A stretch of DNA of 64,000 nt from Gammaproteobacteria bacterium (lineage in GTDB: Bacteria > Pseudomonadota > Gammaproteobacteria > Pseudomonadales > IMCC2047): NCBI GenBank assembly GCA_021773395.1, contig JAJFKB010000010.1, positions 62,001 to 126,000 on the forward strand, given 5' to 3'. Below the pieces are notes generated by a model. It was not told where the DNA came from, did no database searches, and saw only the letters and a program-made list of their open reading frames with translations. The translations under genes were made by a program, and so were the position numbers. Positions 1 through 64,000 of this stretch are shown here, piece after piece (position 1 is the first letter of the stretch; each line of letters begins with the position of its first letter).

Positions 1-1090
1 TATCAACCGATTTCAGTTCGGCGATCCCTTCCAGCATCGCTGTGGTCGAGTTATTGAGCTGGAAGTAATCCGTGATCCACTGCTCTGCTTTCTTCAGACT
101 TTGCAAATAAAGTGCTGGTTTACGCTGCAACAGCGCCAATTGCGCCTGCTCCAACATTAATCTCAAATTCTGTTGCACATAATAATGCTGCTCAGGAGGC
201 AGTAATGGCGCCACCGGCTGATCCCTCTGCCTGATGACGACCAGATCGCTTAATCGCTCTAACACCGAATCCAGACTGTAACTATTTTTCGGCATTGTTT
301 CTGCTGCCTGCTCCTGCTGTGGGCTAAGCAAGGGTAATTGCGACAGCTGCTCAGCCAACGCCGCCAGTGTTAGAAAAGTCCCCTGAATGTCCATTTTACC
401 CAAGACTTGCAGGGAGGCTATTTCACTGGCAATCTGCCTGCGAACCTCATGCAGATGAATATCATCCACCTTGACCAGGATGTCATCGGTTGCTTTAAGC
501 AGCGCCAAAACACTTGTATTCTCCTGCTCCATTACCAATCGCTGATTAGCCAAGCGTAATAAATACTCAGCTTCTGCCAGCATCCAACTACGTCGGCTAA
601 CCTGTGTAATTTCACCTATTTGGCGTCTCGTATTGGCAATTCGTACGATGACTTCTTCAATAGCCCGCTCCTGCTCTGCCATGCGTTGCTGGTATGAGCG
701 CAAGTCCGAATTAAGGGATTCCGCCTGTTGCTGCGCACTCGCCAACAGTCTGCTTTCAGTGGATTTCACTGCCACCCTGTCCGCCTGCTGATATTGCTCC
801 ATTTGCCAGTAGGTGTAGCCTGCGCCACCCAAACCACATAGAGCTAGCAGAAATGCAAGCCAGGCGACTCCACGCCCCTGTTTTTTAACTTTAGCCTGGG
901 ACGGAAGCGGATCCTTTAGCAGCGGGGGCGATTGCTTACCCGCTTCCTTGTTATCCTGTTTAGAGCCATTTTGTTCCCTTTTTTCATCCGCCAGCAGGGT
1001 TTCTGAATCAACCTTTTCCTCAGCATTTTCTGACGAATTGTCGGCTATGGTTTCTGATGACTCAGCCTTTTTCTCTTCTTTATCTGTCAT
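1..1090 (-). CDS. hemX: HemX, uroporphyrinogen-III C-methyltransferase-like membrane protein (3' end outside window)
   Basis: The reading frame runs from an ATG at 1090 to the window edge, about 363 codons, so the C-terminus is missing. The N-terminal 70 residues are highly charged and rich in Glu, Lys and Ser. One membrane helix follows at about residues 74-94, then a long region of alternating Gln/Glu/Leu that looks coiled-coil. This architecture matches the HemX family, a single-pass inner-membrane protein of unclear role; homology to the methyltransferase is historical and no catalytic activity should be assumed. It lies 80 bp downstream of hemD in the hemC-hemD-hemX order typical of gammaproteobacteria. 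Identification rests on architecture plus context. Confidence 0.85.
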   Translation of the reverse strand, partial: MTDKEEKKAESSETIADNSSENAEEKVDSETLLADEKREQNGSKQDNKEAGKQSPPLLKDPLPSQAKVKKQGRGVAWLAFLLALCGLGGAGYTYWQMEQYQQADRVAVKSTESRLLASAQQQAESLNSDLRSYQQRMAEQERAIEEVIVRIANTRRQIGEITQVSRRSWMLAEAEYLLRLANQRLVMEQENTSVLALLKATDDILVKVDDIHLHEVRRQIASEIASLQVLGKMDIQGTFLTLAALAEQLSQLPLLSPQQEQAAETMPKNSYSLDSVLERLSDLVVIRQRDQPVAPLLPPEQHYYVQQNLRLMLEQAQLALLQRKPALYLQSLKKAEQWITDYFQLNNSTTAMLEGIAELKSVD

Positions 1091-1170
1091 GATCTGTCTT
1101 AATTAAATTTAGTGGTTGTTAAAGCTCATAAATGCCAAGTAGATCCAATCCATCTTGCCACTCAATAACA

Positions 1171-1920
1171 TTAGAGCTCCGCCAGCATCGCTTCATTGGA
1201 TGCTCCCTCGGCAGTCTTTATCCTGACATAACCCATCGCTTTTGCTTTCGCAGATATCCGTTCACTTGCGGTTACTAAATTTACGCTTATTAGGTTGTCG
1301 TAGCAAGGCGCGAGCGAATGATGCATATTTTCAAGAATCTCAACACTAGTAATGAGTATGCGGTCCGGCAAGTTAGCGCCTATCGTTTTCAATATCTGTT
1401 CAGCACTATAGTAAATGGGTTTTCTGCAATACAAATCCAGCGTTTCCACCCTTGCTCCTCGTGCGCTGAATTGCTCCTGCAACAATGTGCGACCGCCTTT
1501 TCCTTTGAGAATCAGTATCTTTTTTCCCTGCAGCATTTTTAAGCCAGGTAGTGCTAGAAGTGCTTCACTGTCCCAGCCTCGGCTCGGCACCTGCGCAGAT
1601 ATCGCCCTACTAGCCAAAGCGTTTGCTGTTGCAACACCAACCGCGTACCACTCGATATGAAGGGGCAATTGAGGCCAATACTGATCAATTCTCTCCAAAC
1701 CAATTTTTGCCGCATTGGGACTCACAACGACGATCACATCATAACGATCCAGGTCGATGACTTTTTGCTTCTCAACGCCGATAAGTTCCAACTCTTGAAT
1801 CTCTATCAATGGCAAAGCAACTACTCTCCCGCCTCTTCGCCGAATTTCCTGTGCCAACTGCTGCCCCTGCAAACCTGGCCGCGTGACTACAATTGATTTG
1901 CCTTCAATATCAGGCGCCAT
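1171..1920 (-). CDS. hemD: Uroporphyrinogen-III synthase
   Basis: A 249-residue protein of the HemD family, which closes hydroxymethylbilane into uroporphyrinogen III with inversion of ring D, in cytoplasmic heme and siroheme synthesis. The N-terminus has the family pattern of a beta strand followed by TRP (about residues 12-16), then a VVSPNAA segment near residue 66-70, which is the usual F/V-xSxNA site lining the substrate cleft. Length is normal (about 250). HemD sequences are very divergent, so context matters: it starts 2 bp after the hemC stop and precedes hemX. Translational coupling with hemC is likely. No anomaly seen. Confidence 0.93.
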   Translation of the reverse strand: MAPDIEGKSIVVTRPGLQGQQLAQEIRRRGGRVVALPLIEIQELELIGVEKQKVIDLDRYDVIVVVSPNAAKIGLERIDQYWPQLPLHIEWYAVGVATANALASRAISAQVPSRGWDSEALLALPGLKMLQGKKILILKGKGGRTLLQEQFSARGARVETLDLYCRKPIYYSAEQILKTIGANLPDRILITSVEILENMHHSLAPCYDNLISVNLVTASERISAKAKAMGYVRIKTAEGASNEAMLAEL

Positions 1921-1922
1921 CG

Positions 1923-2864
1923 CTAACTCTCGTTCTGGCTATAGACCTTTTCGAGTATTCTATCGGCCCCTTGCGCCAATAGATCTTTTCCCAGTGACTT
2001 ACCCAATTGCTCAGCCGAGGTGAAAGCAGCCCGGCCCTCTACCTTAAGTACTGTATCACCATAGGGATCGGCTACTATGCCTCGCATAAAAATCTGCCGA
2101 TTGGACTCTAATATCGCATGCCCGGCAATCGGTACCTGACACCCCCCCTTAAGTGCTTGATTCATTGCTCGCTCTGCACCGACACACCATGCCGTATTTG
2201 TATGATGTAGAGGTCTCAGCAATGCTAACGTCTCAGGGTCATCGGTTCGACATTCAATCCCAACTGCGCCCTGCCCCACCGCTGGCAGGCTTTGCTCAAC
2301 AGAGAGACGGTCAGCGATTCTATCCGACATACCCAATCGTATCAGCCCGGCTGAGGCCAGTATAATCGCATCGTATTGCCCCTCATCCAGCTTGCGTAAA
2401 CGCGTATTTACGTTACCTCGCAAAAATCTGATTTCCAGATCAGGACGCAATGCCTTAATGTGACATTGTCGCCGCAGACTCGAGGTTCCCACGATCGCAT
2501 TTTTGGGCAGTTCATCCAATTTGGCATATTGGTTCGAAACAAATGCATCGGTTGGATCTTCCCGTTCACAGATGACTGCTAACCCCAGCCCCTCGGGAAA
2601 CTCCATAGGTACATCTTTCATCGAATGCACGGCTATATCAGCACGACCTTCCAGCATTGCTGATTCCAGTTCTTTTACAAAAAGCCCTTTACCACCCACT
2701 TTTGCCAAAGGAACATCAAGAATTTTGTCGCCCTGGGTCTTAAGAATAACCAGCTCTACAACCAGGTCTTGATTAAGCTGCTGCAACTGCTGTTTTACAT
2801 TATTTGTCTGCCATAGCGCCAAGTCGCTGCCTCGCGTGGCAATACGTAATATCTTTTTCGTCAT
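1923..2864 (-). CDS. hemC: Hydroxymethylbilane synthase (porphobilinogen deaminase)
   Basis: This 313-residue cytoplasmic enzyme polymerises four porphobilinogens to hydroxymethylbilane. The sequence opens with the conserved [13 protein letters not shown] block (residues 7-19). It carries the catalytic Asp in HSMKDVP (Asp84), the arginine-rich GTSSLRRQ segment (127-133) and LRGNVNTRL (148-156), which bind substrate carboxylates. Cys242 in the KGGCQVP motif attaches the dipyrromethane cofactor. Full length and intact. It lies downstream of algR on the same strand with an 80-bp gap, so it may have its own promoter. The algR-hemC link is standard in pseudomonads. Confidence 0.98.
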
Positions 2865-2943
2865 GATCTACCGCTGATTAATACTATTAGGATGGTCTGT
2901 TGCGTTATGTTCGGACATTCTTCATGGAATGTAAAGGTAACCG

Positions 2944-3669
2944 CTATAGGGTTTTTAGAGCTTTTTTAACCTGTGACAGGTGGCGCCGGCTAACCGGAAG
3001 CGGTTCTTCCACGCCACGCAGCCGAATTGTGCTTTTCCCGGTGTTATCCCTTAATAACCCTTCAATATAATCCACTGCCACTAAACAATTACGGCGAATC
3101 ATCAGAAAACGCTCAGAAAACTCCTGTTCGAGTTTTTTAAGCGAATCATCAATCACAATTTCCCTGCCACCACAAAATCCGCAAACGTACTTTTGATCCG
3201 CCATAAAATGGCTGACTTCATCCAGCCTCAATAACTCAATTCCGACATGCGTTTTAACCGTCAAATGCGTTCTGGTCTGCGCACCCCTGAGTGCGCCTAT
3301 CTGCGCCGTACTGAGGCGCCGCGCGTGCCCTAAGGCACTAAGCAAACGCTCTTTGCGTACCGGTTTAAGCAGATAACCAACCGCCTGAACATCAAAAGCA
3401 CTCACCGCGTACTCATCATACGCCGTACAGAAAACAATCCCTGGAGGCTTGGAAAGCTCCAACATATGTTGCGCTGCCTCAAGTCCATCCATACCCGGCA
3501 TACGAATATCCATTAGTAATATATCTGGATTTAACTGCTGCGCCAGTTCAATTGCTTCCCGCCCATTCGCAGCTTCCGCCAACACCTGATAATCAGTGCT
3601 GGCCTCAAGCATCCGCAGCAACCGATCTCGGGCCAGCTTTTCGTCATCAACGATAATAAGCGTAACCAT
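2944..3669 (-). CDS. algR: AlgR-type LytTR response regulator
   Basis: A 241-residue regulator with an N-terminal receiver and a C-terminal LytTR DNA-binding domain. The receiver has the acidic pair at residues 8-9 (VDDE), phospho-acceptor Asp54 in LLMDIRMPG, and the late Lys in LLKPV (about 106). The LytTR domain occupies about 135-240 and ends with the conserved SRRHLSQVKKAL helix. In Pseudomonas AlgR controls alginate, twitching and virulence genes; the targets here are unknown. It follows the cognate kinase gene algZ after 8 bp, so the two are almost certainly co-transcribed. The argH-algZ-algR-hemC order supports the name. Confidence 0.93.
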   Translation of the reverse strand: MVTLIIVDDEKLARDRLLRMLEASTDYQVLAEAANGREAIELAQQLNPDILLMDIRMPGMDGLEAAQHMLELSKPPGIVFCTAYDEYAVSAFDVQAVGYLLKPVRKERLLSALGHARRLSTAQIGALRGAQTRTHLTVKTHVGIELLRLDEVSHFMADQKYVCGFCGGREIVIDDSLKKLEQEFSERFLMIRRNCLVAVDYIEGLLRDNTGKSTIRLRGVEEPLPVSRRHLSQVKKALKTL

Positions 3670-3677
3670 AGCCAGTC

Positions 3678-4775
3678 TCAGCCCTTAACCATTACAGCAG
3701 CTTCGCAAAAATAATTGATTTCCGTCACAAAAAAGCCATCATCCTGATGTGTTGATAGGCGGGCGCTATCTCCATAACAAGCACGTATTCGATGGCTAAT
3801 ATTCTCTAGTGCAATTTGATTAGAGTCGACCCCCGTGCTCTTCGCACGGCCATCGTAAGGATTGGTAACGGTAATCTTTACCTGTCCATCCCGCATTCCC
3901 ACTACCACCTTAATTGTTCCACCCTCAGGAAGCGGCTGCACACCGTGGTAAATCGCATTCTCCAATAGTGGTTGCAGCGTCAATAACGGAATAGTCGCCT
4001 GTTCCGCAATAGCCTCAACATCCCAATCCACCTGCAATCTATCCCCTAACCGTAAACGCTCAATTCCCACATAGCAGCGACACAGCTCAAGTTCTTCTTT
4101 CAGCTTTACTGGGTGAGCGGTGGTCTTCAAACTGGCTCGAAAAAGCTCAGCCAAGTCCTCCACCACCTGTTCCGCCTTGCGAGGATCAGACGCGATGAGG
4201 CTGGCTATAATATTCATACTGTTGAATAAAAAATGCGGTCGAATCCTGGATTGCAAGGCCTGTATTCGCGACTCAAGCTCGGCCTGTTCCTGGCGTCGCA
4301 GGCTCGCCTGCACGTAAAGATAGCGCAGAACCATCCCCGTCATAATGGCACTGACCATGAGATTTCGCAGCAAGCCTAACCCATCGAAGACAAAGTGCTG
4401 AATGCTAAAGCTAGCACCCGCCATCACCCAGTCACCCATTAAAGAGGCGGCTGCGGTGACCAGCATAGTAATCAGATATACAGCTGTAACTGTCGTTGAT
4501 AGTGATAGTACTGATAACCGCGCCTGCAATCGACAGATCAGTAAAGCGCTAATCAGAACCACCCATTGTACAAATAGAGAAACAAGTGCCAGATACTGCC
4601 AGGAAAACTGACGAATGCCGGAAGAGGCTAATACCATCGTCAACACAAAAAGCTCCGCGACCAGCACGAGTACAAACACAGCCCTACCGGCGCAAAAATC
4701 GGGTAGAAAAGCGTCCTTTGTATTTACTGCTTTTAACCTTTTATTCTCGGCTGTCAATCTGATATTTTCCAACAC
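3678..4775 (-). CDS. algZ: AlgZ/FimS-type sensor histidine kinase
   Basis: A 365-residue membrane histidine kinase of the LytS/YehU (His_kinase) class. It has about five or six hydrophobic segments between residues 30 and 155, then a short coiled-coil linker, then the dimerisation motif RPHFLFNSMN with His181. The C-terminal ATPase region contains PLLENAIYHG (N box). In the orthologous FimS of Pseudomonas the usual G boxes are weak or absent; here too the region after the N box is poorly conserved (NPYDG near 310). It forms a pair with algR downstream. Its start codon lies inside the promoter area of divergent argH, so expression of the two may interfere. Confidence 0.92.
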   Translation of the reverse strand: MLENIRLTAENKRLKAVNTKDAFLPDFCAGRAVFVLVLVAELFVLTMVLASSGIRQFSWQYLALVSLFVQWVVLISALLICRLQARLSVLSLSTTVTAVYLITMLVTAAASLMGDWVMAGASFSIQHFVFDGLGLLRNLMVSAIMTGMVLRYLYVQASLRRQEQAELESRIQALQSRIRPHFLFNSMNIIASLIASDPRKAEQVVEDLAELFRASLKTTAHPVKLKEELELCRCYVGIERLRLGDRLQVDWDVEAIAEQATIPLLTLQPLLENAIYHGVQPLPEGGTIKVVVGMRDGQVKITVTNPYDGRAKSTGVDSNQIALENISHRIRACYGDSARLSTHQDDGFFVTEINYFCEAAVMVKG

Positions 4776-4792
4776 TGATTGGGCGGCAGTGC

Positions 4793-4798
4793 TATAAT
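4793..4798 (+). promoter_or_regulatory. Candidate -10 box for argH
   Basis: A perfect TATAAT hexamer lies 77 bp upstream of the argH start codon, just inside the divergent algZ/argH gap. No good -35 match is seen at the expected distance. This is inferred from sequence only. Confidence 0.4.
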
Positions 4799-4875
4799 CC
4801 CCGCTCAGAAAACGATCCCGCTAGAGATTTATACACGCTAGCCTTTAAATATAGTCCAGTTTCTTATAAACCGAT

Positions 4876-6276
4876 ATGACAAAAAACCAACAAGATACCA
4901 AACACAAACCTTGGGGCGGCCGATTTAGCGAAGCAACCGATGCTTTTGTCGAAGCTTTTACCGCATCTGTGGAATTTGATAAACGCCTCTACAAGCAGGA
5001 TATCGCTGGCTCAATGGCTCACGCACAGATGCTGGAAAAAGTAGGCGTGCTGACAAAAGAGGAGTCCAGACAAATCCAGGATGGATTAAACCAAGTCGCG
5101 AGTGAAATCGAGTCAGGCCAGTTTAATTGGTCTGTCAGTCTCGAAGACGTACACATGAATGTAGAGTCCAGGCTAACCGAAATCATTGGAGCAACCGGCA
5201 AAAAACTGCATACCGGACGCTCCCGGAATGATCAGGTAGCCACCGACTTACGCCTGTACCTGCGTGAGGAGCTGGACCAGATCGCGGCTGAAATTCGTAG
5301 ACTACAGGCTGGCCTGCTGGATCTGGCTGAGCGCGAAGCAGCCACCATTATGCCCGGATTCACGCATTTGCAAACCGCTCAGCCTGTCACCTTTGGTCAT
5401 CATCTCATGGCCTGGTTTGAGATGCTGGAAAGAGATTTTTCTCGCTTGCAGGACTGTCGCAAACGAATCAATGTCATGCCCCTGGGCGCTGCCGCCCTGG
5501 CCGGTACGACTTATCCCATCGACAGGGAATACAGTGCCACGCTACTAGGGTTTGATAAGCCTACTGCCAACTCACTGGATTCAGTCAGCGATCGGGATTT
5601 TGCCATCGAGTTCTGCGCAGCCGGCAGTTTGATCATGACTCACTTGTCGCGTTTTTCAGAAGAGCTGGTACTCTGGACGTCAGCACAGTTTGGTTTTATT
5701 CAATTGCCTGATCGATTCTGTACGGGATCCTCCATCATGCCGCAGAAAAAGAATCCGGATGTACCCGAACTGGTAAGGGGTAAAACTGGCCGCGTGAATG
5801 GCCACTTGATTTCGCTACTGACCTTGATGAAGGCTCAGCCTCTGGCGTACAACAAGGATAATCAGGAAGACAAAGAGCCCCTGTTTGACACCATTGATAC
5901 CTTGAAGGGCTGTCTCCGAGCCTATGCAGATATGGTACCGGCAATAGTCGCCAACCATGAGCAGATGCGCGAGGCTGCTATGCGCGGCTACTCTACGGCT
6001 ACTGATTTGGCAGATTACGCGGTACGCAAAGGTGTACCCTTTCGTGACGCCCACGAAATCGTCGGCAAAGCCGTGGCCTTTGGCATAGAAACAAATAAAG
6101 ATTTGTCTGAGCTATCATTGGAAGAGCTGCAGCAATTCTCTGCCATCATCGAACAGGATGTTTTCGATATCTTGACTCTGGAGGGCTCCGTGAGCGCAAG
6201 AGACCACCTTGGTGGTACAGCGCCAAATCAGGTACGAGCAGCGATCAAACAGGCCCGCCAAATTCTGAACGGATAG
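4876..6276 (+). CDS. argH: Argininosuccinate lyase
   Basis: A 466-residue cytoplasmic enzyme of the fumarase/aspartase superfamily that splits argininosuccinate into arginine and fumarate, the last step of arginine synthesis. The three superfamily signature regions are visible: the [10 protein letters not shown] and [13 protein letters not shown] blocks in the first third, the [16 protein letters not shown] block near residues 160-175, and the catalytic-loop signature [12 protein letters not shown] near 285-295. The C-terminal domain ends with the usual [10 protein letters not shown] segment. Length is typical. It is transcribed away from algZ, and a strong hairpin follows the stop codon. Confidence 0.98.
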
Positions 6277-6282
6277 AGAAAT

Positions 6283-6318
6283 CCCCGGTGATCAGACCAC
6301 TTGGTCTTATCACCGGAG
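6283..6318. terminator. Bidirectional stem-loop terminator between argH and cytochrome c5 gene
   Basis: A near-perfect 15-bp stem (6285-6299 pairing with 6302-6316, one internal mismatch) sits between two convergent genes. GC content at the base is high. On the minus strand it is followed by a short T-rich run; on the plus strand the T-run is weak. It probably serves both genes. Confidence 0.7.
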
Positions 6319-6347
6319 CTATTTATAGAATAGTTTGATGGGTGAGG

Positions 6348-6764
6348 TTATTGAACTTTTGCAGTCATAAAAGCAACGGCGCTCTTCACTTCCTCGTCGG
6401 ATAGTCCTGCATTACCACCTTTTGCCGGCATCGCATTTAAACCATTGATCGCACTGCCGTACAAAGTTTCCATACCTTTTGCCATACGCGCTTCCCAGGC
6501 TACTTTATCACCCAGCTTCGGCGCACCAGCCACACCCATATCGTGGCATAGCTTACACGCCTTGTCATATACCTGTCCGCCTTGCGCCAAGTCACCACCT
6601 GCAGCAGGTACTTCAATAGTGCTTTCTGCCGCCTGTTCAACCATCGCAGGCTTACTTTTCGGTACTGCAGGCTCCTCTTTACCACAACCTGAAATGAAAA
6701 CAGCCGCTGCCATGATGGGCAAAACAAACGTTTTAATAAGACTTAACTTGTTTACTTTAAGCAT
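6348..6764 (-). CDS. Cytochrome c5-family lipoprotein
   Basis: A 138-residue secreted class I c-type cytochrome. The N-terminus is a lipoprotein signal peptide with lipobox ISGC at about residues 24-27, so the mature protein is predicted to be lipid-anchored. A linker rich in Ala/Glu/Pro leads to the heme-binding motif CKLCH near residues 72-76. The late axial Met is in the NAMPAKGG segment (about 112), the c5 pattern. It presumably carries electrons in the periplasm to a terminal oxidase. A second c5-type protein is encoded at 51938-52423 but lacks the lipobox. The gene is monocistronic, with a candidate promoter at 6806-6834. Confidence 0.9.
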   Translation of the reverse strand: MLKVNKLSLIKTFVLPIMAAAVFISGCGKEEPAVPKSKPAMVEQAAESTIEVPAAGGDLAQGGQVYDKACKLCHDMGVAGAPKLGDKVAWEARMAKGMETLYGSAINGLNAMPAKGGNAGLSDEEVKSAVAFMTAKVQ

Positions 6765-6805
6765 GGGACTCTTTACCTTTTAAATTTCTGTGGATAGTAA
6801 AAATA

Positions 6806-6834
6806 ATCCTATCCTCTAAGGTTAAAACTATCAA
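6806..6834 (-). promoter_or_regulatory. Candidate sigma-70 promoter for the cytochrome c5 lipoprotein gene
   Basis: On the minus strand a TTGATA box (6829-6834) and a TAGGAT box (6806-6811) are separated by 17 bp. A short inverted repeat GGATAG...CTATCC (6792-6797 with 6809-6814) overlaps the -10 box and could be an operator. Confidence 0.45.
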
Positions 6835-6961
6835 GGTGCAGCAACAGAAGCTTAGCCCCCTATTTACTAAACAAACCCTGCCCCGGGGCTGATTTTTGTT
6901 TTCGCTGAGTGCTATGCTTCAAACCGTTAGCCATCACTAAATATCATCAACGAGGTTTATT

Positions 6962-7741
6962 ATGAACTTGGGTATTTCCGGTAAAAAGGCCATTATTTGT
7001 GCATCCAGTAAAGGCTTGGGCAAAGGATGCGCCATGGCACTGGCTCGTGAAGGTGTAAAGGTCACCATTTGTGCCCGAAATGAAGTCGCCCTGATCGAAA
7101 CAGCCACGCAAATTACCCAAGCATCAGGGATTCAGGCCAGCTACGTCGTGGCAGATGTCACGACCAGCGAAGGCCGATCCGAGCTAATTAAAGCCTGCCC
7201 AGCACCGGATATTCTGATAAATAACGCAGGTGGACCACCACCAGGCGATTTTCGTGATTGGTCCCAGCAGGACTGGTTTGATGCCCTGAACGCGAATATG
7301 TTTAGCGCCATCGAGATGATCCGACTGACTGTTGATCACATGCTCAAAAAGGGTTTCGGGCGGGTAGTCAATATCACCAGCAGCTCGGTGAAAGCGCCCA
7401 TTGCAGAATTGGGTCTTTCCAATGGTGCGCGCTGCGGCTTAACCGGATTTGTAGCCGGCCTTGCACGACAGCATGTGCGGGACAATGTAACAATCAACAA
7501 TTTGCTACCCGGATTTTGTGATACTGACCGTGGGCGCAACATTGTGAATGCCCAAGCACAACAACTCAAAATAGATCCCGCAGACTACCACAAGCAGTTT
7601 TTAGCCAACTTGCCGGCAGGCCGAATGGGAACACCAGAGGAGTTCGGAGCGACCTGTGCTTTTCTCTGTAGTCAGCATGCTGGTTATATTACTGGACAGA
7701 ATCTACTCGTCGATGGTGGTCTTTATCCTGGGACTTTTTGA
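6962..7741 (+). CDS. SDR-family oxidoreductase-like protein with non-canonical active site
   Basis: A 259-residue protein of the classical short-chain dehydrogenase/reductase fold. The nucleotide-binding loop reads CASSKGLGKG (residues 13-22) instead of TGxxxGxG, and the NNAG motif (87-90) and C-terminal LVDGGLYPG are present. Aligning the helix before the PGFCDTD block shows that the catalytic YxxxK is replaced by Ser153 and Arg157, although the Ser cluster at 139-142 is kept. Such beta-ketoacyl-ACP-reductase-like proteins that lack the tetrad are a recognised SDR subgroup of unknown reaction. It has a plausible ribosome site (AACGAGG) and stands alone between oppositely directed genes. Function cannot be assigned. 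Confidence 0.85.
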   Translation: MNLGISGKKAIICASSKGLGKGCAMALAREGVKVTICARNEVALIETATQITQASGIQASYVVADVTTSEGRSELIKACPAPDILINNAGGPPPGDFRDWSQQDWFDALNANMFSAIEMIRLTVDHMLKKGFGRVVNITSSSVKAPIAELGLSNGARCGLTGFVAGLARQHVRDNVTINNLLPGFCDTDRGRNIVNAQAQQLKIDPADYHKQFLANLPAGRMGTPEEFGATCAFLCSQHAGYITGQNLLVDGGLYPGTF

Positions 7742-7811
7742 GGGCTACCAACCAAATACTGATGCGTATTTTATGGAATAAACCGATTAGGCGAGCCACA
7801 GGAACCTGACA

Positions 7812-8180
7812 TTAAGAATGAGCTCGCCGGGCAGCCTGATAACTTCTCAAGGCCCACTGCGCAAAATCTTCGGGATCGTCAAGCACCGCTTCCGGTGCAC
7901 GACGATATGACATTTTGAAGATTTTACCCTGCTTGCGATATTCGAAATGAGGCAGCTGCTGCTCATCGAAATAGACATCGATCTCGCCATCGGATTTCAG
8001 ATAAAGTTCGTCGTCCGCCACCAAGCCAAACATCAGATTATCCAGATAAATACCGAACCCACCAAACATCGCTCTGGCACGCACATTACCCAAGTGATCC
8101 AGGTTCTCCAACAAATAGTCAACAAACTCACTCTTTTTGACCAAACAGACCTCCACTATCCTTTCCGCCATCCGTTCCAC
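7812..8180 (-). CDS. TfoX N-terminal domain protein
   Basis: A 122-residue cytoplasmic protein consisting essentially of a TfoX_N domain, with the conserved RAMFGGFGIY core (about residues 36-45) and the LYLK strand near 58-62. The C-terminal domain of full-length TfoX/Sxy competence regulators is absent, so it is a stand-alone TfoX_N protein; a competence role is not implied. The gene overlaps the stop of the upstream smr gene by about one base (8180), indicating translational coupling. The first ten residues are poorly conserved-looking, so a later start is possible. Confidence 0.8.
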   Translation of the reverse strand: MERMAERIVEVCLVKKSEFVDYLLENLDHLGNVRARAMFGGFGIYLDNLMFGLVADDELYLKSDGEIDVYFDEQQLPHFEYRKQGKIFKMSYRRAPEAVLDDPEDFAQWALRSYQAARRAHS

Positions 8181-8806
8181 TACCCTCTGCGACCAATATG
8201 TCGCTCCCAGGTATCTCTTTTTTTCTTTTCACTTTTCCTGATCAGCACGTAGGTAGCCCCGACGCCACCATGGTGTTTTTGCGCGCTGTGAAACGCCAAT
8301 ACCTCATCTCTTTGCGGCAACCAAGCCGCAATGCAGCTTTTTAATCGGGCGGGCTCTGCTCGCCCTTCACCTTTGCCATGGGTAATCAGCCCGCAACGCA
8401 CATCATAGGCAACACAATCCTTCAGGAACCTTAATAACGATTGTCTGGCCTGATCAACCGTTAATCGGTGCAAGTCTAGCCTGGCCTCAAGTTGATAGTG
8501 TCCCAGCCGCAGCTTACGAAAAACCCCATGCTGAATGCCGGGTCGCTGAAAGCTCAGTACGGCATGCGGATCGACCTGCCCTATATTTTCCGCAGATAGT
8601 GTTGATTTAGATATCTCTGACGACTCCTGGGCGGCGCGGCGTCTCTCTATCAAACCGGGCGAATCCGAGCGAGGTCTCTTTAACAGCACTTTATCAGAGG
8701 CAGGAATAGGCTCAACGCCGTCCAGTTCAGCTTCAAATACATCTTTATCCTCTATACTCACTTGAATACTCTTTTTGAAATAAAGTAGCTTTATGGTACC
8801 GACCAA
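8180..8806 (-). CDS. Smr-domain protein (putative endonuclease, SmrA/SmrB-like)
   Basis: A 208-residue protein with a C-terminal Smr domain at about residues 105-190. The signature motifs are LDLHRLT (110-116), the THGKG loop (142-146) and GGVGATYV (180-187). The first 100 residues are low in conservation and charged. Smr domains nick DNA or cleave mRNA; E. coli SmrB rescues collided ribosomes. Which activity applies here cannot be seen. It is upstream of the tfoX-like gene in a two-gene unit. The N-terminal region up to about residue 16 may be annotated too long. Confidence 0.88.
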   Translation of the reverse strand: MVGTIKLLYFKKSIQVSIEDKDVFEAELDGVEPIPASDKVLLKRPRSDSPGLIERRRAAQESSEISKSTLSAENIGQVDPHAVLSFQRPGIQHGVFRKLRLGHYQLEARLDLHRLTVDQARQSLLRFLKDCVAYDVRCGLITHGKGEGRAEPARLKSCIAAWLPQRDEVLAFHSAQKHHGGVGATYVLIRKSEKKKRDTWERHIGRRG

Positions 8807-9031
8807 TAGCTAGTATAACCTCGGTTCCTCCATTTTATAATTTCAACTACCCGCTATTGAGATCATTTTTTTCTTTGGTTTCCCGCACGCAACTATTAGC
8901 TATGATATTCAGGCGGCCAGACAGGATACGCTTTGTGCGCTAATAACCCTTTTCCACCCACCACTACCGTAGGAAAGCTCCCTCCTTCGCGCTATACTTG
9001 GGCGTTTTACACCAACCGAAAACAGAAACAG

Positions 9032-9175
9032 ATGAATAGACTAATAATACTACTACTGATGAGCCTCTTTCTATTAACCGCCTGCGGGCAGAAAGGGCCT
9101 CTCTATCTGCCAAAATCAAGTGGTTTTAATTTACCTGTAGCGACAACTGTCGTTAAAGCAACACCCCTCGCATAA
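9032..9175 (+). CDS. lptM: LptM (YifL/LppL)-type small lipoprotein
   Basis: A 47-residue lipoprotein. The ATG at 9032 starts a signal peptide of about 19 residues with lipobox LTAC followed directly by GQKGPLYLP, the hallmark of the LptM/YifL family. A longer open frame begins at 8933, but its first 33 codons look non-coding, so 9032 is the start. LptM helps the LptDE outer-membrane translocon mature by mimicking lipopolysaccharide binding, as shown in E. coli. The position directly upstream of lysA-dapF matches lppL in Pseudomonas and yifL-dapF in E. coli. Confidence 0.92.
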   Translation: MNRLIILLLMSLFLLTACGQKGPLYLPKSSGFNLPVATTVVKATPLA

Positions 9176-9285
9176 AGAAGCGCAGCTTTATTCGTGTGCA
9201 CTGTGCCTGGGCTTTGCCAACACTTTAGTCACCGCAGTTTATTTTGCGGCGCTTTAACTCTATTACCCATTTATCACTGCTAATT

Positions 9286-10533
9286 ATGGATCATTTTAAC
9301 TATCGCAACGGCGAGTTATTTGCCGAAGATGTAGCAGTAGCAAAAATTGCTGCTGACTACGGCACGCCTTGCTACATTTATTCCAGAGCTACATTGGAAA
9401 TGCATTACCAGGCCTATGTAAATGCCTGCGGATCGCACCCCCACCTTATCTGCTACGCCGTTAAAGCCAATTCCAATCTTGGAGTACTCAATCTGCTGGC
9501 GAAGATGGGAGCGGGGTTTGATATCGTTTCTGTAGGTGAACTGGAGCGGGTACTGGCCGCTGGAGGGGATGCCAGCAAGATTGTTTTTTCCGGCATTGGC
9601 AAACAACCAGCGGAGATTCGCCGGGCTCTCGAGGTCGGTGTTCACTGCTTCAACGTAGAGTCCGAAGCGGAACTAGATTTGATCAATGCGGTCGCTGAAG
9701 AAACCGATCAAATTGCCCCTATTTCGTTGCGTGTAAATCCTGACGTCGATGCAAAAACACACCCCTATATTTCCACAGGCTTGAAAGAAAATAAATTCGG
9801 CATCGATATTTCCGAGGCTCACTCGGTGTATCAAAAAGCCGCTTCACTGAAGCACCTTGCCATTAAAGGCGTCGATTGCCATATCGGCAGTCAGCTCACA
9901 ACACTGGAGCCCTTTCTTGACGCATTGGATCGCTTGCTGGTACTGGTTGACGAATTGGCCGATTCGGGTATTCAGCTGTCACACCTGGATTTGGGGGGTG
10001 GGCTTGGTGTACCTTATAACGACGAGCAACCACCACATCCTAGCGAGTACGCTGCCGCAATTGTACAAAAACTGGCAGGACACAAGCTGACATTGCTGCT
10101 TGAGCCTGGACGGTCAATAGCTGCCAATGCCGGGATTTTGGTAACCCAGGTGACACTGCTTAAGCGTAATCCATTGAAGAATTTTGCGGTGGTAGATGCT
10201 GCCATGAACGATTTGATCCGCCCCGCCCTTTACCAGGCGTGGCAGGCCATCATTCCCGTTCAGCCGCGTGCTGGAAATGAAATTCAGTATGACGTGGTAG
10301 GTCCAGTCTGTGAAACAGGTGATTTTCTGGGGAAAGATCGGTTGCTATCTATTGAGCCAGGGGACCTGCTGGCGATACGATCCGCCGGAGCCTATGGTTT
10401 TACTATGAGTTCTAACTATAATTCACGAAATCGTGCAGTAGAATTAGTAGTTGATGCGGACAAGGTACACATCGTCAGATCACGTGAAACGATACAAGAC
10501 CAGATCGCACTGGAATCCCTGCTACCTGAATAA
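9286..10533 (+). CDS. lysA: Diaminopimelate decarboxylase
   Basis: A 415-residue PLP enzyme (alanine-racemase fold) that decarboxylates meso-diaminopimelate to lysine. The start is placed at the ATG at 9286 (MDHFNYRNGEL), which matches family N-termini; an in-frame ATG at 9244 would add 14 unrelated residues. The PLP lysine lies in CYAVKANSN (near residue 60). The HIGSQL block, the glycine-rich LDLGGGLG loop, the EPGR segment and the C-terminal VGPVCETGDF motif with the second-subunit Cys are all present. It lies between lptM and dapF in a lysine/peptidoglycan unit. Confidence 0.97.
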   Translation: MDHFNYRNGELFAEDVAVAKIAADYGTPCYIYSRATLEMHYQAYVNACGSHPHLICYAVKANSNLGVLNLLAKMGAGFDIVSVGELERVLAAGGDASKIVFSGIGKQPAEIRRALEVGVHCFNVESEAELDLINAVAEETDQIAPISLRVNPDVDAKTHPYISTGLKENKFGIDISEAHSVYQKAASLKHLAIKGVDCHIGSQLTTLEPFLDALDRLLVLVDELADSGIQLSHLDLGGGLGVPYNDEQPPHPSEYAAAIVQKLAGHKLTLLLEPGRSIAANAGILVTQVTLLKRNPLKNFAVVDAAMNDLIRPALYQAWQAIIPVQPRAGNEIQYDVVGPVCETGDFLGKDRLLSIEPGDLLAIRSAGAYGFTMSSNYNSRNRAVELVVDADKVHIVRSRETIQDQIALESLLPE

Positions 10534-10577
10534 ATTGGAAGTCCCGCTATGAGTCCAACTGAGGTTAAACTACATTC

Positions 10578-11408
10578 ATGCTCATGAAATTTACCAAAAT
10601 GCATGGCTGCGGGAATGATTTCATGGTCATTGACCTGGTCAGCCAGTTTATAAAAATCAGGCCACAACTCATCAAAAAGTGGGCTGACAGGCGATTTGGC
10701 GTGGGTTTTGACCAACTTTTGATGGTCGAACCACCAACGATGCCAGAAGCGGATTTTCGGTACCGTATTTTTAATGCGGATGGTGAAGAAGTCGAACAGT
10801 GCGGCAACGGTGCGCGCTGCTTCGCTCGATTTGTGCGCGACAATAAGCTGACCAAAAAGAAGCATATTAAGGTGGAAACAAAGGCTGGCCTCATTGAACT
10901 ACATGTGATCGACAAAAATCAGGTACTGGTGAATATGGGAGAACCAAGGCTGCAGCCTGATCAAATACCATTCTATGCTGAGCAGCAGGCGCCCCTTTAT
11001 TCGCTACCAGTTAACGGTGAAGCGTTGGATATCAGCGCCATTTCAATGGGCAACCCGCATGCAGTTTGTATTGTTGAGGACACAGAGACAACACCTGTTG
11101 ATACGCTGGGCCCAGTGATAGAGCAGCATGAACGATTTCCACAAAGGGTTAATGCCGGGTTTATGCAGATTCTAGCCCGTGATGAGATAAACTTACGGGT
11201 TTATGAACGAGGCGCTGGAGAGACCCTCGCCTGCGGCACCGGCGCCTGTGCTGCCGTAGTGGCCGGACGGCTTCGCGGTTTACTCGACGAGAGAGTAACC
11301 GTGCATTTGCGCGGTGGTACGCTTACAATCCAATGGCCTGGAGAAGGGCATCCGGTAAAAATGACCGGACCATGTAAAAAAGTTTATGAGGGGCGTATTT
11401 TCCTATGA
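10578..11408 (+). CDS. dapF: Diaminopimelate epimerase
   Basis: A 276-residue cytoplasmic, PLP-independent epimerase that converts LL- to meso-diaminopimelate for peptidoglycan and lysine. Both catalytic cysteines are visible, one in EQCGNGARC (near residue 75) and one in LACGTGACA (near 219), together with the KMHGCGNDF opening. The start could be the ATG at 10578 or two codons later at 10584; the latter matches the common MKFTKMHG beginning. Its last four bases overlap the start of the DUF484 gene, so the two are translationally coupled. Confidence 0.97.
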
Positions 11409-12142
11409 GCAAGCCGTCTAACAAAGAGCTTGAACAAAGCAAAGGTAATACCGAAACGACTGCGAAAGGGGTGGCGGCCTACCTCACTCAACACCCGAAT
11501 TTTTTTCAACAGCACACAGAGCTACTTAATAGTTTGCACATTCCGCACCAGGCAACCCTCGATGCAGGAGGAGCTACCCAAACTGTTTCTCTAATTGAAC
11601 GCCAGGTTAAATCACTACGCGAAGAAAACAAGCAATTACAACTGCAACTAAACAAGCTTATCGGAAACGCCCAAATCAATGATGCGCTATTTGAAAAAGC
11701 TCGCAAGCTGGTTTTAAAGCTAATCGCAATCACTAGCCTGACACCTTTAAAACAGATAGTCGAACAGGCCATGAATGATGATTTCGACAGCGATTATTGC
11801 CATATGTGGTATGTAACCGAACAGCCAGCGAATGAAGCAAAAGGGCAAAAGGAGCTGCGGTTGATTACCGAGAAAGTGGGCAGGTTGACGGCTAAGAACA
11901 AGGTTTTTTGCGGTATATTAAAAGAGCCTGAGTGCGAATTTTTATTTGGCGACAATGCCGACAAGGTAGGTTCCGCAGCGGTATTACCACTTTTTTCCGA
12001 CAAACGACTGATCGCTATTCTGGCAATTGCCAATCAGGATGAAGCCTACTATCGCAATAATATGAGTACGGATTTACTCAATCATGTCGGTCAGGTCATC
12101 GCGCAAATCATTGCCAGATTTCCGCTAAGCAATTCGCAATAA
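11405..12142 (+). CDS. DUF484 family protein
   Basis: A 245-residue protein of the DUF484 family, a GAF-like fold of unknown function. The first 25 residues are polar. The family motif around [19 protein letters not shown] (about 22-40) is present, followed by a coiled-coil (about 60-85) and the GAF-like part to the C-terminus. In many gammaproteobacteria the gene lies between dapF and xerC; here it overlaps dapF by 4 bp, but the next gene is the HAD hydrolase and no xerC is present. No enzymatic motif is visible. Confidence 0.88.
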
Positions 12143-12167
12143 CTCCTGCAACAGCAGGTAACGGTAA

Positions 12168-12890
12168 ATGCGCTCAATTAAAGCCATTACTTTTGATCTG
12201 GACAATACGCTTTGGCATATTAGTCAGGCCATTCCCGAGGGGGAGCGACGAACCTTTGCCTATTTAAAACGTCACTGTCCTGATATCGAAGCGCACTACG
12301 ACATTCCCTCCTTGCGCCAGCTGATGCTCGATATCCTCAAGCAACAACCATCGCTCACCCATCAAATCAGCCGCTTACGAAAATTAGCGCTGGGCCAGGC
12401 CATTCAAAAGAGCGGTTATTCAAATGAATTGGCTCAACTGCATGCGCAAGCCGCATTCGATCTTTTTATGGATGCGCGACACGAAGTGGTTTTATTTGAC
12501 TACGCCATAGAGATGCTTGATGAATTGCACCAGCATTATCAATTAGGTGCTTTAACCAACGGTAATGCGGATATCAACCGTCTACCGGTAAAACCTTTTT
12601 TTGATTTTTACTACTCCGCAGAGCAGGTATTAAGCAGCAAGCCAAATCCTGAATTGTTTCAGGCTGCCTTGTCCCACACCTCTTTAACACCCTCCCAATG
12701 CATTCATGTCGGTGACCACTGTGAGCATGATATTTTTGGCGGGCAACAGGCCGGGTTTTATACAATTTGGGTTAATACTGACAGAAAACCATGGCCTCAG
12801 GAGTATTTACCCGCAGACGCAGAAGTCCACTGCCTCAGTGAAATACCAGCGGCTATCTCCGATATTGAGACGAGCATTAAGCATAGATAA
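12168..12890 (+). CDS. HAD-superfamily hydrolase (YigB-like)
   Basis: A 240-residue HAD phosphatase. Motif I is FDLDNTLW with Asp10 and Asp12, motif II is the TNGNAD segment near residue 127-132, the motif III Lys is in SSKPNPE near 150, and motif IV is GDHCEHDI near 182-189. The cap is C1 type. E. coli YigB of the same neighbourhood dephosphorylates FMN in riboflavin synthesis, among other substrates; the substrate here is inferred only by family. It follows DUF484 after 25 bp and ends near the convergent trmB. Confidence 0.88.
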   Translation: MRSIKAITFDLDNTLWHISQAIPEGERRTFAYLKRHCPDIEAHYDIPSLRQLMLDILKQQPSLTHQISRLRKLALGQAIQKSGYSNELAQLHAQAAFDLFMDARHEVVLFDYAIEMLDELHQHYQLGALTNGNADINRLPVKPFFDFYYSAEQVLSSKPNPELFQAALSHTSLTPSQCIHVGDHCEHDIFGGQQAGFYTIWVNTDRKPWPQEYLPADAEVHCLSEIPAAISDIETSIKHR

Positions 12891-12954
12891 CCGTCAATCT
12901 TTCAGATATTGAACGGCCATGGTGTCTTGATAAGCGGACGATATAAAAGGTCTT

Positions 12955-13659
12955 CTACTCAACCCTGGAAAATACCAGATCCCATACTCCGTGCCCAAGA
13001 CGCTCACCGCGTTTTTCAAATTTCGTTACCGGCCGATAAGCCGGTTTTTCTGCAAAAGCCCCTAATGGCTGTGTATTCTTCCAACCATCCGTTGTTTCTA
13101 GCACTTCCATCATCTGCTCAGCATAGTTTTCCCAGTCAGTTGCAGCGTGAAAAACTCCCTCTATGCGGGTTTTCTCTTTAACTAAAGCCATAAACTGCGG
13201 CTGCACAATACGCCGTTTGTGATGCTTTTTCTTATGCCAGGGATCTGGAAAAAACAGCTGTACCCGATGCAGGCTGGCATCAGGAATGCAATGTCTTAAC
13301 ACCTCAACCGCGTCATCACAAAATACCCGAATATTGTTCAGCTCATGCTCAGCGGCCAGCTTTAACAGCCTGCCCACTCCAGGCCTATGTACGTCGATAC
13401 CAATGAAGTTCTGTCCGGGCATACTTCTCGCCATCTCTATCAGCGAATCACCCATGCCGAATCCAATCTCCAGGATCACTGGTGCTTCACGCTCAAACAA
13501 CTCTGTGAAATCCACCATACCCTGTTTAAGATCAACACCGTAAGTCGCCCATTGCTCCTGATACGCTCGCTGCTGGCTATTAGTCATTCTTCCAGCACGC
13601 AACACAAAACTGCGAATGGTACGTTTTTTTATATCACTTGATTTGCTCTCGACAGACAT
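12955..13659 (-). CDS. trmB: tRNA (guanine-N7)-methyltransferase
   Basis: A 234-residue SAM-dependent enzyme that makes m7G46 in the variable loop of tRNAs. It shows the SAM-binding EIGFGMGDSL loop (near residues 59-68), the NFIGIDVHRPGVG segment, and the FFPDPWHKKKHHKRR motif (near 150-163) specific to TrmB, with the catalytic Asp in DPW. Length and start are typical. It precedes a DUF423 gene on the same strand, separated by only 6 bp from its stop. The HAD gene ends convergently 64 bp away without an obvious terminator between. Confidence 0.96.
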   Translation of the reverse strand: MSVESKSSDIKKRTIRSFVLRAGRMTNSQQRAYQEQWATYGVDLKQGMVDFTELFEREAPVILEIGFGMGDSLIEMARSMPGQNFIGIDVHRPGVGRLLKLAAEHELNNIRVFCDDAVEVLRHCIPDASLHRVQLFFPDPWHKKKHHKRRIVQPQFMALVKEKTRIEGVFHAATDWENYAEQMMEVLETTDGWKNTQPLGAFAEKPAYRPVTKFEKRGERLGHGVWDLVFSRVE

Positions 13660-13665
13660 TCTAAG

Positions 13666-14040
13666 CTAAACCACCCTGTAAAAAGCGTATGCCAACAGCA
13701 ACCAGCCCGTAATAAAAGCAAGGCCTCCAATTGGTGTGATTGGACCAAATATCTTTATTTGGGTAAACGCCAGCGCATATAGACTGCCACTAAAAAAAAG
13801 AATTCCTGCCACAAAGAGTGCAGCTACGTACTTGAATAGCGAGTTGGCCGGAAAAAGGTATATCATCAGCCCCACCAGCAATAACGCCAATGCGTGAATC
13901 ATCTGATACTGCACCGCTGTATTGAATGCGTTTAGTGAGTTTTCATCCAGTTTAGTGCGCAAAGCATGCGCACCCAAAGCACCCAGCATGACAGCAATTC
14001 CAGCTGCCACGGCTCCAGTCATTAAAAAAAATCTACTCAT
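13666..14040 (-). CDS. DUF423 family small membrane protein
   Basis: A 124-residue integral membrane protein with four hydrophobic segments and the family's AAGIAVMLGALGAHALR opening and YALAFT-GPITPIGG blocks. The start is placed at the ATG at 14040, which has a GGGGA ribosome site 7-8 bp upstream; an upstream in-frame ATG would add 13 residues encoded within the rpoH terminator. The function of DUF423 (E. coli YgdD) is unknown. The gene lies just after the rpoH terminator and 6 bp before trmB, suggesting co-transcription with trmB. Confidence 0.88.
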   Translation of the reverse strand: MSRFFLMTGAVAAGIAVMLGALGAHALRTKLDENSLNAFNTAVQYQMIHALALLLVGLMIYLFPANSLFKYVAALFVAGILFFSGSLYALAFTQIKIFGPITPIGGLAFITGWLLLAYAFYRVV

Positions 14041-14056
14041 GAAAGTATCCCCAAAT

Positions 14057-14092
14057 AAAAAAGCCGCCGGATTGAACACCCGGCGGCTTTCA
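14057..14092 (-). terminator. Rho-independent terminator after rpoH
   Basis: On the minus strand a 10-bp GC-rich stem (GCCGCCGG pairing with CCGGCGGC, extended by AA/TT) with a 9-nt loop is followed by TTTTTT. It lies 17 bp after the rpoH stop. This is a canonical intrinsic terminator. Confidence 0.92.
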
Positions 14093-14108
14093 ACAAAGAC
14101 GGTCTGGT

Positions 14109-14960
14109 TTAGCTTTCCATGGCCACCTTGATTTTTTTCATGGCATTTTTTTCCAGCTGGCGAATACGCTCTGCAGAAACATCATATTTGCCCGCCAGGT
14201 CATGTAACGTGGTTTTCCGCTCAGACAACCAACGCTGATTTAAGATATCTTTGCTGCGGTCATCCAAATGCAGCATTGCTGCGGTAAGTCTTTTATGCGA
14301 ATCCTCAGCCCAATCCTGAGCTTCCAATTGCAGCACCGGATCTACTGACTTATTTTCCAGATAATTGGCTGGTGCCTGATAAGCCGAGTCGTCATCTTCA
14401 TCCGCAGGCAAATCAAAAGAGGTATCGTGCGAGCTCAATCTACCTTCCATCTCTCGCACAACACGTGGTTCGACATTAAGATCCTCAGCAACTGACTGCA
14501 CTTCTTCATTGGTCAGCCAGGCTAACTTCTTTTTAGCACCACGCAAGTTAAAGAATAATTTTCGCTGCGACTTGGTTGTGGCAACCTTTACGATACGCCA
14601 GTTACGTAAGATAAATTCATGCATTTCGGCTTTAATCCAGTGCACGGCAAAAGACACCAGACGCACGCCTTTTTCCGGATTATATCGCTTAACCGCTTTC
14701 ATCAAGCCGACATTACCTTCTTGAATCAGGTCCGCCTGAGAAAGGCCATAGCCTGAGTAACTTTTTGCAATATGCACCACAAATCGAAGGTGAGACATAA
14801 TCAGCTGTCTCGCCGCGTCCAGATCATCTTGGTAATACAAGCGCTCGGCCAGCTCACGTTCCTGATCTACTGTCAAAACAGGGATTCCGGACACACTGGT
14901 AATATAGGCCGATATATTGCCCCCAGGCGTCACATTATCCAAAGTTCGTAAGTAGTTCAT
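14109..14960 (-). CDS. rpoH: RNA polymerase sigma-32 factor
   Basis: A 283-residue heat-shock sigma factor. Region 1.2/2.1 follows the [20 protein letters not shown] opening. Region 2 has [16 protein letters not shown] and the sigma-32 RpoH-box-like segment in [11 protein letters not shown] (near 134-145). Region 4.2 ends with [15 protein letters not shown]. Length is typical (284 in E. coli). It is monocistronic, followed by its own terminator. The upstream region holds two overlapping candidate promoters, one resembling a sigma-E site, as in the multi-promoter control of E. coli rpoH. Confidence 0.97.
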
Positions 14961-14988
14961 TCATTTACTCCAATTACAAGGGACGGAA

Positions 14989-15033
14989 ATATTAACATCG
15001 AATGTTAAGAGTTCCAAGTATCACGAAAGTTCC
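14989..15033 (-). promoter_or_regulatory. Overlapping candidate sigma-70 and sigma-E promoters of rpoH with palindrome
   Basis: On the minus strand a TTGGAA box (15012-15017) and a TAATAT box (14989-14994) are 17 bp apart. Overlapping them, GGAACTT (15027-15033) and TCTTA (15006-15010) are 16 bp apart, close to the sigma-E consensus. A perfect 7-bp inverted repeat with a 3-bp centre (14992-15008) fills most of the spacer and touches the -10. All are inferred from consensus matching. Confidence 0.5.
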
Positions 15034-15124
15034 TTTTATCGCTTATCGTTATAATAAATCTTTTATTTAGACTCGACCACCCGAGTCACCTACATTTTCA
15101 CCTGCTCGCGCAGGCTTTACCCTT

Positions 15125-16174
15125 TTAACCCGGCTCGATGTCGCTCAGGTGCCGTCCAACCGCTATCCATGCACCCATCCAGCCCAAGGCTGCACTCAGA
15201 CACAACAGTATCAGTGTAGCACTGAGATCCAAACCCGCCAGAGTAAATCCGCTACTATAACTACTGACTAGCTCAGCAACGGGGCGGTACAGCCAGAAGA
15301 GCACCAGATTAATCATCACCCAGGCCAGCACTCCGCCGCCAATACCATACCAGATGCCAGTGTACAAAAAGGGCCTGCGCACAAAACCATCCGTACCTCC
15401 CACCAGCTTTACGACAACAATTTCTGCTCGCCGACTCTCAATCGCCAATCGAACCGTATTCCCTATCACTAGAAGAACTGCCAACGATAGCACTACACCG
15501 AGGATCATCACTGCTCGTTGCCCCAAAGCCATCAATCCATAAAGTCGCTTCACCCACTTAATATCCAGTTCCGCCTGATCCACTTCAGGCATCGCTCTCA
15601 GATCCTCCAGCAACACCTCTGTTGCCGCAACCGATCCCTGCGTTGTCTGCGGATAAACCACGATAACCGCAGGTAAAGGATTTTCACTCAGATATTCCAA
15701 CGCCTCACCAAAACCCGATAAACTTCTAAACTCAGACAACGCCTGTTCAGGTGAAATATACTGCACTTCCTTTATATCCGGCCGGGTTTTCAAACTTTTA
15801 CTTAACGCTAAACTTTTCTCCGGCGCCAACCCCAAGCTAGTGTAGACTGAAATCTGCGCGGTTCGATCCCAATCGCTACTCAACTGCTGGGCATTCTGTA
15901 AAAACACATATAGTCCCGCAGGCAAGGCCAGCGCAATTGCGATCACCGACCAGGTCATTAGGCTGGCCGCTGGCGTACCTAACAATCGCGTCAAACTGAG
16001 CAACGCAACATCTCTGTGATTGGACAGGTAACCTCGGACACGCTGATATATCTTTTGAGGTGCCTTGCGAACACGAAAATCATTTCTGCGTCGCTCCAGG
16101 TGGCCTGGCAACTGGTTTCTCGGAGCCTGGCGTCTCTCGGATTGCCGGTTACTATCCATACCGCGTACCATCAT
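15125..16174 (-). CDS. ftsX: Cell division protein FtsX (membrane subunit)
   Basis: A 349-residue permease-like subunit that, with FtsE, links the divisome to periplasmic peptidoglycan hydrolase activators. A long basic N-terminal tail (about 60 residues, rich in Arg) precedes the first membrane helix near residues 73-93, then the periplasmic domain, then three helices in the C-terminal FtsX domain. The gene overlaps the 3' end of ftsE; the in-frame ATG at 16159 (MDSNRQ) would shorten the overlap to 8 bp and is a plausible alternative start. The ftsE-ftsX pair and rpoH neighbour match the conserved cluster. Confidence 0.95.
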   Translation of the reverse strand: MMVRGMDSNRQSERRQAPRNQLPGHLERRRNDFRVRKAPQKIYQRVRGYLSNHRDVALLSLTRLLGTPAASLMTWSVIAIALALPAGLYVFLQNAQQLSSDWDRTAQISVYTSLGLAPEKSLALSKSLKTRPDIKEVQYISPEQALSEFRSLSGFGEALEYLSENPLPAVIVVYPQTTQGSVAATEVLLEDLRAMPEVDQAELDIKWVKRLYGLMALGQRAVMILGVVLSLAVLLVIGNTVRLAIESRRAEIVVVKLVGGTDGFVRRPFLYTGIWYGIGGGVLAWVMINLVLFWLYRPVAELVSSYSSGFTLAGLDLSATLILLCLSAALGWMGAWIAVGRHLSDIEPG

Positions 16175-16838
16175 TAATCAGGCGTCCTTTGCTCAGCGTT
16201 AAAATCCGGTGATTGAGCCTGGCAATTAACGAAAGGTCATGAGTCGCCACCAACACTGTTACGCCCACCTGATTGAAGTGTTCGAATAACTGCATGATTT
16301 CTGAAGATAATTTTGGATCCAGATTACCAGTCGGCTCGTCAGCCAGTAACAACGCAGGCTTGTTGACTACTGCCCTTGCGATACCTACCCGCTGCTGCTC
16401 ACCACCAGACAGTGCCATTGGGTTTAACTTTTCTTTTTTCAGCAACCCCACTTTATCGAGCGCCGCTCGAACCCGGCGACCAATATCTCGCGGTTGTGCT
16501 CCTGCAATTACCAACGGCAAAGCAACGTTATCAAACACTGTGCGATCAAAAAGTAATTGGTGATCCTGAAATACCAGACCAATGTTGCGTCGGTAATAGG
16601 GTATCTGGCGACGCTTAATACGTGTTAGGTTCTGCCCGGACACCACAACCTGTCCTCGGGTGCATCGATCCATTAACATGATCAATTTTAACAAGGTGCT
16701 TTTACCCGCACCGGAATGCCCGGTCATAAACGCCATTTCACCGTCAGCCAGATCAAAGGTAACCTGGTTCAGTGCATCGTGACCGCTTTCATAACGCTTA
16801 CTAACCCTGTCAAAGGTGATCATGGCGCCTTTTTCCAT
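16152..16838 (-). CDS. ftsE: Cell division ATP-binding protein FtsE
   Basis: A 228-residue ABC-type ATPase partner of FtsX. It has Walker A GHSGAGKSTL (near residues 40-49), the Q loop in VFQDHQLL, the signature LSGGEQQRV (near 143-151), Walker B LLLADEPTG and the switch His in VATHD. ATP cycling gates activation of peptidoglycan amidases at midcell. It lies between ftsY (73 bp upstream) and ftsX (overlapping). No irregularity apart from a possibly late start; an in-frame ATG five codons in (MITFDRVSK) fits the family equally well. Confidence 0.97.
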   Translation of the reverse strand: MEKGAMITFDRVSKRYESGHDALNQVTFDLADGEMAFMTGHSGAGKSTLLKLIMLMDRCTRGQVVVSGQNLTRIKRRQIPYYRRNIGLVFQDHQLLFDRTVFDNVALPLVIAGAQPRDIGRRVRAALDKVGLLKKEKLNPMALSGGEQQRVGIARAVVNKPALLLADEPTGNLDPKLSSEIMQLFEHFNQVGVTVLVATHDLSLIARLNHRILTLSKGRLINDGTRYG

Positions 16839-16911
16839 TAGGAATTGCTGGCTACAAAAATAATGAATAATTGCTTAAGCAAAGTACTTTAATAAAGTGC
16901 CGTAATTATGG

Positions 16912-18111
<1,200 letters not shown>

Positions 18112-18323
18112 AAAAACAAACTAACTCCAACTTCCGTTACTGGCACCACGAAATCTCCTCCATCGCACAGATCGAAGACTATGGCCAACTGCCAAAATGG
18201 GCTATCCTACCACCTGCAGAGGGCAAACAAAACTAAGGAGCCCCTGATTAATTCTTTGAACCCTTCGGCTTTGCAGACCGCGGTGCTGATCAGAACATCG
18301 CTGACTCTGCAGGGAGCAATAGT

Positions 18324-18479
18324 ATGACGGAGCAACAACCCAGGTTTAGTCGAAAATTTTTAACTATTCTAATGATTATTACAGCGATCGCGATTGCATT
18401 ACTGTCACGCACCGGCACCCCCCCGGAACCTGAGTCTGGAACCATTAAAAAACAAACAATAGAAACCGATAAGAAGTAA
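18324..18479 (+). CDS. Small single-pass membrane protein (51 aa), unknown function
   Basis: An ATG at 18324, preceded by a purine-rich AGGGAGC ribosome site, opens 51 codons ending 6 bp before rsmD. The product has a basic N-terminus, one hydrophobic helix at about residues 12-27, and a polar tail rich in Pro, Glu, Lys and Thr. No family is recognised. Tight spacing to rsmD, the good ribosome site and the membrane-like composition argue that it is real and co-transcribed with rsmD. It could be a membrane-anchored accessory protein, but nothing in the sequence tells its role. Confidence 0.6.
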   Translation: MTEQQPRFSRKFLTILMIITAIAIALLSRTGTPPEPESGTIKKQTIETDKK

Positions 18480-18485
18480 AATTAT

Positions 18486-19085
18486 ATGTCGCGCAAAAAA
18501 CAAAACAGTCCCACATTGCAGCGGCAAAATCGCTTAAGGATTATCGGCGGACGATGGCGAGGGAGGAAGCTAAACTTCCCGGACATCCCCGGTTTAAGAC
18601 CGACACCAGATCGTTTGCGCGAAACACTGTTTAACTGGCTCAGCCCCGCGCTAACTGAAGCACGCTGCCTTGATCTTTTTAGCGGAAGTGGGGCGCTGGG
18701 TCTAGAAGCACTATCGCGCGGTGCTCGATGCGCTACTATTATTGACCAGTCCAGCAAAGCTGTAGAGCAACTGCGACAGAATTTGTCAGATCTCTCCTGC
18801 AATTCTGCCGAATTGTTGCAGACTGATGCGCTACAATGGCTCGAAAAGCTTGTACCCGGTCAACTGGAGCCCTACGATATTATTTTTTTGGACCCACCCT
18901 TTAATCAGGCAATGGTAGATCCCTGTTGCCAGTTGCTCGAACAAAAACTATTAGTTTCCAAAGGTGCTTATATATATACCGAAACCGAAGCATCCTGGAG
19001 TGGAGAAGCACCTCTAACCTGGGAACTACATCGAACAAAAACTACTGGCCAGATCGCGAGCCGTCTTTTTATAGCCCACGAATAG
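18486..19085 (+). CDS. rsmD: 16S rRNA (guanine-N2)-methyltransferase RsmD
   Basis: A 199-residue SAM-dependent methyltransferase that modifies G966 of 16S rRNA. It has the LRIIGGRWRGRKL opening, RPTPDRLRETLFNWL, the SAM loop LDLFSGSGALGLEALSRGA (near 58-77) and the catalytic DPPFN motif (near residue 139). Length is typical. Upstream is the 51-codon membrane protein gene. In many gammaproteobacteria rsmD lies near ftsY and coaD, as here. The extreme N-terminus is basic (RKKQ) and may bind rRNA. Confidence 0.96.
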   Translation: MSRKKQNSPTLQRQNRLRIIGGRWRGRKLNFPDIPGLRPTPDRLRETLFNWLSPALTEARCLDLFSGSGALGLEALSRGARCATIIDQSSKAVEQLRQNLSDLSCNSAELLQTDALQWLEKLVPGQLEPYDIIFLDPPFNQAMVDPCCQLLEQKLLVSKGAYIYTETEASWSGEAPLTWELHRTKTTGQIASRLFIAHE

Positions 19086-19165
19086 TCACGGATAGTTTGA
19101 GCATAGCCCACGAATTGGGTACCATCTCAAGCTAAAACATAATGATTAAAAAAAATCATCGGTAG

Positions 19166-19666
<501 letters not shown>

Positions 19667-19691
19667 AATAAACTGCTGCCCGTTACTTTAA

Positions 19692-19976
<285 letters not shown>

Positions 19977-20014
19977 TCCTGAGCGCGTGATCCAAACAAA
20001 AACCACTCCGACAA

Positions 20015-20056
20015 AATCCAGTACTACTAAACCAAAGTCCAGTACCACTTAACCAA
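20015..20056. repeat. Imperfect 21-bp tandem duplication
   Basis: Two adjacent 21-bp units (20015-20035 and 20036-20056) differ at three positions. They lie in the gap between the ferredoxin gene and the next minus-strand gene. It looks like a recent local duplication with no evident function. Confidence 0.7.
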
Positions 20057-20130
20057 TGACAGCAGACCAGCTACCTGTGTTTAGCGCAACTACGCTTTAG
20101 AAACTGGTAACTTCTCTATCCGTCTTTTGA

Positions 20131-20448
20131 TTACTCCTGATATCCCGTTTGTTTGCAGCCAAGACACCGCACAAATGTATTTCTTGCCGGTTTAACCACT
20201 AGTGTCTCTCCGGCCTGCTCTACATTCCCGCCGAGCAGTGAAATGGGCAAAGTAACTACATAGAGACTAGCTCCAATAACAGTTGTAGCTAGAAATAACG
20301 GCCTGGCAACGACCGCATCAGCGACCATCGCACCGCCGCTTGGCTCTTCATCAATTCCTTTTGCATAAGTTGCTCCGGGTAACAAATAGGCCAACACAAG
20401 CGTTAACATTAACCCGATACGTCCCAGTTTGGAAATAAGCAGTTTCAT
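20131..20448 (-). CDS. Small exported or membrane protein of unknown function
   Basis: A 105-residue protein with a signal peptide (about residues 1-29, cleavage near TYAKG). A second hydrophobic stretch with the pattern ARPLFLATTVIGASLYVVTLP lies at about residues 48-68, and the end contains PARNTFVRCLGC. The pattern is shared with a family of short proteins in Pseudomonas-type genomes, but no function is known to me. It is a single gene between the convergent ferredoxin and mutM. The C-terminal CLGC pair could bind metal or form a disulfide. Confidence 0.7.
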   Translation of the reverse strand: MKLLISKLGRIGLMLTLVLAYLLPGATYAKGIDEEPSGGAMVADAVVARPLFLATTVIGASLYVVTLPISLLGGNVEQAGETLVVKPARNTFVRCLGCKQTGYQE

Positions 20449-20558
20449 AGGATCAGTCCTTTTGTTTTTCGGTAAGTTAATTCAAATATAGCAGCATTTT
20501 GATAATTGACTAGGGTTGCCGACGGGCAGTTAACCCAATGATAACGCAATTCAGCATT

Positions 20559-21374
20559 CTAATGCTGACAATTGCTACAGTATACCGTGCTTCGCTGCCC
20601 CAAGCGTATCTCTCTTAGTTTTGCCTGACATTTTATACAATTGCCGCCAGCTCTCCCATATACCTGCAGTGATTGACTGAAATAACCGGGGTTTCCATCA
20701 CTGTTCACAAAATCGCGCAAGCTGGTACCACCCACACGAATGGCCTCCAAAAGTATTTTTTTTATCATGACGGCCAGGCGTTGATAGCGAACCAATCCTA
20801 TACGGCCTGCTGAGCGCCGCGGATGAATACCTGCGGAAAAAAGTGCTTCATTAGCATAAATATTACCCACGCCCACAACTACGCGTCCATCCATAATAAA
20901 TTGCTTAATTGAAACGCTGCGATTTACCGCCTGTTGATAAAGGTAATCGCCGTCAAATTCGGCACTCAACGGTTCAGGCCCAAGATGTTTCAGTAACGAG
21001 TGCTGCAAAGGCTCTTGACTGGTCCACAGCAGAGCACCAAATCTTCGAGGATCCCGGTAACGCAGCCTCAAACCAGAATCCAGACAAATATCAATATGAT
21101 CGTGGGCAGCCACATTCGCGGTTTCATCGACAATACGCAAGCTGCCCGACATACCCAGATGTATGATCAGTGTGCCTGCCTCGGTATTCAACAGCAGGTA
21201 CTTGGCCCTGCGTCCCACCGACAATACAGTCTGCCCAATGAGTCTGGCTGGCAGATCATCGGCCACCGGCCAGCGCAGGCGCGGCTGGCGCACGATAACC
21301 CGGTCTACTTTCCGCCCTTCAATATGAGGCGAAATCCCACGGCGGGTTGTCTCAACTTCAGGTAACTCAGGCAT
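20559..21374 (-). CDS. mutM: Formamidopyrimidine-DNA glycosylase
   Basis: A 271-residue bifunctional base-excision repair enzyme removing 8-oxoguanine and cleaving the abasic site. The N-terminus PELPEVE supplies the catalytic Pro and Glu after Met removal. The H2TH part contains the [12 protein letters not shown] motif (near 166-177), and a C-terminal zinc finger has CIKCQ and CSNCQ pairs. Length is standard. It is transcribed away from no close neighbour; the rpmBG operon lies upstream on the same strand but ends in its own terminator, so mutM likely has a separate promoter. Confidence 0.97.
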
Positions 21375-21499
21375 GCTCTTTCATCGACAATAGACCATCT
21401 GCATCATGCTAAGGTATCGCCTTAAGATACTCAAGGTCATGCCACCATTGCAACACAAGTACAAGCTTTCGCAGCAACCAATCCAACAATCAACAGACA

Positions 21500-21526
21500 C
21501 AAAAAAGCCCAGTTTAAGCTGGGCTC
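21500..21526 (-). terminator. Rho-independent terminator of the rpmB-rpmG operon
   Basis: On the minus strand an AGCCCAG...CTGGGCT stem with a 6-nt loop is followed by TTTTTT. It lies about 25 bp after the rpmG stop. Canonical intrinsic terminator. Confidence 0.92.
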
Positions 21527-21551
21527 CTGTACAGCTTCACAAAATCGGTCG

Positions 21552-21707
21552 TTATTTGATTTTGGACTCTTTGTACATCACATGCTTGCGCACAACCGGA
21601 TCATACTTTTTCATTTCCATTTTGTCCGGCATGGTTCTCTTATTCTTTGTGGTCGTGTAATAGTGACCAGTACCTGCTGATGAAACCAGCTTAATTTTAT
21701 CACGCAT
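21552..21707 (-). CDS. rpmG: 50S ribosomal protein L33
   Basis: A 51-residue ribosomal protein. The sequence has the L33 pattern [18 protein letters not shown] at the start, then [15 protein letters not shown]. The cysteine pairs of zinc-binding L33 are absent, so this is the C-minus, zinc-independent form. It is too short for many gene finders but has the conserved neighbour rpmB 31 bp upstream and a terminator downstream. The rpmB-rpmG-radC arrangement is standard. Confidence 0.97.
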
Positions 21708-21738
21708 TTTTCTGTTCCTTATCCTGTCTTATGTCCGG

Positions 21739-21975
21739 CTAAACTTTTGCGCCGCGACCTCGAATATCGGACAAAACCTGTTCGATACCCAGTTTATCAA
21801 TAATACGCATGCCTTTAACTGAAACACGTAATTTTACGAATCGCTTCTCAGACTCAATCCAGAATCGATGCGTATGCAAATTTGGAGAAAAACGGCGACG
21901 CGTCTTATTGTGCGCGTGCGATACATTATTTCCAGCTACCGGACGTTTACCTGTAACCTGACAGACCTTAGACAT
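21739..21975 (-). CDS. rpmB: 50S ribosomal protein L28
   Basis: A 78-residue ribosomal protein with the [20 protein letters not shown] opening, the [14 protein letters not shown] core and the C-terminal [10 protein letters not shown] segment of L28. It has no zinc cysteine pairs. It is the first gene of the rpmB-rpmG operon and is preceded by a strong promoter at 22058-22086. Confidence 0.98.
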
Positions 21976-22057
21976 TACTTTGTCCCTACCTAATTCAAAC
22001 GATTTTTAAACGATCACCGAGCAGCCCGTTTTCCGGACCAGTCTCAAAGGGGACGCA

Positions 22058-22086
22058 TTTATACCAGAACACCTATTTCATGGCAA
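22058..22086 (-). promoter_or_regulatory. Strong sigma-70 promoter of rpmB-rpmG
   Basis: On the minus strand TTGCCA (22081-22086) and TATAAA (22058-22063) are separated by exactly 17 bp. It lies about 80 bp upstream of the rpmB start. Confidence 0.75.
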
Positions 22087-22123
22087 GTTATTGAGCAATT
22101 ATTTAGCCTTACCTGGCACGATT

Positions 22124-22798
22124 TTAGATTAATCCTCGCTCGGCTAACGACACTACCTCCTGGTCACCCACAATCATATGATCCAGCACTCGCACATCAA
22201 TAAGCTCCATCGCAGATTTAATCCGCGCAGTTACCGCCCGATCCGCCTCACTGGGTTCGGCGACACCCGAAGGATGGTTATGTGCCAGAATTACGCTGGC
22301 AGCATTGTGCTCAAGCGCTTTTTTAACAATTTCCCTGGGATAGACACTGGCACCATCAATGGTGCCGAAAAAGTGCGGAACAAAATGAATCAATCGGTGT
22401 TGGCTATCCATATAAAGACAGGCAAAAACTTCATGATGGTAATGGCGCATTGCCGTTCTTAGAAAATCTCGGGTTATCTGTGGACTGGTAAATTCAACCC
22501 CCCTGGTGAGCTGCTCCGCCAAATGGCGCTTCGCCATCTCCAGTATCGCTTGCAGTTGCGCGTATTTAGCAAGCCCAAGCCCCGGTTGAGCGCTGAACTG
22601 TTGAAAGTTCGCATCCAGTATTCCGCGAATCCCTCCAAATGCCTCCAGCAGTTGTCTCGAGAGGTCTACTGCAGTAACACCTGGCAATCCGGTACGAAGA
22701 AAAATGGCCAGCAACTCGGCATCTGATAACGCCTGCGCACCTCTTTCTAAAAGTTTTTCCCGTGGCCGCTCCATTTCTGGCCATTGGCTAATTCCCAT
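22124..22798 (-). CDS. radC: RadC-family JAMM-domain protein
   Basis: A 224-residue protein. An N-terminal helix-hairpin-helix region with [21 protein letters not shown] (about residues 11-31) is followed by a C-terminal JAB/MPN domain with the metal motif AHNHPSG and the downstream D in EADRAVT. Despite the name, RadC is not proven to act in recombination repair; its biochemical role is open. It lies just upstream of rpmB on the same strand, the classical radC-rpmB-rpmG order, with a 148-bp gap containing the rpmB promoter. Confidence 0.95.
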
Positions 22799-23134
22799 AA
22801 TAACTTCCTTGTTAAGTGGTTATTGAACATCCAACTCCTTCTGCGCCGTCCGGCAAACAAAACACCACATAAGGCTATAAGTAAATGTATAGAACGACAG
22901 GGCAATTGTAAATCGGCTATTCTCTTTTGCATTACATAGCTCCAAATGCTTTCAAACTTTTTCAGCAACCTTTGCTAAGGCAATAAGCATTAGCGGCAGT
23001 TCCTGCCTTGCAGCTGAAACTTTCAGGCCTCGCGGAGGCATTAAGGAGTTATTCAGATGTTCCCTAGAGCTGTTCTCGGCATCAAAGCAATGGTATCTTA
23101 GCGCATATTTAAACAAGTTCATTTGTGGGGACAG
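22799..23134. other. Intergenic region between radC and coaBC
   Basis: This 336-bp gap separates divergently transcribed radC and coaBC. It holds a small GC hairpin (GCCTC-GCG-GAGGC, about 23026-23038) and a 14-codon mini-ORF (23057-23101) with a perfect AAGGAG ribosome site. No longer gene and no RNA family could be recognised. Confidence 0.5.
23057..23101 (+). CDS. Possible 14-residue leader peptide upstream of coaBC
   Basis: ATG at 23057 has an ideal AAGGAG site 8 bp upstream and encodes MFPRAVLGIKAMVS before a stop. It ends 33 bp before the coaBC start. Such mini-ORFs can be leader peptides, but no attenuator hairpin pair is evident and chance cannot be excluded. Confidence 0.3.
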   Translation: MFPRAVLGIKAMVS

Positions 23135-24337
23135 ATGTCAACGCTCACCAATAAACAGATTATTCTTGGTATTACTGGCGGAATAGCTGCCTATAAAAGT
23201 GCCGAACTCGCACGCCTGTTAATTGACAAAGGTGCTACGGTACACGTTGTGATGACCACTGCTGCACAGGAGTTTATTACACCTCTAACCATGCAGGCGC
23301 TCACAGGCAACCCTGTGCACACAACGTTACTCGACCCACAGGCTGAAGCGGGTATGGGGCACATACAGCTTGCCCGTTGGGCCGACCTGATTCTTATTGC
23401 ACCCGCAAGCGCCAATTTTATTGCCCGAATGACACAGGGAAAAGGCGATGATTTGTTAACAACCGTTTGCCTGGCCAGCAACGCACCTGTCGCCATTGCA
23501 CCTGCCATGAACCAGAATATGTGGCAAGACGCCCATACACAACGCAATCTGGAATCACTGAGAGCGGATGGAAAAATCATCATGGGCCCTGCTGACGGAC
23601 CCCAGGCCTGCGGTGACGTTGGCCCGGGGCGTATGTTGGAGGCCGCACAAATTGCACAATTGGCGGCCGAACAGTTTGAGAAAAAAGGATTATCTGGCAA
23701 ACATGTAGTCATTAACGCCGGACCGACCCGAGAAGCCATTGACCCGGTTCGTTACATTTCCAATTATAGCTCAGGGAAAATGGGCTACTCATTGGCAGAA
23801 GCTGCCGTTGAAGCCGGTGCAAAAGTCACATTAATCAGCGGCCCGGTTAATCTCGCAGCTCCGGAACGCGTTGAATTAATTAGCGTAATCAGCGCTGAAG
23901 AGATGTACCAACAATCTGTAAAACTGGCGCCCAATAGTGACGTTTTTATTGCATCTGCGGCTGTGGCTGACTATCGTCCCGTAAAGGTGGAGCCTCAGAA
24001 AATAAAAAAGCAGGCTGACGTGTTACAAATACAACTTACACCGAATAAAGATATTGTTGCTGCCGTAGCCGCGCTTGATAGCAAACCCTTTACGGTAGGC
24101 TTCGCCGCTGAAACACAGAACCTTGAAGACTATGCAAAGAAAAAACTAACCCAGAAGAAACTGGATTTGATCGTAGCCAATGATGTATCAAAGGAGGATA
24201 TCGGCTTCAATAGCGATGATAATGAAGTGACGCTATTCTGGCCATCCGGTCAACGCAGCCTGGACAAGGCCTCCAAGCGACAACTGGCACGCCAAATTAT
24301 TGAATTTATTTCCCAACAATTGGAAACGACTGACTAA
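23135..24337 (+). CDS. coaBC: Bifunctional phosphopantothenoylcysteine decarboxylase / phosphopantothenate-cysteine ligase
   Basis: A 400-residue bifunctional enzyme for two steps of CoA synthesis. The N-terminal flavoprotein CoaC domain shows GITGGIAAYKSAELAR, the PAMNQNMW motif, and the catalytic Cys in PQACGDVGPGRM (near 155-160). The C-terminal CoaB domain starts near residue 190 with NAGPTREAIDPVRYISN and contains SSGKMGY, plus the KKLTQKKLDLIVAN segment. The start is put at 23135 behind a GGGGA ribosome site; a frame extension of four codons is possible. It is followed 3 bp later by dut, so the two are co-transcribed. Confidence 0.96.
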   Translation: MSTLTNKQIILGITGGIAAYKSAELARLLIDKGATVHVVMTTAAQEFITPLTMQALTGNPVHTTLLDPQAEAGMGHIQLARWADLILIAPASANFIARMTQGKGDDLLTTVCLASNAPVAIAPAMNQNMWQDAHTQRNLESLRADGKIIMGPADGPQACGDVGPGRMLEAAQIAQLAAEQFEKKGLSGKHVVINAGPTREAIDPVRYISNYSSGKMGYSLAEAAVEAGAKVTLISGPVNLAAPERVELISVISAEEMYQQSVKLAPNSDVFIASAAVADYRPVKVEPQKIKKQADVLQIQLTPNKDIVAAVAALDSKPFTVGFAAETQNLEDYAKKKLTQKKLDLIVANDVSKEDIGFNSDDNEVTLFWPSGQRSLDKASKRQLARQIIEFISQQLETTD

Positions 24338-24340
24338 ACA

Positions 24341-24796
24341 ATGGAAAAACTACAAATTAAGATTCTCGATCCACGCATAGGAAATGAAATCCCAATGCCC
24401 GAATATGCAACCAGCGGCTCTGCAGGCCTCGATCTAAGGGCCTGTATTGATCAGGACACCCCGCTGGCCCCTGGGCAAACAAAACTGATACCTACCGGGC
24501 TGTCCATCTACATAGAAAACCCCAACTATGCAGCGATGTTACTCCCTCGATCTGGGCTGGGACACAAGCATGGCATAGTACTGGGCAACCTGGTCGGCTT
24601 GATTGACTCAGATTATCAGGGCCAGCTGATGGTATCCTGCTGGAATCGAGGCAATACCGATTACACCATCAAGGTGGGAGAGCGTATCTCACAGATGATC
24701 ATCGTTCCCGTGTTACAAACTCAATTTCAGATTGTTGATGAATTTGAAACCAGCCAACGGGGTGCAGGTGGCTTTGGGCACACCGGTGCGCACTAG
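24341..24796 (+). CDS. dut: Deoxyuridine 5'-triphosphate nucleotidohydrolase
   Basis: A 151-residue trimeric dUTPase hydrolysing dUTP to dUMP. All five motifs are present: GSAGLDLRA (near 26-34), [18 protein letters not shown] (near 72-81), GLIDSDYQG (near 86-94) and the C-terminal [10 protein letters not shown] arm. It prevents uracil incorporation in DNA and supplies dUMP. It lies 3 bp after coaBC, as in many proteobacteria. No irregularities. Confidence 0.98.
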
Positions 24797-24883
24797 AGTT
24801 GGTTTCGTCTAGCGCTTGTTATTTGTTTACTATAGTCAGTATGGTAGGATCATTCGGCACACACACGCCAGCAGGGGGATAAA

Positions 24884-27514
24884 TTGGCAAAACAACAACA
24901 ATCGGCAATACCCTCCGATATTCGTAAAGCTATTGAACCGGATCAGAGCTTATTTAAATTTAGCGTAATAAGTCTCGTGGGTGCTATCGCAGCATTTGCG
25001 ATCACTGCTTTTTTGCTCTACACCATGGTGATTAATGGCAGCAACAAACAACTCACGGAGACACTTTTTGAGTCTCACGCCAAATCCTACACAGACTATT
25101 TCAATTTAAAAATTGGGCAGCTGCAAAATCAGCTATCGCACATAGCGAGCAACGATGAACTGCTGGACGCCTTACAAAATAGTGATAGCGCCGCACTTTC
25201 CGAGCTGGAACAATCAGCCTTGGCAAATATTCCCGATCTCAATCATGTCAAGTTTCTGGTACTTGGAAGTGCGAGCCTGAACCAAGAGCAGTTAAAACTG
25301 AGTTTCCCCGAAATTGACATGGTCAACCGTGCCGAAAAGGGAGAAAAAGTCGCCGCGGAAGCACATACCCAAAAGGGTCAACAGCTAGTAAGAATGGTGC
25401 AATCAGTGTCCTCACCTAACTCCAGCGCGGGTTTAGGTGTGATTTTAGCCAGTTTCAGTATCGATGCCCTAAAGAATCAACTAAGCAGCTTTGATAGCAG
25501 TTATGGCTCAATGCAGCTGGAACAGGTCTTTAGAGGTAGCGATCCTCAACTATTAATCCAAACAGGTGAGGCATTTAATACCGACCAACCTGTTCTTGAA
25601 AGCAAACTCCTATCCCCGCACCTAAGAGTTCTTTTTCAGCCTTCAAACAAACTTGCTCAGGAAAATACACTTTCCGCATGGGTTTTTTGGCTACCATTAG
25701 CGTTTGCCCTACTCGTTGTAACTATCAGTACACTAGTAGCGTATGTGCAATTACGCAACAGTGTGCGTGGCGACGCCATCACTTTGGTCAATTATTGCCG
25801 GGAGTTGATTTCTGGAAGAGCGGGCAAGGAACCTGTCTTCTCCCTCAGTTTATTTCACAGCATGGCAAAAACGCTGGCATTTACAGAGAGAGGCTCACCT
25901 TTAATGAGCAACGGTACAGCACCGGATATCGAGGAGGAACCTGAACAAGAGAAGAAATCTCAACCTTCCAAACCCGGCACCATGGAAGTCAGCGACCTGA
26001 TAGAAGCCGAACTGAATGACGAGGATATTCTCGATCTTGACCTGCCTTCAATCTCAGGGTTTGACAACGATAGTGAAAACGACGAAGAGAAAAAGGAAGA
26101 TAAGGTCAGCATCGTGAAGGAACCAACAGAGCAACCTCGCGCCAGCATTTCGCCAGAAATTTTCCGTGCTTATGACATCAGGGGCATCGTCGACGAATCA
26201 CTGAATACCGAAACCGCTTACCGGATCGGTCAGGCCGTTGGGTCAGAAGCCGCTGCTCAGGGCGAGAAATCGATCGTTATTGGTGCCGATGGTCGTCTTT
26301 CAAGCCCAGAGCTATGCGCAGCACTGGCTCAGGGCCTTCGCGACACCGGCCGTAATGTCATCAACATAGGGATGGTACCGACCCCGCTGGTGTACTATGC
26401 AACTCACAATACCGATGCAAAATCTGGCATTGTTGTAACCGGGAGTCACAACCCTTCAAACTATAACGGCTTTAAAATTGTAATCGCTGGAAAAACACTG
26501 GCTAACGACGAAATACAATCGTTACGTGAGCGCATAGAGCAAAGGGACTTTTGTACCGGTGGCGGTATTCTCGAAGATATGGAAATAGTTAATCATTATA
26601 TCGAGAGAATAGTCAGCGATATCGCGATAGCAAAACCACTCAAGGTCGTGGTTGATTGTGGCAACGGCGTTGCCAGTGTGGTCGCCCCAAAACTAATAGA
26701 ATCATTGGGATGCGAAGTAATTCCTCTTTTTTGCGAGATAGATGGTCGCTTTCCAAATCACCACCCGGACCCGGGAAAACCAGATAACCTTCAGGATTTG
26801 ATTGCTGCAGTGGCAGAGCATAAAGCCGACATTGGTATCGCATTTGATGGCGATGGCGATCGAGTTGGCGTGGTTACTAATAAAGGGACTATTATTTGGC
26901 CAGACCGGTTAATGATGTTGTTTGCGAAGGATGTCTGCTCCAGAAATCCTGGAGCAGATATTATCTACGACGTGAAATGCACTCGCAGACTGGCTGGCTT
27001 GATCAGTAATTACGGCGGCCGCCCCATCATGTGGAAAACCGGACACTCTTTAATTAAAGCGAAAATGAGGGCTACAGGGGCGTTGCTCGCTGGCGAAATG
27101 AGCGGACACATCTTTTTTAAAGAGCGTTGGTTCGGGTTTGATGACGGCATCTATAGCGCAGCAAGACTTCTGGAAATACTGAGCTTGTCCACCAGCGATG
27201 CTGAAACTCTATTTTTGTCATTCCCGGACGATATCAGCACACCGGAATTGAATATTGAAGTGACCGAGCAAAGCAAATTCAATATCGTTGAAAAATTGCA
27301 GGAAAGCATTAAATTTGATGATGCGGAGGTTACTACAATTGATGGTATTCGTGCAGACTTCAATAACGGCTGGGGTTTGGTGCGCGCTTCCAACACCACA
27401 CCGGTTCTGGTATTACGATTCGGTGCCGAAGATGAACCGTCACTGGAAATAATCAAAGATCGCTTTAAGCAGGCGCTGCTTGCCGTTGAGCCAACCCTTA
27501 ACATCCCTTTTTAA
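24884..27514 (+). CDS. algC: AlgC-type phosphomannomutase/phosphoglucomutase with N-terminal membrane module
   Basis: An 876-residue protein. The N-terminal 300 residues form a membrane sensor-like module: helix at about 33-53, an extracytoplasmic region, helix at about 266-288, then an acidic linker (about 350-415). The C-terminal 450 residues are a full alpha-phosphohexomutase: catalytic Ser521 in TGSHNPSN, metal loop DGDGDR near 655-660, sugar loop GEMSGH, and phosphate-binding RASNTTPVL. The reaction interconverts mannose or glucose 1- and 6-phosphates for polysaccharide synthesis. The start is a TTG at 24884 behind AGGGGGA; no ATG fits. The dut-algC-argB order matches Pseudomonas, where long AlgC forms also exist. 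Confidence 0.93.
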   Translation: MAKQQQSAIPSDIRKAIEPDQSLFKFSVISLVGAIAAFAITAFLLYTMVINGSNKQLTETLFESHAKSYTDYFNLKIGQLQNQLSHIASNDELLDALQNSDSAALSELEQSALANIPDLNHVKFLVLGSASLNQEQLKLSFPEIDMVNRAEKGEKVAAEAHTQKGQQLVRMVQSVSSPNSSAGLGVILASFSIDALKNQLSSFDSSYGSMQLEQVFRGSDPQLLIQTGEAFNTDQPVLESKLLSPHLRVLFQPSNKLAQENTLSAWVFWLPLAFALLVVTISTLVAYVQLRNSVRGDAITLVNYCRELISGRAGKEPVFSLSLFHSMAKTLAFTERGSPLMSNGTAPDIEEEPEQEKKSQPSKPGTMEVSDLIEAELNDEDILDLDLPSISGFDNDSENDEEKKEDKVSIVKEPTEQPRASISPEIFRAYDIRGIVDESLNTETAYRIGQAVGSEAAAQGEKSIVIGADGRLSSPELCAALAQGLRDTGRNVINIGMVPTPLVYYATHNTDAKSGIVVTGSHNPSNYNGFKIVIAGKTLANDEIQSLRERIEQRDFCTGGGILEDMEIVNHYIERIVSDIAIAKPLKVVVDCGNGVASVVAPKLIESLGCEVIPLFCEIDGRFPNHHPDPGKPDNLQDLIAAVAEHKADIGIAFDGDGDRVGVVTNKGTIIWPDRLMMLFAKDVCSRNPGADIIYDVKCTRRLAGLISNYGGRPIMWKTGHSLIKAKMRATGALLAGEMSGHIFFKERWFGFDDGIYSAARLLEILSLSTSDAETLFLSFPDDISTPELNIEVTEQSKFNIVEKLQESIKFDDAEVTTIDGIRADFNNGWGLVRASNTTPVLVLRFGAEDEPSLEIIKDRFKQALLAVEPTLNIPF

Positions 27515-27555
27515 CCTGTTAAGCTGAGCTCCCTTAATCACCATTACCTGAATAA

Positions 27556-28458
<903 letters not shown>

Positions 28459-28486
28459 CTCTTAATTTCAATATTTATCATCGATA

Positions 28487-28499
28487 TTGCTGACAGCAA
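28487..28499. promoter_or_regulatory. Perfect 13-bp palindrome upstream of slmA
   Basis: TTGCTG-A-CAGCAA lies 71 bp upstream of the slmA start. Its size and symmetry fit an operator for a dimeric repressor, possibly of the TetR class. Seen directly; function inferred. Confidence 0.35.
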
Positions 28500-28569
28500 G
28501 CCATAAGCTCGCTAGTATGATTTGAGCACACAATTTTAGCTGAAGTAAATAGAGTTAATACGGCCCTTT

Positions 28570-29187
28570 ATGACAGATAGTAAACCCTCAAGACGTGAAG
28601 TTATTCTCCAAACGCTAGCACAGATGCTAGAATCCAATCCCGGCCAGCCCATCACAACTTCCGCCCTGGCTCACAGCGTTGGCGTTTCCGAGGCTGCCCT
28701 GTATCGGCACTTCCCCAGTAAGGCAAAAATGTTCGAGGCATTAATCGAGTTTGTCGAAGAAACTCTGTTTCCACGAATAAGCCTGATTATCAAAGAAGAA
28801 CAGAGTGTACAACTTCGCTGCGAAAAAATTCTGCATCTGGTACTTACCTTTGCCGCTATGAATCCCGGTCTCTGTCGTATTCTGATGGGGGATGCGCTGA
28901 CCGGAGAACATGAGCGTCTTCGTATCAGAGCCGCGCAGGTTTTTGAACGTATTGAAACACAGTTGAAACAGGTACTGCGTCAGGCTGAGATCGAAGAAGA
29001 GGTCTTTGTCGACCAGACCATTAGCGCAGCCGCTAATATGCTGCTGGCCTGGGTTGAAGGTCGTATCATTCAGTTCGTGCGTAGTGGCTTCCAACGCCCA
29101 CCCAACCATATGTGGCAGGAACAATGGACACTTTTGTCCGGCAACCTGTTTAGAACTGAAAAATTCAGTCCATTCAGAGGCGCTTAG
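28570..29187 (+). CDS. slmA: Nucleoid occlusion factor SlmA
   Basis: A 205-residue TetR-fold DNA-binding protein that blocks FtsZ assembly over the chromosome. The N-terminal helix-turn-helix reads ITTSALAHSVGVSEAALYRHFPSK (about residues 24-47), and the KMFEALIEFVEETLF segment after it is typical of SlmA rather than drug-type TetR repressors. The genomic position close to argB, dut and pyrE is the conserved slmA (ttk) locus. The last four bases overlap the convergent gene's 3' end. Confidence 0.93.
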   Translation: MTDSKPSRREVILQTLAQMLESNPGQPITTSALAHSVGVSEAALYRHFPSKAKMFEALIEFVEETLFPRISLIIKEEQSVQLRCEKILHLVLTFAAMNPGLCRILMGDALTGEHERLRIRAAQVFERIETQLKQVLRQAEIEEEVFVDQTISAAANMLLAWVEGRIIQFVRSGFQRPPNHMWQEQWTLLSGNLFRTEKFSPFRGA

Positions 29188-29804
29188 CCCAACTCACCAA
29201 GCAGGTACTTGAGTCTTTTAATATCTTCCTGAAAGGCTGCACGCACCTGCTCCTTTTCAGTCTCTTTTGCACTAATTGCCTGCTCTGCATCCTTTATTTT
29301 TAATTCCAGCGTATGCAGCGTTTGTAGAATTTTTTCCGGGATCGTTTGTCCCGTTCGCTCTAAATTTGCCGCCTGCCCCTGCAAATCTGCCACTTTACTC
29401 TTATAGGAAATAATATTCCCTTTCTGTATCTCGATGAAGTTATCAAACTCATCAAGCTTACGCTTGCGTACCCTCTCTACATCTTCCGGCACACTGTAGT
29501 ATCGCAGCAAAGCCTCATCCTTTGACCTTTGCAATTCGACTTGGTGGCGTTGTTCCGCCTCTTTGAGCATCTTCGCCGCCCGCTCATCCAGAATATTTTT
29601 TGGTAGCACCACATCCACTACGCGCCCGCGATCATTGAGCACTTCATAACCATTTACAACAAACTCTGGCGGCACAGAGTACCCAATATGCAGTTCCCCC
29701 GCATCGTCACGATAACGATAACTGAAACCGGCGGACCAAGCACTGGCGCTCAAACCAAACACCAATAGGAAAACCCAAAACTGCTTGCCCAAACACTTGC
29801 ACAT
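29184..29804 (-). CDS. Secreted coiled-coil protein of unknown function (DUF4124-like N-terminus)
   Basis: A 206-residue protein with a signal peptide (about residues 1-25, cleavage near WSAGF). A short domain follows with YRYRDDAGELHIGYSVPPE (about 28-46), which resembles DUF4124. From about residue 68 to the end it is charged and helical, predicted as coiled-coil. Proteins of this shape next to pyrE or exonuclease genes are seen in related marine gammaproteobacteria, but the function is unknown. It overlaps slmA convergently by 4 bp, so the two transcripts are antisense at their ends. Confidence 0.72.
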   Translation of the reverse strand: MCKCLGKQFWVFLLVFGLSASAWSAGFSYRYRDDAGELHIGYSVPPEFVVNGYEVLNDRGRVVDVVLPKNILDERAAKMLKEAEQRHQVELQRSKDEALLRYYSVPEDVERVRKRKLDEFDNFIEIQKGNIISYKSKVADLQGQAANLERTGQTIPEKILQTLHTLELKIKDAEQAISAKETEKEQVRAAFQEDIKRLKYLLGELG

Positions 29805-29903
29805 AGAAATTTATCTCAACACGAATTAGCGAACGACTCTCTCGGATGACAGCCGTTTATATAGGTTAGCTCAAATTCTGATTCCAGGCAAAAAAGCACA
29901 AAT

Positions 29904-30551
29904 TCATCCCGCCACTCCATAGCGATCGCGATATAAATTAACCTGCTCCAAAACGCCAGCCTGATCTGCCTGCCCCTGTAAATATACAACCAAATCATCC
30001 AAGTTAATAATACTGACAACCGGAACCCCAAAGTCCCGCTCGACCTCTTGGATCGCTGACCGCTCGCCATCACCTTTTTCTTGACGATTAAAGGCGATAA
30101 CAACACCTGCAGGCGATGCATTGTTTTCTGCAATCAAGGTCATCACTTCACGCACTGCCGTGCCAGCTGTGATCACATCGTCAACGATCAGCACACGCCC
30201 CTGCATGGGTGCACCAACCAAACGCCCACCCTCGCCATGAGCTTTAATCTCTTTACGATTAAACACGTATGGCACGTCTTTATGGTACTGGTTGGCAAGC
30301 GCCACGGCTGTTGTCACAGCTAGTGGAATACCTTTATAAGCTGGCCCGAGCAGCACATCATACTCAATATTCGACTGTTCTATAGCCGCCGCATAGAATT
30401 CGCCCAGTTTTGCGAGCACTGCCCCTGAATTGAACAAACCGGCATTAAAAAAGTAAGGACTGATCCGCCCGGATTTCAATGTAAACTCACCAAACCTCAA
30501 TACCTGCTGCTCAAGTGCAAACTCAATAAAAGCCTGCTTAAAATCCTGCAT
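29904..30551 (-). CDS. pyrE: Orotate phosphoribosyltransferase
   Basis: A 215-residue cytoplasmic enzyme of pyrimidine synthesis joining orotate to PRPP. It has [16 protein letters not shown] (near residues 23-38), [20 protein letters not shown] and the PRPP-binding motif [16 protein letters not shown] (near 120-135). Length is typical. It lies 12 bp after rph on the same strand, so rph-pyrE is likely an operon as in many bacteria. The crc gene that neighbours pyrE in Pseudomonas is not here. Confidence 0.97.
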
Positions 30552-30563
30552 TATTGATGCCTC

Positions 30564-31280
30564 CTATTCAGACAATGCAGCTTTTTGCAATTCGATCAAC
30601 TGAGAAACGCCGGTTTGCGCAAGCCTTAGCATTTCCTGCAGTTCGTCACCACTAAAAGTACCGTCCTCAGCCGTCCCTTGTACCTCAACGAAGCCCCCCG
30701 CGTCGGTCATGATCACATTCATATCAGTCTGTGCATTAGAGTCTTCAGCGTAATCCAGATCCAGAACAGATTGCCCCTTATATACACCCACCGACACCGC
30801 AGCGATCATGTGCTTAATGGGGTTCTCCTTAAGTTTACCCTTGGCCATCAGTGCATTAATGGCGTCAGCCAGTGCAACGCAAGCCCCTGTTATTGAGGCG
30901 GTGCGGGTTCCACCGTCAGCCTGTATGACATCACAATCAAGCACAATGGTATTTTCACCCAATTTTTTCAGGTCAATCGCAGCCCTTAAAGACCGTCCGA
31001 TAAGCCTTTGTATCTCAACTGTTCGACCACCCTGCTTCCCGCGGGCAGCTTCACGCCCCATCCGAGAACCCGTGGAACGTGGTAACATGCCGTATTCGGC
31101 TGTCACCCACCCTTCTCCTCTTCCCTTTAAAAATCCGGGCACGCCATAATCAACGCTGGCAGTACAAATCACTTTGGTATCACCGAATTCGACCAATACC
31201 GAACCCTCAGCATGTTTGGTATATCGACGGGTTATATTAACGGGTCTTAATTGATCGGCTGATCTACCACTTGGTCGCAT
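30564..31280 (-). CDS. rph: Ribonuclease PH
   Basis: A 238-residue phosphorolytic 3'-5' exoribonuclease that trims tRNA 3' ends. It shows [14 protein letters not shown] at the start, the [12 protein letters not shown] block (near 63-74), the [21 protein letters not shown] segment, and the active-site [14 protein letters not shown] (near 113-126). Full length, unlike the frameshifted gene of E. coli K-12. It is transcribed divergently from yicC across a symmetrical promoter region (31310-31347). Confidence 0.98.
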
Positions 31281-31309
31281 AGCTTTTCCTAATTTTGATT
31301 GGCATAAAA

Positions 31310-31347
31310 TGCAGCATTATAACCCTTAATCCCTGTATAATGCTGCA
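31310..31347. promoter_or_regulatory. Divergent rph/yicC promoters inside a perfect 12-bp inverted repeat
   Basis: TGCAGCATTATA (31310-31321) and TATAATGCTGCA (31336-31347) are perfect inverted copies separated by 14 bp. Each arm contains a consensus -10 hexamer pointing outward: plus strand 31336-31341 toward yicC and minus strand 31316-31321 toward rph. The -35 region of each promoter falls in the other arm, so the two promoters overlap face away. Confidence 0.65.
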
Positions 31348-31391
31348 GGATTTTAGGTGGCATTATGTGCCCGTAAGCCAGGAGATATTGC

Positions 31392-32258
31392 ATGACAACC
31401 AGCATGACCGCTTTCGCCAGACAAGAGGTACAGACTGACTGGGGCGTCCTTATATGGGAAATTCGATCAGTTAACCACCGTTATCTGGAGATGCATTTCA
31501 GGCTTCCTGACAATTTCCGGGATCTGGAACCCGTATTGCGCGAGCAAGTCAGAAAAAACCTGGCAAGGGGCAAAATTGAGTCCACCCTTTACTATCGCAA
31601 CAACCAAAAAGAAAGCGACAATTTGAGACTAAATACAGACCTTCTCAACCAGCTAAGCTGCACTCTTAAAAAGGTTGAAGAGCACGATATTGAGACGCAA
31701 AGTGTCAGCGCCCTGGAATTGCTGCAGTGGCCTGGCGTACTGCAAACCGAAGAAGTGGAATATGAACAAATCAAACTAGCCGCCACAGAGCTCTACCGGC
31801 AAGCATTAGAGCAATTAACTGAAATGCGGTCTCAGGAAGGGGCGGCGCTCGCCAAGCTTATCACGCAACGGCTAAATAGAATTGCCAAGGTAACTGCGGA
31901 GGTTAGACAAGCAATACCTGAAATTTTGCAGCTGCAGAAAGATAAATTGCTATCCCGTTTTGAAGAGATCAAAATTGAGCTGGATCCTTCCCGGATCGAG
32001 CAGGAAACGGTGTTACTTCTCCAAAAATATGATGTCGACGAAGAGATGGATCGATTGGAGACGCATGTCAAAGAGGTAAAGCGTACATTGAAAAAGAAAG
32101 GTGCTGTCGGCCGGCGTCTCGATTTCCTGATGCAGGAACTCAACCGCGAAGCCAACACACTTTCTTCAAAAGCCATCGATACCGACGTAACGCAGGCGGC
32201 TGTAGAACTCAAAGTCCTTATAGAACAAATGCGTGAACAGATACAGAATCTAGAGTAA
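31392..32258 (+). CDS. yicC: YicC-family endoribonuclease
   Basis: A 288-residue YicC family protein. It opens with TSMTAFARQE and WEIRSVNHRYLEMHFRLP (about residues 19-36), has a helical middle with the conserved ALELLQWPGVL, and ends with GRRLDFLMQELNREANTLSSKA (about 245-266), the DUF1732 signature. Recent work shows YicC is an endoribonuclease acting on small RNAs in E. coli. It is divergent from rph and followed 16 bp later by gmk. Confidence 0.94.
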   Translation: MTTSMTAFARQEVQTDWGVLIWEIRSVNHRYLEMHFRLPDNFRDLEPVLREQVRKNLARGKIESTLYYRNNQKESDNLRLNTDLLNQLSCTLKKVEEHDIETQSVSALELLQWPGVLQTEEVEYEQIKLAATELYRQALEQLTEMRSQEGAALAKLITQRLNRIAKVTAEVRQAIPEILQLQKDKLLSRFEEIKIELDPSRIEQETVLLLQKYDVDEEMDRLETHVKEVKRTLKKKGAVGRRLDFLMQELNREANTLSSKAIDTDVTQAAVELKVLIEQMREQIQNLE

Positions 32259-32274
32259 CCGGGCAGCTCTCATT

Positions 32275-32916
32275 ATGACTAAAAGCAGAGGAATCCTTTA
32301 TATTATTTCAGCGCCGTCAGGAGCCGGGAAAACCAGTCTCGTGAGGGCACTCACCGAGCAGGAACCCTCCATCCAGGCTTCCGTTTCCTTTACCACAAGG
32401 GAAAAGCGGGGAGGCGAGCGGGACGGCGAGCACTATAATTTTATTAGTAAAGAGCAGTTCGAAGAGATGCTCGAAAAAGGAGATTTTTTAGAGCATGCAA
32501 ATGTTTTCGGCAATTATTACGGAACCTCCTGCTCATCAGTCGAGACGCTGTTAAGTGCCGGCCAGGATGTAATATTGGAAATCGACTGGCAAGGTGCTGT
32601 TCAGATAAGAAAGCTCCAGCCCGAATGCATAAGTATTTTCGTTCTGCCACCGTCAAAGAAGGCTTTACGGGAACGTCTTGAGGGACGCGGCCAAGACGCT
32701 AAAGCCACTATAGACAAACGTATGGCTCAAGCCGTCAACGAAATGTCCCATTTTGCCGAGTATGACTATTTATTGGTCAACGATGACTTTGATGTGGCAC
32801 TTGATCAGCTGAAAGCGATTATTCTTTCGAAGCATCTGGCCATTCAATCACAGGCAAATACTTTGATAGAGCTACTGAAAGAGTTGTTAGCCATTGACGA
32901 AACAACTATTAATTAA
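32275..32916 (+). CDS. gmk: Guanylate kinase
   Basis: A 213-residue nucleoside monophosphate kinase turning GMP into GDP. It has the P-loop [11 protein letters not shown] (about 12-22), the GMP-binding [19 protein letters not shown] region (about 38-56), and [11 protein letters not shown]. Length is standard. It lies between yicC and rpoZ in the conserved gmk-rpoZ-spoT run that ties guanine-nucleotide supply to (p)ppGpp metabolism. Confidence 0.98.
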
Positions 32917-32984
32917 GTAAACTTGCGCGCTCAATTTATAAGGCCGCATTACTAGCCTGTAGCATCAAGTCGGGACTTAAACAG

Positions 32985-33323
32985 ATGGCACGAATTACTG
33001 TAGAAGATTGTTTAGATAACGTTGAAAATCGTTTCGAGCTGGTGATGGTGGCTACCAAGCGTGCGCGACAGATAGCGACTGGCGGCAAAGACCCAATGGT
33101 CAACGAGGATAGCGATAAGGTGACCGTGATAGCACTACGTGAGATATCCGAAGGTCTAGTCACGAATGCGATATTGCACGGTCGCGTTGAGTTTGAAGAT
33201 GCTGCTTCTGTAGATATCGACACTGAATCTCTAGCAGCCGAGGCTTTTGAGTTCGAACAGGAACTGGTAAACCCGGAAGAGGTTACTGAAGACAATGCCT
33301 CAGATGAAGGCGAAGAAGAATAA
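32985..33323 (+). CDS. rpoZ: RNA polymerase omega subunit
   Basis: A 112-residue omega subunit. The [20 protein letters not shown] start, [12 protein letters not shown] and [16 protein letters not shown] segments are conserved. The acidic C-terminal tail (from about residue 70) is longer than in E. coli omega. Omega forms part of ppGpp site 1 with beta-prime; the N-terminal MAR residues are intact. It precedes spoT, with a hairpin CTGCCTG...CAGGCAG at 33339-33360 in the gap but no T-run. Confidence 0.97.
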
Positions 33324-33496
33324 ATTCCGACGAGCATACTGCCTGTAATTTCGCAGGCAGCATACCCAGCTCACCGCCTGCAAAATAATATTTCCGTACA
33401 AACTCTGGTAAATTCTACCGCCCTTTGATAGTTTCAAGAAATATCCATTGTTAATGGCTGCATTAATCATTAACCCTGTGTTTTTTGGAGTATTTC

Positions 33497-35605
33497 TTGG
33501 TATCCATACATGACTTTTCCTGTCGTTTAGACAGCTATTTAGAGCCGGATCAGATCAATCTGGTCAAACGTGCCTATTTTTATGCCGAACAGGCACATGA
33601 TGGACAGTTTCGACAAACCGGTGACCCCTATATAACTCACCCACTGGCGGTAGCGAATATACTCGCCGAAATGCAAATGGATCATCAAAGCCTGATGGCG
33701 GCAATGCTACACGACGTCATAGAGGATACCGGTATTGGCAAGGGGGCTCTGGTCACCCAGTTTAATGATACAGTCGCTGATCTGGTCGATGGTGTCAGCA
33801 AATTAACGCACCTTGAATTTGAGACCGTAGCTGAAGCACAAGCGGAGAATTTCCAGAAAATGGCCCTTGCCATGGCAGAGGATATTCGAGTCATACTCAT
33901 AAAACTTGCTGACCGCCTGCACAATATGCGTACCCTAGGTGTGCTAAGCCCGGAGAAAAGGCGCCGTATCGCGCGCGAAACACTCGATCTCTATGCCCCG
34001 ATAGCAAACCGCCTGGGCATGAATGACGTGCGAGTGGAGCTGGAAGAGCTTGGCTTTAAAGCGATGCACCCCATGCGTTCTGAACGAATCGCCCAAGCTG
34101 TAAGACGCGCCAGGGGTAATCGCAAAGAAATTGTCAGTCAGATCCAGTCAGTATTATCCAATTTCCTGGAACAGGAGCAATTACCGGGAGTCGTGATTGG
34201 CCGCGAAAAACACCTGAACAGCATTTACCAGAAAATGAAGGTCAGGGGGAAATCCTTTATTGATATTATGGATGTCTATGCTTTTCGCATAGTAACGGAC
34301 AGCGTTGATAGCTGTTATCGAATTCTGGGCGTAGTGCATAATCTGTATAAGCCCGTTGAAGGTAGATTTAAGGACTATATCGCTATCCCGAAAAGCAATG
34401 GCTACCAATCATTGCACACGACGCTGTTCGGGATGCATGGTGTGCCCATTGAAATCCAGATTAGGACCCGGGAAATGGAGGAAATGGCCAATAGTGGCAT
34501 AGCCGCCCACTGGTCCTATAAAAGTAATGAAAGCAATAAACACAGCCATGCCCGCGCCCGTCAATGGATCAAGGATCTTCTGGAGATGCAGCAGCGCGCA
34601 GGTAATTCTCTGGAGTTTATTGAAAACGTCAAAACCGAACTCTTTCCTCACGAAGTCTACGTATTTACACCCAAAGGTGTCATTTTAGAGCTACCCGTGG
34701 GTGCCACACCGGTCGATTTTGCTTACGCAGTCCATACCGACCTGGGCAACACCTGTGTTGCCTGCCGCATAGATCGAAGACTCGCACCACTGAGCACAAC
34801 ACTCCAGAGCGGGCAGACCGTAGAAATAATTTCCGCACCTAGTGCCCGGCCTAATCTCGCTTGGTTAAATTTTGTCCTTACCGGAAAAGCAAGAGGCGGG
34901 ATACGGCACTTTCTCAAGCACCAAAAAGAGTCCGAGGCGGCATCTCTCGGAAAGCGCCTGCTAGAGAAGGCGCTATTGGAAATGGATATATCAATGGAGC
35001 AATTGGAACCATCTCAAATTAATCGTACCGTTGAGTATATTGGTGCGGCCTCAATTGATGAAGTTTTCGCCGATATTGGCCTGGGCAAACGCATGGCCTA
35101 TGCGATAGCGCGCCTGTTTATGGATGCAGATTCTAATCAGCAACTGGAAGCCGGCACAACTTCTAACTTCACAATCAAGGGAACGGAAGGCATGATCGTG
35201 AGCTTTGCCAAGTGCTGCCACCCTATACCCGGGGAACCCATTATAGGCCACCTTAGCGTTGGCAAGGGAATGGTAATTCATCGCGAAACCTGTCATAACA
35301 TTAAAGAGATCAGAACCAATCCCGAAAAATGCATGCTGGTCAACTGGGATGAACACATACAGAGGGAGTTCAATGTCGCCTTGCGGATCGAGGTCATTAA
35401 TCAGCGCGGCATCGTGGCCACCATTGCGACTATTGTGACCGCCGCAGACGCTAATATTGAGAAAATTAGTATCGAGGAAAAAGACGCGAAAATGAGCCTG
35501 ATCCATATGGAAATCTATATCAAAGACCGCTTACACTTGGCGCGGGTAATGCGTAGAATCCGTAATAACAGCGCTGTGAACCGCATTACACGTGCAAAAA
35601 GCTAG
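33497..35605 (+). CDS. spoT: Bifunctional (p)ppGpp synthetase/hydrolase SpoT
   Basis: A 702-residue stringent-response enzyme. Domain order: HD hydrolase (HPLAVANIL, HDVIEDT, HNMRT motifs, residues about 20-180), synthetase (YAFRIVTDSVDSCY, KSNGYQSLHT), TGS (FTPKGVILELP, near 385), and a C-terminal ACT domain. The start is taken as TTG at 33497: a GGAG ribosome site stands 6 bp upstream, and the resulting N-terminus MVSIHDFSCRLDSYL matches SpoT proteins. A TTG four codons earlier overlaps that GGAG and is less likely. Confidence 0.96.
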   Translation: MVSIHDFSCRLDSYLEPDQINLVKRAYFYAEQAHDGQFRQTGDPYITHPLAVANILAEMQMDHQSLMAAMLHDVIEDTGIGKGALVTQFNDTVADLVDGVSKLTHLEFETVAEAQAENFQKMALAMAEDIRVILIKLADRLHNMRTLGVLSPEKRRRIARETLDLYAPIANRLGMNDVRVELEELGFKAMHPMRSERIAQAVRRARGNRKEIVSQIQSVLSNFLEQEQLPGVVIGREKHLNSIYQKMKVRGKSFIDIMDVYAFRIVTDSVDSCYRILGVVHNLYKPVEGRFKDYIAIPKSNGYQSLHTTLFGMHGVPIEIQIRTREMEEMANSGIAAHWSYKSNESNKHSHARARQWIKDLLEMQQRAGNSLEFIENVKTELFPHEVYVFTPKGVILELPVGATPVDFAYAVHTDLGNTCVACRIDRRLAPLSTTLQSGQTVEIISAPSARPNLAWLNFVLTGKARGGIRHFLKHQKESEAASLGKRLLEKALLEMDISMEQLEPSQINRTVEYIGAASIDEVFADIGLGKRMAYAIARLFMDADSNQQLEAGTTSNFTIKGTEGMIVSFAKCCHPIPGEPIIGHLSVGKGMVIHRETCHNIKEIRTNPEKCMLVNWDEHIQREFNVALRIEVINQRGIVATIATIVTAADANIEKISIEEKDAKMSLIHMEIYIKDRLHLARVMRRIRNNSAVNRITRAKS

Positions 35606-35649
35606 AACACAATTTTATAGAACAAAACATCAACTAATCAGGAAAGCTA

Positions 35650-36036
35650 ATGAGTAATCGCTCAGTGATTTCGACCGCTAACGCTCCACAGGCAATTGGC
35701 ACCTACTCGCAAGCCATCAAGGCTGGCAATACCGTATACTTATCCGGCCAAATCCCTCTAGACCCTGAAACAATGGAACTGGTGGAAGGCATAGATGCTC
35801 AAATAGAACAGGTATTTAAAAATCTGTCAGCGGTTGCAGAAGCATCAGGCGGCACACTTGCTGATATCGTCAAACTCAATATATTTTTGACTGACTTAGG
35901 CAACTTCGCACAGGTTAATGAGCTCATGGCCAAGAATTTCTCCGAGCCCTACCCCGCCCGAGCAGCCATTGGAATCAACAGTTTACCCAAGGGTGCACTG
36001 GTTGAAATGGACGCTATAATGGTTCTCAGCGAATAG
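35650..36036 (+). CDS. ridA: RidA family reactive intermediate deaminase
   Basis: A 128-residue trimeric protein that hydrolyses reactive enamine/imine intermediates such as 2-aminoacrylate. It shows the family [14 protein letters not shown] opening, [10 protein letters not shown] (near residues 30-39) and the C-terminal [19 protein letters not shown] with the key Arg (near 104). It follows spoT by 44 bp with an AGGAAAG ribosome site. The spoT-ridA pair is conserved in gammaproteobacteria. Confidence 0.96.
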
Positions 36037-36057
36037 ATTTTTCTAGAGGCTTTTCAG

Positions 36058-36984
36058 GTGACGCTGACCGAACTTCGCTATATTGTCACACTGGCAAGAG
36101 ACAGGCATTTCGGGCGGGCCGCCGAACATTGCCACGTTAGTCAGCCCACACTCAGCATTGCTGTTAAAAAGCTGGAAGATGAGCTTGGCTTAGTAATCTT
36201 TGAGCGTATAAAACACAGCATTCGCGTTACACCGCTGGGCCAGCAAGTTATTGACCAGGCGGAGAAAGTGCTAAACGAAGCGTCGGTAATCAAGCGCATA
36301 GCAGAATCTGGTAAGGATCCGCTCAACAGTCCATTACGCCTTGGCGCAATTTTCACTATCGGGCCCTATTTGTTTCCGCATTTGATTCCTCAAATGCAAC
36401 GTCTCGCCCCTAAAATGTCACTTTATCTCGAGGAAAACTATACCGCTATACTCAGAAAAAAACTGATCAGCGGAGAGCTTGATGTGATAGTCATCGCACT
36501 GCCTTTTACCGAGAAGGAAGTACTCACGAAGTCTCTTTATGACGAGTCCTTTGTGCTATTACTACCCGAGAACCATCCACTTGCTGAAAATGGTCAGATT
36601 GATCGGAATGAAATTACTTCAAAGCAAATGCTGTTGCTGGGTGAAGGACACTGTTTCAGAGACCAGGTACTTAAAGCATGCCCCGGCATTTTGGATTCTT
36701 TAGAGGCAGAACCGGACGCATCACCTATCACCGAAGGCAGCTCACTGGAGACCCTGCGCCACATGGTTGCATCGGGATTCGGGATTACCATCCTGCCTCA
36801 AACCGCTGCGGGTACGCAGTATTACGCCGAGGGCCTGCTGACCACTCGCCGTTTTAAATCACCGACACCTAGCCGTACCGTAGCGCTTGCCTGGCGCACA
36901 AGCTTCACCCGGCCTCAGGTAATAGATGTTTTGAATCAGGCAATACGCGCCTGTCAGCTCAGCACACCCTCTGACAGCTCGTGA
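36058..36984 (+). CDS. oxyR: Hydrogen-peroxide-sensing LysR regulator OxyR
   Basis: A 308-residue LysR-type regulator. The N-terminal winged HTH is at residues 1-60. The redox cysteines are Cys199 and Cys208 in GEGHCFRDQVLKACPG, the same numbering as E. coli OxyR, and form the peroxide-induced disulfide. The start is a GTG at 36058; the MTLTELRYIVTLARDRHFGRA opening fits the family. It lies 21 bp after ridA and overlaps recG by 4 bp. The oxyR-recG operon is known from Pseudomonas. Confidence 0.96.
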   Translation: MTLTELRYIVTLARDRHFGRAAEHCHVSQPTLSIAVKKLEDELGLVIFERIKHSIRVTPLGQQVIDQAEKVLNEASVIKRIAESGKDPLNSPLRLGAIFTIGPYLFPHLIPQMQRLAPKMSLYLEENYTAILRKKLISGELDVIVIALPFTEKEVLTKSLYDESFVLLLPENHPLAENGQIDRNEITSKQMLLLGEGHCFRDQVLKACPGILDSLEAEPDASPITEGSSLETLRHMVASGFGITILPQTAAGTQYYAEGLLTTRRFKSPTPSRTVALAWRTSFTRPQVIDVLNQAIRACQLSTPSDSS

Positions 36985-39095
36985 GCAACTCACTACCCCT
37001 TAATAAGCAGCCAGTCGACTCTCTCAAGGGTGTTGGAAAACAAACCTCTGAACGCCTGTCACGCATCAATATTACCAGCATTCAGGATCTTCTTTTTCAT
37101 CTGCCCCTGCGTTACCAGAATAGAACAACAGTCACCCCAATAGGCGCATTAAGAGATGGCCTCGAAGTGGTAGTAGAAGGGACTGTTTTAGCCTGCGATA
37201 CGGTTACTGGCCGTAGACGCAGCCTGTTATGTCGAATTGGAGATCAAACCGGCATCACTAGTTTACGCTTCTTTTATTTCAGCAATGCTCAGAAAAACAT
37301 GCTGCAAAAAGGAAATAGAATTCGATGCTTTGGCGAAGTTAGACGAGGAGCTTCTGGACTGGAATTCTATCATCCGGAATATAGTCTGATTAACCACAAT
37401 GACCATGGTAATGGCGCTATCGACCTGGCAGATAGGCTTACTCCTGTTTACCCGCTAACAGAAGGCATCAGTCAAAACAAATTACGCCAGCTTGCCGCGC
37501 AGGCGGTCAAAATGCTAGCAAACACAAGTTTGCTAGCCGATCTATTGCCCAAGCCCTGTCAAAATACAAACGATAAGTTCAGTATGGCGGAAACACTGGC
37601 TTTTCTCCATGCCCCACCCGTCCACCAAATCTCGGAACAGGAGATCAGAATGCTGGAGCAAAAATGTCATCCACTCCAGCAAAGACTTGCCCTGGAGGAA
37701 TTGACAGCACACCAGCTCAGTCTTCTGCAACTGCGAAAGCAAATACGCTCCAACCGGGCAAAATCGCTACCACAGGACAACAAGCTGACTAAACAATTTC
37801 TGCAGCAGCTGCCATTTCAATTGACCCCGGCACAAAAACGTGTGGCTCATGAGATAGGCGCTGACTTAGCCGACAACAAACCTATGCTCAGGCTTATTCA
37901 GGGCGATGTTGGCTCCGGAAAAACCGTTGTCGCAGCAATGGCAGCTTTGCAAGCAGTGGCTGGAGGACAGCAAGTGGCATTAATGGCACCGACAGAAATC
38001 CTGGCCGAACAACATTTAAAGAATTTCCAGCATTGGATGGCTCCGCTTAAGCTTAATATCGCCCGGTTAACCGGCAAACAAAAAGCCAAAGAACGCCAAT
38101 CTCAACAACATATTCTCGATAAAGGGATCGCCCAGATTGCAATTGGCACCCACGCACTTTTTCAAAAAGGCGTGTCATTCCGAAGTCTGGGGCTGGTCAT
38201 CATTGACGAACAGCACCGGTTTGGCGTTCACCAAAGGCTGGCATTATTGGAAAAGGGGGCGGAGCAGGGCCTCACACCCCATCAACTCATTATGACTGCA
38301 ACACCTATCCCGCGCACACTGACAATGTGCGCGTACGCAGATCTGGATTGTTCCATTATTGACGAACTACCCCCAGGCAGAAAACCTGTGGAAACCCTTT
38401 TGATTAGTGAACAAAAACGCAACCAGGTAATCGACCGGGTGCGTAACGCATGTAATACAGGTACGCAGGTTTACTGGGTTTGCACACTTATCGAGGAATC
38501 CGAAGCGCTGCAATGCCAAGCCGCAGAGGCAACAATGGAACTCCTCTCCAGCGCGCTCCCGGAGCTTCGAATCGGTTTGATCCACGGTCGCCTGACCAGC
38601 GGCGCTAAAGCAGAAATCATGCACCAGTTTAAAATCGGCGCAATCCAGCTACTGGTGGCTACCACTGTAATTGAAGTCGGTGTAGATGTAGAAAATGCAA
38701 GTCTGATGATTATTGAAAACCCTGAACGTTTGGGACTGGCACAACTACACCAGCTTAGAGGTCGAGTCGGGCGTGGAAAAACACAAAGCTATTGCGTACT
38801 CATGTACGCCTCTCCGCTATCAGAAAACAGCCGCCAACGTTTAACCGTCATGCGCGAGACAAACGATGGTTTTAAGATAGCAGAAAAGGATCTGAAACTA
38901 CGTGGCCCTGGTGATGTTCTAGGCACCAGACAAACAGGAATTGCGGTATTTAAAATTGCCGATTTGGAGCGCGACAGCGAACTGATACCTCAAGCACAAA
39001 ATTGTGCTAAGTCGATCATCCATGACAGACCTGAGCTACTTAATCCTTTGTTAGAAAGATGGCTGGGCAATCAACAGTCATATGGGAAAGTATAG
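36981..39095 (+). CDS. recG: ATP-dependent DNA helicase RecG
   Basis: A 704-residue helicase that remodels stalled forks and branched DNA. The N-terminal wedge/OB domain is followed by Walker A GDVGSGKTVVA (near residue 310), the DEQHRFG box (near 411), the TATPIPRT motif, and the C-terminal helicase part with QLRGRVGRG. The C-terminal TRG motif is in GTRQTG. The start is a GTG overlapping the oxyR stop by 4 bp, so it is translationally coupled to oxyR. Full length. Confidence 0.97.
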   Translation: MSNSLPLNKQPVDSLKGVGKQTSERLSRINITSIQDLLFHLPLRYQNRTTVTPIGALRDGLEVVVEGTVLACDTVTGRRRSLLCRIGDQTGITSLRFFYFSNAQKNMLQKGNRIRCFGEVRRGASGLEFYHPEYSLINHNDHGNGAIDLADRLTPVYPLTEGISQNKLRQLAAQAVKMLANTSLLADLLPKPCQNTNDKFSMAETLAFLHAPPVHQISEQEIRMLEQKCHPLQQRLALEELTAHQLSLLQLRKQIRSNRAKSLPQDNKLTKQFLQQLPFQLTPAQKRVAHEIGADLADNKPMLRLIQGDVGSGKTVVAAMAALQAVAGGQQVALMAPTEILAEQHLKNFQHWMAPLKLNIARLTGKQKAKERQSQQHILDKGIAQIAIGTHALFQKGVSFRSLGLVIIDEQHRFGVHQRLALLEKGAEQGLTPHQLIMTATPIPRTLTMCAYADLDCSIIDELPPGRKPVETLLISEQKRNQVIDRVRNACNTGTQVYWVCTLIEESEALQCQAAEATMELLSSALPELRIGLIHGRLTSGAKAEIMHQFKIGAIQLLVATTVIEVGVDVENASLMIIENPERLGLAQLHQLRGRVGRGKTQSYCVLMYASPLSENSRQRLTVMRETNDGFKIAEKDLKLRGPGDVLGTRQTGIAVFKIADLERDSELIPQAQNCAKSIIHDRPELLNPLLERWLGNQQSYGKV

Positions 39096-39228
39096 TAATT
39101 ATCATAACTATTCTGGGAAAATCAGTAATTGGTAGTATACTCAGGATAAAGGACTCCTACTTACAACAAGCCGTATTTTCAGAGTTTATAAACTGGTTTG
39201 GCAGGGATGTTGCGCCGACAAACATCAC

Positions 39229-40668
39229 ATGGTAGTTGCAATTTCAAGTAGCGAGATTAGTGTTGTGAAAGTTCCAAACCATATCGCCAAGCATATGGAA
39301 GAGCTCAACCTTCCATACGAAATTGAACAACAGGATAATGATTTACTGACCTCACGTATTCAGCGCGCCAATGTGAATTCGAAGCTGTTAGCGCGCTGCC
39401 TTTATCTAAAGGCTGGCGATCAAACCATCAGATATGTGGGTTCGGTAACCGCGTTATTCAGTATCGACGCCGTAAGTGAGCATTTAAAGAAAAAGTGCTC
39501 GCCCTTGTCAATTGAAGAAGAACAAAGTCTAAATGCACGTCAGGGTTGTGAGAGTGTTAACGCAGTCCCAACAACAAACAGCCCAGCTACACTGATAGAT
39601 GAAGGACTTTTAAAGGCACAGAAAGTCTATCTGCCTTGCGGCATAAAAAATCTGTTTATTGTAGTAAGCGGCGCGGTAGTATCTAAACTTTATGCTGACT
39701 GCCCTACACTAAAAGCGGATATCGCTTTACCCAGTCTTGATGATTATGACCAGGGTCTGACACATAACGATATCAGTGATATCCATAATGCAATCCGAGG
39801 TTATACTTCCCTCAGAATCAAGAAAGAGCTACAAGACACTTTAAGCATTCCGCCCCTGCCTATGATTGCTCAGCAGATACTGGAACTAAGATCAAACCCA
39901 TCGGCTGATATTGAGGATCTGGCAAAAATCGTCGGACTGGATCCCGCGCTTGCAGCACAGGTAGTAGGCTGGGCATCCTCCCCCTATTACTCGGCACCAG
40001 GGAAAATAAATTCTATTCATGATGCCATCGTACGTGTATTGGGTTTTCAGCTGGTCATGAATCTGGTTTTGGGGCTCTCCATTGGAAAAACGCTCAAGTA
40101 TCCTGAAGAATGCCCCTATGGTATTAAGTCCTTTTGGCAGCAATCTATCTACTGTGCGATTACCATGGAGAAGCTTAATCGCGCAATCAACAGTGAGCAA
40201 AGAGCTTCACCTGGACTCTGTTATCTGATTGGTCTGCTTAATAATTTCGGATATTTGGTGGTTGCTCATATTTTTCCAAACTATTTTCAGCAAATCAACC
40301 AACTGCAGCTGGCCAATAGGCACCTTCTATACTGTCATATCGAATTTTATCTGTTAGGCGTCTGCCGAGATCAAATAAGCAGTCACTTACTACAAGCCTG
40401 GAAGCTGCCAGCAGAAGTATCCACGGCGCTAAGATTTCAGCACTTAGCTGACTACTCAGGACACCATCATACTTACGCAAATCTGTGCTTTATCACGAAA
40501 CGCTTACTCAAAGCCAAGGGCATTGGTCAGATACCCTACAGTACTATACCCGTGCATCTTTACGAGCGGTTAGGTCTTGAACCCAATGCAATCGAACAGG
40601 TCATGAATGATGTTTTCGATTCTTCCCAGGAAATCGACCAGATGACCAGTCTGTTCGTAAAAAACTAG
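39229..40668 (+). CDS. YbaK-like domain fused to HDOD domain
   Basis: A 479-residue two-domain protein. Residues about 10-155 resemble the YbaK/aminoacyl-tRNA deacylase (EbsC) fold, including IAKHMEELNLPYE and YLPCGIKNLFIVVSG. Residues about 200-400 are an HDOD signalling domain with SIPPLPMIAQQILELRSNPSA and GLDPALAAQVVGWASSPYYS. HDOD domains lack HD catalytic residues and usually act in signalling. The same fusion is found in Pseudomonas-type genomes, but its function is not known to me. It is a single gene between recG and ubiC. Confidence 0.85.
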   Translation: MVVAISSSEISVVKVPNHIAKHMEELNLPYEIEQQDNDLLTSRIQRANVNSKLLARCLYLKAGDQTIRYVGSVTALFSIDAVSEHLKKKCSPLSIEEEQSLNARQGCESVNAVPTTNSPATLIDEGLLKAQKVYLPCGIKNLFIVVSGAVVSKLYADCPTLKADIALPSLDDYDQGLTHNDISDIHNAIRGYTSLRIKKELQDTLSIPPLPMIAQQILELRSNPSADIEDLAKIVGLDPALAAQVVGWASSPYYSAPGKINSIHDAIVRVLGFQLVMNLVLGLSIGKTLKYPEECPYGIKSFWQQSIYCAITMEKLNRAINSEQRASPGLCYLIGLLNNFGYLVVAHIFPNYFQQINQLQLANRHLLYCHIEFYLLGVCRDQISSHLLQAWKLPAEVSTALRFQHLADYSGHHHTYANLCFITKRLLKAKGIGQIPYSTIPVHLYERLGLEPNAIEQVMNDVFDSSQEIDQMTSLFVKN

Positions 40669-40723
40669 GGCTTTGTCCAGCTTGGGAAGACAACCGATGA
40701 ATCCACCTTTATAATGCAGCTCG

Positions 40724-41228
40724 GTGGAAAGTTATTTTAAATTTAGGTTAAACTTGCTTCATTCCAAACACCTCGCACTCAATCACTGGCACCAGTATAA
40801 GCGGTCACCCCTCGCGTCAATTAACACTTCACTGGCTCAATGGCTACTTGATACAAGCTCGCTGACAAAAAGATTAATCGAGGCATCAAAGGGAGCATTT
40901 TTTGTTCGAAAACTACAGCAAAACTGGCAAACTCCACATCTATCAGAAGCTCGCTTATTGAATCTAAAGCCCAGCCAGGTAGTGTTGGTCAGAGAAGTTG
41001 AGCTTATGTGCATGGGGCAACCCTGGGTCTATGCCCGCAGTATTTTTCCTGTCAGCACTTTAAAAGGCAAGCTGCGTCACTTAAAAACACTGGGCGCTCA
41101 AGCACTGCGACAGTAACCGATCCTTATGGGGCAGGCGCTCAAAATTTTACTTACATAAAAAACCAGTCTTAGTCACTGAAGTTTTTTTGCCTCCTCTAGA
41201 GCAGTATGCCTGCAAAGTTAGGCTATAA
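40724..41228 (+). pseudogene. ubiC: ubiC (chorismate-pyruvate lyase) apparently broken by an out-of-frame deletion
   Basis: The open frame from a GTG at 40724 gives 130 residues resembling the first two thirds of UbiC, with SSLTKRL, substrate Arg90 in VREVEL, and QPWVYARSIFPVSTL, then stops at 41114-41116. In the next frame (+1), from about 41115 to the stop at 41226-41228, the C-terminal third is readable: SLWGRRSKFYL, then KPVLVTEVFLPPLEQY, with the catalytic Glu in VTEVFLP. About 17 residues between the two parts are missing. One out-of-frame deletion would explain both facts. Without the Glu the 130-residue product should be inactive. Alternatives are a sequencing error or programmed +1 frameshifting. 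Confidence 0.8.
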
Positions 41229-41260
41229 TCACCCGGCCACCAAACAAGAATTCACTAACA

Positions 41261-42139
41261 ATGAGCAATTTTCTCCAGTCCCTGCAAGAACAGATATCCG
41301 ATTATGCTCGCTTAACGCGCATAGACAAACCTATTGGCACCTATTTATTGTTGTGGCCGACTCTTTGGGCACTTTGGATAGCTGCGGAAGGATTCCCCAG
41401 CGAACGTATTTTAGTTATCTTTGTGTTCGGCGTCATTTTCATGAGGGCTGCGGGCTGCATTATTAACGACTACGCAGATCGTAAAATTGACCACCAGGTC
41501 AAGCGTACCAGCGAGCGCCCCCTAACCACTGGCCGCGTATCGACTGTCGAGGCCTTCACCCTGTTTGCGATACTCATTGTCAGCTCACTCTATCTCGTTC
41601 TGCTAACGAATGCGTTAACCATCGGCTTGTCTTTTGTCGCCATTTTGCTCGCAGTCACCTATCCGTTTATGAAACGATACACTTATCTGCCGCAGGTGGT
41701 GTTGGGCGCCGCGTTTTCCATGCCGATACCGATGGCATTCGCCGCAGAAACCAATACGGTACCCTTTATAGCCTGGCTGCTCTATTCAGCCAATGTAATT
41801 TGGACAGTCGTTTATGACACTATCTATGCCATGGTCGATCGTGACGACGACCTGAAAATCGGGGTTAAATCAACCGCCATACTTTTTGGTGAGGCCGACA
41901 AACAGATTATCGGTATACTGCAATGTCTGTTTATACTGAGTTTCTGTGCTATTGGCTATCGTATGGAGATGGGGCACTGGCTATACCTCGGCTTAGCCGC
42001 AATCGCGCTACTTTTTATCTATCACCAATACTTGATGAAAGATCGCGACAGGGATCTATGCTTTCGTGCATTTCTGCATAACCATTGGGTCGGCTTTATT
42101 CTATTTGTGTGTATTATGCTTAACTACGCCTATAAATAA
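41261..42139 (+). CDS. ubiA: 4-hydroxybenzoate octaprenyltransferase
   Basis: A 292-residue integral membrane prenyltransferase attaching the polyprenyl chain to 4-hydroxybenzoate in ubiquinone synthesis. Nine helices are expected. The first Asp-rich motif is [12 protein letters not shown] (near residues 69-80), and the second is [13 protein letters not shown] (near 186-198). The [15 protein letters not shown] start is typical. It stands 32 bp behind the broken ubiC, in the usual ubiC-ubiA order. Confidence 0.97.
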
Positions 42140-42160
42140 TAAAATGAACTCCTACAGCAA

Positions 42161-43162
42161 CTAAAGTTCGCAGATATAGCACGCAGTATCCAGCATACGG
42201 TTGGCAAATCCCCATTCGTTGTCATACCAGCTCATCACTTTGGCATGTCTTCCATTAACTTTGGTCTGAGTCGCATCAAAAATGCTGGAATGAGAATTAT
42301 GATTGAAATCTATGGACACCAGCGGGCGAGCGTTATAACCAAGCACCGATTTCATCTCACCGTTCGCAGCCAGCTCCATCAGCTGATTGATCTCTTTGGC
42401 ACTACTCTCACGGCTGAGGTTGAACTGACAATCTATCAGTGAAACATTCGCAGTTGGTACGCGCACCGCCATCCCATCCAGTCGGCCTGCCAACTCAGGC
42501 AATACCAACCCTACCGCTGCGGCCGCGCCTGTTTTTGTTGGAATCATTGACTGTGCAGCGGCTCTGGAACGGTAATAATCACCACTTGCCTTATCCAGCA
42601 ACGCCTGGGCATTAGTGTAGGCATGAATAGTGGTCATAAACCCCTGCTCTATTCCAATCGCATCATGTAACACCTTAGCCACTGGTGCCAGGCAATTGGT
42701 GGTACAGGATGCATTTGATACAACCCTATGCTCCGACGAAAGAGTTTGATGGTTCACACCGAAAACCACTGTTGCGTCCGCTCCCTGCACGGGATGACTT
42801 ACTAAAACTCTGGGCGCCCCCGAACTCAAGTGTGCTCCAGCCTGATCCACCTGTTTAAACTTCCCGGTACATTCCAATACCAGATCAACTGCCAAATCTC
42901 GCCAGGGAATGTCCGCTGGGTTTTTCTCGGCATATAGCTGAGTGGCGTGGCCATCAATTACCATCTGATCCGCTTGCAACGCTATATCCGCGTTAAAATA
43001 ACCGTGTGTTGAATCAAATTGTAAAAGATGGGCTAGCAGTTCGTAATCTGACAGTTCATTGATAGCCACCAGTTGGAACTTCTCCTGTAGACTATTCTCG
43101 TGTATTGCTCGCGTTATACAGCGACCAATTCTCCCAAATCCGTTAATACCTATACGTATCAT
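42161..43162 (-). CDS. Glyceraldehyde-3-phosphate dehydrogenase (type I), possibly erythrose-4-phosphate dehydrogenase
   Basis: A 333-residue enzyme with an N-terminal Rossmann fold (INGFGRIGR, residues 6-14) and catalytic Cys153 in SNASCTTNCLAP; the partner His lies in TIHAYTN (near 180). Features such as SMIPTKTGAAAAVGLVLPEL and HAYTN favour GAPDH. However, Glu36 in VAINEL and FNHNSHSSIFDATQT echo erythrose-4-phosphate dehydrogenase, so the assignment between the two is uncertain. It is a single gene convergent with ubiA. No cbb or pgk gene adjoins it. Confidence 0.88.
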   Translation of the reverse strand: MIRIGINGFGRIGRCITRAIHENSLQEKFQLVAINELSDYELLAHLLQFDSTHGYFNADIALQADQMVIDGHATQLYAEKNPADIPWRDLAVDLVLECTGKFKQVDQAGAHLSSGAPRVLVSHPVQGADATVVFGVNHQTLSSEHRVVSNASCTTNCLAPVAKVLHDAIGIEQGFMTTIHAYTNAQALLDKASGDYYRSRAAAQSMIPTKTGAAAAVGLVLPELAGRLDGMAVRVPTANVSLIDCQFNLSRESSAKEINQLMELAANGEMKSVLGYNARPLVSIDFNHNSHSSIFDATQTKVNGRHAKVMSWYDNEWGFANRMLDTACYICEL

Positions 43163-43281
43163 TTTCCCTCCATAAAAATAGAATTATATTAAGTAATAAA
43201 CAACGGCTTGCTATTGGATCGTTAGTTAGACTGCTTTCGCAGCCAAATGTTTTGCGGCTTGGTGATCAATTTGTCAACCTG

Positions 43282-44004
43282 CTAGCGAAGCTCCTTTACC
43301 CAGCATACCGTTGCACCTGCCACGGCGGCAGGCATAATAATTAGATTTAATAGCGGCACCATTGCTACCAGTAATACCCCGGAGCCAAATCCCAGAGGTG
43401 TTAACCGCTGTTCCTGTAACTCCAGGCGCATACGGCCGAATGAGATACGGTTGTTATCCATAGGGTAATCCAGATATTGTATGGCCATCATCCAGGCGCC
43501 AAACAAAAACCAAAGCAGCGGGGCAATCGGCGTTATGAAAGGGATTAAACCCAGCAAAAAAAGCAGTAATGCTCTGGGCAGATAATAGCCCATCTTACGT
43601 ACCTCTCTCACTAGACTAACCAACACTTCTTTAGCCAATGTCCGTGGTTTCTGTCTGGACGGTTCTCCAACCAGATATCTTTCTACCGCTTCGGCCAAAA
43701 ATCCGTTAAATGGTGCGGCAATCAGGTTCGCCAGAAGGTTAAAAGTAAAGATCACTATAAACAGAATAAAAAGGCCAAAGGTCATCCACAACAGCCAATC
43801 GACAAAGCTCAACCAACCAGGCAGCCAGTCCAGGATCGAAACAATCCAGAAGTTAAACTGCTGATAGGCATAAGCGATTATTAGCGAGAACAGGATCAGG
43901 TTGATCGTTAGAGGAACGACCACGTAGGGCCATATTCCCGGTTTAAACAGCAAACCCAGTCCTTGATAGAGATACCCCAATCCCCTGAAAATATTACCTT
44001 TCAT
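43282..44004 (-). CDS. cysZ: CysZ-family sulfate transporter
   Basis: A 240-residue inner-membrane protein with four long hydrophobic regions (about 23-45, 65-95, 140-170, 200-230). It has the CysZ hallmarks FRGLGYLYQGLGLLFKPGIW at the start, ANLIAAPFNGFLAEAVE (near residues 91-107) and a C-terminal PLLNLIIMPAAVAGAT block. CysZ imports sulfate for cysteine synthesis. It is transcribed divergently from the DUF523 gene. No cys genes adjoin it. Confidence 0.93.
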   Translation of the reverse strand: MKGNIFRGLGYLYQGLGLLFKPGIWPYVVVPLTINLILFSLIIAYAYQQFNFWIVSILDWLPGWLSFVDWLLWMTFGLFILFIVIFTFNLLANLIAAPFNGFLAEAVERYLVGEPSRQKPRTLAKEVLVSLVREVRKMGYYLPRALLLFLLGLIPFITPIAPLLWFLFGAWMMAIQYLDYPMDNNRISFGRMRLELQEQRLTPLGFGSGVLLVAMVPLLNLIIMPAAVAGATVCWVKELR

Positions 44005-44131
44005 ACATTAGTTTCCGCTATGTTATGCTATCTGCAATATTTGCAGCATAGCAAACTGTTGTGCCTCTGGATTAAAATGCCCATTATTAGCTGATGCTGT
44101 ATATTAATGTTGAGAATGTGAGCGCCAAAGA

Positions 44132-44932
44132 ATGTGGCAAGAATACCCTTTTTTATCAGGCAAAGAAACGCGGAATCAACCCTGCGTGGGCATCAGTGCC
44201 TGCCTTAGCGGTGAGCGCGTCAGATATGACGGAACCTCAAAAATACAGCCGGATCTGATCAACCAATTCAGCCCATTGATCACTCTCAAGCCACTTTGTC
44301 CGGAAGTCGCCATCGGCATGGGGATACCTCGTCGTCCCATGCAGCTCAATCTAAACAACCAACTGATTGACGCTGTGTATAAAGAGGATCAGGCACAAAG
44401 TTTTACCCAGCCAATCAATCAATACGCTGACCTGATTATTGATCAGTACGAACGAGACATAGCAAGCAATAAGCTATGCGGATATATCTTTAAGAGCCGA
44501 TCACCCAGTTGCGGCGCAGGCAGTACACCGGTTTTTTCTGACGGAATACATGTGCGTTTTGGTGATGGCATCTTCGCCCATAAATTACGCCAGGCCCTGC
44601 CCTGGCTGCCCGTAATGGAAGAAGAGGAACTTGAACACCCGCGCTCTCGCAACCGTTTTTTATTTCTTGTCTATTTAATCAGCGATTATCACCAATCGGT
44701 AGAAAAGAAAAGCGATGAGCAGGTTTTCTTCGCGCATCATAAAGCGTTAATCAAGGGGTTACCCCGAAAAAAGAGGACTCAGCTAAATTCAGCTCTCGAG
44801 CACGGCAATTGCCCCGAGGATCTTATTTATGCTCCTGATTGTGCGCTTACTCTGTTAACTGAATCACTTCAGGAAATCAGTCATCACGAGTTTGAAGAGA
44901 TCATCACAAAAGCACGCGACACTAAGCCATAA
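44132..44932 (+). CDS. DUF523-containing protein with partial DUF1722-like C-terminus
   Basis: A 266-residue protein. The DUF523 domain spans about residues 15-160 with VGISACLSGERVRYDG, LCPEVAIGMGIPR and KSRSPSCG, each holding a conserved Cys. The remaining 100 residues resemble the beginning of a DUF1722 domain (RNRFLFLVYLISDYHQ) but are shorter than usual. DUF523-DUF1722 proteins have been linked to photolyase-rich marine genomes, with no proven activity; the Cys pattern suggests metal binding. It is monocistronic with its own terminator. Confidence 0.8.
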   Translation: MWQEYPFLSGKETRNQPCVGISACLSGERVRYDGTSKIQPDLINQFSPLITLKPLCPEVAIGMGIPRRPMQLNLNNQLIDAVYKEDQAQSFTQPINQYADLIIDQYERDIASNKLCGYIFKSRSPSCGAGSTPVFSDGIHVRFGDGIFAHKLRQALPWLPVMEEEELEHPRSRNRFLFLVYLISDYHQSVEKKSDEQVFFAHHKALIKGLPRKKRTQLNSALEHGNCPEDLIYAPDCALTLLTESLQEISHHEFEEIITKARDTKP

Positions 44933-44957
44933 AAAAGGGGGCCTAAGCCCCCCTTTA
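44931..44957. terminator. Stem-loop terminator between DUF523 gene and glnK
   Basis: AAAGGGGGC and GCCCCCCTTT form a strong stem around a 4-nt loop immediately after the stop codon at 44932. With A-run on one side and T's on the other it can serve both convergent genes. Confidence 0.85.
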
Positions 44958-44976
44958 CCAAACTAAGCTTCTTTAT

Positions 44977-45315
<339 letters not shown>

Positions 45316-45401
45316 TCATATTCTCCAACTTTAATTAACCCACCCGTTTAACTTTAGGGCAGCTATTATATCATGATCCCTCGAATGAGTAATGAAGCAC
45401 T

Positions 45402-46667
45402 TTATTTAAGCGTGAATTCCGGATAAGCCTCCATTCCGCACTCAGAAATATCCACACCCTCATACTCCTCCTCTTCGCTGACGCGTATACCGATAGTTGC
45501 TTTAATAATCAGCCAAACCAGCATGCTCGCCACAAATACCCAGGCAAGGATTGTGAGCATACCCGCTAGCTGCCCCAGAAAGGAGGCTTCAGTGTTGGTA
45601 AGCGGTACAGCCATCAGACCCCAGATTCCCACTACGCCATGCACTGAAATAGCACCTACGGGATCATCTATCTTCAACTTATCTAACGCCAGGATCGAAT
45701 ATACCACCAGAACACCGCCTACTACCCCTATCAGTGTTGCTGCAACGGGAGAGGGCGTTGATGGCTCTGCGGTAATAGCGACTAATCCGGCCAGCGCGCC
45801 ATTGAGCGCCATAGTCAGATCAGCTTTACCGAACATGAATCTTGCTACCAGCATAGCACCAATCAAGCCGCCAGCAGCAGCCGCATTCGTGTTTAGGAAT
45901 ACCATCGCGACCGCATTGGCATTACTAATATCGCCCAGTTTTAGAACGGATCCACCGTTAAATCCAAACCAGCCCATCCACAGAATAAAGGTCCCCAGTG
46001 TTGCCAAAGGCAGGTTCGCACCTGGAATCGCATTGACCTGTCCTGTACTACTATACTTCCCTTTTCGCGGCCCAAGCAGAATCACACCGGCCAACGCAGC
46101 TGAAGCTCCGGCCATATGAACAATGCCCGATCCAGCAAAATCAGAGAACCCAAGCTCCGACAGGCTATACAATCCAAAGACCTCCTGCCCGCCCCAAGTC
46201 CAGCTTCCCTCCAATGGATAGATCAGACCGGTCATCACCAGTGCAAAAGCGAGAAACGACCATAATTTCATGCGTTCTGCGACCGCACCAGAGACGATCG
46301 ACATCGCAGTTGCAACAAAAACAACCTGGAAGAAAAAATCAGATGCTCCGGAATAGACCGAGTCACCGCCAAAGCCATTTTCGGCAGAAGCCGCAAGCGC
46401 TTCCTCTACCAACTTCTCTCCCCCATCAATCCCGCTCAGCAGAAACCCGCCTTGATACATGATCGCGTAACCACACACCAGATACATAATGCAGGACACC
46501 GCATACAGCGCCACGTTCTTGGTTAGAATCTCTGTGGTATTTTTAGATCGCACCAGACCTGCTTCCAGCATGGCAAATCCCGCCGCCATCCACATTACCA
46601 GTGCACCGCAAATCAAAAAATAAAAAGTATCAATGGCATACTGTAGTTGAAATATATTGTTTTCCAC
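45402..46667 (-). CDS. amtB: Ammonium transporter AmtB
   Basis: A 421-residue inner-membrane trimeric channel for ammonium with eleven predicted helices. The conserved ALVMWMAAGFAMLEAGLVRSKN start, DFAGSGIVHMAGASAAL (near residues 175-190, pore His) and the second pore His in ISVHGVVGIWG (near 342) are visible. Unlike E. coli AmtB, no long leader peptide is present before the first helix, as is frequent in this subgroup. It lies between two PII genes, which block the channel when ammonium is plentiful. Confidence 0.96.
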   Translation of the reverse strand: MENNIFQLQYAIDTFYFLICGALVMWMAAGFAMLEAGLVRSKNTTEILTKNVALYAVSCIMYLVCGYAIMYQGGFLLSGIDGGEKLVEEALAASAENGFGGDSVYSGASDFFFQVVFVATAMSIVSGAVAERMKLWSFLAFALVMTGLIYPLEGSWTWGGQEVFGLYSLSELGFSDFAGSGIVHMAGASAALAGVILLGPRKGKYSSTGQVNAIPGANLPLATLGTFILWMGWFGFNGGSVLKLGDISNANAVAMVFLNTNAAAAGGLIGAMLVARFMFGKADLTMALNGALAGLVAITAEPSTPSPVAATLIGVVGGVLVVYSILALDKLKIDDPVGAISVHGVVGIWGLMAVPLTNTEASFLGQLAGMLTILAWVFVASMLVWLIIKATIGIRVSEEEEYEGVDISECGMEAYPEFTLK

Positions 46668-46724
46668 AAAACCTCCGTCAATTCAATTAGCACAGCTTAT
46701 TTAAATTGGGCTTCGAACCAGCTG

Positions 46725-47063
46725 CTAGACCGCATCATCGCCCGTCTCACCCGTGCGAATACGTACCGCCTTTTCAAGATCAATCACAAAAATTTTTCCA
46801 TCACCGATTTTGCCAGTATTAGCTGCTCTCATAATCGCTTCCATCGCCACATCAAGCTGGTCATTTGAAACTGCGATTTCCAGCTTAACCTTCGGTAGAA
46901 AATCAACGCTGTACTCAGCACCTCGATACAGCTCCGTATGCCCCTTCTGTCGACCAAAACCCCTGACTTCTATTGCGGTAACACCGGATATACCCGCCTC
47001 TGAAAGCGCTTCTCGTACAGCATCAAGCTTAAAAGGTTTAATCACTGCCAGTATTAGTTTCAT
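46725..47063 (-). CDS. glnK: PII nitrogen regulatory protein (second copy, upstream of amtB)
   Basis: A 112-residue PII protein. The frame extends upstream to 47153, but that part is antisense-like and overlaps torF; the ATG at 47063 (MKLILAVIKPFKLDAVREAL) is the family start. Tyr51 is present in [12 protein letters not shown]. It is closely similar to the copy at 44977-45315, but with different T-loop-flanking residues (IEVRGFGRQ against TEVKGFGRQ). Preceding amtB, it is the canonical GlnK position and likely induced with amtB under nitrogen limitation. Confidence 0.95.
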   Translation of the reverse strand: MKLILAVIKPFKLDAVREALSEAGISGVTAIEVRGFGRQKGHTELYRGAEYSVDFLPKVKLEIAVSNDQLDVAMEAIMRAANTGKIGDGKIFVIDLEKAVRIRTGETGDDAV

Positions 47064-47082
47064 TGCTATCTCAACCCTGGCA

Positions 47083-47811
47083 TTAAAGCGATTTAGTGAT
47101 AGAGAAAACCACCGTTGAGTCGCAATCATTGCGTGAGAATCCTGCGCCAGCACAGTCGCTTTTTGAGATATCGGTATCGCTAAAATTCAACCCCAGCTCT
47201 ACACCCAGAACTTCTTTATTAATGGATAATCCATAGTGGGTGTAATCATCGGAGCTACCGAAGGTCGCTTCTTCAAACTTCTGTTGTGCCAGCAATAAGG
47301 ACGCCGTAAAACCCATCGGTAACTCGATGTCATAGCTCCCGTAGTAATAATAAGCTTCTCCAGTTTCCGCAAAAAAGTCATTCGAATAGTTCAAACCAAG
47401 CGTGAGGTTTTTCCAACTGACACTGCCGTAATATTCAACAAAATCACCCTGAGGATCCGACGGATCTGATGGATAGTCGTAATAGATGATTCCTAAATCG
47501 TAGCTAAATTCCTCGTTAATCGTTCCGCTGTAACCGCCGTAATAATCAATTTCCAGGCTGTCTGAAAAATCCACATTTGAACCCCAGATACCCAGATAGA
47601 ACCCACTTTCATGGGTCAAATCGAAGCCGCCCTGAATCGCAGGATCACCCGTGGTTTGAGATAAACCTCGATACAGATAGTCGCTTGTTAGACCAATGTT
47701 TGCAGAAAGGCTAAATCCCGCTGTGTTCGCAGTCTCTGCCCCATCGTCGGCAATAACCAGCGCAGGCCCAAGCAACAAGCTTGCAACAACTGCTTTCGTG
47801 AATTTTTTCAT
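47083..47811 (-). CDS. TorF-family putative outer-membrane porin
   Basis: A 242-residue outer-membrane beta-barrel candidate. The start is taken at the ATG at 47811 (MKKFTKAVVASLLL), giving a signal peptide of about 22 residues cut after VIA. The mature part contains alternating aromatic beta strands and the family motif LTSDYLYRGLSQT (near residues 40-52), and ends in a C-terminal strand with VVFSITKSL. TorF-type porins are regularly linked to glnK-amtB and may pass nitrogen compounds across the outer membrane; that is inference. It is the first gene behind the sigma-54 promoter. Confidence 0.9.
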   Translation of the reverse strand: MKKFTKAVVASLLLGPALVIADDGAETANTAGFSLSANIGLTSDYLYRGLSQTTGDPAIQGGFDLTHESGFYLGIWGSNVDFSDSLEIDYYGGYSGTINEEFSYDLGIIYYDYPSDPSDPQGDFVEYYGSVSWKNLTLGLNYSNDFFAETGEAYYYYGSYDIELPMGFTASLLLAQQKFEEATFGSSDDYTHYGLSINKEVLGVELGLNFSDTDISKSDCAGAGFSRNDCDSTVVFSITKSL

Positions 47812-47871
47812 TTTATGAATCTCCCTCAAAATTGAACAATGACTAAAACCAAATTTATTAACAATCAGTCT

Positions 47872-47886
47872 GCACATACTGTGCCA
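47872..47886 (-). promoter_or_regulatory. Sigma-54 promoter of the torF-glnK-amtB-glnK cluster
   Basis: On the minus strand TGGCAC-AGTAT-GTGC has the invariant GG at -24 and GC at -12 with exactly 10 bp between them. The start codon of torF lies about 60 bp downstream. Seen directly; sigma-54 dependence inferred from consensus. Confidence 0.8.
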
Positions 47887-47948
47887 AAATATATTTTTCT
47901 TTAATAACAAGGTGTTAAGTCATGTCACCGAAAAACAAAAGAAACTGC

Positions 47949-47963
47949 GCACTTTATTGGTGC
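47949..47963. promoter_or_regulatory. NtrC-binding box upstream of the sigma-54 promoter
   Basis: GCACTTTATTGGTGC matches the NtrC enhancer consensus (GCAC-N7-GTGC with TGGTGC arm). It is centred about 80 bp upstream of the -12/-24 element. A second half-site TTGGTGC lies at 47989-47995. This arrangement fits nitrogen-limitation control. Confidence 0.7.
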
Positions 47964-48094
47964 GGCTATACAAGGCCATAATCCATTTTTGGTGCATGAA
48001 AATTCTTAACTACTTGGCAAAATACAACACTGGTGAGCGCTCGAAATTCGTACCCGTGTTAATATAGATATCCATTTGTGATCTGAGAACTGAA

Positions 48095-48376
48095 ATGATT
48101 AATCCGGACATCATTGTGCAAATTGGCAAACAAATTGCCGACTCAATACCCAAATCAGTAAAAAATACCCAGCAGGAGGTTGAGAAGAATATTCGGCTAA
48201 TCCTGCAAACCACAATTGATAAACTGGACCTGGTCAGCCGGGAAGAGTTTGACAATCAGGTTGCTGTACTCAAGAGAACTCGCGCAAAGCTGGATGAAAT
48301 GGAAGCGACTCTGGCAAAAATTGAACAGGGGCTTGCAAAAAAACCCGCTCGCAACAAACGCACAAAAAAGGAATAA
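48095..48376 (+). CDS. ubiK: Ubiquinone biosynthesis accessory factor UbiK (BMFP family)
   Basis: A 93-residue helical protein of the YqiC/BMFP family. The MINPDIIVQIGKQIADSIP start and the C-terminal trimeric coiled-coil with LVSREEFDNQVAVLKRTRAKL (about residues 47-67) are typical, followed by a basic tail. UbiK binds UbiJ and lipids and supports the soluble Ubi complex in aerobic ubiquinone synthesis. It is transcribed divergently from torF and toward comM, as in Pseudomonas. Confidence 0.92.
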   Translation: MINPDIIVQIGKQIADSIPKSVKNTQQEVEKNIRLILQTTIDKLDLVSREEFDNQVAVLKRTRAKLDEMEATLAKIEQGLAKKPARNKRTKKE

Positions 48377-48482
48377 ACAGCTGAAGGATTCTGCAACTGG
48401 GCACTAACGCATGCTAAAATCTTTCCATTAGGCCCACCGGGCCAAACAAAAAGCAAAACTCAGCCACTCCAAGGAAGGAAGT

Positions 48483-49994
48483 ATGAATTTAGCGATTGTC
48501 TACTCGCGCGCCAAACTCGGTATTGATGCGCCCCTGGTTACCGTCGAAACACACATTTCCAATGGGCTTCCAAGCTTGTCTATCGTCGGTCTACCGGAAA
48601 CAGCGGTTAAAGAAAGCAAGGATCGCGTACGCAGCGCTATCATCAATTCCCATTACGAATTTCCAACTCGACGCGTCACTATCAATCTGGCACCCGCCGA
48701 TTTACCCAAAGAAGGGGGTCGTTTTGACCTGGCTATCGCCTTGAGTATTCTGGCCGCCACAGGGCAGATTCCAAAAGAGTCGGTGAACAATTACGAATTT
48801 TTAGGCGAACTCGCATTAACGGGCCATTTACGAGCCATTCAGGGCGCTCTACCCGCCGCACTTCAATGCCAGACAAAAAGCCGTACGCTTGTGGTACCAA
48901 TGGAAAATTCACAGGAAGCTGCATTGCCTCAAAACTCAAAAACACTGGCGATCAACCACCTACTCGATATCACCGCTCATTTAAGCGGCCAGCAGCTACT
49001 GAATGAATACCAGCGCAAAGAGTACGCTCCTATTGTCTCAGACAACAGGTCATTAAGAGATATCAAAGGACAGCATCAAGCGAAACGAGCGCTGGAAATT
49101 GTCGCCGCTGGCGGCCATAACCTGCTGTTGGTCGGCCCCCCTGGCACGGGTAAAACCATGTTGGCCAGCAGACTACCCTTCCTTTTACCCGAATTGTCGG
49201 AGTCAGCCGCCCTTGAGGTTGCTGCCATTCAGTCTATCTCCAATCGCCATTTTGAGCCACAGAACTGGAAGCGCCCTCCTTTTCGCGCACCACATCACAC
49301 AGCTTCTGCGATTGCGTTGGTGGGAGGCGGCAGCCACCCCAAACCCGGCGAGATATCACTGGCACATCAAGGATTGTTATTTCTGGACGAACTACCGGAA
49401 TTTGATCGTAAGGTATTGGAGGTATTACGCGAGCCTATCGAATCAGGGGAAATTGTTATCTCACGGGCACACCAGCAGGTTTGTTTTCCAGCAAAATTCC
49501 AACTGATCGCAGCGATGAACCCCTGTCCCTGCGGCTATCATGGTTCTTCGAATGGAAACTGTCGTTGCACACCGGATCAGATTAGCCGGTATCGAAATAA
49601 GATTTCAGGACCCTTGCTAGACCGCATAGACATGCAGATTGAAGTGGCCGCCAACACCGAAGATCTGCTGTACCGGCAACCCTCAGAAAGCGAAAGCCAA
49701 TGTGAGAGTAAGAGTGATACGCTCAGGGAACGAGTATCAAACTGCCGCCTGTTACAGCAACAAAGACAGGCAAAAACAAATGCCGAACTGCTTGCTGCCG
49801 AAACCGATCAATTCTGTGCACTGGACACCGACTGTCTTAACCTGATGTCCCAAGCGATTGAGCGCCTGGCTCTTTCAGGCCGTGCTTACCATCGTCTATT
49901 AAAGGTGGCAAGAACCATTGCCGATTTAGAGAAGAGTGATCCCATTAAACCCGCGCACCTGATGGAAGCTATGAGCTACCGTAAAACGAACTGA
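48483..49994 (+). CDS. comM: ComM/YifB AAA+ protein (Mg-chelatase-like)
   Basis: A 503-residue AAA+ ATPase. The N-terminal Lon-like substrate domain (residues 1-180) is followed by Walker A GPPGTGKTML (near 218), Walker B LLFLDELPEF (near 297), and the Mg-chelatase-type C-terminal zinc-like cluster NPCPCGYHG-CRC (near 343-360). ComM promotes branch migration during natural transformation; a stand-alone TfoX_N protein at 7812-8180 is the only other competence-related hint. It follows ubiK with a GGAAGG ribosome site. Confidence 0.95.
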   Translation: MNLAIVYSRAKLGIDAPLVTVETHISNGLPSLSIVGLPETAVKESKDRVRSAIINSHYEFPTRRVTINLAPADLPKEGGRFDLAIALSILAATGQIPKESVNNYEFLGELALTGHLRAIQGALPAALQCQTKSRTLVVPMENSQEAALPQNSKTLAINHLLDITAHLSGQQLLNEYQRKEYAPIVSDNRSLRDIKGQHQAKRALEIVAAGGHNLLLVGPPGTGKTMLASRLPFLLPELSESAALEVAAIQSISNRHFEPQNWKRPPFRAPHHTASAIALVGGGSHPKPGEISLAHQGLLFLDELPEFDRKVLEVLREPIESGEIVISRAHQQVCFPAKFQLIAAMNPCPCGYHGSSNGNCRCTPDQISRYRNKISGPLLDRIDMQIEVAANTEDLLYRQPSESESQCESKSDTLRERVSNCRLLQQQRQAKTNAELLAAETDQFCALDTDCLNLMSQAIERLALSGRAYHRLLKVARTIADLEKSDPIKPAHLMEAMSYRKTN

Positions 49995-50016
49995 TGATCG
50001 CTCTCGGCAGCAGGCA

Positions 50017-51777
50017 TTAGCCCGCAACCAGTTGTTCCTGCTCCCTTTTTTTTCTAGCACTACTTTCCTTTTGTTGAACCAGGCTATTACAGATATTATC
50101 AAAAGAGATTGCTTTGTTATAAAAATAGCCCTGCACCTGGTCACACTTATAATCTCGCAACAATACCACCTGTTCAAAATTTTCAACGCCTTCCGCAATC
50201 ACTTCCATTCCCAGATTATGGGCCAAATTGATAATCGCTTTTACAATAACTGCATCACCCTTCTTACTCACCGCGTTTTGTACAAAACTCTTGTCCACCT
50301 TCAAGGAAGTGATTGGTAACCCTTGAATGTGTGCGAAGGACGAATAGCCCGTTCCAAAGTCATCCAGTGAAAAATGAACACCCAGCTTGCTGAGGCTATC
50401 CATGCAACGACGCGTTTCCTCTTCGTTAGCCATGACCGCAGTTTCCGTTAATTCAAATTCTAGGTAGCGGGCATCAACCTGTGTTTTCTTAATGATATGG
50501 GCAACCGTTTCCTTAAGCTTTTTGTCCTGAAATTGCCGAAAGGAAAGATTAACCGCAATATGAACCTGCGAGCCCTGCTCCTGCAACAACTTTAACGCAA
50601 GACAAGCCTGATGAATAACCCAATAGCCCATGGTTACAATTAACCCGGTTTCCTCAGCCAAAGGAATAAACTCATCGGGGGAAAGCAAGCCTCTTGACGG
50701 GTGCTGCCAGCGAATGAGCCCCTCCATACCTACAATTTCACCATTGGTGATGTCGACACGCGGCTGGAACAACAGTCTGAATTCATTACGCCTGAGCGCG
50801 CGACGAAATTCGGCTTCCATCGCCAATTGACTAGAGGCCTTGACACTTAACTCTCTATTGTAAAAACAATAACTACAGCCGCGCTCAGTTTTTGCCTGAC
50901 TCATCGCCAGGTTGGCAGCCTTCAAGAGTGACTCTGCATTCATTCCCGCCGATGGATAAAATGAAATACCAATGCTGCAGGCCATATGAATCTGATCACC
51001 CGGAATAGAATAAGGCTTTGCCATCTCATCCAGAATCTGATGCACCATTCGTAAAACATCTGACTCAGCGGTCACACCCTCCAGCACAACTGCAAACTCG
51101 TCACCGCCATTACGTGCCAGGCTATCACTTCTGCGAACACAAGACTGCAGCCGGTCAGCCGCCGTCTTAATTACCACGTCACCGGCTTCGCGACTGTACA
51201 AATTGTTAATATTTGTGAAATTATCGAGATTGACCACCAGCAGCACTACTTTCTGCCTGGACCGCTCAGCGCGCTGGATCGCATGTGATAAGCGATCAGT
51301 AAAAAGAGTACGATTCACCAGCCCGGTGAGCGCGTCGTAATGGTCATGATAGGAAAGTTGTAAATAGGCTTTTCTAAGCTGCAATGCATATCGTAGTGAG
51401 CGTTCCAGCGAAAAATCGCTGATTTCGCCCTTAACCAGATAATCTGTAGTCCCGGCCTTTATCAACGAAGCACCAAGTGAGCTATCCATTTCCGCACTGA
51501 TCACAATTATTTGCGAAGAAGGAGTCAGCGATTTTGCTTCACTCAGGAAATCATTGTCAGTGTCGCTGGCAAACAGGTACTCGGTGATGATGATATCAAA
51601 ATTGTTGTTACCAATCGCGCGCAGCGCCTTTCCGACCGTCCGGCACCAGGTCAGCTCATAGCTCAGGCCGTCCACTTGCTGCAAATGATAATCTAGAAAC
51701 AGCTGCTCTGTATGCTGGTCATTTACCAGCAGTATACGTACCAGCTCACCACGCAGACTTTGCTCTAATAGGCTCAT
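50017..51777 (-). CDS. REC-GGDEF-EAL protein with degenerate receiver
   Basis: A 586-residue c-di-GMP signalling protein. The receiver domain (about 12-130) lacks the phospho-acceptor: the expected Asp is Glu66 in DIIITEY, and the first acidic pair is Asn-Asp (VND, 18-20). The GGDEF domain (about 150-310) has an intact RNGGDEFAVV active site and an RxxD inhibitory site five residues before it. The EAL domain (about 330-575) keeps EGLIRW, NLSF, ELTETA, DDFGTGYSS, K in LKVDKS, and AEGVE, so hydrolase activity is plausible. It is a single gene. Confidence 0.93.
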   Translation of the reverse strand: MSLLEQSLRGELVRILLVNDQHTEQLFLDYHLQQVDGLSYELTWCRTVGKALRAIGNNNFDIIITEYLFASDTDNDFLSEAKSLTPSSQIIVISAEMDSSLGASLIKAGTTDYLVKGEISDFSLERSLRYALQLRKAYLQLSYHDHYDALTGLVNRTLFTDRLSHAIQRAERSRQKVVLLVVNLDNFTNINNLYSREAGDVVIKTAADRLQSCVRRSDSLARNGGDEFAVVLEGVTAESDVLRMVHQILDEMAKPYSIPGDQIHMACSIGISFYPSAGMNAESLLKAANLAMSQAKTERGCSYCFYNRELSVKASSQLAMEAEFRRALRRNEFRLLFQPRVDITNGEIVGMEGLIRWQHPSRGLLSPDEFIPLAEETGLIVTMGYWVIHQACLALKLLQEQGSQVHIAVNLSFRQFQDKKLKETVAHIIKKTQVDARYLEFELTETAVMANEEETRRCMDSLSKLGVHFSLDDFGTGYSSFAHIQGLPITSLKVDKSFVQNAVSKKGDAVIVKAIINLAHNLGMEVIAEGVENFEQVVLLRDYKCDQVQGYFYNKAISFDNICNSLVQQKESSARKKREQEQLVAG

Positions 51778-51937
51778 AGAATTATTCAGTTCACCGTTTT
51801 ATACGTTCTATAACCAGCTAGTTTGGGCAGGCTAAATGCCTGCCTCAATCAAAGCCCTGATAAAACCATTTCTTATTCTAATTTGGTAAAACTTTTGCAG
51901 ATAATTCTGTCCCGCAAATTCACATCAGATCGTTCTA

Positions 51938-52423
51938 CTACTGACTACTATCTACCATATATTGGACAGTAGCTTTAATTTCCTCATCGGAACAATCCAT
52001 ACAGGTACCGCGAGCAGGCATGGCGTTAATGCCATTGAGTGCATTAGCCATCATTGTATCCATACCGTTAGCTATACGACTAGCCCACGCATCCTTGTCG
52101 CCTAATACAGGTGCACCCGCGATACCAGCACCGTGGCAGGCAAAGCAAGATGCATTATAAATTTGTTCACCGGACCGCGCAGCCGCTACCGCCGCTTCTA
52201 CCACTTTACTAAGCTGAGCTGAACTATCCCCAGCTGCCGCAGCATCCTCTTCGCCACAAACTTCACCTTTAACACAAACGACTCCGGCCGGCTTAATGCG
52301 ATCTATAATTTCCTGGTCAGGGTGTGCAGCAGACTGCACCGAAGTGGCCGCAAATAAAGACATCCCCAAAGATAAAATAAGTAAAAGAGTTCTGCTGCTA
52401 ATGTTTTTGATTGATCGACGCAC
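51938..52423 (-). CDS. Cytochrome c5-family protein
   Basis: A 161-residue secreted cytochrome c. It has a cleavable signal peptide (about residues 1-32, VQSAA), a 55-residue linker containing a Cys pair (CVKGEVC, about 50-56), heme motif CFACH near residues 93-97, axial Met in INAMPARG, and the CMDC pair next to it that forms the disulfide typical of true cytochrome c5. Unlike the copy at 6348-6764 it lacks a lipobox, so it is expected to be soluble in the periplasm. It likely shuttles electrons between respiratory complexes. Single gene. Confidence 0.92.
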   Translation of the reverse strand: MRRSIKNISSRTLLLILSLGMSLFAATSVQSAAHPDQEIIDRIKPAGVVCVKGEVCGEEDAAAAGDSSAQLSKVVEAAVAAARSGEQIYNASCFACHGAGIAGAPVLGDKDAWASRIANGMDTMMANALNGINAMPARGTCMDCSDEEIKATVQYMVDSSQ

Positions 52424-52713
52424 TGAAACTACCCCTTATAAAATTCAATTAACTAACCAATAATACCGGCCATTTTTGATGTTGGGATTATAACGGTTAT
52501 TGGCGGGATGGAAAACAGGAAATGGATTAACCCGCTCAAACACGGCCTGGCTAAAGAGATACACAAGCTTTTCCCAGCGACTTTTCCGGAAATCCTAGAA
52601 ATCCCGAGATACCTGTCGGCCGTTTCTATAATAGTAGAAGATTTTTTTAAAATCCTATCCTAAAGCTATAGAGCTGTGCTTTAGAGGCTGTTAGAATAGC
52701 CGCTCTCTAGCAC
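52424..52713. other. Intergenic region upstream of tRNA-Arg
   Basis: This 290-bp gap holds a possible tRNA promoter (TAGAAT -10 at 52692-52697) and a 7-bp inverted repeat CTAAAGC/GCTTTAG (52660-52666 and 52678-52684). A 51-codon open frame (52508-52663) has no ribosome site and is not trusted. Confidence 0.4.
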
Positions 52714-52790
52714 GCCTCCGTAGCTCAGCTGGATAGAGTAACCGGCTTCGAACCGGTTGGTCGGGAGTTCGAATCTCTCCGGGGGCGCCA
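52714..52790 (+). tRNA. tRNA-Arg, anticodon TCG
   Basis: A complete 77-nt cloverleaf. The acceptor stem pairs GCCTCCG with CGGGGGC (one G-T pair), the D arm is GCTC/GAGT, the anticodon stem ACCGG/CCGGT encloses the loop CTTCGAA with TCG at 52748-52750, and the T arm contains TTCGAAT. A genomically encoded CCA follows discriminator G. It reads CGA codons. The accessory region begins just behind it, which makes it a candidate integration site. Confidence 0.95.
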
Positions 52791-52846
52791 ATAAAATCAA
52801 GGTGTATACCGAGGACAAGGTTTACACTTTATACCGGAGACATAGT

Positions 52847-53006
52847 GGCTCTACCCCATTAACGGGGGATGGGCACTCATCAAACCCGGTTGATAATACC
52901 ATCCCACCCGCAGTGGGCCAGCACTCTTAACCGATAATTCTCAAAGTTTCTAAAACCATACGCTCTCCTCGACATCATTTTCCGAATTAGTTTTGGCTCT
53001 ACCCCA
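52847..53006 (-). mobile_element. ISL3-type transposase 3' remnant with terminal repeat
   Basis: On the minus strand 52880-52993 encodes 37 residues ending a transposase, including RRAYGFRNFENYRLRVLAHC, the characteristic tail of ISL3-family transposases. An inverted-repeat-like end GGCTCTACCCCA lies outside it at 52847-52858, and the same 12 bp recur in the same orientation at 52995-53006, right where the coding similarity stops. The rest of the element is gone, so only one end remains. Confidence 0.65.
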
Positions 53007-53136
53007 GAATGCAGTTAGGCGGCTTCGGCTCGTGAGGCTAACTTCTGCAAATTTGGGTTCTACTCAAGCAGTCTTTGCAATATGCCATTTCCTCGAAGTG
53101 TGGTACTTGACAAGATCTGACTCCGAGCATACTTTA

Positions 53137-53325
53137 TCACCAAGGCCTCGCAATTGGTGAACCACTCTGGGCAATCGTAGCCCAGTAATCGTACTGAATG
53201 AGAGGCTTTGTTTTGTGTCGAGATAGTGCCCAGGCTTTATCAGTAACCTCTATGCCCAGCTTTTCTCTAAATGCTTGAACTCCAGCATGCTTACCAAGAA
53301 GCTCAGACCGTTCCGCTTTAGCCAT
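53137..53325 (-). CDS. Unrecognised 62-codon ORF in the mobile-element graveyard
   Basis: An ATG frame of 62 residues starts 3 bp after the terminase pseudogene, rich in Lys/Arg/Ala with a helical first half (MAKAERSELLGKHAG). No family is recognised. It may be a fragment of the same phage segment or the displaced end of the terminase gene. Its coding status is doubtful. Confidence 0.3.
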   Translation of the reverse strand: MAKAERSELLGKHAGVQAFREKLGIEVTDKAWALSRHKTKPLIQYDYWATIAQSGSPIARPW

Positions 53326-53327
53326 TT

Positions 53328-53520
53328 TAAATAGCGGCCTTGATGTTGGGTTTTGCTAAGTTTTCAATAACTTGTTGGATTTCAAGTTTCTTCAACTTCT
53401 ATTGCCCAATAGAATATGCCACCTTTTCGCTATAACCCGTACGTATAGTCGCTTGCGTTGCATTAAAATCGATAAGTATTCCTCAATGAATCTAGTTTAT
53501 TTATCCGTAATATTTGCCAT
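53328..53520 (-). pseudogene. Phage terminase small-subunit pseudogene
   Basis: On the minus strand an ATG at 53520 begins MANITDK, then a TAA where the family has Gln, then TRFIEEYL. A single missing base then shifts the frame to IDFNATQATIRTGYSEK and VAYSIGQ, followed by TAG and KLKKLEIQQVIENLA. Read together this is the N-terminal domain of a Terminase_2-type small subunit, the packaging protein of tailed phages. Two stop codons and one frameshift show that it is dead. It reveals a former prophage next to the tRNA-Arg gene. Confidence 0.8.
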
Positions 53521-54035
53521 AATTAGGCTGCAATAAAATGATGCCGCTCATAAACGCCTGGATATCGTTCTCAGGGAGGATGCCTAATCCTTTGTGGACA
53601 AGGATTTCGTGTTGGAGCGTTCGTATTGTATCGCGAGTTGAATCGAGGTAGGCAGCGACGAGAATGAGCTTGCCTGAGTCAGCGTCCTATCCTGCTTTGA
53701 CTTTGTGCTTTGTGTCTGCGCTGATTTCCGACTGAGTTCTGGCCACATGCACTTCCATCGGGGCTGAGCCTTTGAATTTTTTGAGAAGATCCTCCGTAAC
53801 ATTTTCCTCATGATCAACAGTTAATCCTCGTGAAGTGGCGCTGCTTTAGCTCCCGTCTCTTTGCCCGTAAATCGCGCATATACGCCAGACTTTCTTTGGC
53901 CTCTTGCCTCAAGGATTCGATTTCTGAGGGCGTCAGCATTTTTACCACTTTTAATGAGGCATCGCGCTTCGGGCGTTTTAGCCTGCAGCCTGCCACAGAG
54001 CTAACTCTCCACTGTAGTTGATTGCAGAGGCTCAA
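53501..54035 (-). pseudogene. Decayed gene of a large phage/plasmid-type protein (metallopeptidase-like motif)
   Basis: A minus-strand series of segments: MLTPSEIESLRQEAKESLAY up to HFTR in one frame (ending near 53830), then in a shifted frame VDHEENVTEDLLKKFKGSA, VARTQSEISADTKH, a TAG stop, LILVAAYLDSTRDTIRTLQ, HEILVHKGLGILPENDI and a stop at 53501. The HEILVHKGLG segment resembles the HExxxHyGL motif found near the end of large polyvalent proteins of phages and conjugative elements. The family call is tentative; the decay (frameshift plus stop) is clear. Confidence 0.5.
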
Positions 54036-54217
54036 CTATACAATACCGTATTGAAAAGGTATATAAAACCGGTACCCGAGCCCTATTCGTAACTCAACAT
54101 GTCGCCTTGTGATTGATGTATTCCCCCCGTTACATCGCACGAGAGGTTTATACTTTATCCTGCGCAACCGGAACCGAAAAATCAATCAGACTCAGAGAGC
54201 TGCTTGACATTTAGGAG

Positions 54218-54508
54218 GGCGTCCGAGGCAGTCAGTATTTATCCAATCGTTACACTGATCCACTTGCTGAGGCAGGCTGTAATGCCTCCGTTGGCAGTGT
54301 CGGCGAAATGGCGTTGGCAGAGACTATCAATGGCTTGCACAAGGCTGAGGTCATTCATAATGACGGTCCTTGGTGTGGACTCGATGACGCAGAGCAAGTG
54401 ACATTAACCTGGGTTGATTGGTTTAACCATCGTCGATTGCTACGACCCATTGGCGATATGCCGTCTGCTGAATTTTACCGGTTTACCTATAAAACCTTCA
54501 CCCAGTAA
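54218..54508 (+). mobile_element. IS3-family transposase (OrfB) C-terminal remnant
   Basis: One plus-strand frame of 97 codons reads GVRGSQYLSNRYTDPLAEAG, then ASVGSVGE, ALAETINGLHKAEVIH, TWVDWFNHRRLLRPIGDMPS and YKTFTQ-stop. This is the end of an IS3-family integrase-type transposase, including the last catalytic Glu (ALAETING). The usual DSYDN stretch before it is deleted, and all upstream sequence, including OrfA and both terminal repeats, is missing. It is a dead fragment facing the ectR gene. Confidence 0.85.
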
Positions 54509-54534
54509 TCATTATCCGACAATATATCGGGCTA

Positions 54535-55032
54535 CTAAATAGAGGTGCTTTGCCGGTCCAACAACCCGACATCCAGTACAGGTGATGCATCAATATGCTG
54601 GGCATCCATCATCTGCGCGACCCGCTGCAAAGAGGAAATGATCATCGTTTGCTCCCACCCCTTTAGGTCGGAAAACTGACGGGCGAACTGGTCCTGCAGA
54701 GGTGTTGGCGCACTTCTTAAAGTTTCCATTCCTGTTTGAGTCAAGTATGCATGAACCTTTCGCTTGTCTTCGGTCGAGCGCTGACGGTAAACAAAGTTAC
54801 GTTTCTCCAGCCTGTCGAGAATAGTCGTTACGGTAGCTTGGCTCAGACTAATCTCTCTGGCCAACTCACCAATGGTGACCTGCCCTTTGTTGCGTATGGT
54901 TTGCAACAATAATATTTGCGGTGCCGTCAGTCCGGTCGTTTTTGCCAGATACTTGGAGTGCAGATCGGTTGCTCGTATGATGCGGCGTAACGCCACTAAA
55001 ACTTCATCAATGTTAGTCAAAACTCTATCCAT
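54535..55032 (-). CDS. ectR: EctR, MarR-family regulator of the ectoine operon
   Basis: A 165-residue MarR-type winged-helix regulator. The HTH spans about residues 45-75 (QVTIGELAREISLSQATVTT) and the wing contains DKRKVHAYLT (near 88-97). Dimerisation helices flank it. It is divergent from ectA, separated by 304 bp, the arrangement known for EctR repressors in halophilic methylotrophs and other ectoine producers. It therefore probably represses ectA and itself, binding a palindrome such as the one at 55309-55322. The binding itself is inferred. Confidence 0.9.
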   Translation of the reverse strand: MDRVLTNIDEVLVALRRIIRATDLHSKYLAKTTGLTAPQILLLQTIRNKGQVTIGELAREISLSQATVTTILDRLEKRNFVYRQRSTEDKRKVHAYLTQTGMETLRSAPTPLQDQFARQFSDLKGWEQTMIISSLQRVAQMMDAQHIDASPVLDVGLLDRQSTSI

Positions 55033-55336
55033 ACCTTATTTTCAGATAGTCCATCATACCTAATAGAGCCCAACCAATGCCAACTGACTATCTGTACAGA
55101 GTTAAGACGATTACCCTCCTTAACTGCTGATACCGAATACCCAGGCATACTCGCAGAGAATTGACTACGCAGCATTTAATCGTCATTTGAGAAGATTTTT
55201 AATTTAGAGTACAATACATTTTCTTTGTAGAAATACTTCTAAACGATCATTTTCGCTGCATATATCTTTATAACCCTCTATTTTTAACTTAAATTGGCCA
55301 CTATTTAAATTAGTGAACTAATATTTATTATTATAT
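55033..55336. promoter_or_regulatory. ectR-ectA divergent regulatory region
   Basis: This AT-rich 304-bp region holds no gene. Two palindromes stand out: TAGAA-ATAC-TTCTA (55228-55241) and the perfect ATTAGT-GA-ACTAAT (55309-55322), the latter ending 14 bp before the ectA start codon. Either may be an EctR operator. No confident -35/-10 pair could be chosen among many AT-rich hexamers, and ectA lacks a clear Shine-Dalgarno sequence. Confidence 0.5.
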
Positions 55337-55858
55337 ATGAATGACAATATTACTATTCGACGACCATTAACATCTGATGGTTACCAGCTTTTCAATCTGG
55401 TGGAACAGTGCCCGCCATTAGATAGCAATTCTATGTACTGCAATCTATTGCAATGCACTCATTTTGCAGACACCTCTGCGGCAGCGGAACAGCAGGGCGT
55501 GCTGGTAGGTTTTATATCCGGTTATTTTATTCCGGAGCGACCGGACACGCTATTTGTCTGGCAGGTAGCGGTGGGTGAAAAGGCGCGAGGCAAAGGCGTT
55601 GCCACGCGCATGACCAACCACATTCTCAAACGCACCCAATGCCGCGATGTAAAGTGGATTGAAACAACCGTTACCAAATCAAATGAGGCCTCTTGGGCAC
55701 TATTTAAAGGACTTGCAGGGAAACTACAAACCAAATTGCAACAGTCACTGATGTTTGACGAAAAGACTCATTTTAAGGGTCAACACGATACCGAAATCCT
55801 GGCTCGAATCGGGCCATTTAGCGCTGCGCAACTTAAAGCTGCTGCATCTTCACAATAA
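55337..55858 (+). CDS. ectA: L-2,4-diaminobutyrate N-gamma-acetyltransferase
   Basis: A 173-residue GNAT-fold enzyme that acetylates diaminobutyrate, the second step of ectoine synthesis. It shows the EctA pattern TIRRPLTSDGYQLFNLVEQCPPLD near the start, YCNLLQCTHFADT (about 34-46), and the acetyl-CoA site GEKARGKGVATRM (about 80-92). Length is typical (about 170). It starts the operon; the ATG at 55337 lacks an evident ribosome site, so translation may be weak or leader-dependent. ectB begins 28 bp downstream. Confidence 0.97.
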   Translation: MNDNITIRRPLTSDGYQLFNLVEQCPPLDSNSMYCNLLQCTHFADTSAAAEQQGVLVGFISGYFIPERPDTLFVWQVAVGEKARGKGVATRMTNHILKRTQCRDVKWIETTVTKSNEASWALFKGLAGKLQTKLQQSLMFDEKTHFKGQHDTEILARIGPFSAAQLKAAASSQ

Positions 55859-55886
55859 CGGAAAGTCATTTAACAGAGCATAATAG

Positions 55887-57206
55887 ATGAAAATTTTTGA
55901 TGAAATCGAATCTGAAGTACAGAGTTACGCGCGCTCTTTTCCGCGCGTATTCAACAAAGCACAGGCCGAGTTCCTCTACGATGAGGAGGGCAACCGATAT
56001 CTCGATTTTTTAGCCGGTGCTGGCACCTTGAACTATGGCCACAATAACCCACTACTCAAAGAAAAGTTAATGGAATACATTAACAACGACGGTATCACCC
56101 ACGGTCTGGACCTGCATACCAAAGCGAAAGGTGAATTTCTGCAAACCTTTAACGAGAAAATACTGAAACCGCGGGGTATGGAATATATCGTACAGTTTAC
56201 CGGCCCCACCGGCACCAATGCCGTTGAGGCGGCAATGAAAATTGCCCGCAACGTTACAGGTCAGCAGAATATCGTCACCTTTACCAATGGTTTTCACGGC
56301 GTAAGCCTGGGATCGTTGGCAGCTACCGGCAACTCACACCATCGCGATGCTGCAGGGGTTAGCCTGAACGGCACCCACCGCATGCCTTACGACGGTTACT
56401 TGGGTGAAGGCATAGACACCACTGCCTACCTGGATAAAGTGCTATCCGACTCAAGCAGCGGCATTAATTCACCCGCCGCTGTCATTGTGGAAACCGTGCA
56501 GGGCGAAGGTGGCATTAACGCAGCGACCCTTGAATGGCTCAGAAATTTGCAGACGGTTTGCAGAAAATACAAAATTCTGCTCATTGTCGACGATATCCAG
56601 GCCGGCTGCGGTCGTACCGGCGACTACTTCAGTTTTGAGGAAGCAGGCATAGAACCTGACATCATTACCCTTTCCAAATCCCTCGGCGGCTACGGCCTGC
56701 CATTTGCTGTGGTGCTAATGAAACCAGAGCTGGATCAATGGAAACCGGGCGAACATAACGGTACTTTTCGAGGTAATAATTTTGCTTTTGTTACCGCTAA
56801 AGCAGCGATTGACCAGTACTGGTCAGATGATCGGTTCTCCAATGAGATAAAACGCAAAGGACAGTACATCTCCGAACGACTCAATGCCATTGTTGAGCAA
56901 TATGGCGAAGGCAACTTTACCACTCGCGGCCGCGGCATGTTTCAGGGGATTAACTGTATTAACGGCGAGTTGGCCGGCGCGATTACACATAAAGCGTTCA
57001 AAAAGAGGCTGATTATCGAAACCAGCGGCGCCGACGATCAGGTGGTGAAGTTTCTTTGCCCACTGATCATCAGCGATGAAAACCTTAAAAAAGGGGTCGA
57101 TATTGTTGAGCAGGCCATTAAGGAGGTCTGTGCCGGCGAAGAGTCAATACCGGCAGAGATTGACTATTTTGATGACCAAGAAGAAGAACAGGCCGTTAAC
57201 TGTTAA
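55887..57206 (+). CDS. ectB: Diaminobutyrate-2-oxoglutarate transaminase
   Basis: A 439-residue class III PLP aminotransferase converting aspartate semialdehyde and glutamate to diaminobutyrate, the first committed ectoine step. It contains FTGPTGTNAVEAAMK (near residues 104-118), the DDIQAGCGRTG block (near 236-246), and the PLP lysine in TLSKSLGGYGLP (near 265). Length is standard for EctB. The C-terminal 20 residues are acidic. The next frame, orf84, begins 4 bp after its stop rather than ectC, which is unusual. Confidence 0.98.
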   Translation: MKIFDEIESEVQSYARSFPRVFNKAQAEFLYDEEGNRYLDFLAGAGTLNYGHNNPLLKEKLMEYINNDGITHGLDLHTKAKGEFLQTFNEKILKPRGMEYIVQFTGPTGTNAVEAAMKIARNVTGQQNIVTFTNGFHGVSLGSLAATGNSHHRDAAGVSLNGTHRMPYDGYLGEGIDTTAYLDKVLSDSSSGINSPAAVIVETVQGEGGINAATLEWLRNLQTVCRKYKILLIVDDIQAGCGRTGDYFSFEEAGIEPDIITLSKSLGGYGLPFAVVLMKPELDQWKPGEHNGTFRGNNFAFVTAKAAIDQYWSDDRFSNEIKRKGQYISERLNAIVEQYGEGNFTTRGRGMFQGINCINGELAGAITHKAFKKRLIIETSGADDQVVKFLCPLIISDENLKKGVDIVEQAIKEVCAGEESIPAEIDYFDDQEEEQAVNC

Positions 57207-57210
57207 TTAA

Positions 57211-57465
57211 ATGCGCTCAACAAAAAAACAATTCCATATCTGGCCCGGCGAAAGGCAGTTGCTGCCGTCGGCGCCGGATGGCCACTATCTGCAGCTCGAC
57301 TGCCTGGTTGGCAAAGCCTACTTACGGGTGATGTCGCGCTCCAGGCGCCAGGTGATTCGCTCGGGCGACAAGCAAAAAATCACCGCGGGAGAGATCGCAA
57401 CGGTCAGCGGTGTGGAAACCATGACGCTGGAAATTGAACTGAATACAATAAAGGATCGCAGCTAA
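57211..57465 (+). CDS. Unknown 84-residue protein encoded between ectB and ectC
   Basis: This small gene sits inside the ectoine operon, 4 bp after ectB, and its TAA overlaps the ectC ATG (TAATG), so it is under tight translational coupling. The product is basic in the middle and appears beta-rich: [31 protein letters not shown], then [27 protein letters not shown]. It has no signal peptide, membrane helix or Cys pair, and I recognise no family. The pattern of short strands with GE turns suggests a small beta-barrel or cupin-like fold, possibly an EctC-associated protein. That is speculation. Confidence 0.8.
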
Positions 57466-57869
57466 TGATTGTTAGAAATTTAAAGGAAGCCGAAAAAACA
57501 GCACGCCGCATCATATCTCCTGACGGCAACTGGGAGAGCACCCGGTTGTTACTGAAAGATGATGGAATGGGCTTCTCTTTCCATATTACCACCATCTATG
57601 AAGGCGCTGATTTTCAGATGCACTATCAGAACCATTTGGAGTCGGTCTACTGCATCTCTGGAGAGGGTGAAGTGGAAACCCTTGATGACGGCAAAAAATA
57701 CCCGATTACACCCGGCACACTTTACAACCTGGACCAACACGACAAGCACACCTTGCGTGCCTTCAAAGAACTGACGTTAACCTGCGTTTTTAATCCGCCA
57801 CTGAACGGTAAGGAAGTACATAACACAGACGGCGCCTACGAACTCGAAGCAGAAGCCGTTAGTCAATAA
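57465..57869 (+). CDS. ectC: L-ectoine synthase
   Basis: A 134-residue cupin enzyme that cyclises N-gamma-acetyl-diaminobutyrate to ectoine. The metal-ligand motif region shows [22 protein letters not shown] (split around residues 52-72) with Glu and Tyr ligands, and the [14 protein letters not shown] block (about 86-99) with the third ligand His. Length matches EctC (128-137). It begins within the stop codon of orf84 and is followed 33 bp later by ectD. Confidence 0.98.
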
Positions 57870-57902
57870 CAAGATGAGAACAAATAGGGAGAAAGATCAG
57901 AA

Positions 57903-58847
57903 ATGAGTCTCACCGAAAGAGATCAAAATAATACAGTACAGGATCATTACCGCTCACGGAGTGGTTTGAAGGCGCATTTTATAGACCGCACAGATCCAGT
58001 GGTTTACGCAGCGGAGCCTACAGCCGCTCCTATTTCGGAAAAGCTTGTTCAACAGTATGACGAACAGGGGTTTATTATTTTGGAAGATCTCTTTAGTGCT
58101 CGGGAAGTAGCCGGTTTCCAGCAAGAGCTGGACCGCCTCCGACACGATGAAGAGATAAAGGCATCAGGCGAAACTATTACCGAACCGGATAGCGGTGATG
58201 TACGGTCAATTTTCAGGATTCACGAAATCAGCCCACTCTTTAAAAAGCTAGCAGCAGACGCCAGGCTGGCAGGACTGGCACAATATCTGTTGGATGATCA
58301 GGTTTATATTCATCAGTCACGCCTGAACTACAAACCGGGGTTTCGCGGCAAGGAGTTCTATTGGCATTCAGATTTTGAAACCTGGCATGTGGAAGACGGT
58401 ATGCCGGCAATGCGCGCCCTAAGCATGTCCATTACACTTACCGCAAATGATGAGAGCAACGGCCCGCTACTGCTGATCCCCGGATCGCAAAGAAAATATG
58501 TAGTATGCGAAGGCCATACCCCTGCGGAACACTTCAGATCTTCATTGAAGAAGCAGGAGTACGGCGTACCAAGCGACGAATGTCTTAGCCATCTGGCAGA
58601 GCAGGGCGGTATTGTCACCGCTACCGGAAAACCCGGTAGCGTCATCCTGTTTGACTGCAATATTATGCATGGATCTAACGGCAATATTACACCGTTCCCG
58701 CGCTCTAATGCTTTTTTTGTCTATAACGCGCTCAGTAACCGAGTGGTCGATCCGTTCTGTGATCAGGCACCTCGTCCGGAATATATCTGCACCCGCCGAC
58801 AGATTAAGCCGCTGACGGTACAACAGTCCGGGAACAATCATGGATGA
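57903..58847 (+). CDS. ectD: Ectoine 5-hydroxylase
   Basis: A 314-residue non-heme Fe(II)/2-oxoglutarate dioxygenase that hydroxylates ectoine to 5-hydroxyectoine. The iron triad is seen in FYWHSDFETWH (His and Asp, near residues 152-160) and in CNIMHGSNGN (His near 255); the 2-oxoglutarate Arg is in FPRSNAFFVYN. DDQVYIHQSRLNYKPGF is the EctD consensus. Length is typical. An AGGGAGA ribosome site lies upstream. Its last 8 bases overlap the DksA/TraR-like gene. Confidence 0.98.
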   Translation: MSLTERDQNNTVQDHYRSRSGLKAHFIDRTDPVVYAAEPTAAPISEKLVQQYDEQGFIILEDLFSAREVAGFQQELDRLRHDEEIKASGETITEPDSGDVRSIFRIHEISPLFKKLAADARLAGLAQYLLDDQVYIHQSRLNYKPGFRGKEFYWHSDFETWHVEDGMPAMRALSMSITLTANDESNGPLLLIPGSQRKYVVCEGHTPAEHFRSSLKKQEYGVPSDECLSHLAEQGGIVTATGKPGSVILFDCNIMHGSNGNITPFPRSNAFFVYNALSNRVVDPFCDQAPRPEYICTRRQIKPLTVQQSGNNHG

Positions 58848-59133
58848 CAGCCAACATAACACCCTCAAGCAGCAGATTCAGAAGCGTATAAAGGAGCTGG
58901 AAATCTTATTGAATGATGACGAGGCTAAAAGCGCTACCGATGAAGATGCGGCCGTTGAGTCACAAATCACCGAAAACGAAAAACGCGAGTTGGCGGCCTT
59001 AAAGAATAATCTGAGATGGCTCGATACCGACGACGCAGGATATTGCAGCGAATGCGGATGCGAAATTCCCTTCGCTCGATTGCAGGCGGTCCTGGTAACC
59101 CGTATCTGTATCAATTGCGCACAACGAATATAG
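58840..59133 (+). CDS. DksA/TraR-family zinc-finger protein inside the ectoine operon
   Basis: A 97-residue protein. Residues about 5-62 form two helices with an acidic turn (TDEDAAVE, 33-40), and residues 69-93 form a four-Cys zinc finger, C69-x2-C72 and C90-x2-C93, in the pattern CSECGCEIPFARLQAV. This is the TraR/DksA zf-dskA family, whose members insert in the RNA polymerase secondary channel and change promoter kinetics, often with ppGpp. It overlaps ectD by 8 bp and precedes ask_ect by 7 bp. The classic DxxDxA tip of DksA is not exact. Its target is unknown. Confidence 0.88.
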   Translation: MDDSQHNTLKQQIQKRIKELEILLNDDEAKSATDEDAAVESQITENEKRELAALKNNLRWLDTDDAGYCSECGCEIPFARLQAVLVTRICINCAQRI

Positions 59134-59140
59134 GTCATTA

Positions 59141-60592
59141 ATGAGTTTGAATTACACAGAACAACACAGCGTTGAGAAAATCGGCGGCACTTCCATGAGC
59201 AATTATCAGGCGGTGCGCGACAATATAATTTTAAAGCCCCCCAGGGAATCTCTGTACAGGCGAATATTCGTTGTCTCTGCTTACGGCGGCGTAACCGACG
59301 ATCTGCTGGAACATAAGAAGTCGGGAAAACCAGGCATCTATAGTCTATTTGCAGGCAGCGAAAAGGAAGAGAGCTGGCTTGAGGCCTTACTCGCTCTCAA
59401 AAACAAGCTGCACGACATTAACCAGCAACTGTTTACGGATAAACAAGGGCTGGAACGGGCCAACCGTTTCATCGACCAGCGTCTCGATGCAGCACGGGAT
59501 TGCCTGACCGATCTGCAGCGCTTATGCGGCCACGGACATTTTTCTCTGGCCGAACACCTGAATACCGTCAGAGAGATGCTGGCCAGTATCGGCGAGGCGC
59601 ACAGTGCCTGGAATACCGCCGAACTGCTGCAGCGTGACGGAGCTAATGCCTGCTTTGTCGATCTGAGCGGCTGGCAAACGGCAAACCATGTACCCCTTGA
59701 TGAACGTATTCGGCAGGCGTTCGCGCCGATTGATCTGTCCACCCAGCTCCCCATCGTGACCGGCTACGCCCATAGCGAGAAGGGCTTGATGGCAAGTTTT
59801 AATCGGGGCTACAGCGAAATGACATTCAGCCGCATTGCTGTACTAACCAAGGCGGCTGAAGCGATCATTCACAAAGAGTTTCACCTCAGCAGCGCCGATC
59901 CCCGGCTGGTCGGGACGGAAAATTCCGTACCCATCGGACGCACCAATTACGATGTGGCCGACCAACTGGCCAATCTGGGTATGGAAGCGATCCATCCTAA
60001 GGCGGCAAAAGGGTTGCGACAGAATATCATTCCTCTACGGATAAAAAATACCTTCGAACCGGAACATGACGGCACCCTGATCACCTCAGACTACGTTAGC
60101 GAAGTACCCTGTGTGGAAATCATTGCCGGATGTAAAGGTATTTACGCATTGGAACTCTTCGATCAGGACATGGTGGGACAGATCGATCTATACGACAGGG
60201 AAATCCTGGCGGCAATACGGCGATTTAAAGTGCAAATTGTCGCCAAGGATATTAACGCCAACACCATTACCCATTATCTGGCCACCAATCTGAAAACCGT
60301 TAAACGACTGCGCACAGTGCTTGAAGATGTTTACCCGGACGCGGAGTTCGACCAGCGCAAATGCGCTATTGTCTCCGCTGTCGGCAGCGATATGCAAATT
60401 ACCGGCATGTTGGCAAAAGCGGTATCCGCCCTGGCAGAACAAGAGATCAACGTACAGGCGATGCACCAGTCGATGCGGCAGGTGGATATGCAGTTTGTTA
60501 TCGATGAGCAGGATTACGAACCGGCAGTCAAAAGCCTGCATAGCTGTTTGGTCGAAGTACACGAACACGGGAGTGCGATATGCGCGGTCTAA
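59141..60592 (+). CDS. Ectoine-linked aspartokinase (Ask_Ect)
   Basis: A 483-residue aspartate kinase of the subtype found in ectoine operons. The VEKIGGTSMSNYQAVRDNI start (residues 11-29) replaces the KFGGTS of housekeeping enzymes. The kinase core has GYSEMTFSRIAVLTKAAEA (near 224-243) and TNYDVADQLANLGMEAIHP. Two C-terminal ACT domains occupy about 330-480. It feeds aspartyl phosphate into ectoine and in other species escapes normal feedback inhibition. Its last 13 bases overlap the TPR gene. Confidence 0.95.
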   Translation: MSLNYTEQHSVEKIGGTSMSNYQAVRDNIILKPPRESLYRRIFVVSAYGGVTDDLLEHKKSGKPGIYSLFAGSEKEESWLEALLALKNKLHDINQQLFTDKQGLERANRFIDQRLDAARDCLTDLQRLCGHGHFSLAEHLNTVREMLASIGEAHSAWNTAELLQRDGANACFVDLSGWQTANHVPLDERIRQAFAPIDLSTQLPIVTGYAHSEKGLMASFNRGYSEMTFSRIAVLTKAAEAIIHKEFHLSSADPRLVGTENSVPIGRTNYDVADQLANLGMEAIHPKAAKGLRQNIIPLRIKNTFEPEHDGTLITSDYVSEVPCVEIIAGCKGIYALELFDQDMVGQIDLYDREILAAIRRFKVQIVAKDINANTITHYLATNLKTVKRLRTVLEDVYPDAEFDQRKCAIVSAVGSDMQITGMLAKAVSALAEQEINVQAMHQSMRQVDMQFVIDEQDYEPAVKSLHSCLVEVHEHGSAICAV

Positions 60593-61443
60593 TCGTCTCG
60601 TTAATAACCAGTGTATTGCTACTCAACGGCAGCGGCGCTGTTGGCGAGGAAAAACCTCAGCAGGCACCGGCTTTCGGCGAGCGAATTGCCAACTCGCCTT
60701 TCGTAGAGCTTTATGTCCTGGAAGAACTTAAACAGTTGCGCACTAACATGGCAGCACAAAAAAATGAGCTGATCCAGCAAATCGTTGACCGGGAAATTAA
60801 CTCCATCGACCATGGGGTACAGTACGCTACCGACACCATAACCTATTTCTTTTATCTGATCGCCGCCGCCAGTTCGGTAATGGTAATCGTGGGCTGGCAC
60901 TCTATACGTGACATTAAGGAACGCGTGCACTCTATGGCAGATCAGGAGATTACCAAGCTTATCGAAGTCTATGAGGAAAGATTGCACAGTATCGAGAGTC
61001 AGCTTAACCAAAAAACCGAACTGATCGAAGAGAATCGTGAGGAGATTGCGCTCACCCAGGAGGTTCATTCGCTATGGCTGCGCGCGGGACAGGATGTGAG
61101 TCCGCAAAACAAGATTAACATTTACGATCAGATATTGAAACTACACCCGGAAAGCACCGAAGCGCTAACCTATAAGGCCGACGCCGTGCTGGAACTACAG
61201 GAACCATTATGGGCGGTCAATCTTTGCCATCAGGCCCTGGTCATTGACCCGAACAACGCCCATGCCTTTTACCAGTTGGCCTGCGCCTGTACCGCAATGG
61301 ATCAGTTTGAGGAAGCAGTAAACTATCTTGGCGAAGCCCTGCAGCGCTCCGAATCCTACAGAGATGAGCTGGACTCTGATCCGGCCCTGGAACCGCTAAA
61401 AGACTATACACCTTTTACCCGGCTATTAGGAAAGACGGTGTGA
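60580..61443 (+). CDS. Membrane-anchored coiled-coil TPR protein of unknown function
   Basis: A 287-residue protein. It starts with a signal-like hydrophobic stretch (residues 3-21), then an outside segment of about 60 residues, a clear membrane helix (about 86-104, YFFYLIAAASSVMVIVGW), a coiled-coil (about 108-155), and three tetratricopeptide-like repeats (about 168-255) with the ALTYKADAVLELQE and AFYQLACACTAMDQFEEAV helices. The coiled-coil and TPR are predicted to be cytoplasmic. It overlaps ask_ect by 13 bp. The domain set suggests a scaffold or assembly role, but no substrate or partner can be named. Confidence 0.82.
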   Translation: MRGLIVSLITSVLLLNGSGAVGEEKPQQAPAFGERIANSPFVELYVLEELKQLRTNMAAQKNELIQQIVDREINSIDHGVQYATDTITYFFYLIAAASSVMVIVGWHSIRDIKERVHSMADQEITKLIEVYEERLHSIESQLNQKTELIEENREEIALTQEVHSLWLRAGQDVSPQNKINIYDQILKLHPESTEALTYKADAVLELQEPLWAVNLCHQALVIDPNNAHAFYQLACACTAMDQFEEAVNYLGEALQRSESYRDELDSDPALEPLKDYTPFTRLLGKTV

Positions 61444-61471
61444 AAATCGACTGCTGCTTTAGCAGGCTCCA

Positions 61472-62914
61472 TTGATGTCTCAAGGCGCCGAACCGTCAAC
61501 TATCGTCTTTTCCTTTATCGGCTTCTTATTGGCCTTTACCCTGATCGGGTTATCCTCGGCCTTGCAAAGCCGTGGCTCCCGGCATGACTACTACCTTGCC
61601 GACAGCAGTGTAAAACCATGGTTAGTCGGTTTGTCAGCGGTAGCAACCAATAACAGCGGTTATATGTTTATCGGCGTTATCGGCTACACCTATGTGACCG
61701 GCCTGGCTTCAATCTGGCTAATGATCGGATGGATTCTGGGGGATTTTTTAGCATCGTTGTTTGTGCATTCGCGTCTGCGGCAAGCGACCGGAAAAAGTAA
61801 CGAAGTCAGCTATGCGGGAGTTCTGAGCAACTGGTATGGCGATAAAAATGCCGGTCTGCAACGCTTGATCGGCCTGATCTCATTGCTGTTCCTTATTGCC
61901 TACGCCAGCGCCCAATTGGTTGCCGGAAGCAAGGCGCTGCACGTGCTGTTCGACTGGCCGGTCTGGCTTGGCGCGGTCATCGGAGCAGCCATCGTCTCGC
62001 TCTATTGTTTTGCAGGCGGCATCCGCGCCTCCATCTGGACCGATGCGGCACAGTCCATAGTGATGATCATTGCTATGGGACTGCTGTTGGTCGTTGCCGT
62101 TCAGTCATTGGGAGGCGTTAATAACGCGATCTCCGACATGCGGGAAATTGGAGGGTTTCTCGATTGGTTCCCCAAAGATCTTGTTGTCCCAGGCGTATCC
62201 GGGGGTGTACTGTTCGCCGTGAGTTGGTTATTTGCTGGCTTATCCGTCATCGGGCAACCCCACGTGATGGTGCGCTTTATGACGCTCGATGAGGGCAGCA
62301 GCATGCGCCGGGCGAGGCTCTGGTACTATCTGTGGTTTACTGCCTTCTATTGCCTGGCTACCGGCGTCGGCCTATTGTCGCGGATTTATCTAACTGACAG
62401 TGGCAGTTTCGATGCCGAGCTGGCCCTGCCCACTATGGCTTTGGAGTTACTGCCACCGGTTCTGGTCGGCTTGGTTTTAGCGGGAATTTTTGCCGCCACC
62501 ATGTCGACGGCGGATTCTCTGGTACTGAGCTGTTCCGCTGCGGTTACCCATGATCTACTTCCCCATAATATTGAACGGCCGCTACTGATCAAGCTGACCA
62601 CTATCGCTGTTACTGGCTGCGCCCTGTTGCTGGCGCTGGCGCAAAATCAAAGTGTTTTTAACTTGGTCATTATGGCTTGGTCAGGGCTTGCCAGCGCTTT
62701 CGCCCCGCTACTCATCTGTCTGTGCCTCAACCGCAGACCGAGCCAAGCGCAGGGCATGACAGCGGTGCTCACCGGTTTATCCGTAGCGCTGGCTTGGCGC
62801 TACATGGGATGGCACGAGGCCATTTATGAAGGACTACCCGGCATCATATCTGGATTGCTGGTACTTTTTTTGCTGCGCCCCAAACCTGTAACAAAAAAAT
62901 CGATAGCGTCTTAA
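61472..62914 (+). CDS. Sodium:solute symporter (PutP-like) at the end of the ectoine operon
   Basis: A 480-residue inner-membrane transporter of the SSS family with about 13 hydrophobic helices. It has the DYYLADSSVKPWLVGLSAVATNNSGYMFIG block (split around residues 38-66), similar to PutP, and the AGIFAATMSTADSLVLSCSAAV segment (about 332-353) containing the sodium-site Ser/Thr. PutP-type members import proline or other compatible solutes with sodium. Its position, 28 bp behind the TPR gene, suggests uptake of ectoine, hydroxyectoine or proline. The substrate is inferred only. Confidence 0.88.
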   Translation: MMSQGAEPSTIVFSFIGFLLAFTLIGLSSALQSRGSRHDYYLADSSVKPWLVGLSAVATNNSGYMFIGVIGYTYVTGLASIWLMIGWILGDFLASLFVHSRLRQATGKSNEVSYAGVLSNWYGDKNAGLQRLIGLISLLFLIAYASAQLVAGSKALHVLFDWPVWLGAVIGAAIVSLYCFAGGIRASIWTDAAQSIVMIIAMGLLLVVAVQSLGGVNNAISDMREIGGFLDWFPKDLVVPGVSGGVLFAVSWLFAGLSVIGQPHVMVRFMTLDEGSSMRRARLWYYLWFTAFYCLATGVGLLSRIYLTDSGSFDAELALPTMALELLPPVLVGLVLAGIFAATMSTADSLVLSCSAAVTHDLLPHNIERPLLIKLTTIAVTGCALLLALAQNQSVFNLVIMAWSGLASAFAPLLICLCLNRRPSQAQGMTAVLTGLSVALAWRYMGWHEAIYEGLPGIISGLLVLFLLRPKPVTKKSIAS

Positions 62915-62931
62915 TATAGGTGTTACAGACA

Positions 62932-63225
62932 TTAAAGTCTTGCCACATTGATACAGAAAGCCACATCTCGAGTACAACGGTCGATGGTTGAGCCGTAATG
63001 CACCAGCACTATATCCTGAGCCATAGCTCCCACGACAAGATACTCAATGCCCAGCTTTCCTGCATGAGTATCAATCTCTCCATATAGATCGATCATATCA
63101 ACTTGAATGCCAGGTGGCTTATGTAGTTCTGGCTTTCTTCGCCTAGCGGCTTGAATTAATTTCGCCGCGTTAGCTTGATTGATGTATACCACCGCATTCT
63201 TGGGATTAAGGAAGTGAGTGTACAA
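62932..63225 (-). pseudogene. Truncated nucleotidyltransferase (AbiEii-like) remnant
   Basis: A 97-codon minus-strand frame contains IEYLVVGAMAQDIVLVHYG (about 59-77) followed by RCTRDVAFCINV. This resembles the nucleotidyltransferase core of AbiEii/AbiGii-type proteins (VVGATARDL..., TRDVDF...). However, the second catalytic Asp is Ala (DVAF), and the protein stops five residues later, where family members continue for more than 150. The first 45 residues are unrelated. It is probably a dead fragment of a toxin-type or phage-defence gene. Confidence 0.6.
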
Positions 63226-63342
63226 TTAGACTATGCTGTTATTCCGTCGACTCGATAGAACCCCGCTCATGAGCATCATTTAGCCTTTTTCTGAGCGTCT
63301 TATACCTGCCAAATAAAGGTGGCTTGAGGAAAATCAGACAAA

Positions 63343-63374
63343 AAAAAGCCCACTGGGGTAGTGGGCTTAAAAAC
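63343..63374 (-). terminator. Rho-independent terminator behind the 27-codon ORF
   Basis: On the minus strand AAGCCCACT and AGTGGGCTT form a 9-bp stem with a 5-nt loop followed by TTTTT. It lies about 80 bp after the stop of the small ORF at 63450-63533. Confidence 0.9.
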
Positions 63375-63449
63375 TCCTCATAACCCAAGGGGTTGGGTTT
63401 GAAAAGGGAGAGGAAAACTAAAATTCACATCATTGTACGAAAAACTACC

Positions 63450-63533
63450 TCAGTGGCACTCGTCGTAGGCAATCATTGCCAACAGACCAAGAGTAACTGG
63501 AACCATAACCGCCAATACTGCTGAACTTATCAT
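63450..63533 (-). CDS. 27-residue hydrophobic microprotein candidate
   Basis: ATG at 63533 with an AGGAG ribosome site 8 bp upstream opens 27 codons. The product is a single membrane helix (about residues 3-22, ISSAVLAVMVPVTLGLLAM) ending in YDECH, so the last residues are polar with one Cys. It has an own terminator downstream and is divergent from a LysR gene. Combined signals support a real small membrane protein, of unrecognised family. Microproteins of this size often modulate transporters or sensor complexes. Confidence 0.55.
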   Translation of the reverse strand: MISSAVLAVMVPVTLGLLAMIAYDECH

Positions 63534-63585
63534 GTCGCTAACTCCTGCCGTCAATCATATTCGATGGTGTAAATATAGCGTCCAA

Positions 63586-63623
63586 TATGACATAATCCAA
63601 ATGTATTGTTTTTATATGTCATA
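63586..63623. promoter_or_regulatory. Candidate operator between the microprotein and the LysR gene
   Basis: TATGACATA (63586-63594) and TATGTCATA (63615-63623) are perfect inverted copies separated by 20 bp. Spaced half-sites in a divergent gap are typical for LysR-type regulators. The binding protein is inferred to be the LysR product encoded at 63660. Confidence 0.45.
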
Positions 63624-63659
63624 TGAACATAAGTAATATCTTGCTCCACGGGGACACTC

Positions 63660-64000
63660 ATGATTAATCGTCTGGCACGTATCGATCTCAACCTTCTAAT
63701 CTCGCTGCAGGTATTGTTGGAGGAGCGCAATGTTACGCGCGCCGCCGCACGCCTCTTTGTTACGCAACCTGCTATGAGTAAAGCCCTGCAAAGATTGCGG
63801 AATATGTTTGATGATGATCTTTTCACGCGCACCGCTCACGGCTTAATACCCACCCCCAAAGCAGAGCAACTGCAAGGCCCCCTTAATGATGTGCTTGATC
63901 AAATGGAAGCGGCAATATTTACCCCGGACTTTAATCCTGCAGATGCCCAGGGGCTGATTCATATCTCTGTGCCCGAAACAGTAGCGATTGGCGCGATACC
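63660..64000 (+). CDS. LysR-family transcriptional regulator (3' end outside window)
   Basis: The frame from the ATG at 63660 runs off the window after 113 codons. The N-terminal HTH is clear: LNLLISLQVLLEERNVTRAA and RLFVTQPAMSKALQRLR (about residues 10-47), followed by LFTRTAHGLIPTPKAEQL. The DNA-binding half resembles the NodD/LeuO type of LysR proteins. The effector domain is cut off, so no ligand can be guessed. It is divergent from the 27-codon microprotein gene, which may be its target. Confidence 0.9.
   Translation, partial: MINRLARIDLNLLISLQVLLEERNVTRAAARLFVTQPAMSKALQRLRNMFDDDLFTRTAHGLIPTPKAEQLQGPLNDVLDQMEAAIFTPDFNPADAQGLIHISVPETVAIGAI

Follow-up and report, generated by a model that had tools for sequence, protein, structure and literature searches.

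The 64,000-nucleotide stretch of gammaproteobacterial DNA analysed here (the window) carries a ten-gene ectoine locus. Judged by its genes and their order, it is confirmed as a genuine, extended form of the ectoine operon, including three accessory parts that we did not find described: a small predicted cupin-fold protein (orf84), a DksA/TraR-like zinc-finger protein and a membrane protein with tetratricopeptide repeats (TPR). These are probably true parts of the system, because other marine bacteria carry them in the same places. We put at roughly 65% the probability of an extended ectoine/hydroxyectoine operon in which all three are accessory parts of the same module.

Results

Checking the open reading frames of the window returned ten ORFs at the coordinates, strands and lengths given by a sequence-only reading, with ectR divergent from nine plus-strand genes in the order ectA-ectB-orf84-ectC-ectD-dksA/traR-like-ask_ect-TPR-SSS:

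55032..54535 (span 54535..55032), minus strand: ectR, MarR-family regulator (PF01047 over cut-off)
55187..55216, plus strand: promoter-like site TTGAGA-17-TACAAT with putative EctR operator TTTAGAGTACAATA (best promoter-like score, conserved motif)
55337..55858, plus strand: ectA, diaminobutyrate acetyltransferase (TIGR02406 over cut-off)
55887..57206, plus strand: ectB, diaminobutyrate-2-oxoglutarate transaminase (TIGR02407 over cut-off)
57211..57465, plus strand: orf84, small predicted cupin-fold protein (relatives in five other genomes; AlphaFold2; cupin matches)
57465..57869, plus strand: ectC, ectoine synthase (PF06339 and NF009806 over cut-off)
57903..58847, plus strand: ectD, ectoine 5-hydroxylase (TIGR02408 over cut-off)
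58840..59133, plus strand: DksA/TraR-like C4 zinc-finger protein, 97 aa (PF01258 over cut-off)
59141..60592, plus strand: ask_ect, ectoine-type aspartokinase (NF006614 over cut-off)
60580..61443, plus strand: membrane TPR protein (TPR models over cut-off; topology predicted)
61475..62914 (ORF listed from TTG 61472), plus strand: sodium:solute symporter (SSS), putative compatible-solute importer (PF00474)

The genes are separated by 28 bp (ectA-ectB), 4 bp (ectB-orf84), 33 bp (ectC-ectD), 7 bp (dksA-like-ask) and 28 bp (TPR-SSS), or overlap by 1 bp (orf84/ectC, which share one base in TAATG), 8 bp (ectD/dksA-like) and 13 bp (ask/TPR). For the symporter, the ATG at 61475, directly after the listed TTG at 61472, is the likelier start, and the gap from the TPR gene is then 31 bp.

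EctA (TIGR02406, 206.6 bits; cut-off 120.6), EctB (TIGR02407, 663.7; cut-off 552.2), EctC (PF06339, 197.5; cut-off 27) and EctD (TIGR02408, 373.6; cut-off 336.5) all exceed curated cut-offs and lie on one strand in a single gene run, as befits an ectoine/hydroxyectoine biosynthesis operon, and so does the Ask_Ect-type aspartokinase (NF006614, 761.5; cut-off 536). Residues E59, Y87 and H95 of EctC are invariant among 17 aligned EctC proteins. The ten-gene order, strands and spacings of the sequence-only reading are thus borne out by ORF coordinates and family matches, and the gene identities support its picture of a compact cassette in which the ectoine genes are joined by a regulator, a precursor enzyme, a hydroxylase and a transporter.

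The ectR product is a MarR-family protein (PF01047, 75.7 bits; cut-off 24.6), and BLAST finds a counterpart at 62 of 80 loci that carry the TPR gene (the best 80 of 449). As the NCBIfam matches listed for it (best 25) include no EctR model, the name rests on family and position. Upstream of ectA lies the top-scoring promoter-like site of the region, TTGAGA-17-TACAAT (10/12), whose -10 element is overlapped by TTTAGAGTACAATA at 55203-55216. This motif was found 5′ of ectA in 54 of 56 ectR-ectA regions (at least 12 of 16 positions). Controls gave far fewer, on average 3.2 of 56 (largest 8) for Markov-resampled regions and 5.2 (largest 19) for shuffled seeds. In the window, as in the whole genome, the pattern has a single occurrence, and its reversed control has none. 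The motif is, by inference from its conservation and position, a candidate EctR operator. According to the portions of PMC5924519 and PMC3979721 available, EctR of M. alcaliphilum covers a -10 region, and we count the matching position in favour of the main explanation; the cue sensed by EctR is given as unknown in the same portion of PMC5924519.

Is the locus read as one unit? It might instead yield several transcripts, with ectABC-orf84-ectCD as one and the DksA-like, ask, TPR and SSS genes transcribed from internal promoters. In line with such an arrangement, the DksA-like, ask and TPR genes stand as a block where present, and a weak promoter-like site (9/12) lies within orf84 at 57421-57449. 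Yet promoter-like sites are rarer in the region than in shuffled sequence (9 versus 13.2), operon genes overlap, and the region scan returned no plus-strand terminator-like site between operon genes. We consider separate transcripts unlikely. Terminator-like sites on the region's two strands number 15, compared with 9.7 ± 2.8 in shuffles, and those inside the operon all fall within ectA, ectB or the SSS gene.

What is the protein encoded between ectB and ectC? Against Pfam, orf84 gave no match at E<=1, and comparison to PHROGs and PDB sequences yielded nothing useful. Single-sequence searches returned no relatives in 56 other genomes (own order and nearer) or in a wider genome contig collection; relatives first surfaced only via the TPR loci, before profile-based screening of 294 genomes of the order matched two, G464 and G491. 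In all, relatives are present in five other genomes, and in all six genomes with the gene, including its own, it lies between ectB and ectC. Weak class-level matches (E 0.002-0.004; G420, G252, G233, G212) were not counted as relatives. The AlphaFold2 model (mean pLDDT 90.1) has cupin fold matches, EctC structures among them, and a cupin double-stranded beta-helix is found on this predicted model only. Measured against the cupin motif consensus given in the accessible part of PMC6344544, the metal-ligand His/Glu residues are absent; there is no invariant His, and Ala63 occupies the motif-2 His position, which is the His-ligand position of EctC, in 5/5 aligned sequences. We therefore predict orf84 to be an 84-residue cupin lacking metal-ligand residues.

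EctC proper was considered as an identity for orf84 and rejected: the ligands Glu57, Tyr84 and His92 (P. lautus numbering) are not matched, the His position being Ala, and neither orf84 nor four relatives match PF06339 at E<=1. Small size (84 aa), lack of an invariant His, invariant Ala63 and lack of a PF06339 match likewise set it apart from EctC and other small cupins. Could it be a worn-down tandem copy of ectC? The orf84 and EctC profiles align in register over ~45 columns with a score of 22.5, whereas none of 200 column shuffles exceeded 19.0, and EctC structures are, as mentioned, among the fold matches. The hhalign probability, however, is only 10-12%, BLASTP finds no match between the two, and in a comparison of cupin-match ORFs of the own genome (both strands read, longest ORF over each match, 34 scored) another of them, L183, scores higher (27.6). 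We regard descent from ectC as improbable and, since L183 outscores orf84, claim only cupin membership for it.

The 97-aa protein encoded after ectD belongs to the zf-dskA_traR family (PF01258, 34.0 bits; cut-off 24.9) and is one of three family members in its own genome. With the RNA-polymerase-binding DksA/TraR proteins it has in common a C4 zinc site (Cys 69, 72, 90 and 93, invariant in 15/15), a predicted coiled-coil-like region and profile matches to the DksA structures 1tjl and 2kq9. It differs in its length, in being encoded in an ectoine operon and in falling short of the DksA equivalog (TIGR02420, 48.7 bits; cut-off 115.5); the window's copy is also without nine coiled-coil-tip residues found in its nearest relatives. 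The gene sits directly 5′ of ask in 14/14 loci carrying it. Among 67 loci with ectC, ectD accompanies it in 10/14 as compared to 8/53 loci without it (Fisher p 1.0e-4), an association that we do not take as independent of descent, there being only two supported independent pairs (sign test p 1).

The gene following ask_ect encodes a TPR protein, with TPR_17, TPR_19, TPR_1, TPR_2 and ANAPC3 models over cut-off. Its predicted topology comprises a signal/transmembrane segment near residues 4-22, a periplasmic helix, a transmembrane segment near 87-105, a cytoplasmic coiled coil and a TPR domain at 175-282 (AlphaFold2 model, mean pLDDT 82.7). The N-terminal hydrophobic segment is present in 38/40 members and the central one in 40/40. 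The protein is predicted to span the membrane with its TPR domain in the cytoplasm; the charge bias orienting it is weak (3 Lys/Arg versus 2 Asp/Glu after the window protein's transmembrane segment). Foldseek returned only TPR, designed repeat or transmembrane proteins among the 50 matches listed. LapB has an inner-membrane anchor with a cytoplasmic TPR domain. The window protein shares the TPR domain with LapB and MamA, and with LapB also, by prediction, the inner-membrane anchor, but differs from both in its predicted periplasmic helix and a long continuous helix through the membrane; mean column identity among 40 rows of the family is 56%. Its match to MamA (NF040959) reaches 34.1 bits, under the cut-off of 200. 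No title or abstract opening among the matches listed for ectoine with tetratricopeptide/TPR repeat in the literature concerned such a protein.

Carriers of the TPR gene include Methylophaga, Microbulbifer, Marinobacterium, Oleispira and Motilimonas. Because the scan was restricted to the 80 best of 449 loci, the shares reported here describe near relatives; some loci are apparently the same contigs (L046/L077, L115/L167, L037/L094, L042/L146, L047/L113). Among these 80, ect or ask genes lie within 10 kb in 71, and nine are without a nearby ect gene or ask_ect. EctC exceeds its cut-off in 11/13 TPR-positive genomes versus 53/369 overall (Fisher p 1.3e-8, kinship ignored). The TPR protein is nevertheless not ectoine-specific. 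In eight searchable genomes with the gene away from ect, several of them metagenome bins of unknown completeness, EctC was not found in six and Ask_Ect was over cut-off in none.

The 13- or 16-base overlap of ask with the TPR gene (19 and 42 pairs, respectively, together 61/67) might point to a membrane protein devoted to anchoring or regulating Ask_Ect, with overlap-coupled, turgor-responsive precursor supply at the membrane, and the genome of Sessilibacter corallicola (L152/G666) keeps the ask/TPR pair with no EctC found. The Ask_Ect survey of TPR genomes weakens the idea of such an exclusive partnership: apart from the eight genomes above, four others (G303, 100% complete by table, and the genomes of loci L126, L085 and L096) have the TPR gene beside ect genes and no Ask_Ect over cut-off, so Ask_Ect is not its only partner. 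We therefore hold a dedicated Ask_Ect anchor to be doubtful.

The symporter belongs to the SSS family (PF00474, 193.8 bits; cut-off 22.8); its best NCBIfam match, PutP (TIGR02121), remains under cut-off (229.4 versus 515.5), and the motif TNNSGYM is found in 36/38 copies, the window's included. As described in the accessible part of PMC13342039, ect clusters of Hyphomonas and Planctomycetota are associated with EctI, an importer of the SSS type that is defined by uptake of hydroxyectoine and betaines and was assayed in E. coli MKH13, which lacks compatible-solute importers. The two are likened by symporter family and by position next to ect genes; in the window the gene is the last of the operon. 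The window's symporter probably imports ectoine or other compatible solutes.

How widespread is this arrangement? The same ten genes occur in the same order in two Dasania-type genomes, Dasania sp. GY-MA-18 (L115) and G464. In 40 ectC neighbourhoods (from 57 genomes with a PF06339 match, mostly the stronger matches, own genome not included), the TPR gene was present in seven, SSS in four, the DksA-like gene in one and orf84 in none, and owing to these low numbers we do not consider them general parts of ectoine clusters. The sequence-only reading would have failed had the extra genes been confined to this strain; instead, orf84, the zinc-finger gene and the TPR gene are each found again in corresponding places in other genomes. 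In all, that reading is partly supported. The symporter is a known kind of part, an SSS transporter beside ect being already known from EctI, and the TPR gene, with nine loci outside ect, is not restricted to ectoine operons.

Such patchiness is what one would expect of passengers that inherited a compact order and contribute nothing to ectoine physiology. In a tree built from 67 EctB proteins (a quick method, support without bootstrap, at most 20 unknown residues allowed per row), the fewest changes are three for orf84 and six for the DksA-like gene, and the TPR gene also occurs outside ect clusters. Against this, the extra genes, however patchy, keep their place from genus to genus and across orders, and their sequences are conserved: 32 invariant columns in 40 TPR rows, the intact C4 site in all 15 DksA-like proteins, and 20 invariant columns in five orf84 rows. 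A passenger status of the three genes is accordingly a minority view for us, and we favour accessory parts of one module.

Discussion

The closest described arrangement, in the accessible portion of PMC5924519, is the operon of Methylotuvimicrobium (Methylomicrobium) alcaliphilum 20Z and Methylophaga. It shares with the window ectABC, ask_ect, ectD, a MarR-type regulator encoded divergently and a site, putative in the window, that covers the -10 of an ect promoter, and to this the window adds orf84 and the DksA-like, TPR and SSS genes. The associated genes named in the available parts of two ect-cluster surveys are ectD, ask_ect, ectR and, once, asd.

By homology and gene order, Ask_Ect supplies aspartyl phosphate, EctB, EctA and EctC make ectoine, EctD hydroxylates it, and the SSS symporter is encoded last. 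EctR may repress a single promoter via the conserved site over the -10, from which the nine plus-strand genes would be read under salt stress, and the symporter would recapture leaked or external compatible solutes. As for the accessory parts, translation of the metal-less cupin orf84 would immediately precede that of EctC, itself a cupin enzyme. Its likeliest role, which we suggest tentatively and with the odds leaning against it, is direct binding to one of the Ect enzymes, EctC being the first candidate. For the DksA-like protein, the likeliest role is to contact RNA polymerase and adjust transcription under stress, which is close to an even call. We are similarly divided over the TPR protein, most likely a scaffold in the inner membrane or an adaptor linked to turgor; its cytoplasmic TPR domain would hold partners, and it would serve ectoine here within a wider role. 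That the operon carries a control layer of its own, namely a dead mini-cupin pairing with EctC to set ectoine output, a DksA-type factor reprogramming RNA polymerase in salt stress and an envelope-spanning TPR adaptor linking turgor to the ectoine enzymes of the cytoplasm, is a speculation to which we give little weight.

The TPR gene follows ask_ect at a near-fixed overlap, is common to several genera and is absent from the gene lists of the surveys in those parts available. For orf84, the DksA-like gene and the TPR gene alike, we found no test in ectoine production, and the three offer direct knock-out targets for studying turgor sensing and ectoine supply.

An extended ectoine operon

Which genes make up this operon? 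The ten ORFs proposed by the sequence-only reading were all confirmed in the window (contig C26:62001-126000 of a 3.8-Mb draft genome, 98.9% complete): EctA, EctB, EctC, EctD and the ectoine-type aspartokinase each scored over the cut-off of a curated model, and family models identify the regulator as a MarR-family protein and the final gene as an SSS symporter. The other three genes, which are the unusual ones, encode a zinc-finger protein of the DksA/TraR type, a TPR protein and a product of 84 residues assigned to no family (orf84). The entire genome contains a single EctC match. The locus is a genuine extended ectoine operon; the mechanisms of the orf84, DksA-like and TPR proteins are ones that we infer. 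Just past ectR lies an integrase-core-like fragment (54308-54508; rve_3, E 4.5e-5, under the cut-off), a probable transposase remnant.

Among non-subscription papers on ectoine with tetratricopeptide (with or without aspartokinase) or with DksA, no title or opening abstract concerned the extra genes, and our claim of novelty is confined to that literature. A Microbulbifer genome paper describes a cluster of ask_ect, ectC, ectB, ectA and a regulator, and neither TPR nor symporter occurs in it (PMC5501506).

Recurrence of the extra genes

In a class-wide sample of 369 genomes, 57 had an EctC match (53 over the cut-off). Among 40 of these EctC neighbourhoods, the TPR gene occurred in 7, SSS in 4, the DksA-like gene in 1 and orf84 in 0. 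An ask gene of at least 40% identity was present in 12 neighbourhoods, with TPR after it in 6; one of the others (L043) ends at a contig end. A search of genome_contigs with a profile built from eight TPR proteins recovered 449 stretches that encode such a protein; the top-ranking 80, with flanks of up to 10 kb, were annotated by BLAST.

Genes found at the best 80 of 449 TPR loci
ectC: 67
ask: 67
ectB: 65
ectR: 62
ectA as its own ORF: 58
SSS: 37
ectD: 20
DksA-like: 14
orf84: 4

The commonest order at these 80 loci was ectR/ectABC-ask-TPR-SSS (19), followed by the same order without SSS (11), and TPR stood alone in 9. Of the extra parts, the TPR gene has the widest distribution and orf84 is the rarest. 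The full set of ten, in window order, recurs in Dasania sp. GY-MA-18 (L115, apparently G491) and in G464, under one genus code, and the extra genes therefore extend beyond one strain.

Individual loci vary. At two methylotroph-like loci (L090, L091) ectD lies between ask and TPR-SSS, and L090 has a partial second EctC-like ORF (8420-8689). One genome carries two ectC genes side by side (G204:C1:1925407-1926340, locus L041) and a third EctC match elsewhere. Methylotuvimicrobium buryatense (L094, apparently the same contig as L037) has ect genes and TPR-SSS and lacks an Ask_Ect match; repeated short translated stretches, which look like an insertion, lie in the gap past its ectC (8413-8712 and 9118-9832).

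Six genomes in three groups carry orf84, in the order ectB-orf84-ectC without exception; in three Motilimonas genomes it is flanked by an EctA-EctB fusion and ectC. The gene starts 4 bases past ectB in the window (3-6 in four relatives), and the orf84/ectC junction ranges from -29 to +12 bases. A quick tree built from 67 EctB proteins places every carrier inside one supported 21-row set and requires three changes, a pattern matched both by one old gain with subsequent losses and by transfer in place. The EctA-EctB fusion, a single ORF of 605-647 aa in six of the best 80 of 449 TPR loci, likewise needs three changes on this tree.

EctA-EctB fusion ORFs
L099:5813-7630
L103:5944-7761
L151:5870-7687
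L111:5060-6922
L117:6102-7973
L119:6067-8010

Regulation

K-mers such as GTACACTAA are prominent in ectR-ectA intergenic regions, and 54 of 56 such regions match at least 12 of the 16 positions of TATTTAGTGTACTATA, as against means of 3.2 of 56 for resampled regions (largest 8) and 5.2 of 56 for shuffled seeds (largest 19). The window motif scores 13 of 16, and the window genome as a whole contains a single copy of the pattern (reversed control: zero).

Window 55203-55216: TTTAGAGTACAATA, within the -10 element of the top-scoring promoter-like site

Since the published EctR footprint in M. alcaliphilum covers the distal -10, as described in PMC5924519, the natural reading of the conserved TTTAGAGTACAATA-type site is, by analogy, a putative EctR operator. 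A second half-site, CTAAA/CTAAG, lies downstream in many relatives; its spacing differs in the window.

The DksA-like gene is the extra part most suggestive of regulation. It lies immediately 5' of ask at all 14 loci that carry it, preceded by ectD in 10 and ectC in 4. The zinc cysteines, R80 and E50 are invariant across 15 aligned rows (one partial), and DksA models match all 15 at E<=0.001, with the window protein under the cut-off. We infer that the protein binds RNA polymerase. It is encoded by an additional copy, since the window genome has two further family members, one of them in a 151-residue open frame, which equals E. coli DksA chain 1tjl in length. A SpoT/RelA-type gene, one ORF and then recG lie at window 33485-39095, between 16 and 22 kb 5' of ectA, a neighbourhood that matters only if the DksA-like protein acts with ppGpp.

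The TPR protein

Both ask and TPR are present at 67 of the best 80 of 449 TPR loci; the two genes share 16 bases at 42 of these and 13 bases at 19, with start codons assigned mechanically. Hydrophobic segments are N-terminal in 38/40 members and central in 40/40, near residues 4-22 and 87-105 in the window protein, with a slight excess of positive charge past the second. The predicted model (mean pLDDT 82.7) has a single helix at 40-171 and TPR helices at 175-282; residues 16-39 are poorly predicted.

Away from ect operons, stand-alone TPR genes in genomes titled Cellvibrionales and Porticoccaceae (L123:3289-5715, L149:1540-3967) lie downstream of ornithine-cyclodeaminase-like and threonine synthase genes (identified by sequence likeness in L123, by models in L149), once more near aspartate-family metabolism. 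In G246, a TPR gene (L171:8479-9375) sits 0.5 kb from groES/groEL-like genes, recognised by eye, on a different contig from its ectoine and ask_ect genes.

How closely is the TPR gene tied to ectoine synthesis? EctC was present in 11 of 13 TPR genomes, a strong, not absolute, co-occurrence, and was not found in seven of nine genomes reached via TPR loci without a nearby EctC (completeness not stated). Ask_Ect scored over the cut-off in 5 of 20 TPR genomes searched, 12 of them picked because TPR stands apart from ect genes. In G322, TPR is on another contig, adjoined at the contig end by an Ask end stretch, and Sessilibacter corallicola retains the ask-TPR pair, with EctC not found. The TPR protein is therefore best seen as a membrane adaptor whose role is broader and whose gene often sits in ect operons.
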